Shown here: positions 1 to 64,000 of the stretch, in pieces | How positions within the stretch are numbered: position 1 is the first letter of the stretch | How the letters are laid out: the number at the start of each line of letters is the position of its first letter | Source: Liolophura sinensis | Taxonomy: Eukaryota; Mollusca; Polyplacophora; Chitonida; Chitonidae | Direction of reading: 5' to 3' | Length of the DNA stretch: 64,000 bases | Assembly (NCBI RefSeq): GCF_032854445.1 | Contig: NC_088301.1 | Coordinates: 13,140,281-13,204,280 of the forward strand | Position numbers and translations under genes: made by a program | Notes under the pieces: generated by a model | What the model was told of the DNA's origin: nothing | The model's input: the letters and a program-made list of their open reading frames with translations, nothing else | Databases searched by the model: none

Positions 1-349
1 CCCTAAGCTTCCCCTCCTCCCCCCACTCACTGCGGCTAACTGTTACCTGAGCTTTATGTCAGGCTGCCATCAGTTCACCTCAGATGCCCGTGCCCCTCAG
101 TAGTGTCCCTCAGTAGTGTCAGCTTGCTCCACTACTGTGCATGTAAACACAGCCATGAGGGGACCCAGTCACACAGCCATACAACCACTTCTGAATGTCA
201 GTTTAAAGTCCACCCTGATGTGATTTAATGTGAAATGATGTTTACATGTACATCGTTAAGGAAGTAATTCATATGGCTGTAATACTGTTTGGATGTAGGT
301 CAGATTTCAGCCCTTGATTTACACCTGTTTTGACCTTGTTCTTTTTCAG

Positions 350-3300
350 CCTGTAGAGAAGTGGTCTGTGAACAATGTATTGGAATGGATGGCCGCGCTT
401 AACCTCTATCGCTATGCTGATCTCTTCAAGACACAGAACATCAATGGAGCAGAGCTTCAAAAGATGACAGAGGAGAGACTTCGGGTAAGTCGGCACTCCT
501 GTTCTTATTTAAACTGTCCAGAGTTCAAATCCTGAAACTCACTCAACTGGTTTTGATTCCTTTTTGTGAAAAGATTGCAATGAATTTGTAATCAATATTA
601 TTTGTTTGGTTTCTGTTGAGAAAAGTTTCTGTCAAACTAATTCTGAAAACAACTTAGTGTTACTATTTCTTTTTGTATTGCCGTTGTTTTATGTATGATA
701 AATGTACTAATTATTAAACTGTGTTTAAGTTAAGTGTTAACTTAAGTTAAGTGTTAGGTGGATGTCGGTTGATATGAAAACAACAGACATATGTTGACAC
801 TTGCATAAGTGTGAACGGAAGGGTCTAGATGTTGATTTTCATGTCTGTCAAGAAGGTTGACTCTGCAACTAGTATGATATGGTAGAAATAAAAGTAAATA
901 TCTCTGAAATACTAGTGTATAAATTGGGAAAATGATAAAAATTTCGAAATTCTGAGTGCAGTTGACAAATTATTTCGTACTCTATAACCTTGCTTCGTCC
1001 ATCCCTTGATGTTTTTTGTGACTTGATGTGCATATCCTGTTTCTGTCACGCTATACCTGGTTAATTAGTTTGTACTAGAACAGGTGACATTGTCTGTAGT
1101 TATAACTTGAGCAAGTTTCATCTGTTTCAGTTCATAAAATCTGTATTCAGTGCAATAAAAGTTTTACCGTGTATTCCCAAGTACATGCAAGAAGCACATT
1201 TTCTCATAAATCAAGAACTTAAGTCTGGCACTGCAGAATTAACGAAGATTGATACAGAAGAACACTATGGCAAACTTCAGTTAAGGTGAAGCTGTTGCCA
1301 AGTATGTTTTCATGAGTTTAGTTGATCCTTAATGAACAGTTTTGTAATTTTGTACAAGTATGCAAGTATTTTTCTTTACTGTGCAAATTCAATTGATAAA
1401 AATTGATAATTTGAGAAGGAAAGAAAAATACATTTCTTTTCATGAGGTATCCTGAAACTGGACATGACTGACCTACATGTAGCACTGAATTAGTTCGATG
1501 TTTTCGGGGAGTGTGGGGGGCTGCATACTGATATTCAAATGTGCCATATGACTTTCCTGTACTGGGTTAACTTTGCATGGGCTGTTTTTGGCTTGAGCAG
1601 ACTTGAACTCTACCAAGGGTATCCATGTGGACAGACTTACATAATTAAAACTGGGTGAGAATATTGAGAGAGGTGACCTGGTTTTTGTGACTGGCTTCAG
1701 GATTGAATAGAGATTAGCATATCAATGGCCAGCACAGTGCCTAGAGTTGGTTTGGCTGAACTGCTTGACTGCCACACACAAGAGGTATGCATGTCTGCAA
1801 TAATCATGTCCTGTGGTTCCCCTACCAACTTTGCTCAGCCACATATAAAAGCTGGAATTTCTCAGTTGACAGTAGTTTAACCTACTGTCTGAGGATTGAA
1901 TCAGACTATTTCTTCAGTTCCAAGATGAAGAGTTTCCGCGCTTCCATGCGAAAATCTCTCCGAGTCTGTTGTCCCAAGTTGTTATCTTGCATCCAGCCGT
2001 GCATGGAATCTGTTTCTTGTACCTGCCAGGTGCAATTTAACTGTAGAAAGGTAAAATCATCTCCATCAAAACATGTGAACTGCACTGAGGCAAAATTTCT
2101 TTTGGGCGGGTAAAGATCTGAGTTTTTATCAAGACATAATTTCATCTCTTTATAGATGTGCAAATGTGAGGTGTACCAAGGTAAAATCTCCTGGAGATAT
2201 TTTGTCAGCCTTGAAAGTATTAAATTTCCAGCATTAGCCGAAAGAAATCTTCAGTGCACTAAGTAAGCCAGATAAAATTATCTGTGTGGTTGAGTATTAT
2301 TCATCATTGAGCCCTGGTTGACTTTCCCAGGCTGTCTAGGCTGTCAGACATGTGGAGATGTGGAGAGAGCCTGGTGCCCTCTCATGATGTATTTTCCCTA
2401 ATCTTGGCTAGCAATTAACCTCATTCTTACCACACACTATCTTAGTAACATTCAACTACTGGGCTAATTGATTAAAAAGTAGGAAAAGGCTGACAGTTCA
2501 GCAGTGGGGGGTGCCTTGGAGTACCTTGGAGGTTTGTAGTTCCCCTAATAGTTGACAGTCTCTAAATGCGTGTGCGCTTACAGCTTATGACTGTGGTAAA
2601 TGACCAAATATTTGGTTCAAAAAAACCCCACATATTTAGAGGCAAATAAATGTCATAAAATGTATTACTTTGGGTGTGGAAACTTACAATTTCCAAGCAA
2701 GTGTCACTACCCCTAAGATCAATAGAACTCTTAGGAGAATCCGGCCCAGTGCACACCTTTTGTCATCTACTGTACCTGTACATGGTTTAGTTCTGCAACT
2801 CAGAATAACAGGCTTTTATGATTCAATTAATTATTAAATGAATACTTGGTGTGGCAGAATGTTTGGCCATTTACTTGTTTTATCTGGACCTCCAAATAAA
2901 AATGACCTAAAATTGAGACCAGGCTGTCAAACAGTTGACCTTGTGGAAGAGGACAGTGAATTGTGCCATGGCTGTGGACCATGTCTGTAGATGGCCAGCT
3001 GAAAGCCAGAATTTTCTTTTATGCTGTACCATGACCGAGATGAGAAAAGCCTTCACTTCTTTGCATGATCAAGGTCATCTTTAACCTGGTTGTTTGCAAT
3101 GGCATATAATTGAGCGGTCTGTTGGGCATTTAAAGCATATGCCAGTATTATGTTGGTGCTTCGTCAAGCTTTTTATCTAGTTATCCTTCAACAAAACGTA
3201 TAACCTTGGTTGCCTTAGGTAATTCCCATTACACATAGTAACAATTCTGAGTTCAGAGAAGCATTAAAAAATAGCATTAAGAAAAAAAAAACTTTTACGG

Positions 3301-5064
3301 CTTGGCTTTTAAATCAGAATGTTTCATATCATTTTATCAAACAGTTTTTTTTTTTGGTGGATGGGATAAGATAAGTCATGTGCATTTAGAAGGATTCGCA
3401 TGTAGGCATCCTCCCTATGTATTCCTTTAATTTGTGTATAGTTCTTGTATTATAATTAAAGTTCTGATGTTTGAAATATATATGTATGAAGATATAAAAT
3501 TGCAGGACTTAGATAGGCTTGACCTCTAAGAATAATCAATTACTCTGCTTCAGGCACTGGCATTGTTTAGGCCTACATATACATGCAAGCAGTTTGTAAG
3601 TGTTACACATACACATTTTAAATGTTACACATACACATTTTAAATGTAACATTTACAAATAAATAAAATTGAAATAGAATAGATCAATGCATAATCACTC
3701 CTAAGCCAAAGTCAGAAACTACACATGTACTGTCTGTGCACTAACCTATAAAATATAACTGATAGTTTTGTGGTTCATTTTGTGATGTTTACTGTATGAA
3801 ATTTACAGCAGTGCAAACAATTTAGAGTGTATTGGAGACATTGACAATAAAACTTCAGTTTTTTCGCATTGTCTCTGTCTGGGTGTGAGGAAACCAAGTG
3901 TTTTATCACACAAATTGTTGCATATAAACAAGAGTGGATGTTCTTATTTTACAAAATGAAAGTGATGAAAAGTAGAGAAAGGGTTATGTGGATAGTCTCC
4001 AGGTCTTTGATCGTTCATTTCACTTGATTTTTGCGAATCATGTTAATATGCTTTGAAGTCGTACTGATTTGGGGTGGTGTTTTCATGTACCATTTCCTAA
4101 ACTGAGAACCGTGTGCAAGAATCGTTGACAGGCAAACCACAATGTTTGGCGTTCCAGTGATTATGGACCAGCTTTTGTAGAGTTCATTATGACCCTTTTG
4201 GATTAGTGACCACCATCAAGGAGTGGTGTAGCTTAGCAACTAACTGTAGGGATGAGCCACATCTGGCATTTCACATTCTTACCCTTTTTCCTCTTTAAGA
4301 CCATTTTAATCTGTGTATGTTCCAGCTGAGTAATACAGTTGGTGGGCAATAAGGCTATTTCTGGCCTCCAATACTGAAGACCAGGGATGGCAAGAGAGTT
4401 AACTCTAGTAGAACTGTAGTTTTCCATGCACACAGCTGGCTCTGTTTCATTAATAGTGATGAAGTATAGAGGTGTAGGTTCATGTGGGGAGAGGTTGTCT
4501 GTGGCACTAGGTCACTGGGTTAGTGGTTAGTCTGGACATAAATCTATGGTCAGGAACTCTGTCCAACATGGAGGCCAGCTCTTCATTTCAACATGTGTGT
4601 ATAGTGTACTTCCCTGAGTAGACAGAGAAGTAATAGGCCCAATTGAGTGGGTTTTCTCTTAGATTAAAGTGTATCAGACCTAAATGTGCAACTTGACAGA
4701 AGGTCTGCTGTGCACTAGTCAGTACTTTTTCTTGTTTGTTAAGCTCTTTTTTGTTAAGATACTGTTATGCGTATCTTCAGTTAAGCAGAAAATCAATGCG
4801 CGTTTTGGTCTCAGGATATCAGCACCACAGATTGTCAGTCATGCAGGCAGACAGCTGACATTTTTGTGGTTTGAGCCAGATATCTTTAAGCATGTTTCTT
4901 AATTCATACATGTAAAACTTACACATGCAATGCCAAGATTATTACCCTCAAATTATTTCATTGTATTTTGTTTTGTTTTTCAGCATATGGGTATTGAAGA
5001 TGACTTCCATCTGAAATCAATCCTAGTGTGTATAGATGAGTTGTGTGGACAAAATCCAGAAAAT
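350..5064 (+). CDS. PIK3R1: PIK3R exons encoding a SAM domain (350-484, 4984-5064)
   Basis: The first exon starts after a tttttcag acceptor and opens with [19 protein letters not shown]. This is the SAM-domain opening (W-x-x-x-x-V-x-x-W-x-x-x-x-x-L). It continues with [20 protein letters not shown] 4.5-kb intron follows. The second exon ([20 protein letters not shown]) supplies the closing SAM helix, with the usual L-x-x-M-G-I pattern. Both exons are in phase 0. The assignment to the p85 gene rests on unbroken strand and phase into the C1 and RhoGAP exons; I see no stop, poly(A) signal cluster or new start between them. SAM domains mediate protein-protein oligomerisation. The alternative is that this is the end of a separate upstream gene. 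Confidence 0.75.
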
Positions 5065-8000
5065 GTAAGATTCGTTTTCATTTTATTGAAATAAATCTAC
5101 CTGTATGCTCATTTTACTTTCAACTGGAACTACAATCTAATATATTTGTTTTCAAAATACTTCATGTCGTGGGAGTTTGAATAGCAATTAAATTTCAGAC
5201 TTATGAAATCTGTTGCAGTATAAATTTTTTCTGTGTTATTATACATCTCTCTTTCTGGATTTTCATTAAATAATTACCAAGTATTTGTCTCCTATCTTTG
5301 AGGTGCCCATTTTATTCTAAATGTTGTTTCTAGGTGATTTATTGACTGATAGCTAAATGTAGAATTTTAGGACCTCCATCTGTCCTGAGTCAAGTATAAC
5401 AAGACAAACCTAATTAATTGAAAGTTAAAGAGGTTCTTGTAAATGGCATCTTTATGTCTATATGAAAATGGCAGCTGTACTTTAAGTGGAATGTTCAGTG
5501 TTTTGTCTGCTATGCATTAGTGTTCTAAATACTTGTGAACCCATGCTGGCAAATTTGAAGAGGTTGTTGGAAGACATTTGTGGAAGAATCTCTCAGGAAT
5601 CTTTGTAAAATAGACCAGATTGAGTAGGGCTGGGCTGAACTGGACTGGACTGGATTGGACTTTTATGTGCATGGGGAATAAGAGCCCTACCCCCCCAAAC
5701 CATCAGCCTGGCTTTAGTACTTCACCACACAGGGCAGATAACAGTGTAACACTGACCGCTGCTTGACCCCTCTCAGCAGCTTTTTTTCTCTTCTCTCATC
5801 TCTCTCTCTCTCCCTCTCCCTCTTTTACAGAGACCCTATTCAACATGTCTTCCACCACCAGGCCAGTGTATAGACCCAATGGAAGGTATGTACATGCAAA
5901 AACAATGCCCCTGCCTTTGACCTTTGCGCACCCTTTTTGTGAACAGAATTTTTAGACCACTTCTAGGGAAGAGTTTATTTACACAGTAGATGCAGACTGA
6001 AAACACTCACACATTTCCCATTTCCTCTTGAAAGCGCATGTATTCACAGATCAGGTCACGGTCACAGTCTGCAGAAAATTAAACTGGACAACTTCACCCG
6101 ATTATTTTTAAGTACCTAGTGTGGCTGCCCTCTTGAAGATTAATACCTGTATGAGTATCCACCTGGCTTTAGGCAGTGTTTATTAATGTTAGAATATTTG
6201 TTTTCTTTTTGTTCTCGATCTTTCTCTTGACATGTTGGTGTGACGCACGCAGTGTTGATTTAGTTATATGTGCACCTCCCAGGCTGAAACAACAAAAATT
6301 ACCTGCTTTACATCCCTGTTGTATTCAGATCAGATTTGTTATCTGTAATTAAATCGTGACAACTCAGGTGGTTGGTATTCTGTAGATGATGTTGTGTGTA
6401 GAGATGGATAAAAGTTTGTCAACAATTGTATGGGTTTAGAATACCTAATGTCAGCTCTTAGTTACAGCTTAAAAGGGGGAGGTAATCCATTCTAGAAAGC
6501 ACCACTTGGCCAGGAGGTTGTGAACTCTGCCAGACAATCCCCAGCTGTCAACAAATGATACACCCAGTGGCATTGGTCACTAGAGCAAAAGTGCTGTCCA
6601 CCTATTGGTCCCTCTCTTCACTGGTGACCTAGTCTCTGATAGGTTGGCCTGACCTTTGATGATATGACCCAGTGCCCTACTGCTAAAAATTTTGATGGAT
6701 TTTCCCTACCAAGTTGAAAACTTTGTATTGTATTACCATTTGCTTAGGGTAAAGGCAGATATACATGTAGTACACCCATCCCCATCTCTCTCCACACCCT
6801 CTCAATATCATGCACCCCACGTTCTCGTACAAATTGTGTGTCCTTCTTAAAGAAGTTTAAGATTCCAGTGCTATCTATGGCTGTCATCCAGCAATTTAAC
6901 ACGCACTCCCGTTTCCAATTATCCATTCTTTACCAAGAAGCAGAGCTGCTCTAATTGGTGGCTCATCTGTATCAAGGCATGAGAACTATATACACACCAC
7001 ATATGCAGAAGTAGTGGAGTCTTTCTCCCAGTATTGTGCTAGAGGATGCGAGTTGGCTGTGTGGCTAGATCTTATGGGCCCTTCATTCCCATTTCACTAA
7101 TTAATTTGGTAATTAATCGCCAAACTGAAGTATTTATTTAATGGGTGTTTAATACTGCAATACAGAATACCACGCTTACTTTAATTCTTTTAATCTTTTT
7201 TTCATGTTCACAAGTTGTTATTTTGATTCAAAAAAAACCCGATGTAATTTTGTCTCCAACATCAAGTTACCAAGTGACCTAAAACAACTGTCTATTTCAT
7301 ATGGAAAATGGTTGAGGAATGAGGGTATGGGACAACAATCTGATTCTTCAGGTGAAACCCAGCAAGAATGGTTTTTTTCTTTCGATGCACGGTGCATGTA
7401 GGAATGTATGTCTTTTCTCTTTTCCAGGAACCTGTGGTCCGACCAACCATAATTTTGTAGAGTACAGTTTTTCATCGCTACAGCGTTGCCACTTGTGTGA
7501 TAAGTTCTTGTATGGCCTCATGAGACAAGGTTTACAGTGCAGGGGTATGTTGCTCATAATGAATGTTTTCGTTATCAGCTTTCTTACAATGACCAGTATC
7601 CGGTTTCCTCCTTCCATAATGCTGACCGTCTTGGTAGAAGTGAAATATTGTGGAGGATGGCGGAAAACACCATTCAAATAAATATATGAATAAATCAGTG
7701 ACTAGTGGAGGTGGTAATACATACAGTCACTTTATCTAATTTTTTTTTAATACTCAATAACTGTACATGTACTGCTCATAATAGTATCCTTTTCTGTTGG
7801 GGCCCATTTATGTAAAGAAAAAATGATATTTTTTTTTATAGGATTTCTTTGAACTCTGACATGGCTGTCTTTGTGAAAACACTTATTGTTACCTTTTACA
7901 GAATGTGGGCTCTGTTGCCACAGAGTATGTTCAACAACAAAACCAGCAGATTGCAGCTTCCCGAAATTCGAAAGACTGCGGCGTTCAAGCTTCTCTCAAA

Positions 8001-11000
8001 GTATGGAAAACATTTGGCTATTAATTGAACATATAACAAGTACAAGATTAAAGTGTTTAATAAGTTTTTTTAATGTGTATGTAAATTCGTAATGTTTTAT
8101 GGGCTTTTTTTGTCAGAGATGTTTTTATTTATGTGTATCAAAATGTTTGACTTATTTGTACAAAATCCCCTTTATAGCCCTAACTTGAGTTTCTTGTTTT
8201 AGATGCTGTTTTCGGCATGGAATTGTCAGAAAGCTTGTCAGCATCCAACCAGGAGGCTCCTGTCGTTATTCAGAAGTGTGTGGAACAAATCGAATCCTGG
8301 TGCTCAGAACACAGTGAGTAGTGGTTATATTAAACAGCTGCTGTTATTTGATCTAAAACTTGTCCATGACTGAGTTACTGTATATCACCTAAAATTTAAC
8401 ATTTTTATTTAGACACATTTTGCTTTGCTTCTGATTGATACATCCACTTCAGAGTTTTTTTGTGAAGTGTGATCAATGTTTTATCAGAAAAAGAAATGTG
8501 TTGGCAGTGGGTGTCATCTTAAGGCCTTCGATGCTTCTGAAAGTGCATTTTAACATACCAAAACTAAGGTGAAATGCACAACTGACTTTGCTTTGAGAGT
8601 TCTGTTTGTGTTTTGAGTTGGTTTTGAAGTATTTTGAGTAGATTTTGTTGTGATTTTTTACAGTTCAGAAGGATCAAAGTTTAGGGTATCTCATGATCGT
8701 TGCAGGGAAGTAATGGTTGAAAGGTCAAGCTTTCTAATTGAGAGTGCCTGAACAGCAGTACTAAGGGTAGAAGATTTTGCTGGAGAAAAAAAGCCTAGCT
8801 GAACTTCTTTTTGAAGTTCACAAACTGGTGACTTTTTCACATTGCTTTGAACTTTGAAGTCAGTTCATTTATCTCAAAGTGAATATATCAATCACCTGCA
8901 GAGGTTAACGAAGTCAGGTGGACCGTTAGCGAGCAGCAGGTGTCCCCCTCATGTTCCCCTGGGTGATAAGCAGAGCCAGAGAAGGTGTCCAGTAACAGGA
9001 ACAACCAGTGGCTAAACCCACACACACTGGTTAAATTAAGCTGTTCTAAAACCTGTTTCTGTGGAGAGCCTCAGGCCAAACCTTTAGACTAGATACAATT
9101 TAGGATTTAATTACTTAAGCCTCACCTCGGTCAGTAATGGACATTTAAAGTCTCTCTGTTAGTGGTTCATTATTTATAGGCAGGTGTGAAACCTAGGCTT
9201 GAGGCACAATTAGTCTTGATTGAATCAGTGTGGTTTAGGGTCTATGAATGAAAGTGAAATCTGGTCCTACACAGTGTAGTAATGTATTTCAGCAGGAGAA
9301 CATGATTGGACTGTCTCTCCATTTATGTGGGGTTTTTTTGTTTTTTTTGTTGTTTTGGTAGTAATGCTCTAAAAACCTTCAAACATGATCATAAAAACCT
9401 TCAGAATTTTTAGTCTGCCAGAATATTTCACACAAGATTCTGTGGAAAAGAAATATTTGTAAAATTAAAGAAAAAGTTCCGAAACATAATTTGCAACCAT
9501 CATGCAAAGATTACAAAGTTCTCTCCCTTGAAAGAAGAAAAAGCTATTAAATAGGATTTGAATCTGATTTGTTTATTTATGCTGTAATAAGTTGATGCCA
9601 ACAGTTGTGAATGAATAAATGCTGGATTATGGCTTAACGCCATATTACCTAAAGTATTACATATCCACTACTACTTTGGCACTGACAGCTGTGCTAGTCT
9701 GCCTTCTGTAAGGCAACACCTTGTTCCTGAACTCCCCTGGGGTTACATGATTGGCTCTGACTTCTTATTTCTCCTGAGTGACTACCCCCAGGGGATTGAT
9801 TGGAGAGTGGGGGGGAGCCAATTAAGTCACCCACTGGTGCAGTGAAATGTAACCTGTCTGTAATATTAGGAGGTCTTAATGAGGCCTAGTGGTCATTGGA
9901 TGGATAGTCCACTTATACATTTGTTCATTTAACAGCCTAACACTTCTGTAGCTTCATTTCTGTTGTACAGTAGCTCTTGGGTAAGATGTTGGCTTATAGC
10001 TTGAGGCAAATGGCAGGCCCCAGGATCATGAAGCTGTCTTTTTAAACTTCAGTCAAACTTGGTCTTAAATTCAAAATAGTATACTGTGGTAAAATTGTGA
10101 TTTACCTTAGGAATATTTCAGTACCCAAAGTTAATTCTTCATGATAAGATCCAATATTAGTGATTAGGTTCAAGTTCAGAAATGAATACCACGTGTTAAG
10201 ACTAAGTCTGACCTCTAGGACAGCATCTTGACCCAGAGGGCAGATCATGAATTCAGTAATTTGCTTATTTCTGTTTTTATAGTTTGGGGAGATATACATG
10301 TAACCTGGGGGAACTCTCTTTCTCGTGTGTGTGTGTGTACATTTTATTGCGATGTTCATTGAATTTCTTCAGTATGTTAAATGTTGTTTTTATTTCTGTT
10401 TTCCATGAAGCTGCGGACGCCTTCAACATCTATCGCTTCTCAGCTCCAACCGAAGCCATAAACCAGATCAAGGCTGCCTTCAACCAGAGTGAGTATACAT
10501 CACATGCTGCTTTCATGTGGTAAATCCTCAAAATCAGTGGCGTACATGGGAAGGTTTTCCAGCAACCTGCTGAATCACGCTTGTGGGCTTCCCCCTGAAC
10601 CCTGACTGAATTCCTCCCATTGTAATGCTGGCCTCTGTTGTAGAAATGAAATATTCTTGAGTACGGCATAAAACACCAATCGAATAAATTAATCAAAATC
10701 CATGTCTCTGCGAGGAAAACTGGGTACATGTAATTCTGATTCTCATAAATGTTTCCCAAATGAAAGGTTCAAGTATGCCGATGCATTTTCATAAAGTATT
10801 TAATTTGAAGTAGAAGAAAAAAAAATGACCAGACATCACTTGTCTTGGGCAAAACCTGGAGGAATACTTGTGAGTGTAGTATTGACAGTAAATGGAAGTA
10901 CATGAAACACTGACAGTTTTGCGTGTAAATTGTAACCCAATTGTATGTAGTCTCTTTAACCCTTGTGTATTCTGATTCATAGGTGATCCAGCAGAGCTTG

Positions 11001-14000
11001 ATCTCAGTGCATATGAAGTCCATCATATAGGGGGCGCTCTTAAACGTTATCTCAGAGAGTTGCCAAACCCAGTTATCCCAGTGGAATTCTATGAACAGTT
11101 GATAGAGGCAGCAAGTAAGTAAAGCTTAGCACATACGAAAGATCATCTGCTACGTGTACAGTTTCAAGACTTGTGTGGTCACATTGTGCTTATTCTAAGT
11201 AATGCACATGTACATGATTCATCGACTTAATTTTGTTTCAACTGCAAAGGCCATGCAAGTTTTTGGTGGCCTGGTACATGTATATTAAGCGCTGTGAACA
11301 AAAGATGGCAGATCTCTTTTACAAAACTTCGTAAATCAGTTTATCGTAACTTTTCTCATAAAAGATGTCATTTTATGGTAAGATTACCGAGATAGTCATT
11401 TATGAAAAAAGCTATGAGAAATGACTTAGCAGATTTTGTGTGAAAGTGGCCTCGGGCTACTTCTTTTAAGCTGGCAATCTCCATGCTACACAAATCAGGA
11501 AGGCATTATATTTGCTCATTCATTTTGTTCAAGCACCAGTGTTCCTCAATGGATGTTGAAGTGAATGGCTTGTTAATTACGATGAACCATGATATTTTGG
11601 CTGCTTTTCAAGCCGTGCCAGCAGCCTTCCTGCCCTTCCCATCAATTGACACTGTACACAAGTGGCACCCCTTGTATATACACCCACATGTATATTGCCC
11701 AGCTGATTATGAACACTCAAGCTGGCCATGACGCTGTAGATTCTCCCACTCTCACTGCTAATGAGGCCTTGATGACAAAAATAAGCAGTCGTTCACGCTT
11801 GTGCACCCCTTTATGCACTGTAACATCAGTTGAAGTCTTCAAACAATCTAGTGTGCATATCTGTTCACTGCATGTGAGAAAGTTTGTTAGTAACTTGCCA
11901 AAGTTTGGTGGTTTACTCTAATTGGTAGTTAATTCAACTATTGATAGGCTTTGTCATGGTTACTCTGTATTTTGTTGAACTTATTTGTTTGAGCATTTTT
12001 GTTAATTCCCTAAGTACTTTGTTCTGAATAAAGACATTTACGTATTGTGTTTTTTTTTTTTCTTTCTTTCTTTTATTTTAGGACGGAAAAACGAGACCGG
12101 TATTGTGGAAATCTGTAACAAACTCCCAACAGCACACAGAAAAACTCTGCTGTTCCTCATTGACCATTTTGTTCGCTTGTGGCGCATGTGGTACCAAAAT
12201 CACCGTGACAACCAAGCCGAAGCGTACAAGCTCGACAGGCTTTCGCATGTATTTTGTCATATCCTTCTCCGGCCACCATGGGAGAACATCATGTGAGTTT
12301 GATAGAACCTTCATATAGACATCAGTCCTGAAGCCTAACCTCTTTCTGACTTCAAAAGAATTTCATGAGATTCGTTTTTTTTTCTCCTGTATATATCTCT
12401 TCCCCTGTTCATGGAATGACGCATGTCCAGAAAAGTATACATGTAGGTCAGCAAAGTTTCATTTGACGTCAGTGTAGTAAATGATCTTAGAGATAACAAA
12501 GGTTTTGTAAATACTGAGTGATCAATGGCCAATTCATTTGATGGAAATTTGTGTTGTCTTCATATTTCAGTGATATAATCAACAATACCCAACTCCAGGT
12601 GGACATTTTTGAGGCTTTGATGAAAAGAAGTTTTAGCAGTGAGAAACCTCCACCTCCGCCAAGTAAGTCTGCTATAACATTCTGTCAGGTGCTGTAGTAC
12701 CAGGAGAAGATAAGTACATATTGGGTGGGGATATTGTGGGATAAAACAACAAAACATTTGAGTCTAAATCCTTTCAGACTGTTTTTACCAATTTTTGTGT
12801 TACATTTATCTTAAAGGAAGGTTTAAGGCTTGTTATTAAAGTCATACTTTTGTGTTGTATTTTTCCTTGTTTACAACACCAATAAACCGGACTACCTTCT
12901 GAATGAATGAGTATGGTATAGCGCCTCAGGTATATCGTGCCGAGGGCCTTCTTAGAAGTGAAAAATGTGGCATTTAAATCTCAGTCAGAGATTAATCTGT
13001 TAACCTGGTACCTTGTATTCAGTTGATCATTCTATTTTACCTCAGATGTTACATTGATGAGAAGACAAGTACTGTATCCCCACCTGAAGTTTGGCTTATG
13101 AAAATACACTTTCAGAGTACATAACGGCCTTAAAAGTCTACCTTTGTTACTAACACTTAGGATTCTAGGATTCTTCACAAAAAAAACCTTACACAAAGGA
13201 TGAATCACTAAGAAGCCAGCAAAATGTGTCACTTGAAGAAAGCTAAACTTCAGGTGTGATGCAATGTTTGCGGGTTGTATAGTGCCTTCATTTTCTCACT
13301 TCTTCCCTCCAGTCTAACAGTTGATGTTTTCCTCTCCCACAGGGCAACCTCCTGCAGGGCGACCAACTGACCACTTTGCTGACTCGCCCCTGCCAAATTC
13401 TGCACCCACCCCCTCAGGTACCAGATTAGAAGACTGTGATTGGTACTGGGGTGATATCAGCAGGTATGTCCACATCAGTCATTTTTTTTTTCCCTTTCCT
13501 TAAGAATAATTACAGATTGATATACAGAGTAAAAAGGCATATTGTTTTGTTTTTGTAACATCCTGTCATTTTTTGAAGTCCTGTTAAATAATAATCTCAA
13601 GAATGCATTGATGGTTTCATTTTTCTTTATAGGGAAGAAGTCAATGAGCGGTTGAAAGATCAACCTGACGGGACATTTTTAGTACGGGACGCTTCAACTA
13701 AGACAGACTACACCCTGACGTTAAGGTATGTAACAACATGCTACAAACTGTACCTTGTAGATACATCTGCTCTCACTCCAGCAGTTTAAACGGTCTTAAT
13801 ATTTGATGAAACCCCTTTTCTTCCATCAACACTTTGCCCATATCTTTGTTATATGTTGAAAAATTAGGCGGTAAGGTGGTTTTCCATGTTCACTTCAGTT
13901 TTCTTCACCAGTTGTACTAGTCCTGGATGTTTGAGTGTAAAATTCTTGAGCATGGCACTGTGCAAGGATCAGATATATAGTAAGTGGAACCGCATGTTTG

Positions 14001-17000
14001 TAGAAGAGGTGGATGTGTCAGGTATTTCCAAATTTGCCAGGGTCTTTTCTGTCTCGTTCTATTTCCCACCCCTATCCTACCCCTCTTGTTGAGCCTCATC
14101 TGCCCCAGGTCATTGATTAGCTTTAGGGTCAGTCCAGTTTCTGTGTAAACAGAGCAGCATATGTAGAGGTATGCCCCCCCAAGCTGCTGAAGGTACAAAT
14201 AGCTTAAACACCTGTGACATGAGGTCATGAATGGAAACTGCCAGGGGAGGGGGGGGGGTGTTTCCTGTAGCTGTAACTGTTTGTTTATTCTGTGACTTAA
14301 AATACATGACCTGTGGGTGTATATTATCTAAGATTTTTTTTCCTGGACTGTTATATACATATACCTCATGATTCCTTGAACAAATGGTAATCCCTTTGTC
14401 TACTTCCTATGCCACTGATCTACATACATACTTACATTGGTATGTCTGGGCAATCTTCAGAGGGTTTTATTTCTATTGTCTGCAGGAAAGGAGGCAGTAA
14501 CAAATTGATCAGGATTTTCCACCATAACGGAAAATACGGTTTCGTGGAGCCTTACACATTCAACTCAGTGGTGGAGCTAGTGGAGTACTACAGACATAAT
14601 TCGCTGGCCATCTACAACCGCACATTAGACATCAAACTAGAGTTCCCAGTGAGAAGGAAAATACCGGTAAGTCTGTGTGCTCGCATTTCTGAAATCAGTG
14701 CCTTGGCACTTAGTTTGGACATTATTTTGATTACTTGAAACGTATCAGTTGTACTACTGGATGTCAGATGGTTGTGTTCTTTGAAAAATCCTATACATGT
14801 TAACTGTCAGAGGTTAAGATGTATATTCTTTAAGAGGGCTCGGAAGATGTAGATCACATGATCACCCTAGTGTGGGTGAAAACAAAATGGTCACCCAATG
14901 TGGAAGCGTAGGGAAAATGGCCCATGTTTTCCACTCGGTCAGTGATCTGGTTGTACAAAAAACCAGCATGTAAGCTCTACAGAAGACTTATCTCGAAAGC
15001 TAGAAATTATTCAAATCAGCTTTCCTATGCTACAACATTACAAGGACTTCCTTTTTTTTCTCTTTTTCCTCGCAGTTTGTTACTAAGGAGATCACATGGT
15101 CTTTATCTTCCAGCCTCTCTTACAGAATGTCTTAATGTAAGCAGGGTATTAGTAAAGTGCTTGAGAATCACAATTGCAAAGCTATGTAAAGGTTGCCCCA
15201 TTGTTCAGGTGGATGGATGGATGTTTTTAGTATTCTGATAGGTTGCAATCTTTTTTGTAGCCCCCTAGTGGTGTAGATCCGCCAGACGTGAAGGAGATGT
15301 TGAGTAAACTAAAGGAGATGAACCAGCTGTACTTACAGAGGAGTGTGGAGTACGATCGGCTATACGACCACCACTCGAAAACCGCTCAGGTAGGATTTCT
15401 CCTGTTCTGCTCGTTAACCATGTAGAGTGTGGGTCCAAATACAAAAGTATGTGTGTCTGCATGTTCATGCACATTCGATTGTTATGGCTAGTCATTTAGT
15501 GGCCAAAGGTCAGTGGTTTTCTCCAGGCCTTCTAATCTCCTCCACCCATTTCACTGTGTGCTGTCTTTCCATGTGAAATATTCTGGAATAGGGTGTTAAA
15601 AGCCAAAAAGTCAGTCAAAGCCAATAACTGTAGCTGACCATCCATGTTGCTGTTCCACAGGAGTTACAACTGAAGCACCAGGCCCTGGATGCGTTCAAGG
15701 AGACGGTGGCAGTGTTTGAGGATCAGATCTTGCTGCACGAGAAATCACACAGAGATGCGTTTCCTAATGAAATACAAAAGTAAGACAATTTTACACACAT
15801 TTGCTTTATATTCTCTTTTTCATTTCTCAAAGAGCTTGTCGCAGAATTGACCTTCTGCTTGCATGGAATGGGCACGTGCTAAGGGGAAGCAATTTATCCC
15901 ATGCCCTGCATTTTGTTTTCGTTGAAGCATTGCCATCTTGTTATGAAGTATATGTGTTTGTGAATAAGACGTAAAGTTGAATCAGTCAAGTTATGAGATG
16001 GTTAGGCAATATATACCCAGAATGTAAAAATTCGTGTTGATTAGCAATATCTCGGGGATGAATTCAGTTGTTTAAAATATGGATTAATGAAACTTTAATG
16101 TTGTGCAGTTATTGTGCCTTTGTACTGATGTTGTAACTGTACACCTTACAAACATTAAAATTGTTTGTTTTTGGTGTTGTATTTACATATTGTTATGTTT
16201 CATCTTGTAGGTTACACGAAAATTTTGAACTCCTGAAAACTAGGCTGATGACTATTTGCGAGAGTCGAGAGGCATTGGAATTGGAAATCCAAAAACAGTC
16301 CATTCAAATCGACAGTTTATAAGTGAAATGAATAGCACAAAACCAGAAATCAAGCGGTTATATAGGGAGAGAGAAAGATACAAGAAGTAAGTTCAGTCAT
16401 AGCTAATCCTTGCAGTTCACCATAAACTTGGTCCAAAAAACGCTTCAGTTGTTCGTCATCATTCGGAATACTTCTGGAAACCAGTAAATTTAAAAGCAAG
16501 AAAGTAATTTAAACTAGTTTGTTTACCAAAAAAAAAAAAAAAAAAACCTTGTAGTTTAAATGTAGTTACTGCTGTAATCTATAATTGACATGTTTTCAGT
16601 GAACATGAATCTTTTTGCTAAATCCAAGGCTTATCTATTCACAGAATGCTTTTGGATAATGGCTATTCACAAGATCTTCTGGAAGAAATATTAGAAGGAA
16701 AGAGCACTGAGGAAAGGTATTGATTACTGAATTGATTTTACAGACTGCAACTTTTACTTTATACATTTTTCTGTATGGTGACTGTGTGTGTATGAGTGTG
16801 TGTGCCGAGAGAAGGATGCTGCAGGGACTTTCAAAATTTGTTCATCTTGTGGTAGAGATGCAACATCAGAAGAACAGGTGTCATTTGTTTTTCATTAAGG
16901 CACTAACTTGTGTGAAATAAATGCAAAGTAAAATGATTGAAAAGGTCTTGGCAATAATGTATTTCTGAAAACAGGTTTGTAACTGAAAATTTATGCTCCT

Positions 17001-17711
17001 ACATGTTCCTTTCTTAGACTGCAGTTGTTCTCGCTTGACACATTCCCAGTTGTGTGTTTGTGCTTTTTAACAGTTACGGAGTAGCCATGTAACATATATC
17101 TGTAGAATGCCTATGTGTTTTTGTCTTGTTAGCCCTCACTGGTTGCCGCATGAAGACTCGCGGACGTGGTTAGTAGAGTGCGATCGTAATACTGCTGAGA
17201 TGAAGCTGATGGGACAGAAAGATGGAACGTTCCTGATCAGGCCCAGGGATGGTGACCATGTTTTATCTATTGTGTAAGTTATCTGTCTTTTAATTAATCA
17301 AATTTACTTAATTTAAGTAATTTTTTACTGAATGAACGATTCAGTCAATGTTTAGATATGAGTGAAAAATTATGTCTGTACAACTTGGGTATTTTGACTG
17401 TTTCAATGAATAATTTGAAAAAAAAAAAAGAAAATGTAAATGTTTTGGTGTGATTATTGAAAATTCTGTAACCTGTTCTGCTCCTATGTTTCAGGGTACG
17501 GGGGCAGGTAGGACACTGTAAGATCTACAAGCGAGAGACGGGCTATGGGTTTGCAGACCCATACTTCATACACAGATCATTGGTTGACCTTGTCGTTCAC
17601 TACAGTCAAACCTCGCTGGCAGAACACAACGAGAGCCTTGACCTGAAGCTAAGCTACCCTGTCAATTATTATGCGCAGGATGACAACATCTACACTCGCA
17701 TGCAGCATTGA
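350..17711 (+). CDS. PIK3R1: PI3-kinase regulatory subunit (p85-type), 5'-partial, 19 exons visible
   Basis: This is the class IA phosphoinositide 3-kinase regulatory subunit, which holds p110 through its iSH2 coiled coil and docks on phosphotyrosine through two SH2 domains. Exons: 350-484, 4984-5064, 5831-5885, 7428-7544, 7902-8000, 8203-8313, 10411-10488, 10983-11114, 12082-12292, 12571-12662, 13343-13463, 13633-13725, 14486-14666, 15261-15389, 15661-15779, 16211-16386, 16645-16716, 17133-17273, 17495-17711. Phases agree throughout except for one missing base in exon 16211-16386; with it restored the exons sum to a multiple of three and give about 786 residues. Order: SAM (1-75), C1 (98-147), RhoGAP/BH (about 165-365), proline-rich linker, nSH2 (about 402-500), iSH2 (503-665), cSH2 (about 670-770). 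Vertebrate p85 has an SH3 at its N-terminus; none is visible here but the 5' end is outside the window. Which vertebrate paralogue it matches cannot be decided, so the symbol is family-level. Confidence 0.93.
485..4983 (+). other. PIK3R intron between the two SAM exons
   Basis: This AT-rich intron has gtaagt and ttttcag ends. No supported exon or RNA gene is visible inside. About 2560-2720 resembles the unnamed repeat family also seen at 24405-24560 and 55400-55600 (shared 'aggcaaataaatgtcataaaatgtattacttt' type of core). A 25-bp direct duplication (ttacacatacacattttaaatg) occurs at about 3600-3650. Confidence 0.6.
7428..8000 (+). CDS. PIK3R1: PIK3R exons encoding a C1 zinc-finger domain (7428-7544, 7902-8000)
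   Basis: The joined exons give an exact C1 metal-binding pattern: H-x12-C-x2-C-x13-C-x2-C-x4-H-x2-C-x7-C. It begins at the His of NHNFVEYSF and ends at the Cys of KPADC. The [10 protein letters not shown] segment keeps the G and Q found in phorbol-ester/diacylglycerol-binding C1 domains. The proline typical of the first binding loop is replaced by SLQRC, so lipid binding is uncertain. The intron falls between two zinc ligands, in phase 1. The domain ends in a basic [11 protein letters not shown] linker that leads to the RhoGAP exons. The short exon 5831-5885 upstream (CLPPPGQ) links the SAM to the C1. Confidence 0.88.
7590..7700 (+). mobile_element. SINE family A, 3'-end fragment
   Basis: A fragment with the family signature: tttcctccttccataatgct, gaagtgaaatattgtggagg and caccattcaaataaatat. 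It lies in a PIK3R intron just after the first C1 exon. The 5' tRNA-related head is missing. Confidence 0.65.
8203..12662 (+). CDS. PIK3R1: PIK3R exons encoding the RhoGAP/BH domain (five exons)
   Basis: Exons 8203-8313, 10411-10488, 10983-11114, 12082-12292 and 12571-12662 encode the BCR-homology/RhoGAP fold. VFGMEL opens it. FNIYRFS corresponds to the arginine-finger loop, where the IYR arginine is retained. [17 protein letters not shown] is the conserved signature helix. [16 protein letters not shown] and [17 protein letters not shown] follow. In vertebrate p85 this domain binds Rac/Cdc42 and has weak or disputed GAP activity. Here the arginine and the K-R-Y-L-R-E-L-P segment are both present, which would be compatible with activity, but this is inference. 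The domain ends in a SSEKPPPPP run like the proline-rich segments that flank the p85 BH domain. Confidence 0.9.
8314..10410 (+). other. PIK3R intron, no gene seen
   Basis: This 2.1-kb intron lies between two RhoGAP exons. I see no coding segment of the family, no clear full-length mobile element and no RNA gene. The shorter introns at 5065-5830, 5886-7427, 10489-10982, 11115-12081, 12663-13342, 13726-14485, 14667-15260, 15780-16210 and 16717-17132 are likewise non-coding, apart from the SINE pieces listed separately. Confidence 0.5.
10538..10696 (+). mobile_element. SINE family A, 3' part
   Basis: The copy carries the cataccaggt-like middle, 'ttgtaatgctggcctctgtt', 'gaaatattcttgagtacggc' and 'ataaaacaccaatcgaataa'. 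It sits inside a PIK3R RhoGAP intron. Diverged and 5'-truncated. Confidence 0.7.
13343..14666 (+). CDS. PIK3R1: PIK3R exons encoding the N-terminal SH2 domain
   Basis: Exon 13343-13463 carries a proline-rich linker and then WYWGDISR. Exon 13633-13725 carries [19 protein letters not shown] with the FLVR phosphotyrosine-binding arginine. Exon 14486-14666 carries [14 protein letters not shown], then the [20 protein letters not shown] segment. The order and intron positions match an nSH2 of p85, with the same WYWG opening as in vertebrates. All key residues are intact, so pYxxM binding is expected. Confidence 0.93.
15261..16716 (+). CDS. PIK3R1: PIK3R exons encoding the inter-SH2 coiled coil, with a frame break
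   Basis: Exons 15261-15389, 15661-15779, 16211-16386 and 16645-16716 encode the p110-binding coiled coil. It starts [20 protein letters not shown] and continues [20 protein letters not shown]. In exon 16211-16386 the frame runs into TAA at 16320-16322 after [12 protein letters not shown]. The next frame immediately reads [20 protein letters not shown], which matches the 'MNSIKPDLIQL' stretch of the vertebrate iSH2, and its phase fits the next exon ([20 protein letters not shown]). One added base in the TTT at 16316-16318 repairs the frame. Confidence 0.9.
15485..15610 (+). repeat. SINE-like family B fragment
   Basis: Contains 'gtggccaaaggtcagtggtt', 'ctcctccacccatttcactg' and 'gtgaaatattctggaatagg' followed by 'gtgttaaaa'. 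It shares the 'ttgccaaaggtcagtggttt' core with the copies at 42015-42115, 42700-42835 and 63500-63650. This family resembles family A at its 3' end only. Confidence 0.55.
16316..16322 (+). other. Single-base frame break in the iSH2 exon (probable missing T)
   Basis: Upstream frame: gac agt tta taa. Downstream homologous frame: ata agt gaa atg aat. They are joined if TTT were TTTT. The downstream exons 16645-16716, 17133-17273 and 17495-17711 are all intact SH2-coding sequence, with splice phases that require the extra base. The sequence itself cannot distinguish an assembly error in a homopolymer from a true allele. A fixed null is unlikely because all flanking exons are well preserved. Confidence 0.85.
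17133..17711 (+). CDS. PIK3R1: PIK3R exons encoding the C-terminal SH2 domain and stop
   Basis: Exon 17133-17273 starts [19 protein letters not shown] and contains [16 protein letters not shown], with the FLIR arginine. Exon 17495-17711 contains [19 protein letters not shown] and [20 protein letters not shown]. The protein ends in [13 protein letters not shown] and a TGA at 17709-17711, the position where vertebrate p85 also ends shortly after its cSH2. Confidence 0.94.
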
Positions 17712-17864
17712 TGAGCCAACAGCCTGGAGGTTTTCAAACACAATGTCTGAACCACACAAGATTAGTAGGTTGACCAGTTCCAGGGTGAGTGAATAGGGCT
17801 GAGTCACGTTGTTCAGGGGCATGCAACTTGTTAGCGGCTGGTGTGTGTGGTCAGAGTACAACTT

Positions 17865-18214
17865 ACAGCCAGCTGGCCTGCTCGGCAGAATAGAGCTTAC
17901 AGCCAGTTAGCCTTCTCGGCAGAATACAGCTTACAGCCAGTTGGCCTCCTCGGCAGAATACAGCTTACATCCAGTTGGCCTTATCAGTAGAATATAGCTT
18001 GCATCCAGTTGGCCTGCTTGGCAGAATACAGCTTAGTCAGTTGGCCTTCACAGCAGAATACAGCTTACAGCCAGTTGGCCTCCTCGGCAGAATACAGCTT
18101 ACAGCCAGTTGGCCTCCTCGGCAGAATACAAGTTACAGCCAGCTTGCCTGCTCTGCAAAATACAGATTTCAGCCAGTTGGCCTCTTTGACAGAATACAAG
18201 TTACAGCCAGTTGG
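17865..18214 (+). repeat. 34-bp minisatellite in the PIK3R 3' UTR
   Basis: About ten imperfect copies of a unit that starts acagccagttggcctcctcg and ends gcagaatacagctt. Most units are exactly 34 bp, one is 32 bp, and they end at acagccagttgg. Because 34 is not a multiple of three, several frames remain open through it; the 97- and 72-residue frames there are by-products, not proteins. Confidence 0.93.
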
Positions 18215-18538
18215 AAAGTGGTTCTAATGCTGAAGACCCCAAGGACAGCTGGACTTGGTTCCTGGTAGACGTGGCTTCAAACAGATCGTGACAGACAAGT
18301 CCACTGTTGAAGAGCCTTCTAGCCACTAGATTGTAAGTCTGTACGCACAGCATTCAAACCTAACTGGTAGAAACGTCTACCGTAGACTGTCTTCAGATGC
18401 TGGCAGACATATTTTACCACATGTTGCTCATTTGAACACTACCAAATTTTATAGTATATGACTATATGTATACTATATTGTCTTGTGATATCATCATATT
18501 GACTGAGACGTTCACTTAGGTGACTCGTGAAGTGTTCA

Positions 18539-18544
18539 AATAAA
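18539..18544 (+). terminator. Candidate poly(A) signal of PIK3R
   Basis: A canonical AATAAA lies about 830 bases after the stop codon, within 'gttcaaataaaaacgttg'. A second AATAAA at 20840-20845 is an alternative distal site. Confidence 0.4.
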
Positions 18545-18565
18545 AACGTTGTTTCCAAATTAAAC

Positions 18566-20995
18566 ACTGCGTCCAATCAAGACTGTGCTTTAATAATACA
18601 GAAGAAAAGGAAATCTTAGCTGATGTTGTGAGGACAGCATCACTATGGTGATATCAAGTCAGTGCCAGATTCTTTTTAAGCAAGTGCAATTGTCATATAT
18701 GTAAATAGCTTCATTTGTGGATAGACTTGACTAAGAACCTACAGTTGTACAGGTTATATGTACAAATGTTAAAGAAACTGTAGATATGGTTCATTGCGAT
18801 GTCTGAATAGTTAAAGCTGAAGGATTGATAGAGCTGGAATGCTCCATTCCCCCCTTTTTTCTTTTTTTTTTTTTTTTAAAAAATTATTTGTATTTTGCTT
18901 CACTTGTTGATACAAATGCACAATGAATTTACATTGCCTGAATTTCGAGAAGAAACCTTTGGTGGTGTTCAAAGCTTTAATCCTAGCATGAAAGGCTACC
19001 TGTACTAGGTAATGAGAAGTTCTTGGATGTCATCATTTTCTTAATAGCACATAATATTTGTAGATATACAAACTCAGTGTTTAACTTGAATCAAATTATT
19101 CTTTTAAAATTGACCAACGATTTCTTGTTGACCTTTGTGATTGAGGTACAAAACAGTCCCAGAAAAGCAACTTGTAAAACTTCCTTAATTATGTGATAAT
19201 CGGGTCCAAGTTAATGTCTGTTACACGCTATATTTCTTAAAAGCCATTCTCACCATCATCCTTGGTCTTACTACAAGTATGTACATGCACCTGCTCTGTG
19301 ATTTACATGTACATGTAACTTCCCTGTGCTATATTTCGACCTGCCTTATTAGTTTTGGCTGTCATAGTACCAGATTTTGTCAAGGTCACAGGACAAAAAT
19401 GCTGAGATTTTTATTCTTTCTCTTCTGCATATTTTAGACAAGGTTCGCTACATGTTTTGAAGTAAACTAGGCTGAGTACAGTTGACCTTGTAGCCATAGA
19501 AATCTTCTTATGTTAAATGAAAACTTTCGTACACTTTGTGAGCTATCCAGTTAATCTATAGGTTTCTCAGCCATCTTTTCATTTTGCATAATTTGAGATA
19601 TGCAAAATCTTTGAAAACATGAATTACCCTGTGACATTAGCTTTGAAAGCTTTGAAATATGTCAGAAATTTATAATAGCATTCTCTCTATGCTAGGGGTA
19701 ATTGACTAGTGCTGAAATTACAAGTTTTGTGATATTATATTAAATTATTGTGGTCCAGTATAAAATTTTTTTCTTGTGTTCTTGATCCTGTGCATATCTA
19801 CATCTTCTTTTTTTTTTTTTTTTTTTTTTTTCCCCTCCCCAAAATAATCTGTATGGGAACAATTGGTAAATATGTACATAAGGTAAATATTTACTTTGTA
19901 TACCATTGTGTTCCTGTACAACCAAGTTATACAGTTGTTTGTGTGTAGTGTAGTGTAGTACATGACCATGGCATGTGGGAGGTTTTACCCCTGTTATCTC
20001 CAGGCAATACTGATTCTTTATGCTTTTTTTTTCAAGCCTCGCTGTCACATTTCAGATTGCTTACTTCTGAACTGGACACTTAGTAGCTCTTGAAGCAGAT
20101 ATTTGTATTTTTGTACGTCCTGTTTTGATTGTGAAATATAGTCATAATTTTCATCTGGCTGGTTAATAACTTGCCTGTGCATCCATGATATACTGAATTG
20201 AGAGGCCATTGTCACAAAAAGCACATAGCCATCCATACATGTAGTTACCGTGGCAACAGCAGTGGATGCCATGATTGTTACATGTGTGCAAAGTTGTGTA
20301 CTTTTGTGAAAAAGAGCCCCTGAACACAGAAAAGAACTACAAATGAGCTGCCTAAAATGGAAAACTGTCTCGTGAAACCCAGAAGGGAGTTGATTTTTTG
20401 CAGCCAAACTACATATTCATGTATCAGCAGGTTGTACCAATTTGTATGCTGTCTTCAATTCATATTTTCATTGTGTCATTTGTACATAGAATGCGCATCT
20501 TGTTATCCAATCATGCCATAATACAAACCAATCAGGATAGACCTTATGTGATATGCCATCATCTGATTGGATGTTTGACCTTCATAATGTATATATTGGC
20601 ATTTTTCATTGGCTGCTCATCTTCAGCATAGTTCCTGAGCCTAGCTTCCTTGTATGAGTACTGTTTGAGATTGGGGAAACACAAGGAAGGGCTGGCATAT
20701 ATTGACATGAATGATTATTTGTGCAAGAGATTTGTGAACAGCTGATTCAGTTCTACACAAAAAATTTTACAAATGTCTCAGTGGGTATTATTTTAGTGAC
20801 ATTACATCAATGAAATAGCCTTGTTGAAGCCCATAAAAGAATAAAAACATGACTATATTGATGTTAAACTATAACTGTGTGGTCTTATTTCTTTTCTATA
20901 AGGTGAAATCTGAAGAATGGCAGTGTAAACGAGCGCCAAACAACTTTTATTTTTTAACTTTTGCTGGACCACCTTCCACAAAGCAATCTTATTCT
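18566..20995. other. Gene-free stretch downstream of PIK3R
   Basis: AT-rich DNA with poly(T) runs and a distal AATAAA at 20840. No open frame shows a recognisable domain or splice pattern. It may be a long 3' UTR or an intergenic spacer. Confidence 0.5.
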
Positions 20996-21706
20996 ACATG
21001 TACCTGTGTGATATAGGTTGTGACCAAATGTACCTGTGTGATATAGGTTGATTGTGACCAAATGTACTGCGTGATATAGGTTGTGACCACATGTACCTGT
21101 GTGATATAGGTTGATTGTGACCACATGTACCTGTGTGATATAGGTTGATTGTGACCACATGTACCTGTGTGATGTAGGTTGATTGTGACCACATGTACCT
21201 GCGTGATATCGGTTGATTGTGACCACATGTACCTGTGTGATATCGGTTGATTGTGACCACATGTACCTGCGTGATATCGGTTGATTGTGACCACATGTAC
21301 CTGCGTGATATCGGTTGATTGTGACCACATGTACCTGCGTGATATCGGTTGATTGTGACCACATGTACCTGCGTGATATCGGTTGATTGTGACCACATGT
21401 ACCTGCGTGGTGTAGGTTGATTGTGACCACGTACCCGTGTGATATCGGTTGATTGTGACCACATGTACCCGAGTGATTTAGGTTGATTGTGGCCACATGT
21501 ACCTGTGTGATATAGGTTGATTGTGACCACATGTATCTGCGTGGTGTAGGTTGATTGTGACCACATGTACCTGCGTGGTGTAGGTTGATTGTGACCACAT
21601 GTACCTGTGTGATATAGGTTGATTGTGACCACATGTACCTGTGTGATATAGGTTGATTGTGACCACATGTACCTGTATGGTGTAGGTTGATTGTAACTAC
21701 ATGTAC
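20996..21706. repeat. 34-bp minisatellite, about 21 copies
   Basis: The unit reads ttgattgtgaccacatgtac then ctgtgtgatatagg. Copies are very similar: the main variants are ctgcgtgatatcgg in the middle block (about 21200-21400) and gtggtgtagg in a few others. The minus strand has frames of 308, 224 and 157 codons through it. A 34-bp unit without stops in any frame stays open in all three frames, so these are artefacts of the array. Confidence 0.95.
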
Positions 21707-21756
21707 AACATCTATAGTAAACATATGTGGTGGGTGGTGGTAGTACAGCACATTGA

Positions 21757-22032
21757 CCCTAGAGCCTCTCACCAATGTGGTAGCTGCGAGTTCAAGTCTA
21801 GCTCTTGCTGGTTTCCTCTCCAGTTGTACTTGGGAAGGTCTGTCAGCAATCATTGGAAGGTCGTGGTTTCCTTCCACCATAATACTGTCAAATATTTGTG
21901 TATTGACTGTGTGGTCTCGTTCGTTCTCTTGTTGTTAAACTCAATCACTGCAAGAAAACAATGATCAGACTGTTGTAACAGTGAAATATTCTTGTAGGAC
22001 GTTAAACACAAGAGTGGCAAATAAGTAAGTAA
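21757..22032 (+). mobile_element. SINE family A copy, near full length, interrupted
   Basis: It shows the 'gagcctctcaccaatgtggt' head, the B-box-like 'gcgagttcaagtctagctct', 'ttgggaaggtctgtcagcaa', 'tggtttccttccaccataat' and, after about 85 unrelated or strongly diverged bases, 'gtgaaatattcttgtaggac'. It abuts the 34-bp array. Confidence 0.7.
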
Positions 22033-22612
22033 ACCTTTACAATGTTGAGTTCATGGGTATTACATTGAATTTCAATTTGTGGAACAGGGCCTTGACAAGG
22101 GCATATATTTTTTATAAAGCGAAATCCTGCGCACTTGTTGCTGCCTCACTTGGTGCTCAGCACTGAGAGGTTGGAGAAAGGAAACCAGACTGGATGGCCT
22201 GGTGTCAGTATAATGTGGCTGGGCAGGGTGTCATGTCTGGTGTCTTTAGCATGATACTTCATTGACAGAACCACTTTGGCAGCATGAACCCACCATGCCT
22301 CAAGAACTCACAGTACATGTACACAAACCTGATGACTCCTCATCGTCATGACTGAAAAATTGTCAAGCCTGACTACGAAACCCAGGTATGCACACACATA
22401 TATATATACATACATACAATAACAGTCTCCATCAAAACCATGCCATGGAACTGCTAGAGACTGAAGCATGATGGGCTTTGTAACTGGAATTACTGAACTG
22501 AAAACACTGAAATTGCCTTGGGCTCCATCCCAACTGATTGCTGTATATATATATGTTAACAACTTGAAGAAAATGTGGCACCATCCATGAACAGCTTAAA
22601 AATGACACACCC

Positions 22613-22812
22613 AATTTCCTCAAACTTTTCATATATAAAGGAGCAACGTTCAGTACAGTTTATGCCCATGTTTAAGGTGTTTTTGGTGACAAATCTTCAT
22701 TGGTTGGACTGGCCAATTTCAGGGCTTTCATCAGTCTACACAGGATAGTGCTCTCAGAATATGCTTGAATAAACTGCTTGCAAACATGCGGAAAGGTTGA
22801 AGAATTACAGTA
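22613..22812 (-). mobile_element. MITE-like element M1, near full length
   Basis: The left end is aatttcctcaaacttttcat and the right end is atgcggaaaggttgaagaat followed by tacagta. These are inverted copies of each other. The interior matches the copies at 43490-43708 and 48902-49106, with shared pieces such as 'gactggccaatttcagggct'. Confidence 0.75.
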
Positions 22813-22892
22813 TGCTGTATTATTAGGCCTCGTCCTCATAGTACACAGAATAGTTTAAAGCTTCAGCATTTCTCAAAGCAGGCCATCAAACC

Positions 22893-23128
22893 ATGTTATT
22901 TATTTATTTATTTGACTGGTGTTTGTTCAAGAATATTTCACTTTTACCATAGCGACCAGCGACCTGGTGGAAACCCATGACCATCTGCAGGTTGCTGCCA
23001 GACCTACCCACATATGGCTGGAGAGGAAGCCAGCATGAGCTTGACTTGAACTCATAGCAATCGCATTGGTGAGAGACTCCTGAGTCATTACGTTGCACTA
23101 GTGCGCCAACCGAGCCACGGAGGCCCCT
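22893..23128 (-). mobile_element. SINE family A, full length
   Basis: Read on the minus strand it starts gaggggcctccgtggctcgg, with an A-box-like tggctcggttgg. It then has a B-box-like gagttcaagtc, 'ctggcttcctctccagccat', 'gaaatattcttgaac' and a tail of repeated aaat units. This is the best-preserved complete copy for describing the family: a tRNA-related head, a body of about 120 bp and an (AAAT)n tail. Confidence 0.85.
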
Positions 23129-23339
23129 CAAACCATGTGCCCAATGAGTTTCCTGCCTTAAAATCTTCAGGGTTTTGACCTAATCTGTGAAACATTTTGT
23201 GGTCTATGGACCCGAGCTGCCATAATCGTGCAGAAAAACAGTTCCGGTACCCTCATTACATATATACAGATATAGATTTTTGAGGAAATGACAAGGTCAA
23301 TTGTTAAAATGTGTCGCAACATGCCTAATTAAATATTCG

Positions 23340-23480
23340 GGGTAAATGATATTCGGGGAAAAAATGCACTTCTAAAAGCAAATAAAATACAACTTTTTGG
23401 TTCTGAAACTTTTTTTGTAGGATATCGTCCTACATCTATTGCAAACAAATCTCCAGACCTCTCAGAATTAGGCAAAACGT
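23340..23480 (+). repeat. Unnamed interspersed repeat R, copy
   Basis: Shared pieces 'aagcaaataaaatacaactt', 'ttggttctgaaac' and 'ggatatcgtcctac' match the copies at 24405-24560, 26290-26490 and 55400-55600. Ends are not clear. Confidence 0.5.
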
Positions 23481-23764
23481 TTAACTGAATAAAGAGGCTG
23501 CATATTTTTTAATCCTTACACCAATGTTATGTCAAAAATGGATTGTATTGTAACGACTAAAATATTACAATGTATTAGTTTTCATTGTAACATCATACTG
23601 TTAATTTTACTGTGTTGTCATCATGATGAGCTGGGAATGGAACATTTGAGGTCAATAAGCTGACATCAAGGTCCTGCTGACGGGTGAAGTTTGATGGTCA
23701 GTAACCACAAATGAACTCTTTAAGGCCCAAAATTAGACATTCAAATCAGTATCAAACTGTAAAA

Positions 23765-23914
23765 TACTGTAATTCTTCAACCTTTTTGCATGTTTGCAAG
23801 GTGTTTCAAGCATATTCTGAAGGCATTCAATGCACAGGTAATTTTTTCTCAAAAAAAAATTAAAATTGTGCACAAATTGCACTGAAAGTTGCTCATATGC
23901 GGAAAGGTTGAGGG
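23765..23914 (+). mobile_element. MITE-like element M1, internally deleted copy
   Basis: Starts tactgtaattcttcaacctt and ends catatgcggaaaggttgagg, an inverted-repeat pair. The middle keeps 'gtgcacaaattgcactgaaa' but lacks about 50 bases present in the longer copies. Confidence 0.75.
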
Positions 23915-24404
23915 ACCACCTGAAAAATCAGGTATATTGAATCATGAATATTCATATTCCTAAATTCTAGACTGACCATTATGGTTAAAACATGTCCCCC
24001 TTCTATTTTTAAGAACACAATGAAACAGATAATAATAAAAAAAATTAACTCTTTATCATAATAACATTTATTCCAATAGGGCGTCTTACAGACAAATAGG
24101 CAAATACTTCCTTCAGGACGAATCTGTAAGATGTACATTATTCAGTGTAAAACAGAAGGCCTAATCTTTAAGGACATGTACACTTAATCTTAAACTGACC
24201 TCCGACAGAATTATGAGGACGCACACAAGAATCACAAGAATTTCTTCATCATAGAAGGATGCTACTGATAAACAAAAACAAATTTTCATAGACTTTCCTG
24301 TAAACATAATTGGTTAATTGTCTTATCTTTTATTGCATAAATCTGGGCCTGAAGTACTTGAACTCCTCAACTTGAAGAGCATAGACAAACTGAATTACCG
24401 TACA

Positions 24405-24560
24405 TGTATGACTTAAAATTTCACCCCAAAAAGCAAACAGCATTTATAGAGGCAAAATAAAATACTACTTTTGGTGCTGCAAAACAGGGTAACACCCTAC
24501 CTTCCAAACCAACCTTAGAAAACCTTTATCAGAATCATGCAAAATATGCAAACCTTGACA
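24405..24560 (+). repeat. Unnamed interspersed repeat R, copy
   Basis: 'gacttaaaatttcaccccaa', 'tagaggcaaaataaaatact' and 'ccttccaaaccaaccttaga' match the copies at 26290-26490 and 55400-55600 in order. Confidence 0.6.
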
Positions 24561-25299
24561 CTGGATGAAGTTTTAGGTCATTTGATTATCATATTTAGTA
24601 TAAACAAATAATTACTGATACTAATACGCACTGCTCTGTAAATCATATGGTAAATTACCATCTGGCAAAAAAAATGAATAATGACAAATATACTTATATA
24701 AACTATAAAATACAGCCACCACAATGTAAATGTTAACATAAACAATCTAAAGACAAACTAAAATATTTCCCAAGGTGTCTGGCAAACGATAAGCTTCTAT
24801 AAAAATCTGCAAATAAAGTGATGTAAAGTTAAGTACAAAAACTTTAAGACACATACATAAAGGAAGTACATATATACAACAAAGAAAATATAAAAGAAAG
24901 AAGCTGATCTTGCAGTTTACATAACGATATCACCACAACCATACTTTTTCAAAAGCCAGCATTTTAACCCTTTTAAACAAGCTTCTCTTCTGATTAAACC
25001 AGCACCAAAATGCAAAACAAAATACATAATTAAATTCCGAAAATAAAATATTTTTGCAAATATAAGTAATTACAACTGACATCCATGGCATTTAATTTTT
25101 ACCGTTCTTCTGCCAGTAGTTTGAAATATGTGGTTGCCAAAACTAGGGCCCAATTGAGCATTACGAGTTCAACCCAGTACGAGCTTACTCTGACCTAAAA
25201 TCCTATTGATTTTGTATTAAAAGAAGACAGATATACAACAAATTTAAGGCTGACCTAAGTTTTAATATACTTTTGAATAACTGGCTCCAGGTCTACAGT

Positions 25300-25595
25300 T
25301 ATTCACTGATGCAAACCATTCTCTGCTCCCAGAATTCTTCCATGCAATGAGGCAAACCATCCACTGCTCTCAGGATTCTTCCATGCAATGAGGCAAACCA
25401 TTCTCTACTTTCAGAATTCTTCCATTCAATGAGGCAAACCATTCTCTACTTTCAGAATTCTTCCATGCAATGAGGCAAACCATTCTCTACTTTCAGAATT
25501 CTTCCATGCAATGAGACAAACCATTCTCTGCTCACAGAATTCTTCCATTCCATGAGGCAAACCACTCTCTGTTCTCAAAATTCTTCCATGCCAAT
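25300..25595. repeat. 41-bp minisatellite, about 7 copies
   Basis: The unit is ttccatgcaatgaggcaaac then cattctctactttcagaattc. Unit lengths stay near 41 bp. First and last copies diverge (ccactgctct, gttctcaaaa). Confidence 0.9.
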
Positions 25596-25780
25596 GTCAC
25601 TGACCCAATAAAAAATAAAATTGTTTTGAATACATCCCCTTAAAGAATGAAAAAGTAAAGGGTCAACTTTTGGTCTGAATTGGACTAATGATCAAAGCCC
25701 TACTGCCTCTTCAAAAATAGTCTCATTTCACATTAGATACTAATTAGTAAAAGCAATTGTATAGGCATCACATAGTACCC

Positions 25781-25822
25781 CAATTCCTCAACCTTTTCGT
25801 ATAGGTTGAAGAATTACAGTAC
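25781..25822. mobile_element. M1 MITE reduced to its two ends
   Basis: aattcctcaaccttttcgta is directly followed by taggttgaagaattacagta. These are the left and right termini of the M1 element with the interior gone, so the whole copy is about 40 bp. Confidence 0.7.
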
Positions 25823-26289
25823 AGTATGGCCAAACATTATTTATGACTGATATGTTGGACCTGCCCTTTCCAGAAGTTCAGGATTCACACAGCATTTCTC
25901 AGCCTGGATAATTACATGTAAGAAAGACACCAATACTGGTGTTTCCTGTACAAGTTAGCTACAATTCAGACTGGAGCAGTCAAAATGCAATTTGTTTATA
26001 CAACATGTATATACTCTGGAGAGCGGCAGCTGTTATTAGTGTCCTATTTCCGACTACCTGGATATTACAGTGTTTCCTGTAAGATATTTCACACAGGTTC
26101 TATAGTGCATGATAATGGGTGGACTGTGTATTTGTGGGTTATCTAACGACACATGCTGAAAGCACAGCAGAAGTGTAACGCCAGATGTTGGCTGCCATCA
26201 GTCAATTAACACACAATTTTCCAGTTGGATAATATGGACATTTGCTGGCACAATTACTTAACTTCATCATCATTTCGTCAGGCAATAAT

Positions 26290-26490
26290 TGCAAAATGTC
26301 ACCTACTGTATTTGACTTAAAAGTTCGCCCAAAAATGTGTATTTTTATAGCTGGCAAATACAAGATAAATGTCAAAAAATGTTAATTACTGAAACTTCAA
26401 AGGGATATTATCCTACCTCCTCAATTAACCTTGAGACTTCTTCCTGAGATGAACAGAACTCGGACAAAATCAAGCAAAACAAGTAACTAT
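26290..26490 (+). repeat. Unnamed interspersed repeat R, copy
   Basis: Contains 'tttgacttaaaagttcgccc', 'gggatattatcctacctcct', 'aaccttgagacttcttcctg' and 'aaaatcaagcaaaacaagta', matching 24405-24560 and 55400-55600. Confidence 0.6.
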
Positions 26491-27284
26491 GACATTACCA
26501 GTACATTATTTTTTTGATGCTCCACTTTCCACAGAAGACTCAGTGTACAACCAACAAACAATTGTGATAGGACAATCAATATTAACACTGGTGGTATTAA
26601 TCACCACACTGCATACACAATTTGTTACTTATTCTGGTGCGCATACCATATTTATATATGTATACATGAATGCATAATTGGACATTTTCATTGATATATA
26701 TATATTTTTTTTTTTGGATGGATATTACTGGACCATATTACAGTTAATATCTAGCACAAGATTTGATCAAACAACATCAAGTGAAGCTGTATTGAAATTA
26801 AAACTGACACATAAACTAAACATTTAACATTAAATATACAGGTGACTGTTTCTTCCCATTTTTATTATGTTCAGATTTTTGCCAAAAAATAACGGGGGGG
26901 GGGGAATTTCAACATGTTACATGTAATTCCTGCTCACCCTACTCATCTTTGGCAAAGAACAGTCTACATACAGATGTCTACATAGATTAACAACTAAAGA
27001 CATTTCCACTTTGATAATATCTGTGCACAACATTACTGATGCTTTTTTCCATCAAGATCCCGCTTCTAAGTTTATGCTATAAACCTTTAAATAGTTAAAT
27101 CTCTTACAGACTAAAACTGAAAAGGTAATGGTAAATTTCAGAAGTCATCTTTACAAGCTTAGAGCCTTATGTGTGCAAAAATGCTATGAGTGATTGGATG
27201 AAAAACACATGTGGTGTTCTTTCACTGGAATACCTCAATATCTTACAGGCCAGATCTGTTGGTAATTGTTATGTAAGCACTATA

Positions 27285-27286
27285 CA

Positions 27287-27357
<71 letters not shown>

Positions 27358-27362
27358 CATAA
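27285..27362. repeat. (TA)n microsatellite
   Basis: About 35 TA dinucleotides with two single-base interruptions (atacatat). The minus-strand and plus-strand frames with Y-I repeats there are by-products. Confidence 0.95.
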
Positions 27363-27714
27363 TTACAACAAAAATTCTGAATATTAATCAAATATGACAC
27401 ATATTGGTTTCTTTCTACTGAGCAGAGAAACACCATGAAATGTAGCCAATGTCTGGTGTGGGCCAATATGTCCAGATGAAGACTGACCTCCATGTAAGAC
27501 CACACCATGTCCTACACTTACATAACAACATGGAGTGCTCATCCTCAAAGATATGTAGTAATGAATTTCTGTGAATGACACACCCTATTCATACGTTTGT
27601 TCATGTAGGTTTCATAACAACAACTGCAAAAAAAAAAAGTGGGCTTCTAGCAATATTTCTTTAACTAAAAATTCAACATGCGACCTGAACAGAGCATTTA
27701 ACCTGTGTATGCAT

Positions 27715-27835
27715 GTAAGATAAATGTGACAGGACTTTACCAGCTGGAGATTAGAACCAGCTACCTTTGGGTTAGGGAAATTCCCTCCAGCTAGATAGCA
27801 CACTCTATTACATTTACCCCTAGCGAGGAGGAACC
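27715..27835 (-). repeat. tRNA-derived SINE head, family C
   Basis: On the minus strand it contains ggtagctggttctaatctcc, which looks like a tRNA B box, then agctggtaaagtcctgtcac. The same block, 'ttgttcaaatccccagctgg' then 'taaacccatcacat', occurs in the plus sense at 53900-53930. Confidence 0.5.
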
Positions 27836-28317
27836 AGGAAAAGAGCGTCGAACACACACAGGGTCCACCGAAGCATTTTTAAATTCACATCAGCAACCCT
27901 GCACTCAGAGGCAAGTCTTACTCCGTCACACGAAAACACAAAATTTAATGCAGCCTCGTGTCTACGAGCAAAGCTATTAAACAAAAACAACTTCCCTCAC
28001 CCCACTCATCCATTCTCATAAAAATGCCTTAACACCCAGCACTTTTCATCTCAGCCATGAACAACTACATATAGTTAATACACCATTCAGAGGATGGTAC
28101 CAGTAGCACTGAAATCGTTCTGTGAAGCAGAGCCAGTTAATAATAACCATCATCTGAGTTTTTAACAATATATCACAGACTATTACTGCATATTAACAAG
28201 CCTATATACATGGATGTGACAAAGGTGAGGGCCAGGGTATGGGTGTGGGTGTCTGTGGCAGTGGAGTATATGTAAGTGTGTTTAGGGAGATGTAGCATGG
28301 GGTGAGAACTGTTGTCA

Positions 28318-31300
28318 TCAGAAAACTTCAGAAATGTTCTGTTGGATGATGTCAAACTGATCAGAGCTGTCTCTATGCCTGCAATATAAAACAAATTAGG
28401 TTAGACCAGTGGGTGTCATTTAGAATGCAGTTTTAATTACTGTGTTATCATTATCAAGCTTTACAGCTTTTTGGTATACTCTAATGCCTCAAGTTTTTCG
28501 CCGGTTTGCATATTCTGAGAGCGCAATTTTGCATAGACTGATATAACTCAACCAATATAGTTTTGTCTCCAAAATTAAAATAAAAAGGTGCATAAATTGC
28601 ACTGAAAGTTGTTTTTTCATATGCGAAAATGTTGAGGAATTAGAGCAGCAGAGATTCTAAATCCTAAACTTGGTTGAGACTGCATCTGGCTTTGAACCAT
28701 CACCCTAAGAATCATGCCTCGCATCATCAGCAATTAATATATGTATTCATTTTTTAATACTCCAGAAATACTCCATCCAATACAAAAGAGACTATGAAGT
28801 TTTGCTTCATTTGTTCGACAGATTGGTGCCCTATGCCATAAACTACTGATAACATTTTTAAATGGAAACAGTGTGGCCACAAGGACGTTTTTTTCGAATC
28901 TTTGACAAACAGTAGTGGCCATGGAGACACAATTTGTAGATTCCCCTGCCTTCAATGCTTGTGTCGCCTTCATGACAATAAGCAATCGACAACGTTTCAC
29001 AGCTGCCTGCACAATATACTGACGGTGAAGACCTTTGTCTTTCATCAACATTATGCAAATCTGTACGTCACATTTGAGAAAGTCTGTCAGCATTTTGCCA
29101 AAGGTCGAATGTTTACCTCCATTTTCCTCTGTCCACAAAACTGACAAGTATCACATGAGTAAAAAATTGAAACAATGAAATAAATAAATACATGTATGCA
29201 ACGACAGTTTTACTGGTTCATTTATTTGATTGGTGTGTTACGTCATACTTAAGAATATTTCAGTAGTATGGCGGCCAGCATGATGGTGGGAGGAAACAAT
29301 GAATATGATCTGGGTAAATGGCCAACCTTTGGCAATTTAACTTAAATTGAAAACACTAAACTGAAGCACAAGTACATCAGATTAAAGACCATTAAACACC
29401 GTACAGAAATATAGTTTAGAAAATATTTAGAATTTTTATCTGAGTAAAATGGTTTTAAAATGTCAGATTCTGTGGTTGTCTGTGATTCTGTGTAGTAAGC
29501 CAGAAGTTATCTCAATGACGTCATATCCATGTTTGTTACTTGAAAATCTTTGTTTCAAGATCCATTAGGCAAATGCATTTATAGTTCCATATGTATATAC
29601 ATGTATATCTAGAATGAGGAAATCTAACAGTCTATGTATCTTAAGTGGCAAAAATCGGACGTGACTGCACTCGCCCCAATATGGTCAGAAAAGGCTACCA
29701 TAGAATCCGGGGTTCGAACTTACCAATGACTTCTCGGATATGTGCGGCAAAAAAATGGTCTTGTCTGTCAAAATTTATGTGCAGCACAGACAAGTGTCCG
29801 GTTGAATATTTGGTGATGAAATTTTGCACGTACATGAAATTTTGCTACCTCCATCTGTCTCCAAAACTGGCGTTCGAGTGGATTCATAGCGACGCCTTTG
29901 ATTCGTAAGAAAACGTCAAATTACTTCAAATCATCACTTCATTAGAAAATCGCGTTTCTATAAAAGACACCAGACTTCCTATACAAGACTTTCATTGTCA
30001 GGAAAATTACCCTGTTTCTGTGGCTTTTCATTGAGCAAAGAGACACAAGGCGCATACTGTGACGTGAAGTTCACAGGGACAGGAGTGCAACTCTAGGAAT
30101 ATGGTCGTCATTGACAGAGAAACAAAAAAAATATTGATCATTCAAATCGACCAGCCTATTTAAATTTGGGTTTACCAAGCAATTGACTAATGAACCGACC
30201 CAAGCAATGAAGCTAATCTAATAACATCAGCTACGCGACGATATTTCAAGGAAGGCTGTAAGCGATCTATTGCACCACGTGTGAAAATTACAGTAACTGC
30301 AAATAACACCCTTGGTCAGTTATTAAAGTAGATGCATGTCAAAACTAAGTACACAGTGCATTTACTCCTATATCAGCCAAAAGCCCAGTGCAAAGAGATT
30401 TTGTCCTGTGAGTTGCAGAAATGTCCGGTAACTTTTAGAGATTAAAAGGACAATTGTCCTGCTGGCTTTACTTCTAATTTCTATCCCTGGAACCTAATGC
30501 ATTCAACTAGATTGAAAAAATTCTAAAATAAAAATATAAATCGTACTATTTTTATGGACAGTGTTTAATAGTCTTTCTTCTAACATACAAGCCATGTTAG
30601 TGTTTTCTTTGCCTATAAGTCGAATAGTGCAGTTCTTAGCTCATTAAAATACATGTAGCCTGCTTGGTTGCTTACCTTGTAAACCTATGGAATCTCTGTC
30701 TTCGTTGCCATCCCTTATACACATAGCACCCAGTGACCAAGGCCACGACACCACCAAACACAGCAAAGATGATGCCCAATGTGGCATCAAGGACGTTGGA
30801 GAAGGCGTTGAGTTTATTTTTGTAGATGGTAGGGCTGTCTGGTTTGTTGCTGCGGGCATCCTCTGGTTCGTCCCCGGTGTAACTCAGCTCCTTTCGGAGG
30901 GGCTCTTCCAGAGAAGCATCATCACCACGGTTGCCATTGATGGAGTTGGATGAAGATGTGGAAGATGTAGGCAGGAGGGTTTGGCTTCCTGACAAGTGAA
31001 GAATACCTCAGTGAGCTATATAATACAAAATCTGCATGAAATTATTCTATTTCACCTGAAATCCGTCTTTCTCAGATGACACAATCTGCTTGATTCTGAT
31101 TGAATAATCCAACTTCTGGGGTCAGATAAACTTCAACAAGGGTTGGCATCAAAAGTATGAACTTCTGACAGTTAATTGACATAGGCCAAACTTTAGATGA
31201 AATGCAGTATTCCTTTTTCATTCAATGACGCGCTACAACATTCTCAAGACAATGTTTGACAGTGAAGGGTGTGACAATACAAGACAGTGTTGTCCAAGTC

Positions 31301-34300
31301 AGTCATGGGCTAATTACGGACAAATTCTTCAGCCGTATTACATTCTATGGATTGGCTAGTCCCCAACATCAAGCTGTATGGACCGAACTGAAACGGAAGC
31401 TGTTGGGAAATGATCGGTCTATATACTATGTAAGTAATGCTATTTGTCTCAAAGCATCATTCATTATTTGTTACATTGTTCAGAATTTCTCCATCTTGTT
31501 TGATTAGGATTGTCATTTAGAGACACAAATCTTACCGATGACGTGAGAGAGTTTCCAAGAGAGATAACTACATGTCAGGCCGAAGACACCAGGCATGACA
31601 CCCCAACCAGTCGTATTATACTAACCCCAGGACAATCTGTCCTCTCTCCTTGCTCTGACCTCTTAATGCTGAGCACCAAGCAAGACAACAACAAGTCCCA
31701 TTTTAATTTATTTATCTGATTGGTGTTTTACGAAGCACTCAAGAATATTTCACTTATACCACAGCAGTCAGCATTATAGTTGGAGAAAACCGGGTGAGGT
31801 CCAGAGGAAACTCATGACCATTCACAGGTTGCTGGCAGACCTTCCCACTTACGGCCGGAGAGGAGCTCGACAAACTCACAGCGATCGCAGTAGTAAGAGG
31901 TTCCTGGGTCATTATTCTGCATTAGGGAGTACCATTTTAAAGTCTTTGTTATGACCTGAACAGGGTTTGATCCCAGGTTTCCTGACTTTGAAGCAGACGC
32001 TCTAACCATCAGGCCACCGAAGCAGTCTCATTATAATGTGAATGATGTCATCCTGTCCATATAGCACAGCTATATTTTACTTGTCACATTTGTTAAGGAT
32101 TTAGGACATAGAACTATATTGTAACCCCTTAAATGAGTAGCTGACAGGAAAATAAAACATCTTAACGCATGACTGACTTATAGAGAAGCTAAATGTACAA
32201 TGACCATGATAAAAATATTTGCATCCACTGAATGCTGTTTCAGGGTGATACTTTACCTGTTACAAAATCCACCACATTGCTGTGCAAGGCTGTCCCATTC
32301 ACACGGCAACTTAGGAACAATGCATACTGTGTTTTCTCTTCTAAATATTTGATATGAATGAGATGATTTTGAAGATTATAGTTTTCCAAGACTTCACGTC
32401 CATCAATGATGGATGTCCAGATGATGACCTCACACTGGGCGGAGTTTCGCAGCTCTGATGCATTTGCATGCACAGTGGTCCAGCTGAGATCTACAGAGGT
32501 GGGCCGCACTGTGTGAACTTCAATTGCTAGCTGTCTGAGAGCTGGATCAAAATGAGATTCCACTTGCCAAGGAAATACCCAAATGAGGCTTGTCACACCT
32601 GGTAACAAAATATGCACATGTAAAATCTTAGCAATCTAACATACAATTTGATTTCCCACCTATAAGAATTATAAAATGTATTGTAGGCCGAGTGTTCCTG
32701 GACAAAATGATGATACAACTACCAGTAGCTAATGACACAGGGGAGATTATACTATGCCTGACTGCCATAACTGATTATGGTTTACACTACATGCGCAGTA
32801 CTTCTGCTATAACATCACCATAATATGTTAATTCATTCAGACTGAATGCTTTATTTATCTGATTTGTGATGAACACTGTGCCCCCCAACCCCACCCCCAC
32901 CCACCCACCAGTACTCACTTACACTACAACTGTCAGATTTATAGGTGGAGAAAACCAAACAACCCAGAGTAAACCACTTCCACCAGGTACATGGCAAATG
33001 TTCTAACCTAAAATGCTACTTCAGTCCCAAGAGAAACTAGGTGGAAATATTATTTATTTATTCACTTATTTCACTCGTATTTTACGCCGTACTCTAAAAT
33101 GTTTCACTTATACGACGGTGGCCAGCATTATGGCGAGAGGAAACCAGGGGAAGCCCAAACCATCTACCGACTGCTGACAGAATTGTAATACTAAAATGAT
33201 ACAACCCTGTGGTATAGAACTAACACCACAGTTCACCACAGATTTTTGTTGAATAACACTATTTAACTGCTCTAAGTGAAGTCCTCATCAAAAACAAAAT
33301 CCTCAGCAGTCTGCATGAAATTTTCCCGATGTGATATGAAAATATTCCTTGTGTGATGATGAATCAAGCAGATATGACGTCGAGTAACGCAGTTATGCTA
33401 GAATAACATCATGCGCATTTGAAAGTACGAAGTTATTTGTGGTCATACATCAGTGACAGGTGACGTCAAGTGTTCTTGCATGATGTCACACGAGGAAAAA
33501 TTGGAATCAACAGAAAATTTTTCGTTCCATTTTATATCCTCCAACACTAACAACAGCGACTTTAATACAATGCAATTGTTTGACAATTTATACAAAGGAA
33601 AGTAATTCAGACTACCTCAGCCCTTATCATTTAACACAGCTTTTAAGAATGAATAAATGAATGCTTAGGGTTTAACATCTTACTAGGCAATTTTTCAGTC
33701 ATGACAAGGAGTCATTAGGTGTGTGTACATATATTGTGTCTTCTTGTGGCTGAGTGAATTTTTTGCCACCAAAGTCCTGCCACAACTGAAGTTTCATGCC
33801 GAAGACAACAGATATGACACCCCGCCTAGTCACATTATACTGACACCAGGCCAACCAGACCTGTTTCTTTTATCTAAGCTCTGGGTGCCGGGCACCATGT
33901 ACCACATTTGAAGTCTTTGGTATGACTGACCTGGCTCTGATCCCAGATCTCCGGATCTATATCAAGGTGGAGGCTATATCAATTTGATCAGGCCATCGAA
34001 GAGGTCAACTTTTAAGACAAACAGGTTTTGAGACTGGAGTAACTCTTTAAATCCACATATAGCCAGCAAGAGCAGGACTGATGCCTATGACTTTTTTGGT
34101 TAACTAGGGCCAATCAACTATGGCAAGAACAATTCTAACTTCTTGAGCTAACTTCTTGAAAGTCTTGCATTTGATACAACTCAGGAATAAACACCGGTGT
34201 ATCACATACGCAACACACAAGTTAGACAATAATGGAAAAACTGTAGTTTAATTAAACTAAACTTTGAGATCCAAAACAAAAAGTGCTTGTAAATTTCTCA

Positions 34301-35489
34301 CTTGGATTGAAGAGAATATGACGTTTATTACTCGCACAAAAGTAAATCCATTTCTGTCTGGAAAAGCTATTAAAATGTATTAGAAGAAATGGCAACACCA
34401 GGCCAAGGGTATAAATGCATCGATGTAGTATATCACAGACAGTCTACAAAGCATAACTTTTACTTTTCTTGATGTTGCACAACCAAAATATTGCAGTTCA
34501 AAGTAAGCGAAATCACACACCTTGAGACAATCGAAAGCGTCGCTATGTTATCAGTTTTATCCAATCAGGAACCAGTTATTGGTATAACCTCAGGACACGT
34601 ATGTTTCACCTGAACCCTACTTCAACTTATAATCATACGTGCACAGGTTACGAGTGACGTGATTGTTTATTCGAATGTTCTACATGGCGCATTCCATGGC
34701 CTGGTAAGAATTCCTTACTAGAAGTAGAGTTACCAAGCACCTGAGAAAAAATATCTGTGACCGTCTGGGCTTGTTTTCACCTCTCTTCCTAAATAACTGA
34801 GGCTATATTATGTATTGTCATTTTTTTAAATTTGTGATGACGTAAGGTCTGTGTTGACCGGGACGACTTGTTTGTGGCCTATCATCTTACTGGTAGTTCA
34901 AATTCAAAACACAGTGGACTTTGGTTCAACTTGTAATATTTGATTCAAAGGTTTGTAAAGCTGAATTACTGTAATGAAATGGTTTACCGAAGCTGGCATT
35001 GACAGTCTGACATATCTATACTTTGGATGACTTCCAGGGAATCATGCAATGTATACATTACCATATAGGCCCCTATTCGTTGTTAATTAAGGTTTGTGAA
35101 ATTTTCCACAGGTAGATTGACCTTATACTGAGCGCTAAGTTAACAGCGTCTCTGCGAGTTTGAGCCATGTCAATGTCAAAAGGGGAGTTATTAGAATTGT
35201 ACAATTACCGTACAATATGAAAGTTGTGGGCGTGGTCTTGCACTTGGCTACAATACAGGTGAAAGTGTGGCATTCCATGCAAATGCAGACGATCCCTGGG
35301 TCAGGCAGGCGATTGTTAAACCATAAGCTGAACTGGAGATGAATTGTTGCAAACGCAAAACACATACTGCAGTTACACTGCATCCAGAGAACAATAGGTC
35401 CATCAAGGGTGCAGCTTCCGACACTTTCACATCAATGACGTAAACTCACCCAAATAAAACCGCCACATAGCTGAGAACACTTGTCCCAT
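28318..35489 (-). CDS. Single-pass membrane protein with a fibronectin-III-like ectodomain (unrecognised)
   Basis: Coding exons in transcript order: 35450-35489, 32257-32598, 30676-30988, 28318-28378. Phases 1, 1 and 2 agree and the sum is 756 nt, giving 251 residues. MGQVFSAMWRFYLGVTSLIW forms a signal peptide with its hydrophobic core across the first intron. Residues about 35-125 look like one FN3 fold: IEVHTVRPTSVDLSWTTV, a central CEVIIWTS strand, then EKTQYALFLSCRV and a closing VVDFVTG. NAS and NGT sequons are present. A Ser/Thr/Asp-rich stalk follows, then a membrane helix (about 198-219, LGIIFAVFGGVVALVTGCYVY) and a short basic tail (KGWQRRQRFHRFTR) ending DIIQQNISEVF. The reading frame is open upstream to 35723, so a longer N-terminus is possible; I chose 35489 because it gives a signal peptide. 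I do not recognise the family. Confidence 0.8.
28479..28648 (+). mobile_element. MITE-like element M1, copy
   Basis: Starts actctaatgcctcaagtttt and ends atgcgaaaatgttgaggaat then tagag. The interior contains 'gtgcataaattgcactgaaa' and 'gttttgtctccaaaattaaa', as in other copies. It lies in the last intron of the FN3 membrane protein gene, about 100 bases from the last exon. Confidence 0.75.
29045..29155 (+). repeat. SINE-like family B fragment
   Basis: Contains 'gtcagcattttgccaaaggt' and 'cctccattttcctctgtcca', a diverged match to the family B core. The open frames in this block overlap the repeat and have no recognisable domain. Confidence 0.4.
29215..29325 (-). mobile_element. SINE family A, 3' part
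   Basis: Contains 'catttatttgattggtgtgt', 'cttaagaatatttcagtagt' and 'atggcggccagcatgatggt'. The tRNA-related head is missing. Confidence 0.7.
31540..32030 (-). mobile_element. tRNA-headed repeat family D, split by a nested SINE
   Basis: On the minus strand it starts ggtggcctgatggttagagc (A-box-like), continues 'gggatcaaaccctgttcagg' (B-box-like) and 'cataacaaagactttaaaat'. It is then interrupted by the SINE at 31707-31931 and resumes with gtgctcagcattaagaggtc through the 'gtgtcttcggc' end. The uninterrupted homologue is at about 33790-34012. Confidence 0.75.
31707..31931 (-). mobile_element. SINE family A inserted in family D, with 9-bp target-site duplication
   Basis: The element reads tttatttatctgattggtgt through gcattagggagta on the plus strand. 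It is bracketed by ccattttaa at 31698-31706 and again at 31932-31940. It carries the full set of family A marks: 'aagaatatttcacttatacc', 'gcagtcagcattatagttgg' and 'acggccggagaggagctcga'. Confidence 0.85.
33050..33185 (-). mobile_element. SINE family A, 3' part
   Basis: Contains 'tattttacgccgtactctaa', 'gtttcacttatacgacggtg' and 'gccagcattatggcgagagg'. 5'-truncated. It lies in the first intron of the FN3 membrane protein gene. Confidence 0.75.
33790..34012 (-). mobile_element. tRNA-headed repeat family D, uninterrupted copy
   Basis: The plus strand reads catgccgaagacaacagata, then 'gacaccccgcctagtcacat', 'tttgaagtctttggtatgac', 'tgatcccagatctccggatc' and 'aggccatcgaagaggtc'. All these blocks occur in the same order in the split copy at 31540-32030. 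Confidence 0.7.
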
Positions 35490-35760
35490 TTGAGAATGGA
35501 ATGATAACTTCTCCCTTGAAGACATCTTTTCTACATTGTACGGTGCTGGCGCCACGTTTTTTTTAAAGAAAATTTTACGATATTTCACCTTTCGTTGACT
35601 GCGACAGCCATTGCGAGTTATGTGAGAACTCTCCTCGTCTGTGGGGATTTGCAGGTAATGCTTTATACGGTCTATTGTATACTCGATCTGTCGGAGCCAG
35701 GAGAGCACAGATAGCTTTTGCACCGAAGTAAGTAGTAAATATTTTGACAGAGCTAAATTT
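35490..35760. promoter_or_regulatory. Putative divergent promoter, FN3 membrane protein (-) and PLGRKT (+)
   Basis: The minus gene starts coding at 35489 and the next plus-strand gene is PLGRKT. On the plus strand, donor-like ag|gtaatg (35655) and gaa|gtaagt (about 35728) could end an untranslated first exon of PLGRKT. The PLGRKT coding exon has its own acceptor (ttgttgcag before 37797), so an upstream non-coding exon must exist. The placement is inference. Confidence 0.35.
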
Positions 35761-37796
35761 TTTTACCTATTTCGTGTTATAGAGATCATATTGGTTCATG
35801 ACATACTGTTTTGATAATGCTGCCTTAAGATAGTCATTGGTCTAGTAGATATTGTAACCGCCACTTATTTCTTTCTAACACAAAGTACGGATGCCGTGTT
35901 TTTATGTTGACGTTGTTGTTGCTGTAATATGGCTTTCACCATCTCAGTGGTAACTAGCACGCAAGGTCCTCAGCCTTGTAGGTGTATGGGATACCGTACG
36001 TTGAGAAATGTTGGTGCACTTCAGATTCTTTTTTCCTTAAAGACAGTGATGTAAGACTGTAGCATGGAGGTCTCTAAATTGAGACTTTAGTCACTGTACA
36101 TAAAGCGTCAAACACTTTCAAAAGGCTTAATTTGGTCCAACCAGGTAGGCCTATATAGGGCCTATGAGAGATACAAGTTCTCGGGTGTTCCACATGGGAG
36201 GGGGAGAGGGCTGGGGCGCTCGCGCATATACCAGAAGTTGGGGTTAGAACCCTGGTGATACACGGTCTTTGCGCATGAGCGTTGGACGAATGGAGTGTTT
36301 TCTAACCCCAATTTCCAGTATATGCGCGAGTGCCCTCATGCAGAACTCCCAAGAACTCATATCTCTCCTAGGCCCTGTATACCTCCATGGTCCCACATAC
36401 TTTTACAACTTCTACGCCTGTTCACACCGACGTATGATATACCTGTTAATTTTAGTGAGTCACAGCCTGCTTGTCTGTCAAGTGCAAAATTCTGGTATGG
36501 CCTAAATATATACTGTGCATCTTATAACGACTTGATATATTGGACTAGAGGCGTTACAAATACTTGCTTTTCCCCCAAGAATCGCTGTAAGCCTTCCATC
36601 TAAGTCTGTTTGTTTCCTCTCAGAATGCTTATTCGTCATAAATCTGGTATTCAGACAGCAACTACGGCAATAGAGCAGAAATGTTCATGAACAATGAGGA
36701 AACTTACGAGGGGAGGCTAAAATAGAAGTATTATGAGTCATCCTATCTGCTCGTTATGCAGGTTACTAACTGAGCACCTCCTTATCAATTTGGAAAGTAA
36801 GTTCCAAGTCATTAAGATCATTATGACATCGCTATGAAATTTGACGAGAAGTGACGACGGCACAGAGTACTACAAATCTGTTTTTTTTTTTACATTTCAA
36901 GGTAGGACAGAACTGAGAAGAAAACTTGGTTACAAACTTTTTTGACTGATTTGGACCTCCGACAGCTACATCTATATCACCTCTGATACTTCGCTATGAC
37001 TTACCACAGGCTGACATCACTGTAACTTGGTGTAAAAATTGTAAAAGTGGGAAAGGTAGCCTAGCATTATCCAATTTGCAGAGTGGGGAAACTTTTTTTC
37101 AAGCAGTGTATTTGCGAGAGTTATGGAGAGAAACATCCCCAAATCTGTCGGTTTAATAGTAAGGGACATTTACACATGCATCAATGTGATTGGCGTGAAC
37201 TGTTTTCATTCGGCGAGTCCCACAACAGGTTAGTTAATTACAGGGACCACACTGTTGACCTTGATTTATGCTAGGGAAGGTTTAATGCACATGTCAACAA
37301 AGGTGAATGTTCCTTACTGTCAGCCCGACATATTTGGGGCAGTTTCTCTCACTAACTCATTGCAGCTGTGTTGCTCTGGAACTAAACATTACCTTGGCTT
37401 GATTTGTGACATCACACTGCCAGAAAGTATTGATTTCTCACTGTGTGCTCACAATAGGTTTTCCAAAAGCAGTTTTGATAACTACCCTGTCATGTAATGG
37501 AAGGCATAGAGTTATCTGTTAATACTTTCATGTGTAAGTTACATCAGGGGATCACACCATAAAAAGATTCAGTGATATGCAATAAGTGACAAACCAGTTT
37601 TGTTACTACTGCAGTTTTCATTTGTTGATGTCTTTATTGCCTAAATTGTATATAGAATATACATTTCCCTGGGCCTTATTAAAGTCAACACACTGAAATC
37701 CTACTAATGGTGTAGAAAGAGAACATAAATGTAATTACGTGAGTTTATATGTGGGTATGTGTGATTAAAAATTACTGTATGTGAATTTTGTTGCAG
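35761..37796 (+). other. Probable PLGRKT 5' intron
   Basis: No coding exon of PLGRKT or of another family is visible. It holds the fold-back element at 36138-36393. Short frames (60-100 codons) at 36269-36603 overlap that element and are by-products. Confidence 0.45.
36138..36393. repeat. Large inverted repeat (fold-back element), arms about 100 bp
   Basis: The left arm (36138-36249) contains 'gggcctatgagagatacaag', 'gcgctcgcgcatataccaga' and 'agttggggttagaa'. The right arm (36301-36393) contains 'tctaaccccaatttccagta', 'tatgcgcgagtgccctcatg' and 'catatctctcctaggccctg', the reverse complement in order with some mismatches. A spacer of about 50 bp separates them. The RNA or single strand would form a long hairpin. 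It lies in the likely first intron of PLGRKT. Confidence 0.85.
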
Positions 37797-37841
37797 CTGT
37801 AAATTAACTTGCTAAAAAGAAAACCACAAAAGTGTGTCAAG

Positions 37842-40800
37842 ATGGGGTCGATTGTGGGAAAAGCCATGGATGAAAACATGAAGAAAAACCAGCAATTCAT
37901 GATGAAAAACCAAGAAATTATGGTAGGTATGCAGTGGTCAGTTATGTTATATTGATATATAGTACAACAAAAGCCATATATTGATGAAGAAACCAACTAT
38001 CATTTCACAGGGTCTTGGTTTTACTCCAGGCACTCCACCCTTAGAACTAACTGCTGTCATATAGCCTAATTGAGCGTAAATTTCATCCATGACCAACTTG
38101 CCCATTTTTTTCTGAATTTGAGAGTTTTGTTGATTTTAGAAACATGTGTTGAGGTTTGCTTGGAACGTGGGATTATATTCTAGTGGAAAATTGTAAGTTT
38201 AAGAACCAAAAATAATATTTTGTGACATTTATTTGCTTCACAAAATGCTCTTTTGTGGGCGAAATTTTACGTCATTTAGGGTAATTGAGAAATTATTGAG
38301 AACAGCATTATAAATGAATCAGATATATAAATAAATGAATAAGTAATGTAATGTCCATGTTTCAGCTGGTCAGACAAATCCACATGCAGAACCAGATGAG
38401 GCAGAGAATGGCGGCAATGCAGATGGCAAGAGCCAGGGATATGTTTCAGTGGTTTGGGGCCTTTTACGCAGTGTTTGCTCCAATAGCTATAGCAGGGTAT
38501 GGTGGCCAGAAATGCAAGATTTCTATACACACACTGAGAGTAGATTTTAAATTACATAAAAGTTCTTACATACAAATTCATACCAGTTGAAAGAGATAGG
38601 TTGTGTTCGTCTTCCTAACAGTGATATCAAAAAGGTCCAGTAGAGCTTCAGTATGCAAAGGGAGATAACTTTTGTATACATGACCTTGAGTCATTGTTAC
38701 ATGTACATCCAAAACAGATTGTAGCGCAACATCTAAAATATTACAATGTTTTGGTTTTTACTGTAACATTGTGCCATCTTTAAGGGAAAAGACCTTTAAA
38801 AATTGAAGTCGGCGTCACCAAACAGACCACTTAAAACTGTGCATAAATATACTTTCAGGTCTTTTTTTAGATTTTTGTGAAAAAGAGTTTAAGGCATTCG
38901 AAACTTTGAATTCTAGGGTGGGCTTTATGGACCATACTATCAGTTTAGGAGTTTAGGAACTGTGACGTCACAGGAAGTTTTTCCAACTCTAATCACAACA
39001 CTGAATGTTAGAATAACTCTTTTTATCCATGAGTAAAAGTCTAATGAAATAATGTTCCCAAGAATTCCTTCCTTCTGGTGAACATCAGGAAAAAACGGTG
39101 ATGTGACATTAGAGTTGCTAGATGTCGTCAGTGTGGCTCATTAAGCCCACCATAGTGGTCAAATATACTGAATTCCAAGAGAAATGCGAATGGGAGAAAT
39201 AGTATAAACTGTAAATGAGCAAAAGCCAGTTGACTTTATTTAAACATATTTCTCTTACACAACAAGACAATAACTCATTTAATAGCTCATATGGTGTTTA
39301 TTCTTCTGATTGAATGAATATGGGAGAACTTATTTAATTTTGGGCTTTTGGGAATTGTTTTTCTGATGGAATAAAAATTAATGTCAATAACGAGTGTGAC
39401 CCCCATTAGGGTCAACAACAGCAGCACACCTTCTACCCATGCTGTTGAAGAGACTGTGGATGAACCTCCAAGGAATGTTATTGTAAGTGTCAACGATGCT
39501 TTGTTGCAATTGTTGCAAGGTAACTGGCTGCATGAGTTAATGGCGAATGCGGAATTCAATTTCATCCTAGAGGTGCTCGATAGGAGTTAAATCCGGACCT
39601 AATGCTGGCCAATGCATCGTCTGGATGCCATTGTTCAGCAGAAAAGTCAGTGTTAATCTTGCGGTATATGGTCTTGCATTATCTTGCTGTAGAACAAGAT
39701 TGCGTCTTCGAATAAAAAATGGAATGACTACAGGCCTCAACACTTCATTGATGTAGCTCTGCGCCATGACGCCTGTACCACGTCCCCATTCATTGTTTTG
39801 GAAGATCACAGGCGAAACATGAGGTCCCCAGCTGATTGCCCCCCCAAATCATGACGAAAGGCCCTCCCCAACGGTCATTCTCCAAGACACATTGATCACT
39901 GAACCTTTCATCTCTACATCGCCATACCTTCACTTTGCCGTCCACTGTGTTGATGCAAAACGACATTGATCCGAAAAGACGATATTCTGCCATTGCCCAT
40001 TGTGCTAGTTCCGATAGCCTGCTGCCCAGTTAAGTCTAACGCGTCTGTGACGTAGCGTCAAACGTGAACCAACATAAGGTCGAACGCACCCTCGAGTCGG
40101 CAATGTACATTATTGGTGCTGATGGGTCGGTTCGTTGTTCCAACTGTGTTTTGAGCTGTAGTGGCTGCTTGCAGGAACTGATTCCCACGGTGGGAATTGA
40201 CAGTGAAGCGGTGTTGACGGTTTGATGTCACACGAGGTCGTCCGCTCCGAGCATGGTCATTAACGGTGTTTGTCTGCTGGTAGCCGTCAAGCAGTCTGTA
40301 TATGGTGGACTGATGAGTACCATAATGCCTGGCGACACGTGAGACGTTCCAACCTGCCGCATTGTTGCCGATGGCTCTTTGACGTTAATCAGCACTCAGA
40401 AGTGGCATGGTCACTGTTGCATCAAATGCAACACTGTTGCATCAAAATGCAAATGCAACAGTCCTGCGATTTATGCTCCTCAAGAAGCATTCTCAAACCA
40501 AGAATCTCGTGAAAAGAAAATGCATTCAACTCAACTAGCAAACACTTCACGAGAAATATGAAAATTAAAATCAGTACAATTGGTGCCACCTGACACCAAG
40601 GTTGCTGCCTTTGCGAAAGATACTCATCTTTAAAATTGAAGAACACCCATTACATATCTACACACTTTTGATTACTCAGAATGTTCTTCCAAATTTGACA
40701 TGGGAAAAATTTGCGTTTCTTTTGGAATTCAGTATATTTGAATGCTCTTACACAGAGCACTCTTAAAAAAAATCTGAAAAAATGCCTAAAATTATTTTTT

Positions 40801-43011
40801 CGCGAAATTTTCAGTTGTCTATTTGGTGAACCTGAATTCATATTTCAACTTTCTCTTATTTTAATATGGTGTTCAAATGATGATGCGGGAAAGGACTGTT
40901 TGACAACAATGTAATGGTGTGCGAGCCCTCTGGCCTGGTGTTTGCTGGGTCAACAAAAGGTGCCTAACATTTTTTCACAAGTCACATAATATAGATGGAC
41001 TATTTCCACCTGTAGCGACAAAAGAGTTCAGACTCAAAAGTGCCCTTTGATAATGAAACACCAGCCTCCACAATTTTGCCTGACCAGTGACGTGGCATTT
41101 TTCTTCTTGTTCCTGCCGCGAAAGATAGATTAAGCAAAAGCAGGTCTAGTGTTAGGTTTGTGAAGTAGAGAAAACGGCTGATGTCTCACAACAAAAAAAA
41201 AGAAACTGAGTAGTTAAAGAAATGCATATTTTTATGTTAAGTAGAAAAACAGAAATTTGGCTCGCTCATTATCAAAAATGCCTGTGTTTGAGAATTTCCA
41301 TGTATTTTCAGGGCAAAGAGGAACAAAGGCCTACTTGCACCTCTGCTTCCCTTAACATTTATATTGGGATATCAGTATGATCTGGCCTATGGATCCAAAA
41401 TGCAAAGAATGAGAGGTATGTAAAGATATGTTAGCTTTAACTCTAGGATCCATTGTTTGACTTTGCACTTGTAGAAGTACAAGAATTGTCCATATGGTTC
41501 AGTCGTAAGGTTCAGTCTTAAGATACGTGACACAACGAAGGACGCTAGTTTTAATCCTAGACTTGGGAGAGATTTTCTAAATTCCCCAGCTCTCATTGAT
41601 GATGGGTACATGGTGACTATGAGGGAGACTTTCTTTTTTTCTTTTTTTTTTTAAAAAATATGACCTGGACGTCTGTTTTATCACATGTGAGAAGGCTCAT
41701 GAGAAACTTTCGCCGTTTAACATTCACTGGAGACCTCCTTTCTTCCACCAATATGTTAAGCATGCCTACACACACCACACATGGGACCTCCTAGCAAAGC
41801 GGTCGCTGGGAGTTCAAGTCAGGCTCATGCTGGCTTCCTCTCTGGCTGTACATGGGAAGGCCTGCCAACAGGTTTCCTCCGGGCTCTGCCCGATTTCCCC
41901 CCACCGCAATGCTGGCCACCGTCATATAAGTAAAATATGCTCGAGTACAGTGTAAAACACCAATCAAATAAATAAATAAGTCACACATGTAAAAGTTCCG
42001 CCGTTACTTGCCACAGGTCAGTGGTTTATCTTGGGCATTCCAGTCTTCTTCTGTGAAACTTACTACCATTGTGTAAGTGTAAAATTTCGAATAGTGCATA
42101 AAACATCATTAAATCCATATCACAGGCAGACTATATGGCATAAAAACACAGTCAGTCATTTGTAGTCAGGACTGAGTGATCTCCCCTGAGTCAGAAGCTA
42201 CTGGTGCTTGTAGCATCGTTTTGGCTGTTTTGCATCTTTAATTCATTGATATCAGGAACATTTTGCAGATCTTATTGATCAGCATAGTGGAATTATCTGT
42301 ATTCTTTTGGCAATGGGTTTTCAGCTGTTATTTGCTTTTTTTGTGGATTACACTAGTTTTCAACCTTTACCATCTCTTCTGCAACCAACGTTGTGAAATA
42401 TTCTGCGAGAACTTTTGGGTGAAGAGAAATAATTTGTACAGTGTTATGAAGCTTGCCTCCTTAGTGACACAAATCATTTTCGCATCATTTTCATAATAAT
42501 TGTATGCTTAAATTCAGCTGAAAAATGTGCTTTAGAAGTCAAAAATTTTGAAGATTTATACTGCCCCATTCTCACAACTTGTGGGGCTTTATTGGTGCAA
42601 AGTGGTTAACAACACTCCTGGGGTCATCTGTGCAATCCAGTGTTCGTTGAAAACCACTTGTCTTTCACCAGCATGGTGTGAATGTCTGTACGACATAGTG
42701 ACGTGCAGAGTTTGCCAACATCTTGCCAAAGGTGAGTCATTTACCCTGGGCTTCCACCCACAAAAACTGACTGCCATTGTATAAGTTACAAATTCTTGAG
42801 TATGGTGTTAAAGAACAGTCAAATAAATAACAAAGTAATAAATAACGAATTAATAAATGGTGTTGTAGCTGAGGCGGACCGCATCATGGATGACGAGAAG
42901 TGGCTGCTGGACCTTCCTCATGGCCTCCCAAACCTAGGCGCTATCGAAGCAGCAAGAATCAAACAGCAGGAAGAGGACAGATTGAACAGACCGAATGATA
43001 TATTTCTTTGA
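37842..43011 (+). CDS. PLGRKT: Plasminogen receptor with C-terminal lysine homologue (PLGRKT)
   Basis: Coding exons 37842-37922, 38366-38496, 41312-41415 and 42869-43011 have phases 0, 2 and 1 that fit, for 152 residues (human about 147). MGSIVGKAMDENMKKNQQFM opens like the family. MQNQMRQRMAAMQMARARDM and FQWFGAFYAVFAPIAIAG form the first amphipathic part and the first membrane helix. KRNKGLLAPLLPLTFILGYQ and YDLAYGSKMQRMRGEADRIM form the second helix and the family's hallmark YQYDLAYG segment. The end is LPHGLPNLGAIEAARIKQQ then a short tail. The vertebrate protein is an integral membrane plasminogen receptor that ends in lysine; here the last residues are RPNDIFL, with no C-terminal lysine, so the plasminogen role cannot be assumed. 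The coding start lies in an exon whose acceptor precedes 37797. Confidence 0.93.
39290..40650 (-). mobile_element. Decayed Tc1-like DNA transposon in PLGRKT intron 2
   Basis: Minus-strand similarity runs from about 40402 to a stop at 39384. The helix-turn-helix part reads RVARHYGTHQSTIYRLLDGY and GRPRVTSNRQHRF; the catalytic part reads VLENDRWGGPFVMIWGG, LQQDNARPYTARL and LGPDLTPIEHL; the end reads AAVVDPNGGHTRY. This is the DD34E transposase of the Tc1 family. Stops and frame changes break it, for example the TAA after MPLLSAD and the shift around 39960, where the first catalytic block reads SDQCRF instead of SDESRF. Outer inverted repeats are not certain; 'ggtgtttattcttc' (about 39293) and its weak reverse match near 40640 are candidates. 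Confidence 0.85.
39384..40402 (-). pseudogene. Broken Tc1-like transposase gene
   Basis: Several frames share one homologous protein. Stop and shift positions: a stop just after MPLLSAD (about 40388), a change of frame between the DNA-binding and catalytic halves near 40050, and another near 39960-39840. It is therefore unable to encode an active enzyme. The final C-terminal block is intact to the TGA at 39384-39386. Confidence 0.85.
41800..41985 (+). mobile_element. SINE family A copy, near complete
   Basis: 'gcggtcgctgggagttcaag', 'caggctcatgctggcttcct', 'tgtacatgggaaggcctgcc', 'ccccaccgcaatgctggcca' and 'acaccaatcaaataaataaa' follow in the family order. In PLGRKT intron 3. Confidence 0.85.
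42015..42115 (+). repeat. SINE-like family B, 3' end
   Basis: 'cttgccacaggtcagtggtt', 'tatcttgggcattccagtct' and 'ttctgtgaaacttactacca' form the family B 3' half, ending near 'cataaaacatcattaaat'. Confidence 0.55.
42700..42840 (+). repeat. SINE-like family B, 3' half
   Basis: Contains 'tttgccaacatcttgccaaa', 'ttaccctgggcttccaccca', 'gactgccattgtataagtta' and 'aattcttgagtatggtgtta', followed by 'agtcaaataaat'. It stops just before the last PLGRKT exon, so the acceptor of that exon lies next to SINE sequence. Confidence 0.7.
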
Positions 43012-43489
43012 TGAATAAATGCTGCTCTTGTTGGAGTGTGGAAAGGATCTTAATGAAGTTAGATGGTAGGCCTCCAGAATTTATACTTGTGGTTATAATA
43101 ACTATCCAGTCAATCCCATTTCTGTTTACTTTTTATAGATCTCAGCAGACATTTTTTTATGCATAAAGGTGTGCTACATATTTTGTTTTCATCAAATTAA
43201 GAAATTTTTTATACTTTTACAATATTTGCTGTAGGCTCCCATATTAGATGTACATTCACTGTGTAGAAGAGCGCTTCCTGATGTTTACCCCTGAAATTTA
43301 CTAGTAGCTGCATGTAAATTTTGCGCACTGCCAGTATATGTACATTTCTTTATGAAGTTTGGGAATTGTGATGCTATTATTGAATCAATTATTGCATAAT
43401 GACATCTCCAGATTGTTATTATTAAGGGGCCTGTACAACATTGCGCGCACAATGCACCCTCACTGTCATGTACTGATGATAAGCACAGT

Positions 43490-43708
43490 AAGTCTTCAAC
43501 CTTTCCAATGTTGGTAAGGTGTTTATTCAAGCAAATTCTGGGCGCATTATTCTGTGAAGACTGATAAAATTACTGTATACTTTTAGTGAAGCCCTGAAAT
43601 TGGCCTATCCAACCAATGCAGTTTTGTCTCTAAAATCAACTTAAAACGTGCATAAATTGCACTCAGAGTTGCTCTTTCATATGCGAAAAGGTTGAGGAAT
43701 CAGAATAG
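43490..43708 (+). mobile_element. MITE-like element M1, longest copy
   Basis: Starts agtcttcaacctttccaatg and ends atgcgaaaaggttgaggaat. The interior has 'gaagccctgaaattggccta', 'accaatgcagttttgtctct' and 'gtgcataaattgcactcaga'. At about 219 bp it gives the family length. Confidence 0.8.
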
Positions 43709-43739
43709 ACCTTGTATGGTACCTCTTTATGAAATTTGG

Positions 43740-43868
43740 ACATTGAACAAAATTTTGTTCATGTAAGTAGTAACAATATCATTTTGTCCCATAAGTCAAA
43801 TTTAAAAGGTGCATTTCTGACACTCTTGCCCTTTCTTAATTGGAAAGGTTGAGAAATTAGAGTAGATG
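43740..43868 (+). mobile_element. MITE-like element M1, 3' fragment
   Basis: 'ttttgtcccataagtcaaat', 'tttaaaaggtgcatttctga' and 'ggaaaggttgagaaattaga' match the right half of the M1 element. It lies beside the longer copy. Confidence 0.6.
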
Positions 43869-44804
43869 ATTTTCCTGGAACTCCAGTGCTGAAAATAACC
43901 TGAATTTGGGCATACATAAGTTTGTTACATTGAATATCAGTTAGACATGTCTTCAAAGCGTAGTAATTACATATTAAGATCTGTAAATTTATTAGGTATG
44001 TGATTTCAAGGATAATATACAGTATTAGGTGTCAGTGCTAATCATGTAATTTCGGAGATTTTGACGCAACAGGGGGACAGCCAGGAGTCTTAGGCATTGT
44101 TGTTTTGTGAAGGTTTGACCTTGTTTAACCCGAGAATTTAACATAAATTTTTGTGTTTTTTCTTTTTTTTTCAGTTTTCATTAGTATCAGTTATAAATGT
44201 GGTCAGATAAGTTTATTGCTTTTGTTTTTAGTTAGAGTCTGAAACTGAATCTGGAGTGGCCCAATTAAACCAGCCCTAGCATGCATTTTGAGGCACAGGA
44301 GAGAATTATACCCACAAGTATCATAGTTTGTGTGTATTTTAGCAAGATTTCATTATGTTTGCACTTTATAAAGTTTGTTGAAGGACATGATTGAACAGAT
44401 CAAAGCAATAATTGCCATTACTATTTACAGTGACTAGCCATGTAAAACTGCCCTGAAAACCTTGCACACATTTACCAAGTCACACCCAAGCAGAACTTAC
44501 CAGTCTTGTTTCTGTTTTACTCTGGGATGACAGTTTTTGTACAGTTTAATCAGTTAGTCTTTGTACCTTGTATCATGTAACTGTACAGTTTGTTGGTAAG
44601 TTTAAAGTGTTTAGGAGGTTGGCATGCTGTGGCTTATAGGTAATGATGGATATTAAGGTTTTTTTCACTTGTTGAATATCAGTATATCAGGTTAATATCA
44701 AGTTGTTAATGATTATAACTGTATAAAAGACAAATTGTACCTTATTTCCAATAGGAGTCAGTCTTCAAATCAGATTATAATTACCCATACATATGTGAAA
44801 AATG

Positions 44805-45068
44805 TGACTTTCTTGAATATCTGTGCATTATCAAATTGGATGGTATAGATTATATAATATTTGGATATAAGTACTTTTTCAAATTGGATGGAATACATTA
44901 TACATTTGGATATCTCTGTATCATCAATTGGACGGAATAGATTATACATGTTTGGATATCTGTGCATCATCAAATTGGATGGAATAGATTATACATTTGG
45001 ATATCTGTGTATCATCGATTGGATGGAATAGATTATACATGTTTGGATATAGGTGTATCATCAAATAA
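44805..45068. repeat. About 45-bp tandem repeat, 5-6 copies
   Basis: The repeating block is aaattggatggaatagatta then tacatttggatatctgtgta then tcatc. Copies alternate between forms with tacatttgg and tacatgtttgg. It lies downstream of PLGRKT. Confidence 0.85.
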
Positions 45069-46059
45069 TGGTCACTCATGTTTTAATGTGTCCATGTGTA
45101 AATTTCCTGATGTATTTGTTTTTCTTCAGATGTGTACATTTGGTGTAAAATTGTTATTTACCCTGCTACTGAAAGAGTGTACTGGCTACATTCAATTATT
45201 TGCTTAGATTGTTCCAGCCTCTGCTGAACTTCATATGTACAACCAGATTAATAATTGGGTTAAAATTTGTCTTATTTTCAGGATAGAGAGAAGGGGACAC
45301 TTGTTAAGCTATACTGATATCAAGGGTTAAATATAGCTCACATTTACTTAAGTAATGACATCCGTGATGCAGGCTTGTAGCTGTAACATACTTCTTCTCA
45401 TTGCACAGTGCCTTCAGTATGAAGTCTGTCGGCCTGGCCTGAGGATCACGAGACCATCTTTGACTACAAGTGAAAATGTCACATGACTTTAAATTGTTAT
45501 TTCACATGTAACAAGGTCAAAACATTGCTTGACAATGTACGTTCTGGCGAAGTTATAAGTTCCATGCGAAGACACCTGGATGAGACTATTAATGCCTTAA
45601 CAAGCTTCCGTGTGTGTCTCTCAGGCTCCAAAGGTCAAGCTTGTCTAGTGGTGGAAGTGTTATAGAGTGAGTGTAGAGAGGGGCACGTGCGCTGTAAGGG
45701 GTAAACTGGCTGTCAGCTGTTCCTTAGTACCATGATATATACTGAGTAGGACTTTCCTTCCAACACTGGCTCAAACATCACTTGGATTTTGGCATGGTAA
45801 ATGCACGTGTATGTAGGCCATAAAGGGTTCAGGGTCAGAATTCATCCAGGAGCAACATGTAGCGCCAAAGAATGTTTGTCAGGCCAAATGATGGTCAAAA
45901 TACACATTAGCAATACTTGTTACCTTTGTATTGACTAATCCTTTGATACTGTCCCATATATGTTAAGTGCTCTCTTTTATATTATAAAGCGAGGTGTCAT
46001 AGCCAGTTTCAAATAGATTACTCCAACGTCAAACAACTAATGTCTATCTTGCTGACGGT

Positions 46060-46172
46060 CGTGGGTTCCCCCAGAGCCCGGTTTCCCCCCCACCATAATT
46101 CTGGCCATCATCTTGTAAGTGAAACATTCTTGAATACGATGTGTAACACCGGTCAAATAAACAAATTAATGT
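46060..46172 (+). mobile_element. SINE family A, 3' part
   Basis: 'gacggtcgtgggttccccca', 'ccaccataattctggccatc' and 'aagtgaaacattcttgaata' followed by 'caccggtcaaataaac'. Confidence 0.75.
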
Positions 46173-47364
46173 CTATCTTGTATAAACAGAAAGTAATAAA
46201 CTAGTTACATGTAGCTAATGTTTGACATGGACACACTACCCGCTCATATGCACACACTACCCATTGTCTCTTCTCCCTTACCATATGGTTTATGTAGGTC
46301 TGTCAGCCACATTCTTGCCCAGGGGTACGTCGCACATCAAAGGTGGCATAAAGTTTGTGTAAGGCCAAATCACGCTTTAGAACCATATTTGCTGATAGAT
46401 TCTCGGTCGTGTTAAATCTATAATCATGAACAGCATGATGAAAAGTGGGATTTCACATTACATCAGTGGCATCCCTCAAAAATTCAAAGAATTGGAAATT
46501 TAGCAATTACATCGTCTGGGGATTTCAACATCACAGTGTTCATTTCTGTGATGTATGGTGTCACTGTTCAAATAGTGGATGGTGAGTAGGATGTTCTTGA
46601 TGGGTACAACCCGCCACCTGACCAGGTGAGATGTCATAGGTAATCTGTGTTATGTAATCCCACAGACTTGTTCCAATAGGTCCTCCGGTCATAAAGGCTG
46701 CGCTGAGTTTCTGGTTGTCACACCATAAATCTATTACTCAGTGTAAAATTATTTTGGTAGCTAAAACTGCGCATGAACAAAACATCTAGCCCCGGGATCA
46801 CAAAACACCGGATCTTAGGCTTAGTCAAAATTTCAAATCATTTTAAAACTGTTATTTCTGATGTAACCAGGTCAAAATACTGCGCAACAACATAAATTTT
46901 GGGTAAGTTATTGTACAACAAATGTTAGCTAAAATAACGGAAAGGAACATACCAAATTTAACATTTAAAACTACATAAGTCCAAGATGGCTTTGGGATCC
47001 TGGGGCTTGTTCACCTTTGAGCGGCAAAATCCGCACCTATTACAGCTGTAACAAGCATGAAAGATGTGGTTAAGAATTAGACAGGAACTTTTTCTGTACA
47101 TCATCACATTTTGAAATAAATAAATCCGCTCTTAAATTTTTCAGTGCCTTAGCAAGGAATACAAAAAACTCTTCACAAAAGTACGTCTCTTAATTATTGT
47201 TATGATATAGGGGGTAATTAGATCAGGTGTTTTCATATCAAGATTTAGATGTCCAAAAACTGTCCAGAGATTTAATTCGTCAATTACATGTGTTGTAATG
47301 AAGAATAAAGCTTGTTTTTTCTGTGAGTTTATGTGTTTTATTGTGTTATTTTTCACACACTGTA

Positions 47365-47627
47365 GAGGCCTCTGTGACCGAGGTACTAAGCATGCCAGCA
47401 CGGCGCAATAAACCAGGAGCCTCTCACCAATGCTGTCGCAGCCAGTTCTAGTCCAGCTCATGCTGGTGTCCTGTCTAACCGTATGTGGAAATGTCTGTCG
47501 GCAACCTGCAGATGGTCGTGGATTTTTCAAGGGCTCTGTCCAGTTTCCTTTCACCGCAATGCTGGTCGCCACTGCATGAAATATTCTTGGGTACCGCATA
47601 GAACACCAATCAAATAAACACATAAAT
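47365..47627 (+). mobile_element. SINE family A, full length
   Basis: It starts gtagaggcctctgtgaccga with an A-box-like segment. 'ggagcctctcaccaatgctg', 'agccagttctagtccagctc', 'tgtctgtcggcaacctgcag', 'ttcaccgcaatgctggtcgc' and 'caccaatcaaataaacacat' follow. Confidence 0.85.
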
Positions 47628-47631
47628 ATTT

Positions 47632-47815
47632 ATTTACATATTTATTTGCTTGGTGTTTTACGCCATACTCAGGAATATTTCACTTATACGACGGCGACCA
47701 GCATTATGGTGGGAGGAAACCGGGCAGAGCCCTGTGAAATTTCACGACCACTAGGTTGCTGGCAGACCTTCCCACATACGGCCGGGGAGGAAGCCAGCCT
47801 GTGCTGGAACAAATA
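47632..47815 (-). mobile_element. SINE family A, tail-to-tail with the preceding copy
   Basis: The plus strand reads ttatttacatatttatttgc, 'ggtgttttacgccatactca', 'tttcacttatacgacggcga', 'gttgctggcagaccttccca' and 'ggccggggaggaagccagcc'. Only a few bases separate it from the copy at 47365-47627, in opposite orientation. Confidence 0.85.
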
Positions 47816-48471
47816 AATAAATTTGCATAATTTATGCATACACTCATATGGATGTGTATTACAAAAGGATCTGTACAAGTTAATGTGGAAAATGTACAAT
47901 TTCCAACATAAAACAAGTACCAGTACAAATTTGCTTACCACAAGCAAGTCCACCCAAAAATCTTCCATTAAAGAAAGGCATTCACCTTTAATAAATTGTC
48001 AATACTGGCTTCCATGATGTATGTAGCCTGGGTATGTACAGGGTTTGAACCATTTTCCCCAACCCAAATTCAATGACATTCATGGACTTTTCAGACTAAT
48101 TAACTGAACATTCAAGGACTTTTCGAACCCTACATGTACAAACAGTCAAAAAGGCTAACACTTCTGTCATAAACCAGGATCTTTGATAATTTAATTTAAA
48201 GTTTTAATTTTTTTAATTTCTGAAACTAAACAAATACACCAATTTCCTTGAAGGAGACAAAGTTACTAATGAATGGCAGATTTCCAAACAGGTTAGAATA
48301 TTACACATGTTTCAGAATGTAGATATTGCGATCAATTTTGAACTACATGAAAACACTTCTTCACTTTTTAAGGACCTGTATAACTTTCAAGGTTTTCCAT
48401 GGCCTGGAATTTATATTTTCAGTTTCAAGAACGTCAAAGTCCTATGTGAACCCTGTATATATGATACGAAG

Positions 48472-51400
48472 CTAAGTGGTAGAAAGACTGTTCAATACAT
48501 CTGCTATTTTCTCTGTGAGTGAATATCCAGGACCAATGTCAGCACTGGCACTCAAGTCCTGTCCAGCATTTGGATGTGCATCCAGTTTGACCTGTGGAAA
48601 GCCAGCCTGGCTTGTGAGGGATGCAATCAGAGTGTGGAGCTCACGACCACGGTCTGGAGGGATCAGCTGACCTAGTGCGGTAGCTCCTCCCAGTATGTCA
48701 ATCGTGTGGAGGATGAACTGAAGCTGTACTTTAACATCATCTGTCAGGCTTGCCTGAAGAGAATCCATAAAACAAATGTCTACACACATATATATATACT
48801 GTAAGATGAAGCATTTATACTTTGTGGGTAACACTGCAGGATTTTAAAATCTCAAAATGTTAATTGTAATACGCTGAGCTGACAGGAAAGATATTTACTC
48901 AAATACCTCTTAACTTTTTGCGTATGAAAGAGCAAGATTCAGTGCAATTTATCCACATTTATAATTGGATTTTGGAGACAAAACAACTGATTGGAGTGGC
49001 CAATTTCAATGCTTCACAAAACCTATAATCTACTCAGAATAAAGTCTTAATACGCTTGAATAAACACCTTGCAAACAGGTGAAAAGGCTGAAGAATTACA
49101 GTACTTATGGAAACTTTTGATGCACATAACACTGAAGATAGTTTACAATCCACAAGTTCTAAAACTATCACCAGCCATTTATTTATTTATATGAGTGGTC
49201 TTTTACGCCGTACTCAAGAATATGTCACTTACACAACAATGGACAGCATTATGATGGGAGGTAACAAGGCTGAGCCTGAGGGAAACTTGCAACCATCCGC
49301 AGGTTTGGGGAGAATAAGATCAAACTCAACTCACCCAACTGTTGTGACAAGTAGTAAGCATTCATGTACCCAAAATAATGATGCAATAATACAGCAACAG
49401 TTTCTATGGCAACAATTTTCAGTACAGAAAGTCATTTTTCCATTTCATCTGGGACAGACAAATTAATAGCCATTTCTACAAACAGCAATAAATCTTTTAC
49501 CTTGTTTAAAATGAACTGACCAATGGACATTCCACTCTTAGAAAGAACAAGAAACACCATCAGTATCTGACCAATCAGTGGAGAGATGACATGGCAGCCA
49601 TGGGAGTTCTGATAGGTTGAAACTGCGTACTCCATATCCTGAACCTTCAAACTGCTTTTACTCATGAGACCTTGTAGCATAAATATCGTCTCCATCAAAT
49701 TTGTCTGAAATTAAAAGAATGAAAATGAGCGCATTGTTGGTTGGTGTTTCATAATTAAAATATCTTTAACTTTGCTTGGAAGTGGATGCATGGTCCTAAT
49801 CCTGTCTCAGTGATACTTGCCGCTTTAATAAGCGAAGCACCATAATATGCCGGCACAAGACGCTTCATACAAGTCTCAGTAAACGCGTACAAGGCAAGCC
49901 ATTAACCTGGGTCTGCTTGGCTTCATGAAGACTTTTTTCTTTTTACCTAAGCAAAAGTGTTTTACTTAACACAAAACTTGTAGAGTCTCTGATGTAATGT
50001 TTTATCAAGAAACATGCCTTGTTGGACACAAGAAAAATATTAAGGACTTACTAGACTTAAAATTTTTGTGAAACCAGGCCCTGGTAACTGCAAGACTATG
50101 GTTGTTTGTCAAGAGTCAAATCAACATAACACTTAAAAAATTTGCTTATTTATTTTCAATATGGAGGGACATAGCGATCAATGTGTCTGTCAGTAATCAT
50201 TTCCTTACCTTAATGTCAGGACACCTGTTCACTCTCAATGGCAATTTGTACCACAGAATGAGTGTCACACACGAATCCAGCTGCTGTAATAACACAAGCA
50301 TGACAGATGAAAAAGGTATAAAAGCAAAGCCATCTAAATGTAGTGAATCACCTAAAATTTTGTGCACAAAAGTTCAGTTTTAGAGGCAAAAAAAGTGCCA
50401 TAAAATATTACTTTTGGTGCTGACATTCACCTATCGTGTTTTCTTTTCTTTTTTTTTTTTTTTCTTTTTTGCAGTTGGGTATCATCATACCTGCCGTATG
50501 CAAGAAACCTCTAAAGATCAGTTGAACTTGCAGAATCAGGTAAAATGTGCAACTTAATGGTGAAAAATCAGGTCATTTATGACTGCAAAACCACCAACCT
50601 TTGGCAAGTTAGGGACAAACTTTCCCACATGTGACAAACAGATATACACACCATATTGGTGGGATATAAGTGGTCTTCAATGGAAGGTAGTTAAACTGTG
50701 TGAGAATCTTAACTTTGTCACCAAGGCGTCACTAAATCATGGATCAGGAGAATGGAATCAAAAAATGTAAATGTATTCAGCATATGTAATATACATCTTG
50801 CAATGATCAAGTGCAGGTTTCAGGGTACATTTAGACAGCTGTATGCGTATGTTCCATTTCCGCACAAACACAATATATGTTAATGTAATACATTATATAA
50901 CACGATGTTAGCCTGTGTGCTAACAATAATGCTACACCGAAGTCTACAGAGTACCAGCTGTGACAGTATTACTAACAGGGTATTGGCTCATTTGAGAGCT
51001 GGCTGTCAGTGGTAGAGACAGGCCGTATGCCATGCCATGGACCAGAGTACTGACTCACCTGAGCTGGCTGCCAGGCAGTGGTGGAGACACGCTAGGTACC
51101 AGACAGGGGGCTGAACCAGAGTACTGGCTCACCTGAGAGCTGGCTTCCTGGTAGTGGGGAGACAGGCCTGGCGCCGGACAGGGGATTGAACCAGAGTACT
51201 GGATCACCTGAAAGCTGGCTGTCAGACAGTGGTAGAGACAGGCCACATGCCAGACAGAGGACTGAACCTGAGTACTGACTCACCTGAGAGCTGGCTGCCA
51301 GGTAGTGGTGGAGACAGGCCAGAAGCCAGACAGGGGACTGAACCAGAGTACTGACTCACCTGAGAGCTGGCTGCCAGCCAGTAATGGAGACAGGCCATGT

Positions 51401-54400
51401 GCCAGACAGGGGAATGAACCAGAGTACTGGATCACCTAAAAGCTGACTGCCAGGCAGTGGGGGAGACAGGCCAGGTGCCCAACAGGGACTAAACCTGAGT
51501 ACTTACTGACCTAAGAGCTGGCTGCCAGGCAGTGGTGGAGACACGCTAGGTACCAGACAGGGAACTGAACCAGAATACTGGATCACCTGAAAGCTGACTG
51601 CCAGGTAGTGGTGGAGACAGGCCTGGTGCCAGACAGGGAACTGAACCAGAGTACTGACTCACCTGAAAGCTGACTGCCAGGTAGTGGTGGAGACAGGCCA
51701 GACACCAGACAGGGGACTGAACCAGAGTACTGACTCCACTGAGAGCTGACTGCCAGGTAGTGGTGGAGACAGGCCAGATGCCAGACAGGGGACTGAACCA
51801 GAGTACTGATTCCCCTGAAAGCTGACAACCAGGCAGTGGTGGAGACAAGCTAGGTGCCCGACAGGGACTAAACCTGAGTACTTACTGACCTAAGAGCTGG
51901 GTGCCAGGTAGTGGTGGAGACAGGTTTTGTGCCAGACAGGAAACTGAACCAGAGTACTAACTCACCTGAGAGCTGCCTGCCAGGCAGTGGTGGAGACAGG
52001 TCATGTGCCAGACAGAGAACTGAACCAGAGTACTGACTCACCTGAGAGCTGGCTGCTAGAAAGTGTTGCAGACAGACCAGATGCCATGCAGAGAACTGAA
52101 CCAGAGTACTGAATCGGCTGAGCTGGTTGCTAGGAAGTGGTGCAGACAAACCAGATGCCATGCAGAGAACTGAACCAGAGTACTGACTCACCTGAGAGCT
52201 GCCTGCCAGGCAGTGGTGGAGACAGGTCATGTGCCAGACAGAGAACTGAACCAGAGTACTGACTCACCTGAGAGCTGGCTGCTAGAAAGTGGTGCAGACA
52301 GACCAGATGCCATGCAGAGAATGCAGAGATGCCATGCAGAGAATTCAGTACAACCAGAGTACTGAATCACCTGAGCTGACTGCCAGGCAGTGGTAGAGAC
52401 AGACCAGGTGTCAGACAGGGAACTAAACCAGAGTACTGACTCAACTGAGTGGGCTATGAGGCACTGGTGGAAACAAGCCAGATGCCAGGCAGAGAACTCA
52501 ACCGGAGCACTGACTCACCTGAGAGCTGGCTGCCAGGCAGTGGTGGAGACAGGCCTGATACCAGGCAGGGAACTGAACTAGACACTGCCACAGTTCACAG
52601 TTCTGCTCACTATACTGCTTGTGAGAAACTGTGCTAACACACCTGCCTATGGACTGTATCTGGGTGAAAATCCCAGCTTGTGTTAGGTCTGTAAAGGTAA
52701 CCATACCAGAATCTGTCAACATGTCAACTAATAATTTTTCACTCCTCCAGCTCACATAATGTAATGAAAGAATATGGATTAGGTTAAAAAAAAATCACAT
52801 GTATCTGATACTCGAGAAAGCAACATGTGGATGGTCATGAGTTTACCCAGGGCTCTGCCCAGTTTTCTCTTGCCATAATGCTGGCCACCGTAGTGTAAGT
52901 GAAATATTCTTGAGTACAGCATAAAACACCAATCAAATAAATAAATACTCGAGAATATTTCACTTATACGACAGAGGCCAGCATTATCTTGGGAGGAAAA
53001 CCAGGAACTCATGACCATCCATAGATGGTTGGCAGACCGTCTCACGTACGACTGGAGATAAGCAACATGTAACAAGCCTACAAAGAGTAATGTGCTCAAA
53101 TATGTTTCCATTATCTTTATGTGTGGTATTCAATTGCTATAATTTTGTTGAAAACAATGTCAAGCTGAACTTTAAATGGTCATGGTAAGGACATGTGCCA
53201 TATGAAAATTATAATAAGTGTAGGAAATATAGACACTAAACAGAACAACATTGCAGAAATAAATTTTAAATGGCAGTGCAATGGTTTAAGATCAGCACAT
53301 GAAACATATAAAGAAACCTTGTGTGGAAATCTGTTCCGTTTAATGCAAACAAAAAATGGCCAGAAACGCATTAAAATTGAACAGAACAGCAGAAAGCTTA
53401 TACACGAATTACCATAGTTACCGGGTTACACATGTATCACCCCTTTTTGATTCATTTTATGTGATGCAGAGTTAAGACAAAGAAGTCAGGGAAAACAAGT
53501 TTTTAAGTCCAACATTAAGTCCAACATACTTATCGTAAGAAAAAGAAACAAAACAACATAAAAGGTTGAATTGTTATCACGGTTGAGACAGTTTCAATTC
53601 ATTATCAGGAAGTGTTACGAAAAACAGGAAAACAGACTGACAAATGGGAAGGTAACCTACAGTTACCTCTGCTTTCAACGGACAAAATAAGAAGGTTGAG
53701 TTTATATATGTTTATGTAGATGAAACTTTTACATCACATTAGTTCATGTGATACAATTAGGTCAGGCAGTCTACCATGACACAAGGGTTATTCCATAGGT
53801 CTATAGCACATGTATATAAGTACTATCTACCTCCAGGCTGGATGGAATTTCCCTTTAGTCTAGTGGTAGACGCATGGACTCAAAATCCAGAGGCTGCTTG
53901 TTCAAATCCCCAGCTGGTAAACCCATCACATATACAGTGTAGTTTCCCTATAGCGTGCTAGTTTGGGGATAGGTTCTTGAGCGCTTTCTAAGCTACCTCG
54001 CCCTAGAATGTCATACAAATACACAAATGACGTCTCGCTATTTACGCATATTTCTTGGTGAAAGTCCCTGCTCATTAGCAGTTCTATCTGTTGTCATGAG
54101 CACACCACAGATTTTTGGAGGACAAGATATGGGTAGCTTTATATCCAAGAGCGCTGTATTCAGGCATCTTATAATGAAGCCACACTGTAGTAAAAAAAAT
54201 AACAGGTGTGATTGCGCGTACTTTTACCAGTAACAACTGTAAGTTACCTGAAGGTGAGACTTGTAATAAGGTGACAAGATGCTGAAGGTCAGGTGAATAA
54301 CAGCCTCTCAGAGAAGTCAGTGGCCTGGAGAGCTGAAAACCATAAAATCCTTCGCATCATTTATTTGTTGATTTTATCAGTGTTGGACACTGTGCTCCAA

Positions 54401-57400
54401 AAATTTGCCGCTGCCTGTTACTAGCCTTCAAGTAGGGCCCTTTGCATGGACTGAAGACAAGCTTCATGATCTGTTTGTTAAATACAGGTCTAGCATTACA
54501 CTCAAACATGGAATATCCTGTTAAAGACATTTCACCAGACATGAAACCCCCAGCCATAGTAAAATTTGCAACTTATATATCCCCTAATGCCAGGGCTTAA
54601 GAATTAAGTCAAAAATGCAGTGAGGTTAGTTACAATTCACTAGATGTCACTGGTCTAAAATTGGTGTGTTGTCATCACATTGCTACTCCACTTCCAATAC
54701 ACCTTCATATAAGGTACAGACAACCAATATTTTGGTCCCATTCTTCATGCTGTAAACAGCCTCGCAACCATGTGCTTCGAGCGGAGTCAAAGGAGGGTAC
54801 ACAGCAAGGATTTCTCTGTGTGTAGTAAAAGTACAGAGTAAAACCACACAGAAAAGTACAGGTTCTAATATTACCTGCGTGTGACACATAGCCTCAGCCT
54901 CCCTCACAACGGTGTGGAAACTCCCAATGAACTCTACAACCCTCCAGTCTCCATTGGTGTGCAGGAGGAGCTCCCCAAGCATGTGGCCCACAGCCTGGTA
55001 AAGGCTGGCATGTTCAGCACAGGCCCTAGGCTGCAACACAAGCCAAGTTCATGACCATCGATTTAGCCAGAATTTAAATTCAGGCCATTTCACAGGCAAT
55101 TGTCGCCCATTTTCCATATCTTTCCTCTGCTAATTTTGTCAGAACAGGCTGTCTCGAAGACACTGAGACACCCTTCCGGCTAAACCTATGTTTGTGACAT
55201 ACATATACAGGTTTATTGGCTTGAGAAATGCAGTTCAGGGATTTACGGGGTTGGGGGTGGGGGGTGGGGAGTAGGGGGTGGGGGGTGGGGGTGGGGAGTA
55301 GGGGGTGGGGAGTAGGGGGTGGGGGTGGGTAAAAAATAGGGATGGTTCAGGAAATACCTCAGCCATTTCATTTGCTTAGTTCTTAATTTCACTCAAACAG
55401 GCATGAGCAAATGACCTAAAATTTCACCCCCAAAAAAGAGCATTTTAACAAGCAAATATGAAATGCTATGAAATATAACTTTTGGTTCTGTAACTTAAAA
55501 TTATTCCAGTGGGATATCCTACCTTTCAAACAAACGTGAAAAAAATTGTTTTAAGATCAAGAGAACTCAAATCAAGCAGAATGTGCAACTTACATGTACA
55601 TGAATGGGAAAACATGGGAAAACGTTGGGTTTCATGGGAAACCGTTGGGTCAGCTTTGTAATGTAAGTTAGTAAGGGAAACGCAGATGACAATCTTCATA
55701 ACTGAATGCTACTCTGATAATCCAAAGTCTTTGGAAATGGGAGTAATTTAAACAGAAATTTCACTGTCAGGCCACAAAAAATTCTCCACTTATTTGCATA
55801 CAGTGTGCAGTAAAATACAATTCCGCGCATCATTCTGTTCTACTGAAAGTCATCTTTAAAGTCAGAGAGGTGCTGATACCTTACTGAAGTGCAGATAAGG
55901 AAATATAACTCGATACTTTACCAAATGCCAACTTTTCAGTCTTTTCTTGACATCAGGTGTCCAGTAATCCTGAAGCAGCACCGATCTCACTGTAAACAAA
56001 ACCTCATCTTCCAAACTTGGAAAGTAATGTAGCCATAGTAGGGTCAGAAATCTGTACGACAAAACTGGCCTGGTGGCTGCAAAACAAAAACAAACTTGTG
56101 TGTCATGATACATTTGTTAAAGCTAACAATCTTGCCATTGTATAACAAATTTGTTCTACAACTGAATACATGTTTATACCGTTACATTTAGCAGGAATTC
56201 TGAGATATTAATGACATGGCAACCAGTAACATGGGCATGGATCCTGGAAACACATATATTTATTTATCTTATTGGTGTTTTATGCCATAGTCCAGAATAT
56301 TTCGCTTATACGACAGCAGCCAGCATTATGGTGGGAGAAAACCAGGGACATACATATAGGCGCACACATCATAATGACCAGGTCCACAAGGTGTGGGATC
56401 ATTTTCCACTTTGGACAGGGAAAATTGCAGATTCTTCAGCTCATATTGTTTGGAACTATTGATCAAAACCAAAAAACAAATAATGAACTAGCAGATAAAT
56501 TTTTACAGGTAGGCAGTGCAAAATAACAATCCAAAGATTACAAAGTTTCGATGCCAAGGTACCCCACAGATAAATTTTAGCTAAGGTGTCAATCAGGAAC
56601 CCAAATATTGCATGGAAGAAATGACTGAAGAACAACTTCAGACAGGCCATAACAGCCTAAAGCAGAGTACTGACATATATGTACATGTACTAAGGCCAAA
56701 TCTGAGACTAATCCAAATCTGAGGGAAAATATCATGCAGAAACCAATGGGGGAATTTCAAGTAGGAAATCTTTTGTCGTCAAAGGTAAAAATAGTCCTAC
56801 TGTGTCATGAGACATAAGACAAATGTTAGGCAACCTTTGTTGACATTAATTCACCGGTCACATTGTCACCCTGTTCCAGGAACACAAACGACGCCTCTTT
56901 CCTTTAGGAATTTCTAAAGTTCACTTTAAACGATCAGCCTCTCAATTTTCTCCATCATTCGTCTTGTCTAAATTACTTTTTATGAAACTTTTTCATATTG
57001 TTGATTTTCTAATGTTGTTCTGGAATGTGCATAGACCATGTATGTACTGAATTATAACCGTGACAACAGCTTTAACCAGAAATCTACAATGTGAGCCAAT
57101 CAGGACAGACACAATTGTTCATCATTAAAACTGAATGCCTGTAGGGTATCACTTACACTCTCTGCTCTTTTTCTGGTGCTCTGTTAGGCTGACGAAAAGA
57201 GATATGGCATTGTCAGACCCTGGGTGCAGGGCTATTCGCTCAAGTAGGGCTTCAGCTAACTCAGTCATCTCAGGGTAATGAAGCAAGTACATAAAGAAGT
57301 CTGTATTCTTCAAAACATATTCAGGTAAGCAAGTTATGGTAGAATGATGCCTATCTGATCCTCTGCAAAGTCTTTGTGTTTCAGTTCTTAAACAAGTTGA

Positions 57401-59750
57401 CAAGTCTCGAGACATCTGAAAAAGAAAAAAACATGACAATTCAAATTAAAAAAAAACACTGCAAAGAAATACGCACACGTCAAATGCAAAAACAGATTTT
57501 AATCCCATACTTCATTGTGTATTTTACATGTATTTATATTTTCAGGACCATAATGCTGGCCTCCATTGCGTAAGTGAAATATTGACTACGGCCTTAACTT
57601 CAATCGGACAAATGAGTAAATAAAAATTATACTCTTTTCTAACAGATTAAGTCTCGAAATGGGCTTGACCCTAGATTTACAGCCCCCGAAGCGGACGCTC
57701 AACCTACTGACCTATCGGGGCCGGTCTCAGCAATGTTTTGATGCATTTATCCTTATTCTGAACCTAAAGAAAACAACATTACTTTGTGAACAATGATTAC
57801 ACAGCATTGAGACATATGTAGGAATTTTTCTGTAATGATTCTGTAGTAAACTTTAAGCAAATTGAAGAACAATTCTTTTATGAAGTTCTCCTTTCAATAA
57901 GTCAGGCATTAATAAACCAATAAACCTGTATATTATTTGTGTACACAAAACTTCTTGTGAATGAGATTACAGGCCTTGAGAAGATAACAATGGTAGAGGT
58001 GTTCTTGGTCTCCTCCCATCAATGCCAGTGGAGTTCCATCCCTTCCACCAGAGGACACATTTGTCGTACTTCGCAGTTGGGACTGGAAAAAACAAATTAC
58101 ACAGGCCATGTATTATGGATGTCAAACACATCTGCGTAAATTCTGAACACTTTCAGTAACACATAGCACTATTATATGATGACAAACTATAATGAATGTC
58201 TGAAAATTTTCCTCACAATTGCCCATGACTTGGCCTTCGCTTCCAATGGTGTATTTGGCACTCTCCCTGTGTAAAATGTCAGGATACATTCCATTAAGGA
58301 CTTGTATATGGATTTTTCTTTCAGCAACTGCGGCATTCCACACAAACGTCCCAACAGTTGACCAGTCAGAGGCAGTTCTTCAAAGACCTCTGATACAGTC
58401 TGAAAAAAAAAAGTAAAATATTCAAATCATAACAAAGACAACAAATCTCCAAAGATTTTGAGGGCGATAATTCCATCTTCTTATATATGTACTACAACGC
58501 TGATATTTGTTGGAGTGTTACAGTGTTGATCTTTGTAGGAGTATTACAGCGCTGACCTTTGTGGGAGTATGACAAGGCTGACCTCTGTAGGAGTATTACA
58601 TAGCTGACCTTTGTAGGAGTGTCACAATGCTGACCTTTGTGGGTGTATCACAGAGCTGATCTCTTCAGGAGTATTACAATGCTCTCCTTTGTGTTGAATG
58701 CTAAATTCTAGAATAAAAAGCAAACTGATAAAATCAGTCAATTTTGGTGCGTCACTCGCACAGATGCGAAAAAACTTTCGTTAAAAACAGGGCAGATTTA
58801 CTCTACGTGTTGACTTGAACATAAAACTGATGGCACGGGCGCCTGCAGACTATGACTAACTGTCCACTGATGTAAACATCTACCAGGTCAGGGTAACAAT
58901 TAGGAATTTATGATGGCAACTTCCATTTATCATGAATCATACCAGTAATGTGTGAACCTGACCAGCTCCGTAAGGGCAGTGCACTGTTAAAACTGGTGTC
59001 AGCTTCATTCGTTGAGCTGCCATACGGACTTCAGGTTAGTCATTTTAATCAAGACCACGTTCCACAAAGCAACTGTAGGTTAAGTGGACTATTGCTACAA
59101 TGCCTGATGATCTACCTAAATTTTAGGCTAAGCTGATCGCTGCTAGGAAGGATCCATGTTACCATGGCAATGGTACTTGTAGCTACATCCAATCAACTTT
59201 GTCTACAATTGTTTTTAAGACCTGGGGCACTTTAAAATGATCAATGTAACCCTCCACAATTCTTCTAATTGTCACTACAGATAGTAGTAGTGCTGAAAGC
59301 AAAACATTACCTTTGTCTCACAGTTTCTTTTTTTTTTTTTTTTTTTTGGTTTTTCCTTTTTTTTTTCGGAAAAATAAAGATATGTTTATGTTGTTCATCA
59401 GGTCAACTAACAACGTGAGAAAAGAGGAAATAAGTAGGCTATTAAATTACAGTCTATAGAAGCAGATCAGTCGGCCTAAATTTAGAAAAAAAATTAGGGT
59501 ATTTAAAGGGAAAACCAACCAAGCCTGATACACTCTGTTTCAGGTTCCTTAGAATATCTTCTATATCTGCTCTTAGGCTGGCAATTTGTAAAAAGCATTT
59601 CAGGTCGGTTGGCAAAGCGTTATTTCTGATACTTTCAGAGCAGCTGTATGTTGAATCAGTGTCCGTTCCTTCGCCACCTATCGGAAGTTCAACTATCCGC
59701 TTTAACAATTTCGCCATTTGCTCAGCTAGACTCTCTGCAGGTTTAGACAT
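48472..59750 (-). CDS. FANCC: Fanconi anaemia complementation group C homologue (FANCC)
   Basis: FANCC is an all-helical subunit of the Fanconi core ubiquitin-ligase complex for interstrand-crosslink repair. Exons in transcript order: about 59520-59750, 58217-58399, 57945-58082, 57157-57415, 55922-56076, 54875-55030, 54248-54332, 52643-52688, (one not found), 50209-50283, 49501-49704, 48472-48753. Recognition rests on ordered, weak similarity: SEVFEELPLTGQLLGRL, LSYRFLTLLWLHYFPSLEDE, the following VGHMLGELLLHTNGDW block, DLQHLVTLLQ, SCVTLILWYKLPL and LMSKSSLKVQDMEYAV each sit where vertebrate FANCC has its counterpart. The visible part is about 600 residues, against 558 in human. The end of exon 1 (weak donor TTG|GTTGGT) and the exon 57945-58082 (donor TGT|GTACAC) are the least certain. 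A phase 2 to phase 0 exon of about 40 residues between 52643 and 50283 was not located. The ATG at 59750 opens MSKPAESLAEQMAKLLKRIV. Confidence 0.85.
48902..49106 (-). mobile_element. MITE-like element M1, copy
   Basis: Starts tacctcttaactttttgcgt and ends tgaaaaggctgaagaattac. 'gattggagtggccaatttca' and 'ttggagacaaaacaactgat' are shared with 22613-22812. In the last intron of FANCC. Confidence 0.75.
49180..49310 (-). mobile_element. SINE family A, 3' part
   Basis: 'ggtcttttacgccgtactca', 'aagaatatgtcacttacaca' and 'cagcattatgatgggaggta' match the family on the minus strand. In the last FANCC intron. Confidence 0.75.
50335..50445 (+). repeat. Unnamed interspersed repeat R, copy
   Basis: 'gaatcacctaaaattttgtg', 'ttagaggcaaaaaaagtgcc' and 'ataaaatattacttttggtg' match 24405-24560 and 55400-55600. 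A 23-base T run (50447-50471) follows. Confidence 0.55.
50583..50652 (-). repeat. SINE-like family B fragment
   Basis: On the minus strand it reads tcacatgtgggaaagtttgt and 'ccctaacttgccaaaggttg', matching the block at 63498-63540. In a FANCC intron. Confidence 0.55.
50975..52592. repeat. 76-bp minisatellite, about 21 copies, in a FANCC intron
   Basis: The unit on the plus strand is ccagagtactgactcacctg, agagctggctgccaggcagt, ggtggagacaggccaggtgc, cagacagggaactgaa. On the FANCC-sense minus strand many units carry ctctcag|gtgagtcagta, a strong splice-donor match, 11 bases after a tggcag acceptor-like site. All minus-strand frames of 60-120 codons in this block (SQYSGSV, PPLPGSQLS types) are reading frames of the unit. 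The copies are less uniform than the 34-bp array, with several one- and two-base length changes. Confidence 0.92.
52830..52947 (+). mobile_element. SINE family A, 3' part
   Basis: 'atggtcatgagtttacccag', 'ttgccataatgctggccacc', 'aagtgaaatattcttgagta' and 'caccaatcaaataaataaat'. In a FANCC intron. Confidence 0.8.
52948..53070 (-). mobile_element. SINE family A, tail-to-tail with the preceding copy
   Basis: 'ctcgagaatatttcacttat', 'acgacagaggccagcattat', 'ttgggaggaaaaccaggaac' and 'ggttggcagaccgtctcacg'. It abuts the copy at 52830-52947 in inverse orientation, so the pair forms an inverted repeat of about 100 bp per arm. Confidence 0.8.
53848..53945 (+). repeat. tRNA-like sequence, family C SINE head (tRNA pseudogene-like)
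   Basis: ccctttagtctagtggtaga resembles a tRNA A box region. ggactcaaaatcc could fold as an anticodon stem-loop with a CAA anticodon. ttgttcaaatccccagctgg resembles the B box. Acceptor and D stems do not pair well, and the same 3' part recurs at 27715-27835, so it is a repeat rather than a functional tRNA gene. Confidence 0.55.
55248..55332 (+). repeat. G-rich minisatellite with quadruplex potential
   Basis: Repeats of ggggtgggg, ggggtggggagta and similar give many runs of four or more G within 85 bases. In a FANCC intron; the FANCC transcript carries the C-rich strand. Confidence 0.9.
55400..55600 (+). repeat. Unnamed interspersed repeat R, best copy
   Basis: 'aaatgacctaaaatttcacc', 'agtgggatatcctacctttc', 'aaacaaacgtgaaaaaaatt' and 'caaatcaagcagaatgtgca' give the longest ordered version of the family. 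In a FANCC intron. Confidence 0.6.
56250..56345 (-). mobile_element. SINE family A, 3' part
   Basis: 'tttatttatcttattggtgt', 'gtccagaatatttcgcttat' and 'acgacagcagccagcattat' then 'ggtgggagaaaacc'. In a FANCC intron. Confidence 0.75.
57548..57725. mobile_element. SINE family A end (+) next to a family D-like tRNA head (-)
   Basis: 57548-57625 carries 'ataatgctggcctccattgc' and 'gtaagtgaaatattgactac'. On the minus strand 57650-57722 reads gccccgataggtcagtaggt and 'ctagggtcaagcccatttcg', A-box- and B-box-like. In a FANCC intron. Confidence 0.6.
58499..58692. repeat. 26-bp minisatellite, about 7 copies, in a FANCC intron
   Basis: The unit is ctgacctttgtaggagtatt then acagcg, with variants such as tgacaagg and tcacaatg. 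It begins at ctgatatttgttggagtgtt. It lies between the first and second coding exons of FANCC. Confidence 0.88.
59329..59366. repeat. Poly(T) tract
   Basis: Two long T runs are separated by ggtttttcc in the first FANCC intron. Possibly the retrotransposon tail of an unidentified insertion. Confidence 0.7.
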
Positions 59751-60371
59751 TTTAAAGAGCTTTAGTAGCTGAACAAACTTTAACTCATTCCGTGAAATGG
59801 TTTATCTGTCAAATTTCCCTCACATTATCTTGAGACACAGAGCTATTTTTCAGTGCACAACCAACGTTTTGTAAATATTTGAAACTTTCCAGTAATTTTA
59901 AATGATCGCTCTCAGTGCCATTTAAACAACCTAAGAGATCATACAAAATAACATGTTTAATGACACCGTTTATTACATCAGAAGGAATTGTATAACCCCT
60001 AATGCTGTTCATGAAAGTTTCGGACTTTCTACTTGATCGTGCGCAACAATAAATGTGGTCAGCTGTGTTATAAAAGTAGTTCCAGGAAGGAAACTATTAA
60101 AAGATGTGGTGTAAACAGTAAGAAATTGACACTGTTGTGGTCTTACGTGCGCGTATTTGGTATACCACGTCGTGTATTTGTGAAAGGACACTGTAGTTTT
60201 GTGTTAGATCATATTGTCTGGAGAACTATTTCCTGTGACGTCAATGACGCGTATTGGTTCTGTGTAGTTAGCCAATGTTTTTATCTGTCAAGTGATGAGA
60301 AGAAAGGTTAGACAGACTTCGAGAGGACAAATGTCGTTAAATTTGGTGTTGTGAATTGAAGTTCAGTCACA
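59751..60371. promoter_or_regulatory. Bidirectional promoter region, FANCC (-) and RNF11 (+)
   Basis: The two start codons are 621 bp apart with divergent transcription. It has no TATA-like box in a suitable place. The block contains tgacgtcaatgacg at 60236-60249. Two short open frames on the minus strand (59809-60012 and 60009-60191) occupy this stretch but have no recognisable domain and no supported splice links; the first could be 5' leader of FANCC. Confidence 0.5.
60236..60243. promoter_or_regulatory. Perfect CRE palindrome TGACGTCA, with a half site next to it
   Basis: TGACGTCA at 60236-60243 is followed by TGACG at 60245-60249, about 130 bases before the RNF11 ATG. This is the consensus binding site of CREB/ATF bZIP factors. 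Its position in a short divergent promoter makes a regulatory role plausible; function is inferred. Confidence 0.4.
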
Positions 60372-63300
60372 ATGGGAAACTGTCTAAAAACACCGAATAA
60401 CGATGACATTTCTTTGTTGAGAGGAAGTGACAGTCAAGATGGCTCAGAGCAGTTGGGTCCCCCTCCACCCTATCAGGTATGGAGTTTTCAGCTCTCCTTT
60501 CAGCATATCATACATTGTGGTACACTAGGATGTACGTTCTTCCTTTGTTGGCATAGAAAAGAGCCATTCGTGTCATAATAGCCATGACTAGGTAACTTTA
60601 CAGGAAGTCTTCAAGTAAATGTTCTATGCTGATAATATTGCGAGTATTTCATTGCTACTTTGTGTTATTGATTAAAAACAGAGCACGGTGTTTGTGTAAA
60701 TTTGGTGTATATGTAATTTGTTCACACACAAATGATAGATATCAACATCCAGAGCCATACAAAGGCCTGTATCATCACATGTACTGAAGTTGAACTAGAA
60801 TTACAGAAGGCTAACCAGGAGACACACAGTATTTGTGTTTAAGATATATATATACATATATATCTTTTTTTCTTAATTTGAAAGGACACTTACATGACGT
60901 AGAAAAAATATATCACTTACAACTGACTTGACGTACATGGTAATGTCTTCACTCGTACAGTCGCACTTACGAACTAGCAAGGGAAACATCATTCTAGTTA
61001 TTATGCACTTGAACATGAAAGAAATGCTCCATTTTAGTGTTAAATTAGCTGACCTTGATTTCCAAATACATTGGTTCAAAAAGCTATATTTTGTGGTAAC
61101 AAAACTATTCAGGGCTTGATGGGGTGAAAATATGACTTTTCAATTTTAAGATGTCACTTTCCAGTCATTTAATAAATTTATTCAGTGCAAGCGCTAAAAG
61201 TTTATTTAAAATATTTCGTTTTAATGTTGTCCAGGGTGTTCGGAAAATGCAAGTAGCAGGCTGCAGGCAGCTGTGTACTGCTCTCCCCATAGCTGCCTAC
61301 TTTCAATATTCTTACTATTTAAATCAATAGTAACTGTGACATAATTACTTTCATTTCAGCTGCCTACTTTTGAACTGTGACCTCCTCTAATTCTAAATAA
61401 AAAACCCTGGTTGTCATGTTAGTGCATCTTCAACTTACCGCGCCAATGCTAACTAAACTGAAACTTGAAAAGAACAAAAGAAGATAGCCTGGCTTTAGTA
61501 TAAAACATATTGTATTCATTCACCTGAGCCATTTTTCCATCGGCTGTCAAGACAGGTCTTCAGATCAATTTAAAACTGAAACCCATTACCCAAGCTGGAC
61601 ACACCTATGCATTGAAAAAAGCCAAAACCAAATTGACTGGGCTCTAATGGGTTTTACTGTTTTTTAACTGTTGGTACAGAATCCAGCATAACTTATTAAT
61701 ATGCGCCAGAATCATTTAGCAGCATCAGTTATAAATGAAATTATAGTTAGGTCTGTTGTGTCATTTTTTTTTAATAACCCTAGAGTCAAGTCTGGTATAT
61801 CCATTAACCTGGAACGATATAGCCAAACTTAGTGTTCGACGACTCTACCAAGCTGAATGGCAGCTCAAAGATGTGATTGCATGTGTATAGAGTAATATCG
61901 AAAGTATCATAAAAGCCAATGGAACACATGTACGCAGGTTACAAGACCTTTTCAGTAAATCATTGTAACAGTAAATCCATTTGATGTCATACTGTTTTCG
62001 TGATGTTTTTGCGGTGTTATAAATGCTGTGGTATGATATCATAATGCAAAAAGCTATCGTGAGATTGTGACTTGACACAAATTAAACAGTGCAGAAAATG
62101 TCATGTCATTGCATATGACTTCAAAATAACCCTCTGGGGCTGACAGAAAAGGTCAGTGGAAAAATGCCAGTTACTATGTCACTGACAAGCTGTATAGTTC
62201 TCTGCTTGAGTTTGAATTTGGTCTACTGAGAATTCTCAATCTTAACGTAGGTGTAGTATAGACACATTGTTAAATTTATAATGTTTATTCATCAAGGGAA
62301 GATTTTAACCTACACATAAAAAGCATTCAGGTAGCTGGTTATTGTATATGAAGTGTTAGTTTGAACTGAAGCTCAGACGGTCTAATTTGGTTTACTCAGT
62401 GCCAAACAAATGTCGTCAACCTACGAGTATGAACTGTTCTGACCATCATGTACATGTAGCGTGGGTGATAATCACAACAACCAGTGTAATACGTAGCAGT
62501 AGGCTTATTGAACATTGTGGTTTTACACAGTGCAGGATACATGTGTGAACAACTCTTCATTTCAGCCTGGTTTTGTGGTTTATGTTGTATATATTAAGTT
62601 AGCATTGCTACATGTTTATTGGAGTTGTTATTTAAAGCTGTTGTTTTGTGACTGGGGGCCTCTATGGCCTAGTGGTTAGCGTGCTAGTGCTGCACAGTGG
62701 ATGACTCATCAGTGCAATTGCTGCAAGTTCAAATCCACCTGATGCTGGCTTCCTGTTTCAAGAAATGTACAGATGGTTGTAAGTTTCCCACAGGTTCTGC
62801 CTGGCTTCCTCCACCATAATGCTGGCACCATCATATAAGTGAAATATTCTTGAGTACGGCGTAGTCAGTAAATAAATAAATGTTTTGCGACTTATGTCTT
62901 ATTGTTTTGTCCAGGAGAGTATACCAGTATATCATCCCTCTCCCAATGTTAGCCGACCAGCGAACCTACTTACAGAAGAAGAGCAGATTAAAATTGCCCA
63001 ACGTTTAGGCCTGATACAGCATTTACCCACTGGGGTGTACGATGGAAGTAAAAAGAGCAGAGAGTAAGCTTTAACATGTTGGAATGATGATGGTACACAT
63101 GTACGTTTTAGATACTTTGCTAAATGTTCCTGTGGACTGGTACGTGGCCATGCTCCTTCATATTCTACTAATAAGGAAGTCATTAAATGTTTATTGAAAG
63201 TATCATATTTATGTAAACAAAGCAAAGTGTTAATTATTTAACCCACATGTGATATGACATGTTTGATGTACTTTATTTACAAATTACACTACTTCAGAGT

Positions 63301-64000
63301 AAGGATAAAAGGCTGAATAGATTATATCTTGACATTTTAGATAATGATTTGGTTAAATGAGCTAAAAACTGCACACTTCCCCTGCGTCCACTGTTCAAGA
63401 GAGCTTCATGAAGCTAATACTCATATGGCAGTTTGTGCCGTTTGATGATTCATTTTAGACGGCATGTATTGCACCAATATACCCATATCTCTATATGACA
63501 TGTGGGAAAGTTTGTCTGTAACTTGCCAAAGATCAGTGGTTTATACCGGGCACTTCGGTTTCCTCCACTCATGAACTTGTCTGCCATTGCATAAAAATGT
63601 TTGAGCCTGGTGTTAAACAATCAAGGTAATAAATAAACCAAATAAATAAATAAATGAAGACTGCATACATGTTCATGAGGCGTTGTATAGATTACTTCTC
63701 ACTTCTTCAAGTAAACTATATAAATCACATTTTTTGACTCAGACTCAAGTCGATCCTTTTATTTCTGTTAGTAAAGGTTTGCGAAAGTTTCATGGTTATC
63801 TATTTAAATTCAAACAGAAATAAAACTGTTGGAGTGGAGTCAGAATGTCTGATGTTAAAATGTATATGTATGTATCTTTTGTGTAAATTGTGTTACAGGT
63901 GCTAAACAGTGATACATATATTAATTTTAATGCATGCAACTTTCTGCTTGCTCCCTTAACACTTGTACATCTTTCTTTGTCGTTGCACAGGTGCGTGATA
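60372..64000 (+). CDS. RNF11: RING finger protein 11 homologue (RNF11), 3'-partial
   Basis: RNF11 is a small membrane-tethered adaptor and E3 subunit that engages NEDD4-family ligases and the A20 complex. Exon 1 (60372-60476) reads MGNCLKTPNNDDISLLRGSD, which keeps Gly2 for N-myristoylation and the Cys4 palmitoylation site. It then has LGPPPPYQ, the PPxY motif for WW domains. Exon 2 (62915-63063) reads SIPVYHPSPNVSRPANLLTE, then EEQIKIAQRLGLIQHLPTGV and the linker to the RING. Exon 3 starts at 63991 with the codon completed as E and then C-V-I, the first zinc-binding Cys of the RING; the rest of the C3HC4 RING is right of the window. Phases 0 and 2 fit. The vertebrate N-terminal region is longer between DISLL and PPPPY, so this copy is compact there. 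Confidence 0.95.
60477..62914 (+). other. RNF11 intron 1
   Basis: Starts gtatgg and ends tttgtccag. No other exon is visible; the distal part holds a full SINE. Confidence 0.6.
62647..62881 (+). mobile_element. SINE family A, full length, in RNF11 intron 1
   Basis: It starts gactgggggcctctatggcc with A-box-like tggcctagtggttag, then the B-box-like gcaagttcaaatccacc. It ends with 'gtgaaatattcttgagtacg' and 'gcgtagtcagtaaataaata'. The 3' end lies 33 bases before the RNF11 exon 2 acceptor. Confidence 0.88.
63490..63655 (+). repeat. SINE-like family B, long copy, in RNF11 intron 2
   Basis: 'atgacatgtgggaaagtttg', 'tctgtaacttgccaaagatc', 'ggcacttcggtttcctccac', 'catgaacttgtctgccattg' and 'tggtgttaaacaatcaaggt' followed by 'aaataaacc' give the fullest version of this family in the window. 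Confidence 0.65.

Follow-up and report, generated by a model that had tools for sequence, protein, structure and literature searches.

The available passages of Philippon et al. 2015 (PMC4617754) report a C1 domain (PF00130) and SAM_1/SAM_2 in the class IA regulatory subunits of Mollusca, among other groups, the molluscan domain being mentioned in the singular as 'a C1'; in Cnidaria and Ichthyosporea, the same passages give the regulatory subunit a C1 along with an additional SH2. In its accessible sections, a 2025 paper (PMC12817958) describes Penaeus vannamei PI3Kp85-alpha as carrying SAM at the N-terminus plus two C1 domains, all of them missing from human p85. Vertebrate p85-alpha self-associates via SH3-proline-motif and RhoGAP (BH) contacts, according to the excerpted text of PMC7458397. 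The textbook SH3-RhoGAP-SH2-iSH2-SH2 order is one animal p85 version among others and, as far as these passages go, this has been in print since 2015 (PMC4617754).

Chimaerins (PDB 1xa6, 3cxl) carry C1 directly before RhoGAP, as was also observed at the locus described here. These are SH2-C1-RhoGAP proteins, not known to have an iSH2 or p110-binding part. CDD holds C1_PIK3R-like_rpt1 and C1_PIK3R-like_rpt2, which we take to be cd20829 and cd20830, the C1 domains of uncharacterised PIK3R-like proteins with two C1 repeats; a literature search with these names found nothing relevant.

Here, we analyzed a window of 64,000 nt from the mollusc Liolophura sinensis, for which an earlier note had proposed a p85 PI3K subunit with SAM and C1 ahead of RhoGAP, asking whether lophotrochozoans offered a precedent. 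For Mollusca they do in the passages cited (PMC4617754), and the shrimp protein is similar (PMC12817958, accessible sections); the SAM-C1 p85 architecture is real but already known, being published for molluscan and shrimp p85.

Results

Gene Structure and Identity

Nineteen plus-strand exons were delineated at 350-17711 (Table 1), so the gene extends well beyond the 350-12662 given in the earlier note. Pfam was run on the two encoded pieces, before and after a frame break in iSH2, the first being 621 residues when spliced, and matches to all six domains were found in order. The 18 introns are all GT-AG, with GT at 18/18 donors, AG at 19/19 acceptors and compatible exon phases, and exons 1-15 (1754 nt) contained no stops in the coding frame, whereas the remaining frames held 32 and 36. 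Leave-one-out acceptor scores, obtained with matrices built from this same gene, were uneven: exons 1-4 scored between 8.7 and 14.2, but exon 7 only 1.0 and exon 17 only 0.8.

Table 1. Predicted exons of the p85-like gene in the window.
Exon	Encoded part	Positions	Strand	Basis and remarks
1 (first of window)	SAM, first part	350..484	+	Splice sites, frame, Pfam SAM_1; acceptor start, so not the gene's first exon
2	SAM, second part	4984..5064	+	Frame, Pfam, splice sites
3	55-nt linker, SAM (phase 0) to C1 (phase 1)	5831..5885	+	Frame, splice scores
4	C1, first part	7428..7544	+	Frame, Pfam, C1 alignment, splice sites
5	C1, second part	7902..8000	+	Frame, Pfam, C1 alignment, splice sites
6	RhoGAP start	8203..8313	+	Frame, Pfam, splice sites
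7	RhoGAP, arginine-finger region IYRFSA	10411..10488	+	Frame, Pfam, PDB match; weak acceptor score
8	RhoGAP	10983..11114	+	Frame, Pfam, splice sites
9	RhoGAP	12082..12292	+	Frame, Pfam, splice sites
10	RhoGAP end and proline-rich linker	12571..12662	+	Frame, PDB match, splice sites
11	Linker and N-terminal SH2 start	13343..13463	+	Frame, Pfam, PDB match, splice sites
12	N-terminal SH2, FLVR motif	13633..13725	+	Frame, Pfam, PDB match, splice sites
13	N-terminal SH2	14486..14666	+	Frame, Pfam, PDB match, splice sites
14	iSH2 coiled coil	15261..15389	+	Frame, Pfam, PDB match, splice sites
15	iSH2	15661..15779	+	Frame, Pfam, PDB match, splice sites
16	iSH2, one frame break	16211..16386	+	Frame, stop counts, splice sites
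17	iSH2 end	16645..16716	+	Frame, Pfam, splice sites; weak scores (acceptor 0.8, donor 3.4)
18	C-terminal SH2, FLIR motif	17133..17273	+	Frame, Pfam, splice sites
19	C-terminal SH2, stop codon TGA	17495..17711	+	Frame, Pfam, splice sites

As in p85/PIK3R, two SH2 domains flank a p110-binding iSH2 coil (Pfam and the p85-alpha match, with the frame break in an iSH2 exon), and RhoGAP (E = 2.3e-25, residues 182-307 of the first piece) lies ahead of the first SH2; SAM and C1 are N-terminal to RhoGAP in a single predicted frame, as in the SAM/C1-bearing p85 of molluscs and shrimp. We are highly confident that the locus is one gene for an animal class IA PI3-kinase regulatory subunit (PIK3R, p85) of the SAM-C1-RhoGAP-SH2-iSH2-SH2 form. 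This assignment is backed by the domain order, the splice sites and the frame open to the iSH2 break, all as predicted from genomic DNA, and by the SH2-iSH2 match to p85-alpha; the Pfam order, this match and the predicted splicing bear out the subunit proposed earlier.

The best PDB matches to the RhoGAP-SH2-iSH2 part were full-length p85-alpha chains (E from 2.3e-93 to 4.8e-93, residues 18-454 of 456). The p85-alpha entries compared (PIK3R1; PDB 8h36 and 7myn among others, presumably human chains) have the same RhoGAP, N-terminal SH2 (71/99 aligned columns identical), iSH2 and C-terminal SH2. Vertebrate p85-alpha has SH3 and, unlike the window gene, neither SAM nor C1, as the earlier note had stated and in agreement with the human comparison in the accessible sections of the shrimp paper (PMC12817958). 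The molluscan class IA regulatory subunit in the passages of PMC4617754 has the same RhoGAP-SH2-p110-binding-SH2 core plus C1 and SAM, a comparison by presence and not by SAM/C1 order. Penaeus vannamei PI3Kp85-alpha shares the N-terminal SAM and C1, with two C1 domains in the shrimp versus one inside the window (PMC12817958, same sections); neither Pfam nor a motif scan detected a second C1 in the window, and in the scan just 7448-7516 was hit, the first half of the C1 described above.

The first exon in the window opens at a splice acceptor, and the N-terminus of the gene therefore lies outside it; SH3 or a further C1 may be encoded upstream of 350. Within the window, no SH3 was detected by Pfam in the encoded pieces or by a crude motif in six frames. 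An NCBIfam search of the SAM-C1 part gave 0 families, and a tRNA scan of the window gave 0. Pattern matches to relatives were confirmed in 0/6 cases in viral_contigs and 0/10 in genome_contigs, neither collection being built from animal genomes.

The Join between SAM and C1

SAM_1 was matched at residues 4-65 of the first piece (E = 8.9e-13). With phase 0 at the end of exon 2 and phase 1 at the start of exon 4, the two exons need an adaptor between them. Exon 3 was initially chosen by eye, and proved to be the only open acceptor-donor pair in 5065-7427 at its own leave-one-out scores. At the same scores, control scans found 0 phase 0-to-1 pairs in 46,000 nt of the plus strand and 64,000 nt of the minus strand, and one acceptor-donor pair in other phases in these 110 kb. 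The passage from SAM through exon 3 to C1 is a predicted join.

It could be argued that there are two genes here, an upstream SAM gene and a PIK3R gene starting at the C1 exon, with shared phase by chance. The closest solved relatives of the SAM are liprin-beta-1, CNK2 and neurabin, none of them a RhoGAP protein, and the spacing is wide, with 4.5 kb between the SAM exons, 0.77 kb from there to exon 3 and 1.54 kb on to exon 4; moreover, an in-frame ATG precedes exon 4 within the open frame 7316-7681. However, exon 3 bridges the phase mismatch, and no other open candidate in the gap reaches its scores; with 12.3, the acceptor ahead of 7428 ranks second among the 19; and the passages available from both sources describe SAM as well as C1 in class IA regulatory subunits of molluscs (PMC4617754) and in shrimp p85 (PMC12817958). 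We consider two genes highly improbable. Within a single gene, the ATG may provide an extra, shorter start before the C1 exon.

The C1 Domain and Diacylglycerol

C1_1 was matched at residues 98-147 of the first piece (E = 4.3e-11). The zinc pattern had been called perfect and it is, since the spacing H-x12-C-x2-C-x13-C-x2-C-x4-H-x2-C-x7-C is exact, with all eight zinc ligands, and occurred once in the spliced 621-residue piece and in 0/20,000 shuffles of it. A six-frame shuffle control was set aside as uninformative: an intron interrupts the C1 coding sequence, and the unspliced window itself lacks the full pattern.

The best PDB matches to this domain were the C1 domains of Munc13-1, PKC-beta and beta2-chimaerin, all of which are diacylglycerol-responsive. 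The beta2-chimaerin C1 has 21/50 positions identical to it. In diacylglycerol-sensitive C1 domains, Pro241, Gly253, Gln257 and Gly258 (PKC-delta numbering) are the four strictly conserved non-zinc residues, according to the excerpted text of PMC9110374. Three of these four are present here, Gly253, Gln257 and Gly258, along with Tyr and Leu at positions 252 and 254, and the full set is lacking, with Leu at the Pro241 position; Arg stands at that of Phe243, the consensus aromatic. These observations bear on the idea that the domain is a full diacylglycerol sensor, recruiting PI3K to membranes once phospholipase C is activated, in the manner of chimaerins or PKC. The zinc ligands, the retained residues and the closest PDB relatives speak for it, but each of the three C1 domains compared retains this Pro together with an aromatic residue at position 243, and the loss of the conserved diacylglycerol-contacting Pro makes such sensing doubtful. 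We regard a full sensor as unlikely, and the proposal that C1 ties PI3K to diacylglycerol, although compatible with the zinc fold and the three retained residues, is weakened by the two substitutions. Judging from its residues, this C1 probably responds weakly or not at all to diacylglycerol, and the predicted loss of sensing is a simple, testable question.

The SH2-iSH2-SH2 Region and the Frame Break

In the first piece, the N-terminal SH2 was matched at residues 404-477 (E = 6.1e-18) and iSH2 at residues 511-615 (E = 9.1e-26); the second piece contained SH2 (E = 2.4e-12) and the iSH2 tail (6.5e-6), the latter at 26.3 bits, under the Pfam cut-off of 31.5. Within exon 16, the first frame stops at 16320, and the second, back by 16310, runs to the stop at 17711. 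The exon chain is therefore not literally unbroken: the continuity of phases claimed from SAM to the C-terminal SH2 holds at the SAM-C1-RhoGAP join, the frame staying open from exon 1 until partway through exon 16, and fails at iSH2.

If the break were a true mutation, this would be a damaged copy, its protein stopping within iSH2 and lacking the C-terminal SH2. The stop, with the other frame already present, and the weak splice scores of exon 17 right after it would be in line with that; against it, no other lesion was found across the 19 exons, and the second frame extends across three more exons with GT-AG introns, which encode the iSH2 tail and a Pfam-supported SH2 and end in a stop codon. 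We find a damaged copy very unlikely; a single indel in the assembly would be the simpler reading.

Discussion

From what is known of the family, the iSH2 coil would hold and restrain the catalytic subunit p110, which both SH2 domains would free on binding phosphotyrosine motifs at receptors. With less certainty, the SAM-C1-RhoGAP block would take on the tasks of the vertebrate SH3 and RhoGAP, through weak self-association and through contacts with membranes or small GTPases. In it, SAM would serve as an assembly part and the zinc-folded C1 as a membrane or protein contact, and these roles of SAM and C1 are proposed tentatively, at somewhat below even chance. In the literature searched, no functional test of SAM or C1 in an invertebrate p85 was found, and the shrimp paper, in its accessible sections, speculates (PMC12817958).

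A bolder proposal, which we hold to be improbable as a whole, is that the p85 N-terminus here forms a membrane-assembly module, in which SAM oligomers replace the SH3-proline contact and C1, its diacylglycerol gating lost via Leu, is a constitutive acidic-lipid or protein contact. If so, p85 clustering and not SH3 ligands would tune PI3K output, and the vertebrate N-terminus would be a replacement for an older C1-RhoGAP block. The C1 with extra SH2 in Cnidaria and Ichthyosporea (PMC4617754, available passages) would agree with an ancestral block of the chimaerin-like order SH2-C1-RhoGAP; the RhoGAP scores obtained here do not single out chimaerins.

The gene itself differs from chimaerins in having SAM before C1, SH2-iSH2-SH2 after RhoGAP, and no conserved C1 Pro; a chimaerin identity was rejected, since the Pfam order conflicts with the chimaerin layout. 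A chimaerin origin of the p85 RhoGAP was dropped as well, its basis being pairwise bit scores, which do not resolve ancestry: against PDB, the window RhoGAP alone matched beta2-chimaerin with 70.2 bits (top match), ARHGAP15 with 69.3 and p85-alpha with 45.9, and the p85-alpha RhoGAP matched myosin-IXb with 58.8 bits, ARHGAP15 with 57.4, N-chimaerin with 56.8 and p85-beta with 46.6.

Gene Model and Family Identity

The PIK3R gene was rebuilt from the sequence by pairing exons at GT-AG sites, and the final model comprises 19 exons; all 18 of its donors are GT and all 19 of its acceptors are AG. An acceptor stands at the start of the first window exon, indicating that the gene start lies outside the window. 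The acceptor splice scores were uneven, with 1.0 for exon 7 and 0.8 for exon 17 versus 8.7 to 14.2 for exons 1-4. Within exons 1-15 (1754 nt), no stop was found in the coding frame, whereas the two alternative frames contain 32 and 36; the coding frame stays open into exon 16, giving a first piece of 621 residues. The unbroken exon phases claimed in an earlier note therefore hold up to the iSH2 exon, where the first frame stops at 16320 and a second, iSH2-like frame, resumed by 16310, continues as far as the stop codon at 17711, a stretch of 168 residues. The assembly, taken as it stands, shows only this interruption of the frame in an otherwise intact gene, and in the simplest reading the interruption is probably an assembly indel.

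Pfam analysis of the first piece detected SAM_1 (8.9e-13), C1_1 (4.3e-11), RhoGAP (2.3e-25), SH2 (6.1e-18) and iSH2 (9.1e-26), and the second piece contained SH2 (2.4e-12) and an iSH2 tail that, at 6.5e-6, was below the iSH2 cut-off. When RhoGAP-SH2-iSH2 was searched against the PDB as a single query, the top match was full-length p85-alpha (E 2.3e-93), and the N-terminal SH2 was identical to that of p85-alpha in 71 of 99 aligned columns. Judged by its sequence, the gene thus is a class IA PI3K regulatory subunit, in agreement with the proposal of a p85 with SAM and C1 ahead of RhoGAP.

The SAM-C1 Join

The join between SAM and C1 is the step where two separate genes could be hidden. Direct splicing of exon 2, whose end is in phase 0, to exon 4, whose start is in phase 1, would not keep the frame; the phase shift is provided by exon 3. 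Using splice matrices built from the other exons of the same gene, with exon 3's own scores as thresholds, exon 3 was the sole open acceptor-donor pair in 5065-7427, which argues against two genes. In a control at these thresholds, neither positions 18001-64000 of the + strand nor the complete - strand of the window contained a phase 0-to-1 pair; the control gave one pair in other phases, on the - strand. Since the matrices came from the same gene, and exon 3 was first chosen by eye and is open in a second phase as well, this result is support rather than proof. CDD has entries for C1 in PIK3R-like proteins. In the portions of Philippon et al. 2015 (PMC4617754) available to us, class IA regulatory subunits carry C1 (PF00130) in Mollusca, Cnidaria and Ichthyosporea, and matches to SAM_1 or SAM_2 are reported for Mollusca, Arthropoda and Choanoflagellida, with one such protein per metazoan lineage except Euteleostomi and Chondrichthyes; in the portions of a 2025 J Virol paper (PMC12817958) consulted, a shrimp p85 has an N-terminal SAM and two C1 domains. 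These molluscan and shrimp lists also speak against two genes, and because of them the case for SAM and C1 in one predicted gene is strong. For the same reason, as far as these excerpts go, the architecture is already known, which answers, for Mollusca, the earlier question of whether the combination had been described in lophotrochozoans; the window gene is one more member of this kind, a real but ordinary finding. Going by the distribution of SAM and C1 in Philippon et al., its source is most likely an invertebrate.

Properties of the N-Terminal Domains

The closest solved relatives of the SAM domain in the PDB were liprin-beta-1, CNK2 (23 of 68 columns identical) and neurabin. Vertebrate p85-alpha forms N-terminal dimers via SH3-proline-motif and RhoGAP (BH) contacts, according to the part of PMC7458397 consulted, and by analogy the SAM could take over this dimerisation role.

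The C1 zinc pattern proved as perfect as first noticed, with eight exactly spaced ligands; when the spliced piece was shuffled 20,000 times, this spacing arose 0 times. The closest solved C1 domains were those of Munc13-1, PKC-beta (C1B) and beta2-chimaerin, with 20, 18 and 21 identities, respectively, over 50 positions. In the accessible text of Katti et al. 2022 (PMC9110374), the consensus of diacylglycerol-sensitive C1 domains has Pro241, Gly253, Gln257 and Gly258 as strictly conserved non-zinc residues and Phe243 as an aromatic cage residue; at these positions, the window C1 has Leu, Gly, Gln, Gly and Arg, respectively. The Leu and Arg make the suggested diacylglycerol gating doubtful; contact with acidic lipids, also suggested, or with protein would be equally probable.

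In the RhoGAP domain, IYRFSA, the arginine-finger region, aligned with the chimaerin Arg. Active RhoGAPs have a catalytic Asn; this position is Arg in the window RhoGAP, Asn in chimaerin and Val in p85-alpha, and we infer that Rho-GAP activity would be weak or absent. The RhoGAP alone scored higher with beta2-chimaerin and ARHGAP15 than with p85-alpha; as p85-beta is likewise outscored by several other RhoGAPs when p85-alpha is the query, this is no argument against the PIK3R family.

Other Features of the Window

Features of the window, with positions and strand
Feature	Positions	Strand	Observation
PIK3R gene	350-17711	+	19 exons
PIK3R exon 3	5831-5885	+	55 nt
PIK3R exon 16	16211-16386	+	iSH2, frame break
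Tandem array	17852-18214		34-bp unit, 10.7 copies, shortly past PIK3R stop codon
Minisatellite	20996-21706		34-bp unit, 21.2 copies
Exon-like ORF	38339-38590	+	DUF2368 (PF10166), 4.5e-15
Exon-like ORF	42736-43011	+	DUF2368 (PF10166), 7.3e-4, below cut-off
Further ORFs	39567-40029	-	ORF 39567-39848, no Pfam match
Helix-turn-helix ORF	40058-40384	-	HTH_29, HTH_23
Minisatellite	51041-52312		76-bp unit, 16.8 copies
ORF	54683-55048	-	No Pfam match at 0.01, alone
ORF	57149-57445	-	No Pfam match at 0.01, alone
ORF	58187-58426	-	Fanconi anaemia group C protein (PF02106), 9.9e-10
ORF	59454-59801	-	No Pfam match at 0.01, alone

The DUF2368 ORFs resemble a PLGRKT-type plasminogen receptor gene, and by eye the helix-turn-helix ORF and those beside it suggest a decayed Tc1/mariner-type element. 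The Fanconi anaemia group C match could perhaps extend over about 48000-60000 on the - strand, and the three unmatched ORFs there may be exons of that gene. The tandem array probably lies in the PIK3R 3' UTR, and the long open frames over the two minisatellites look like repeat artefacts.
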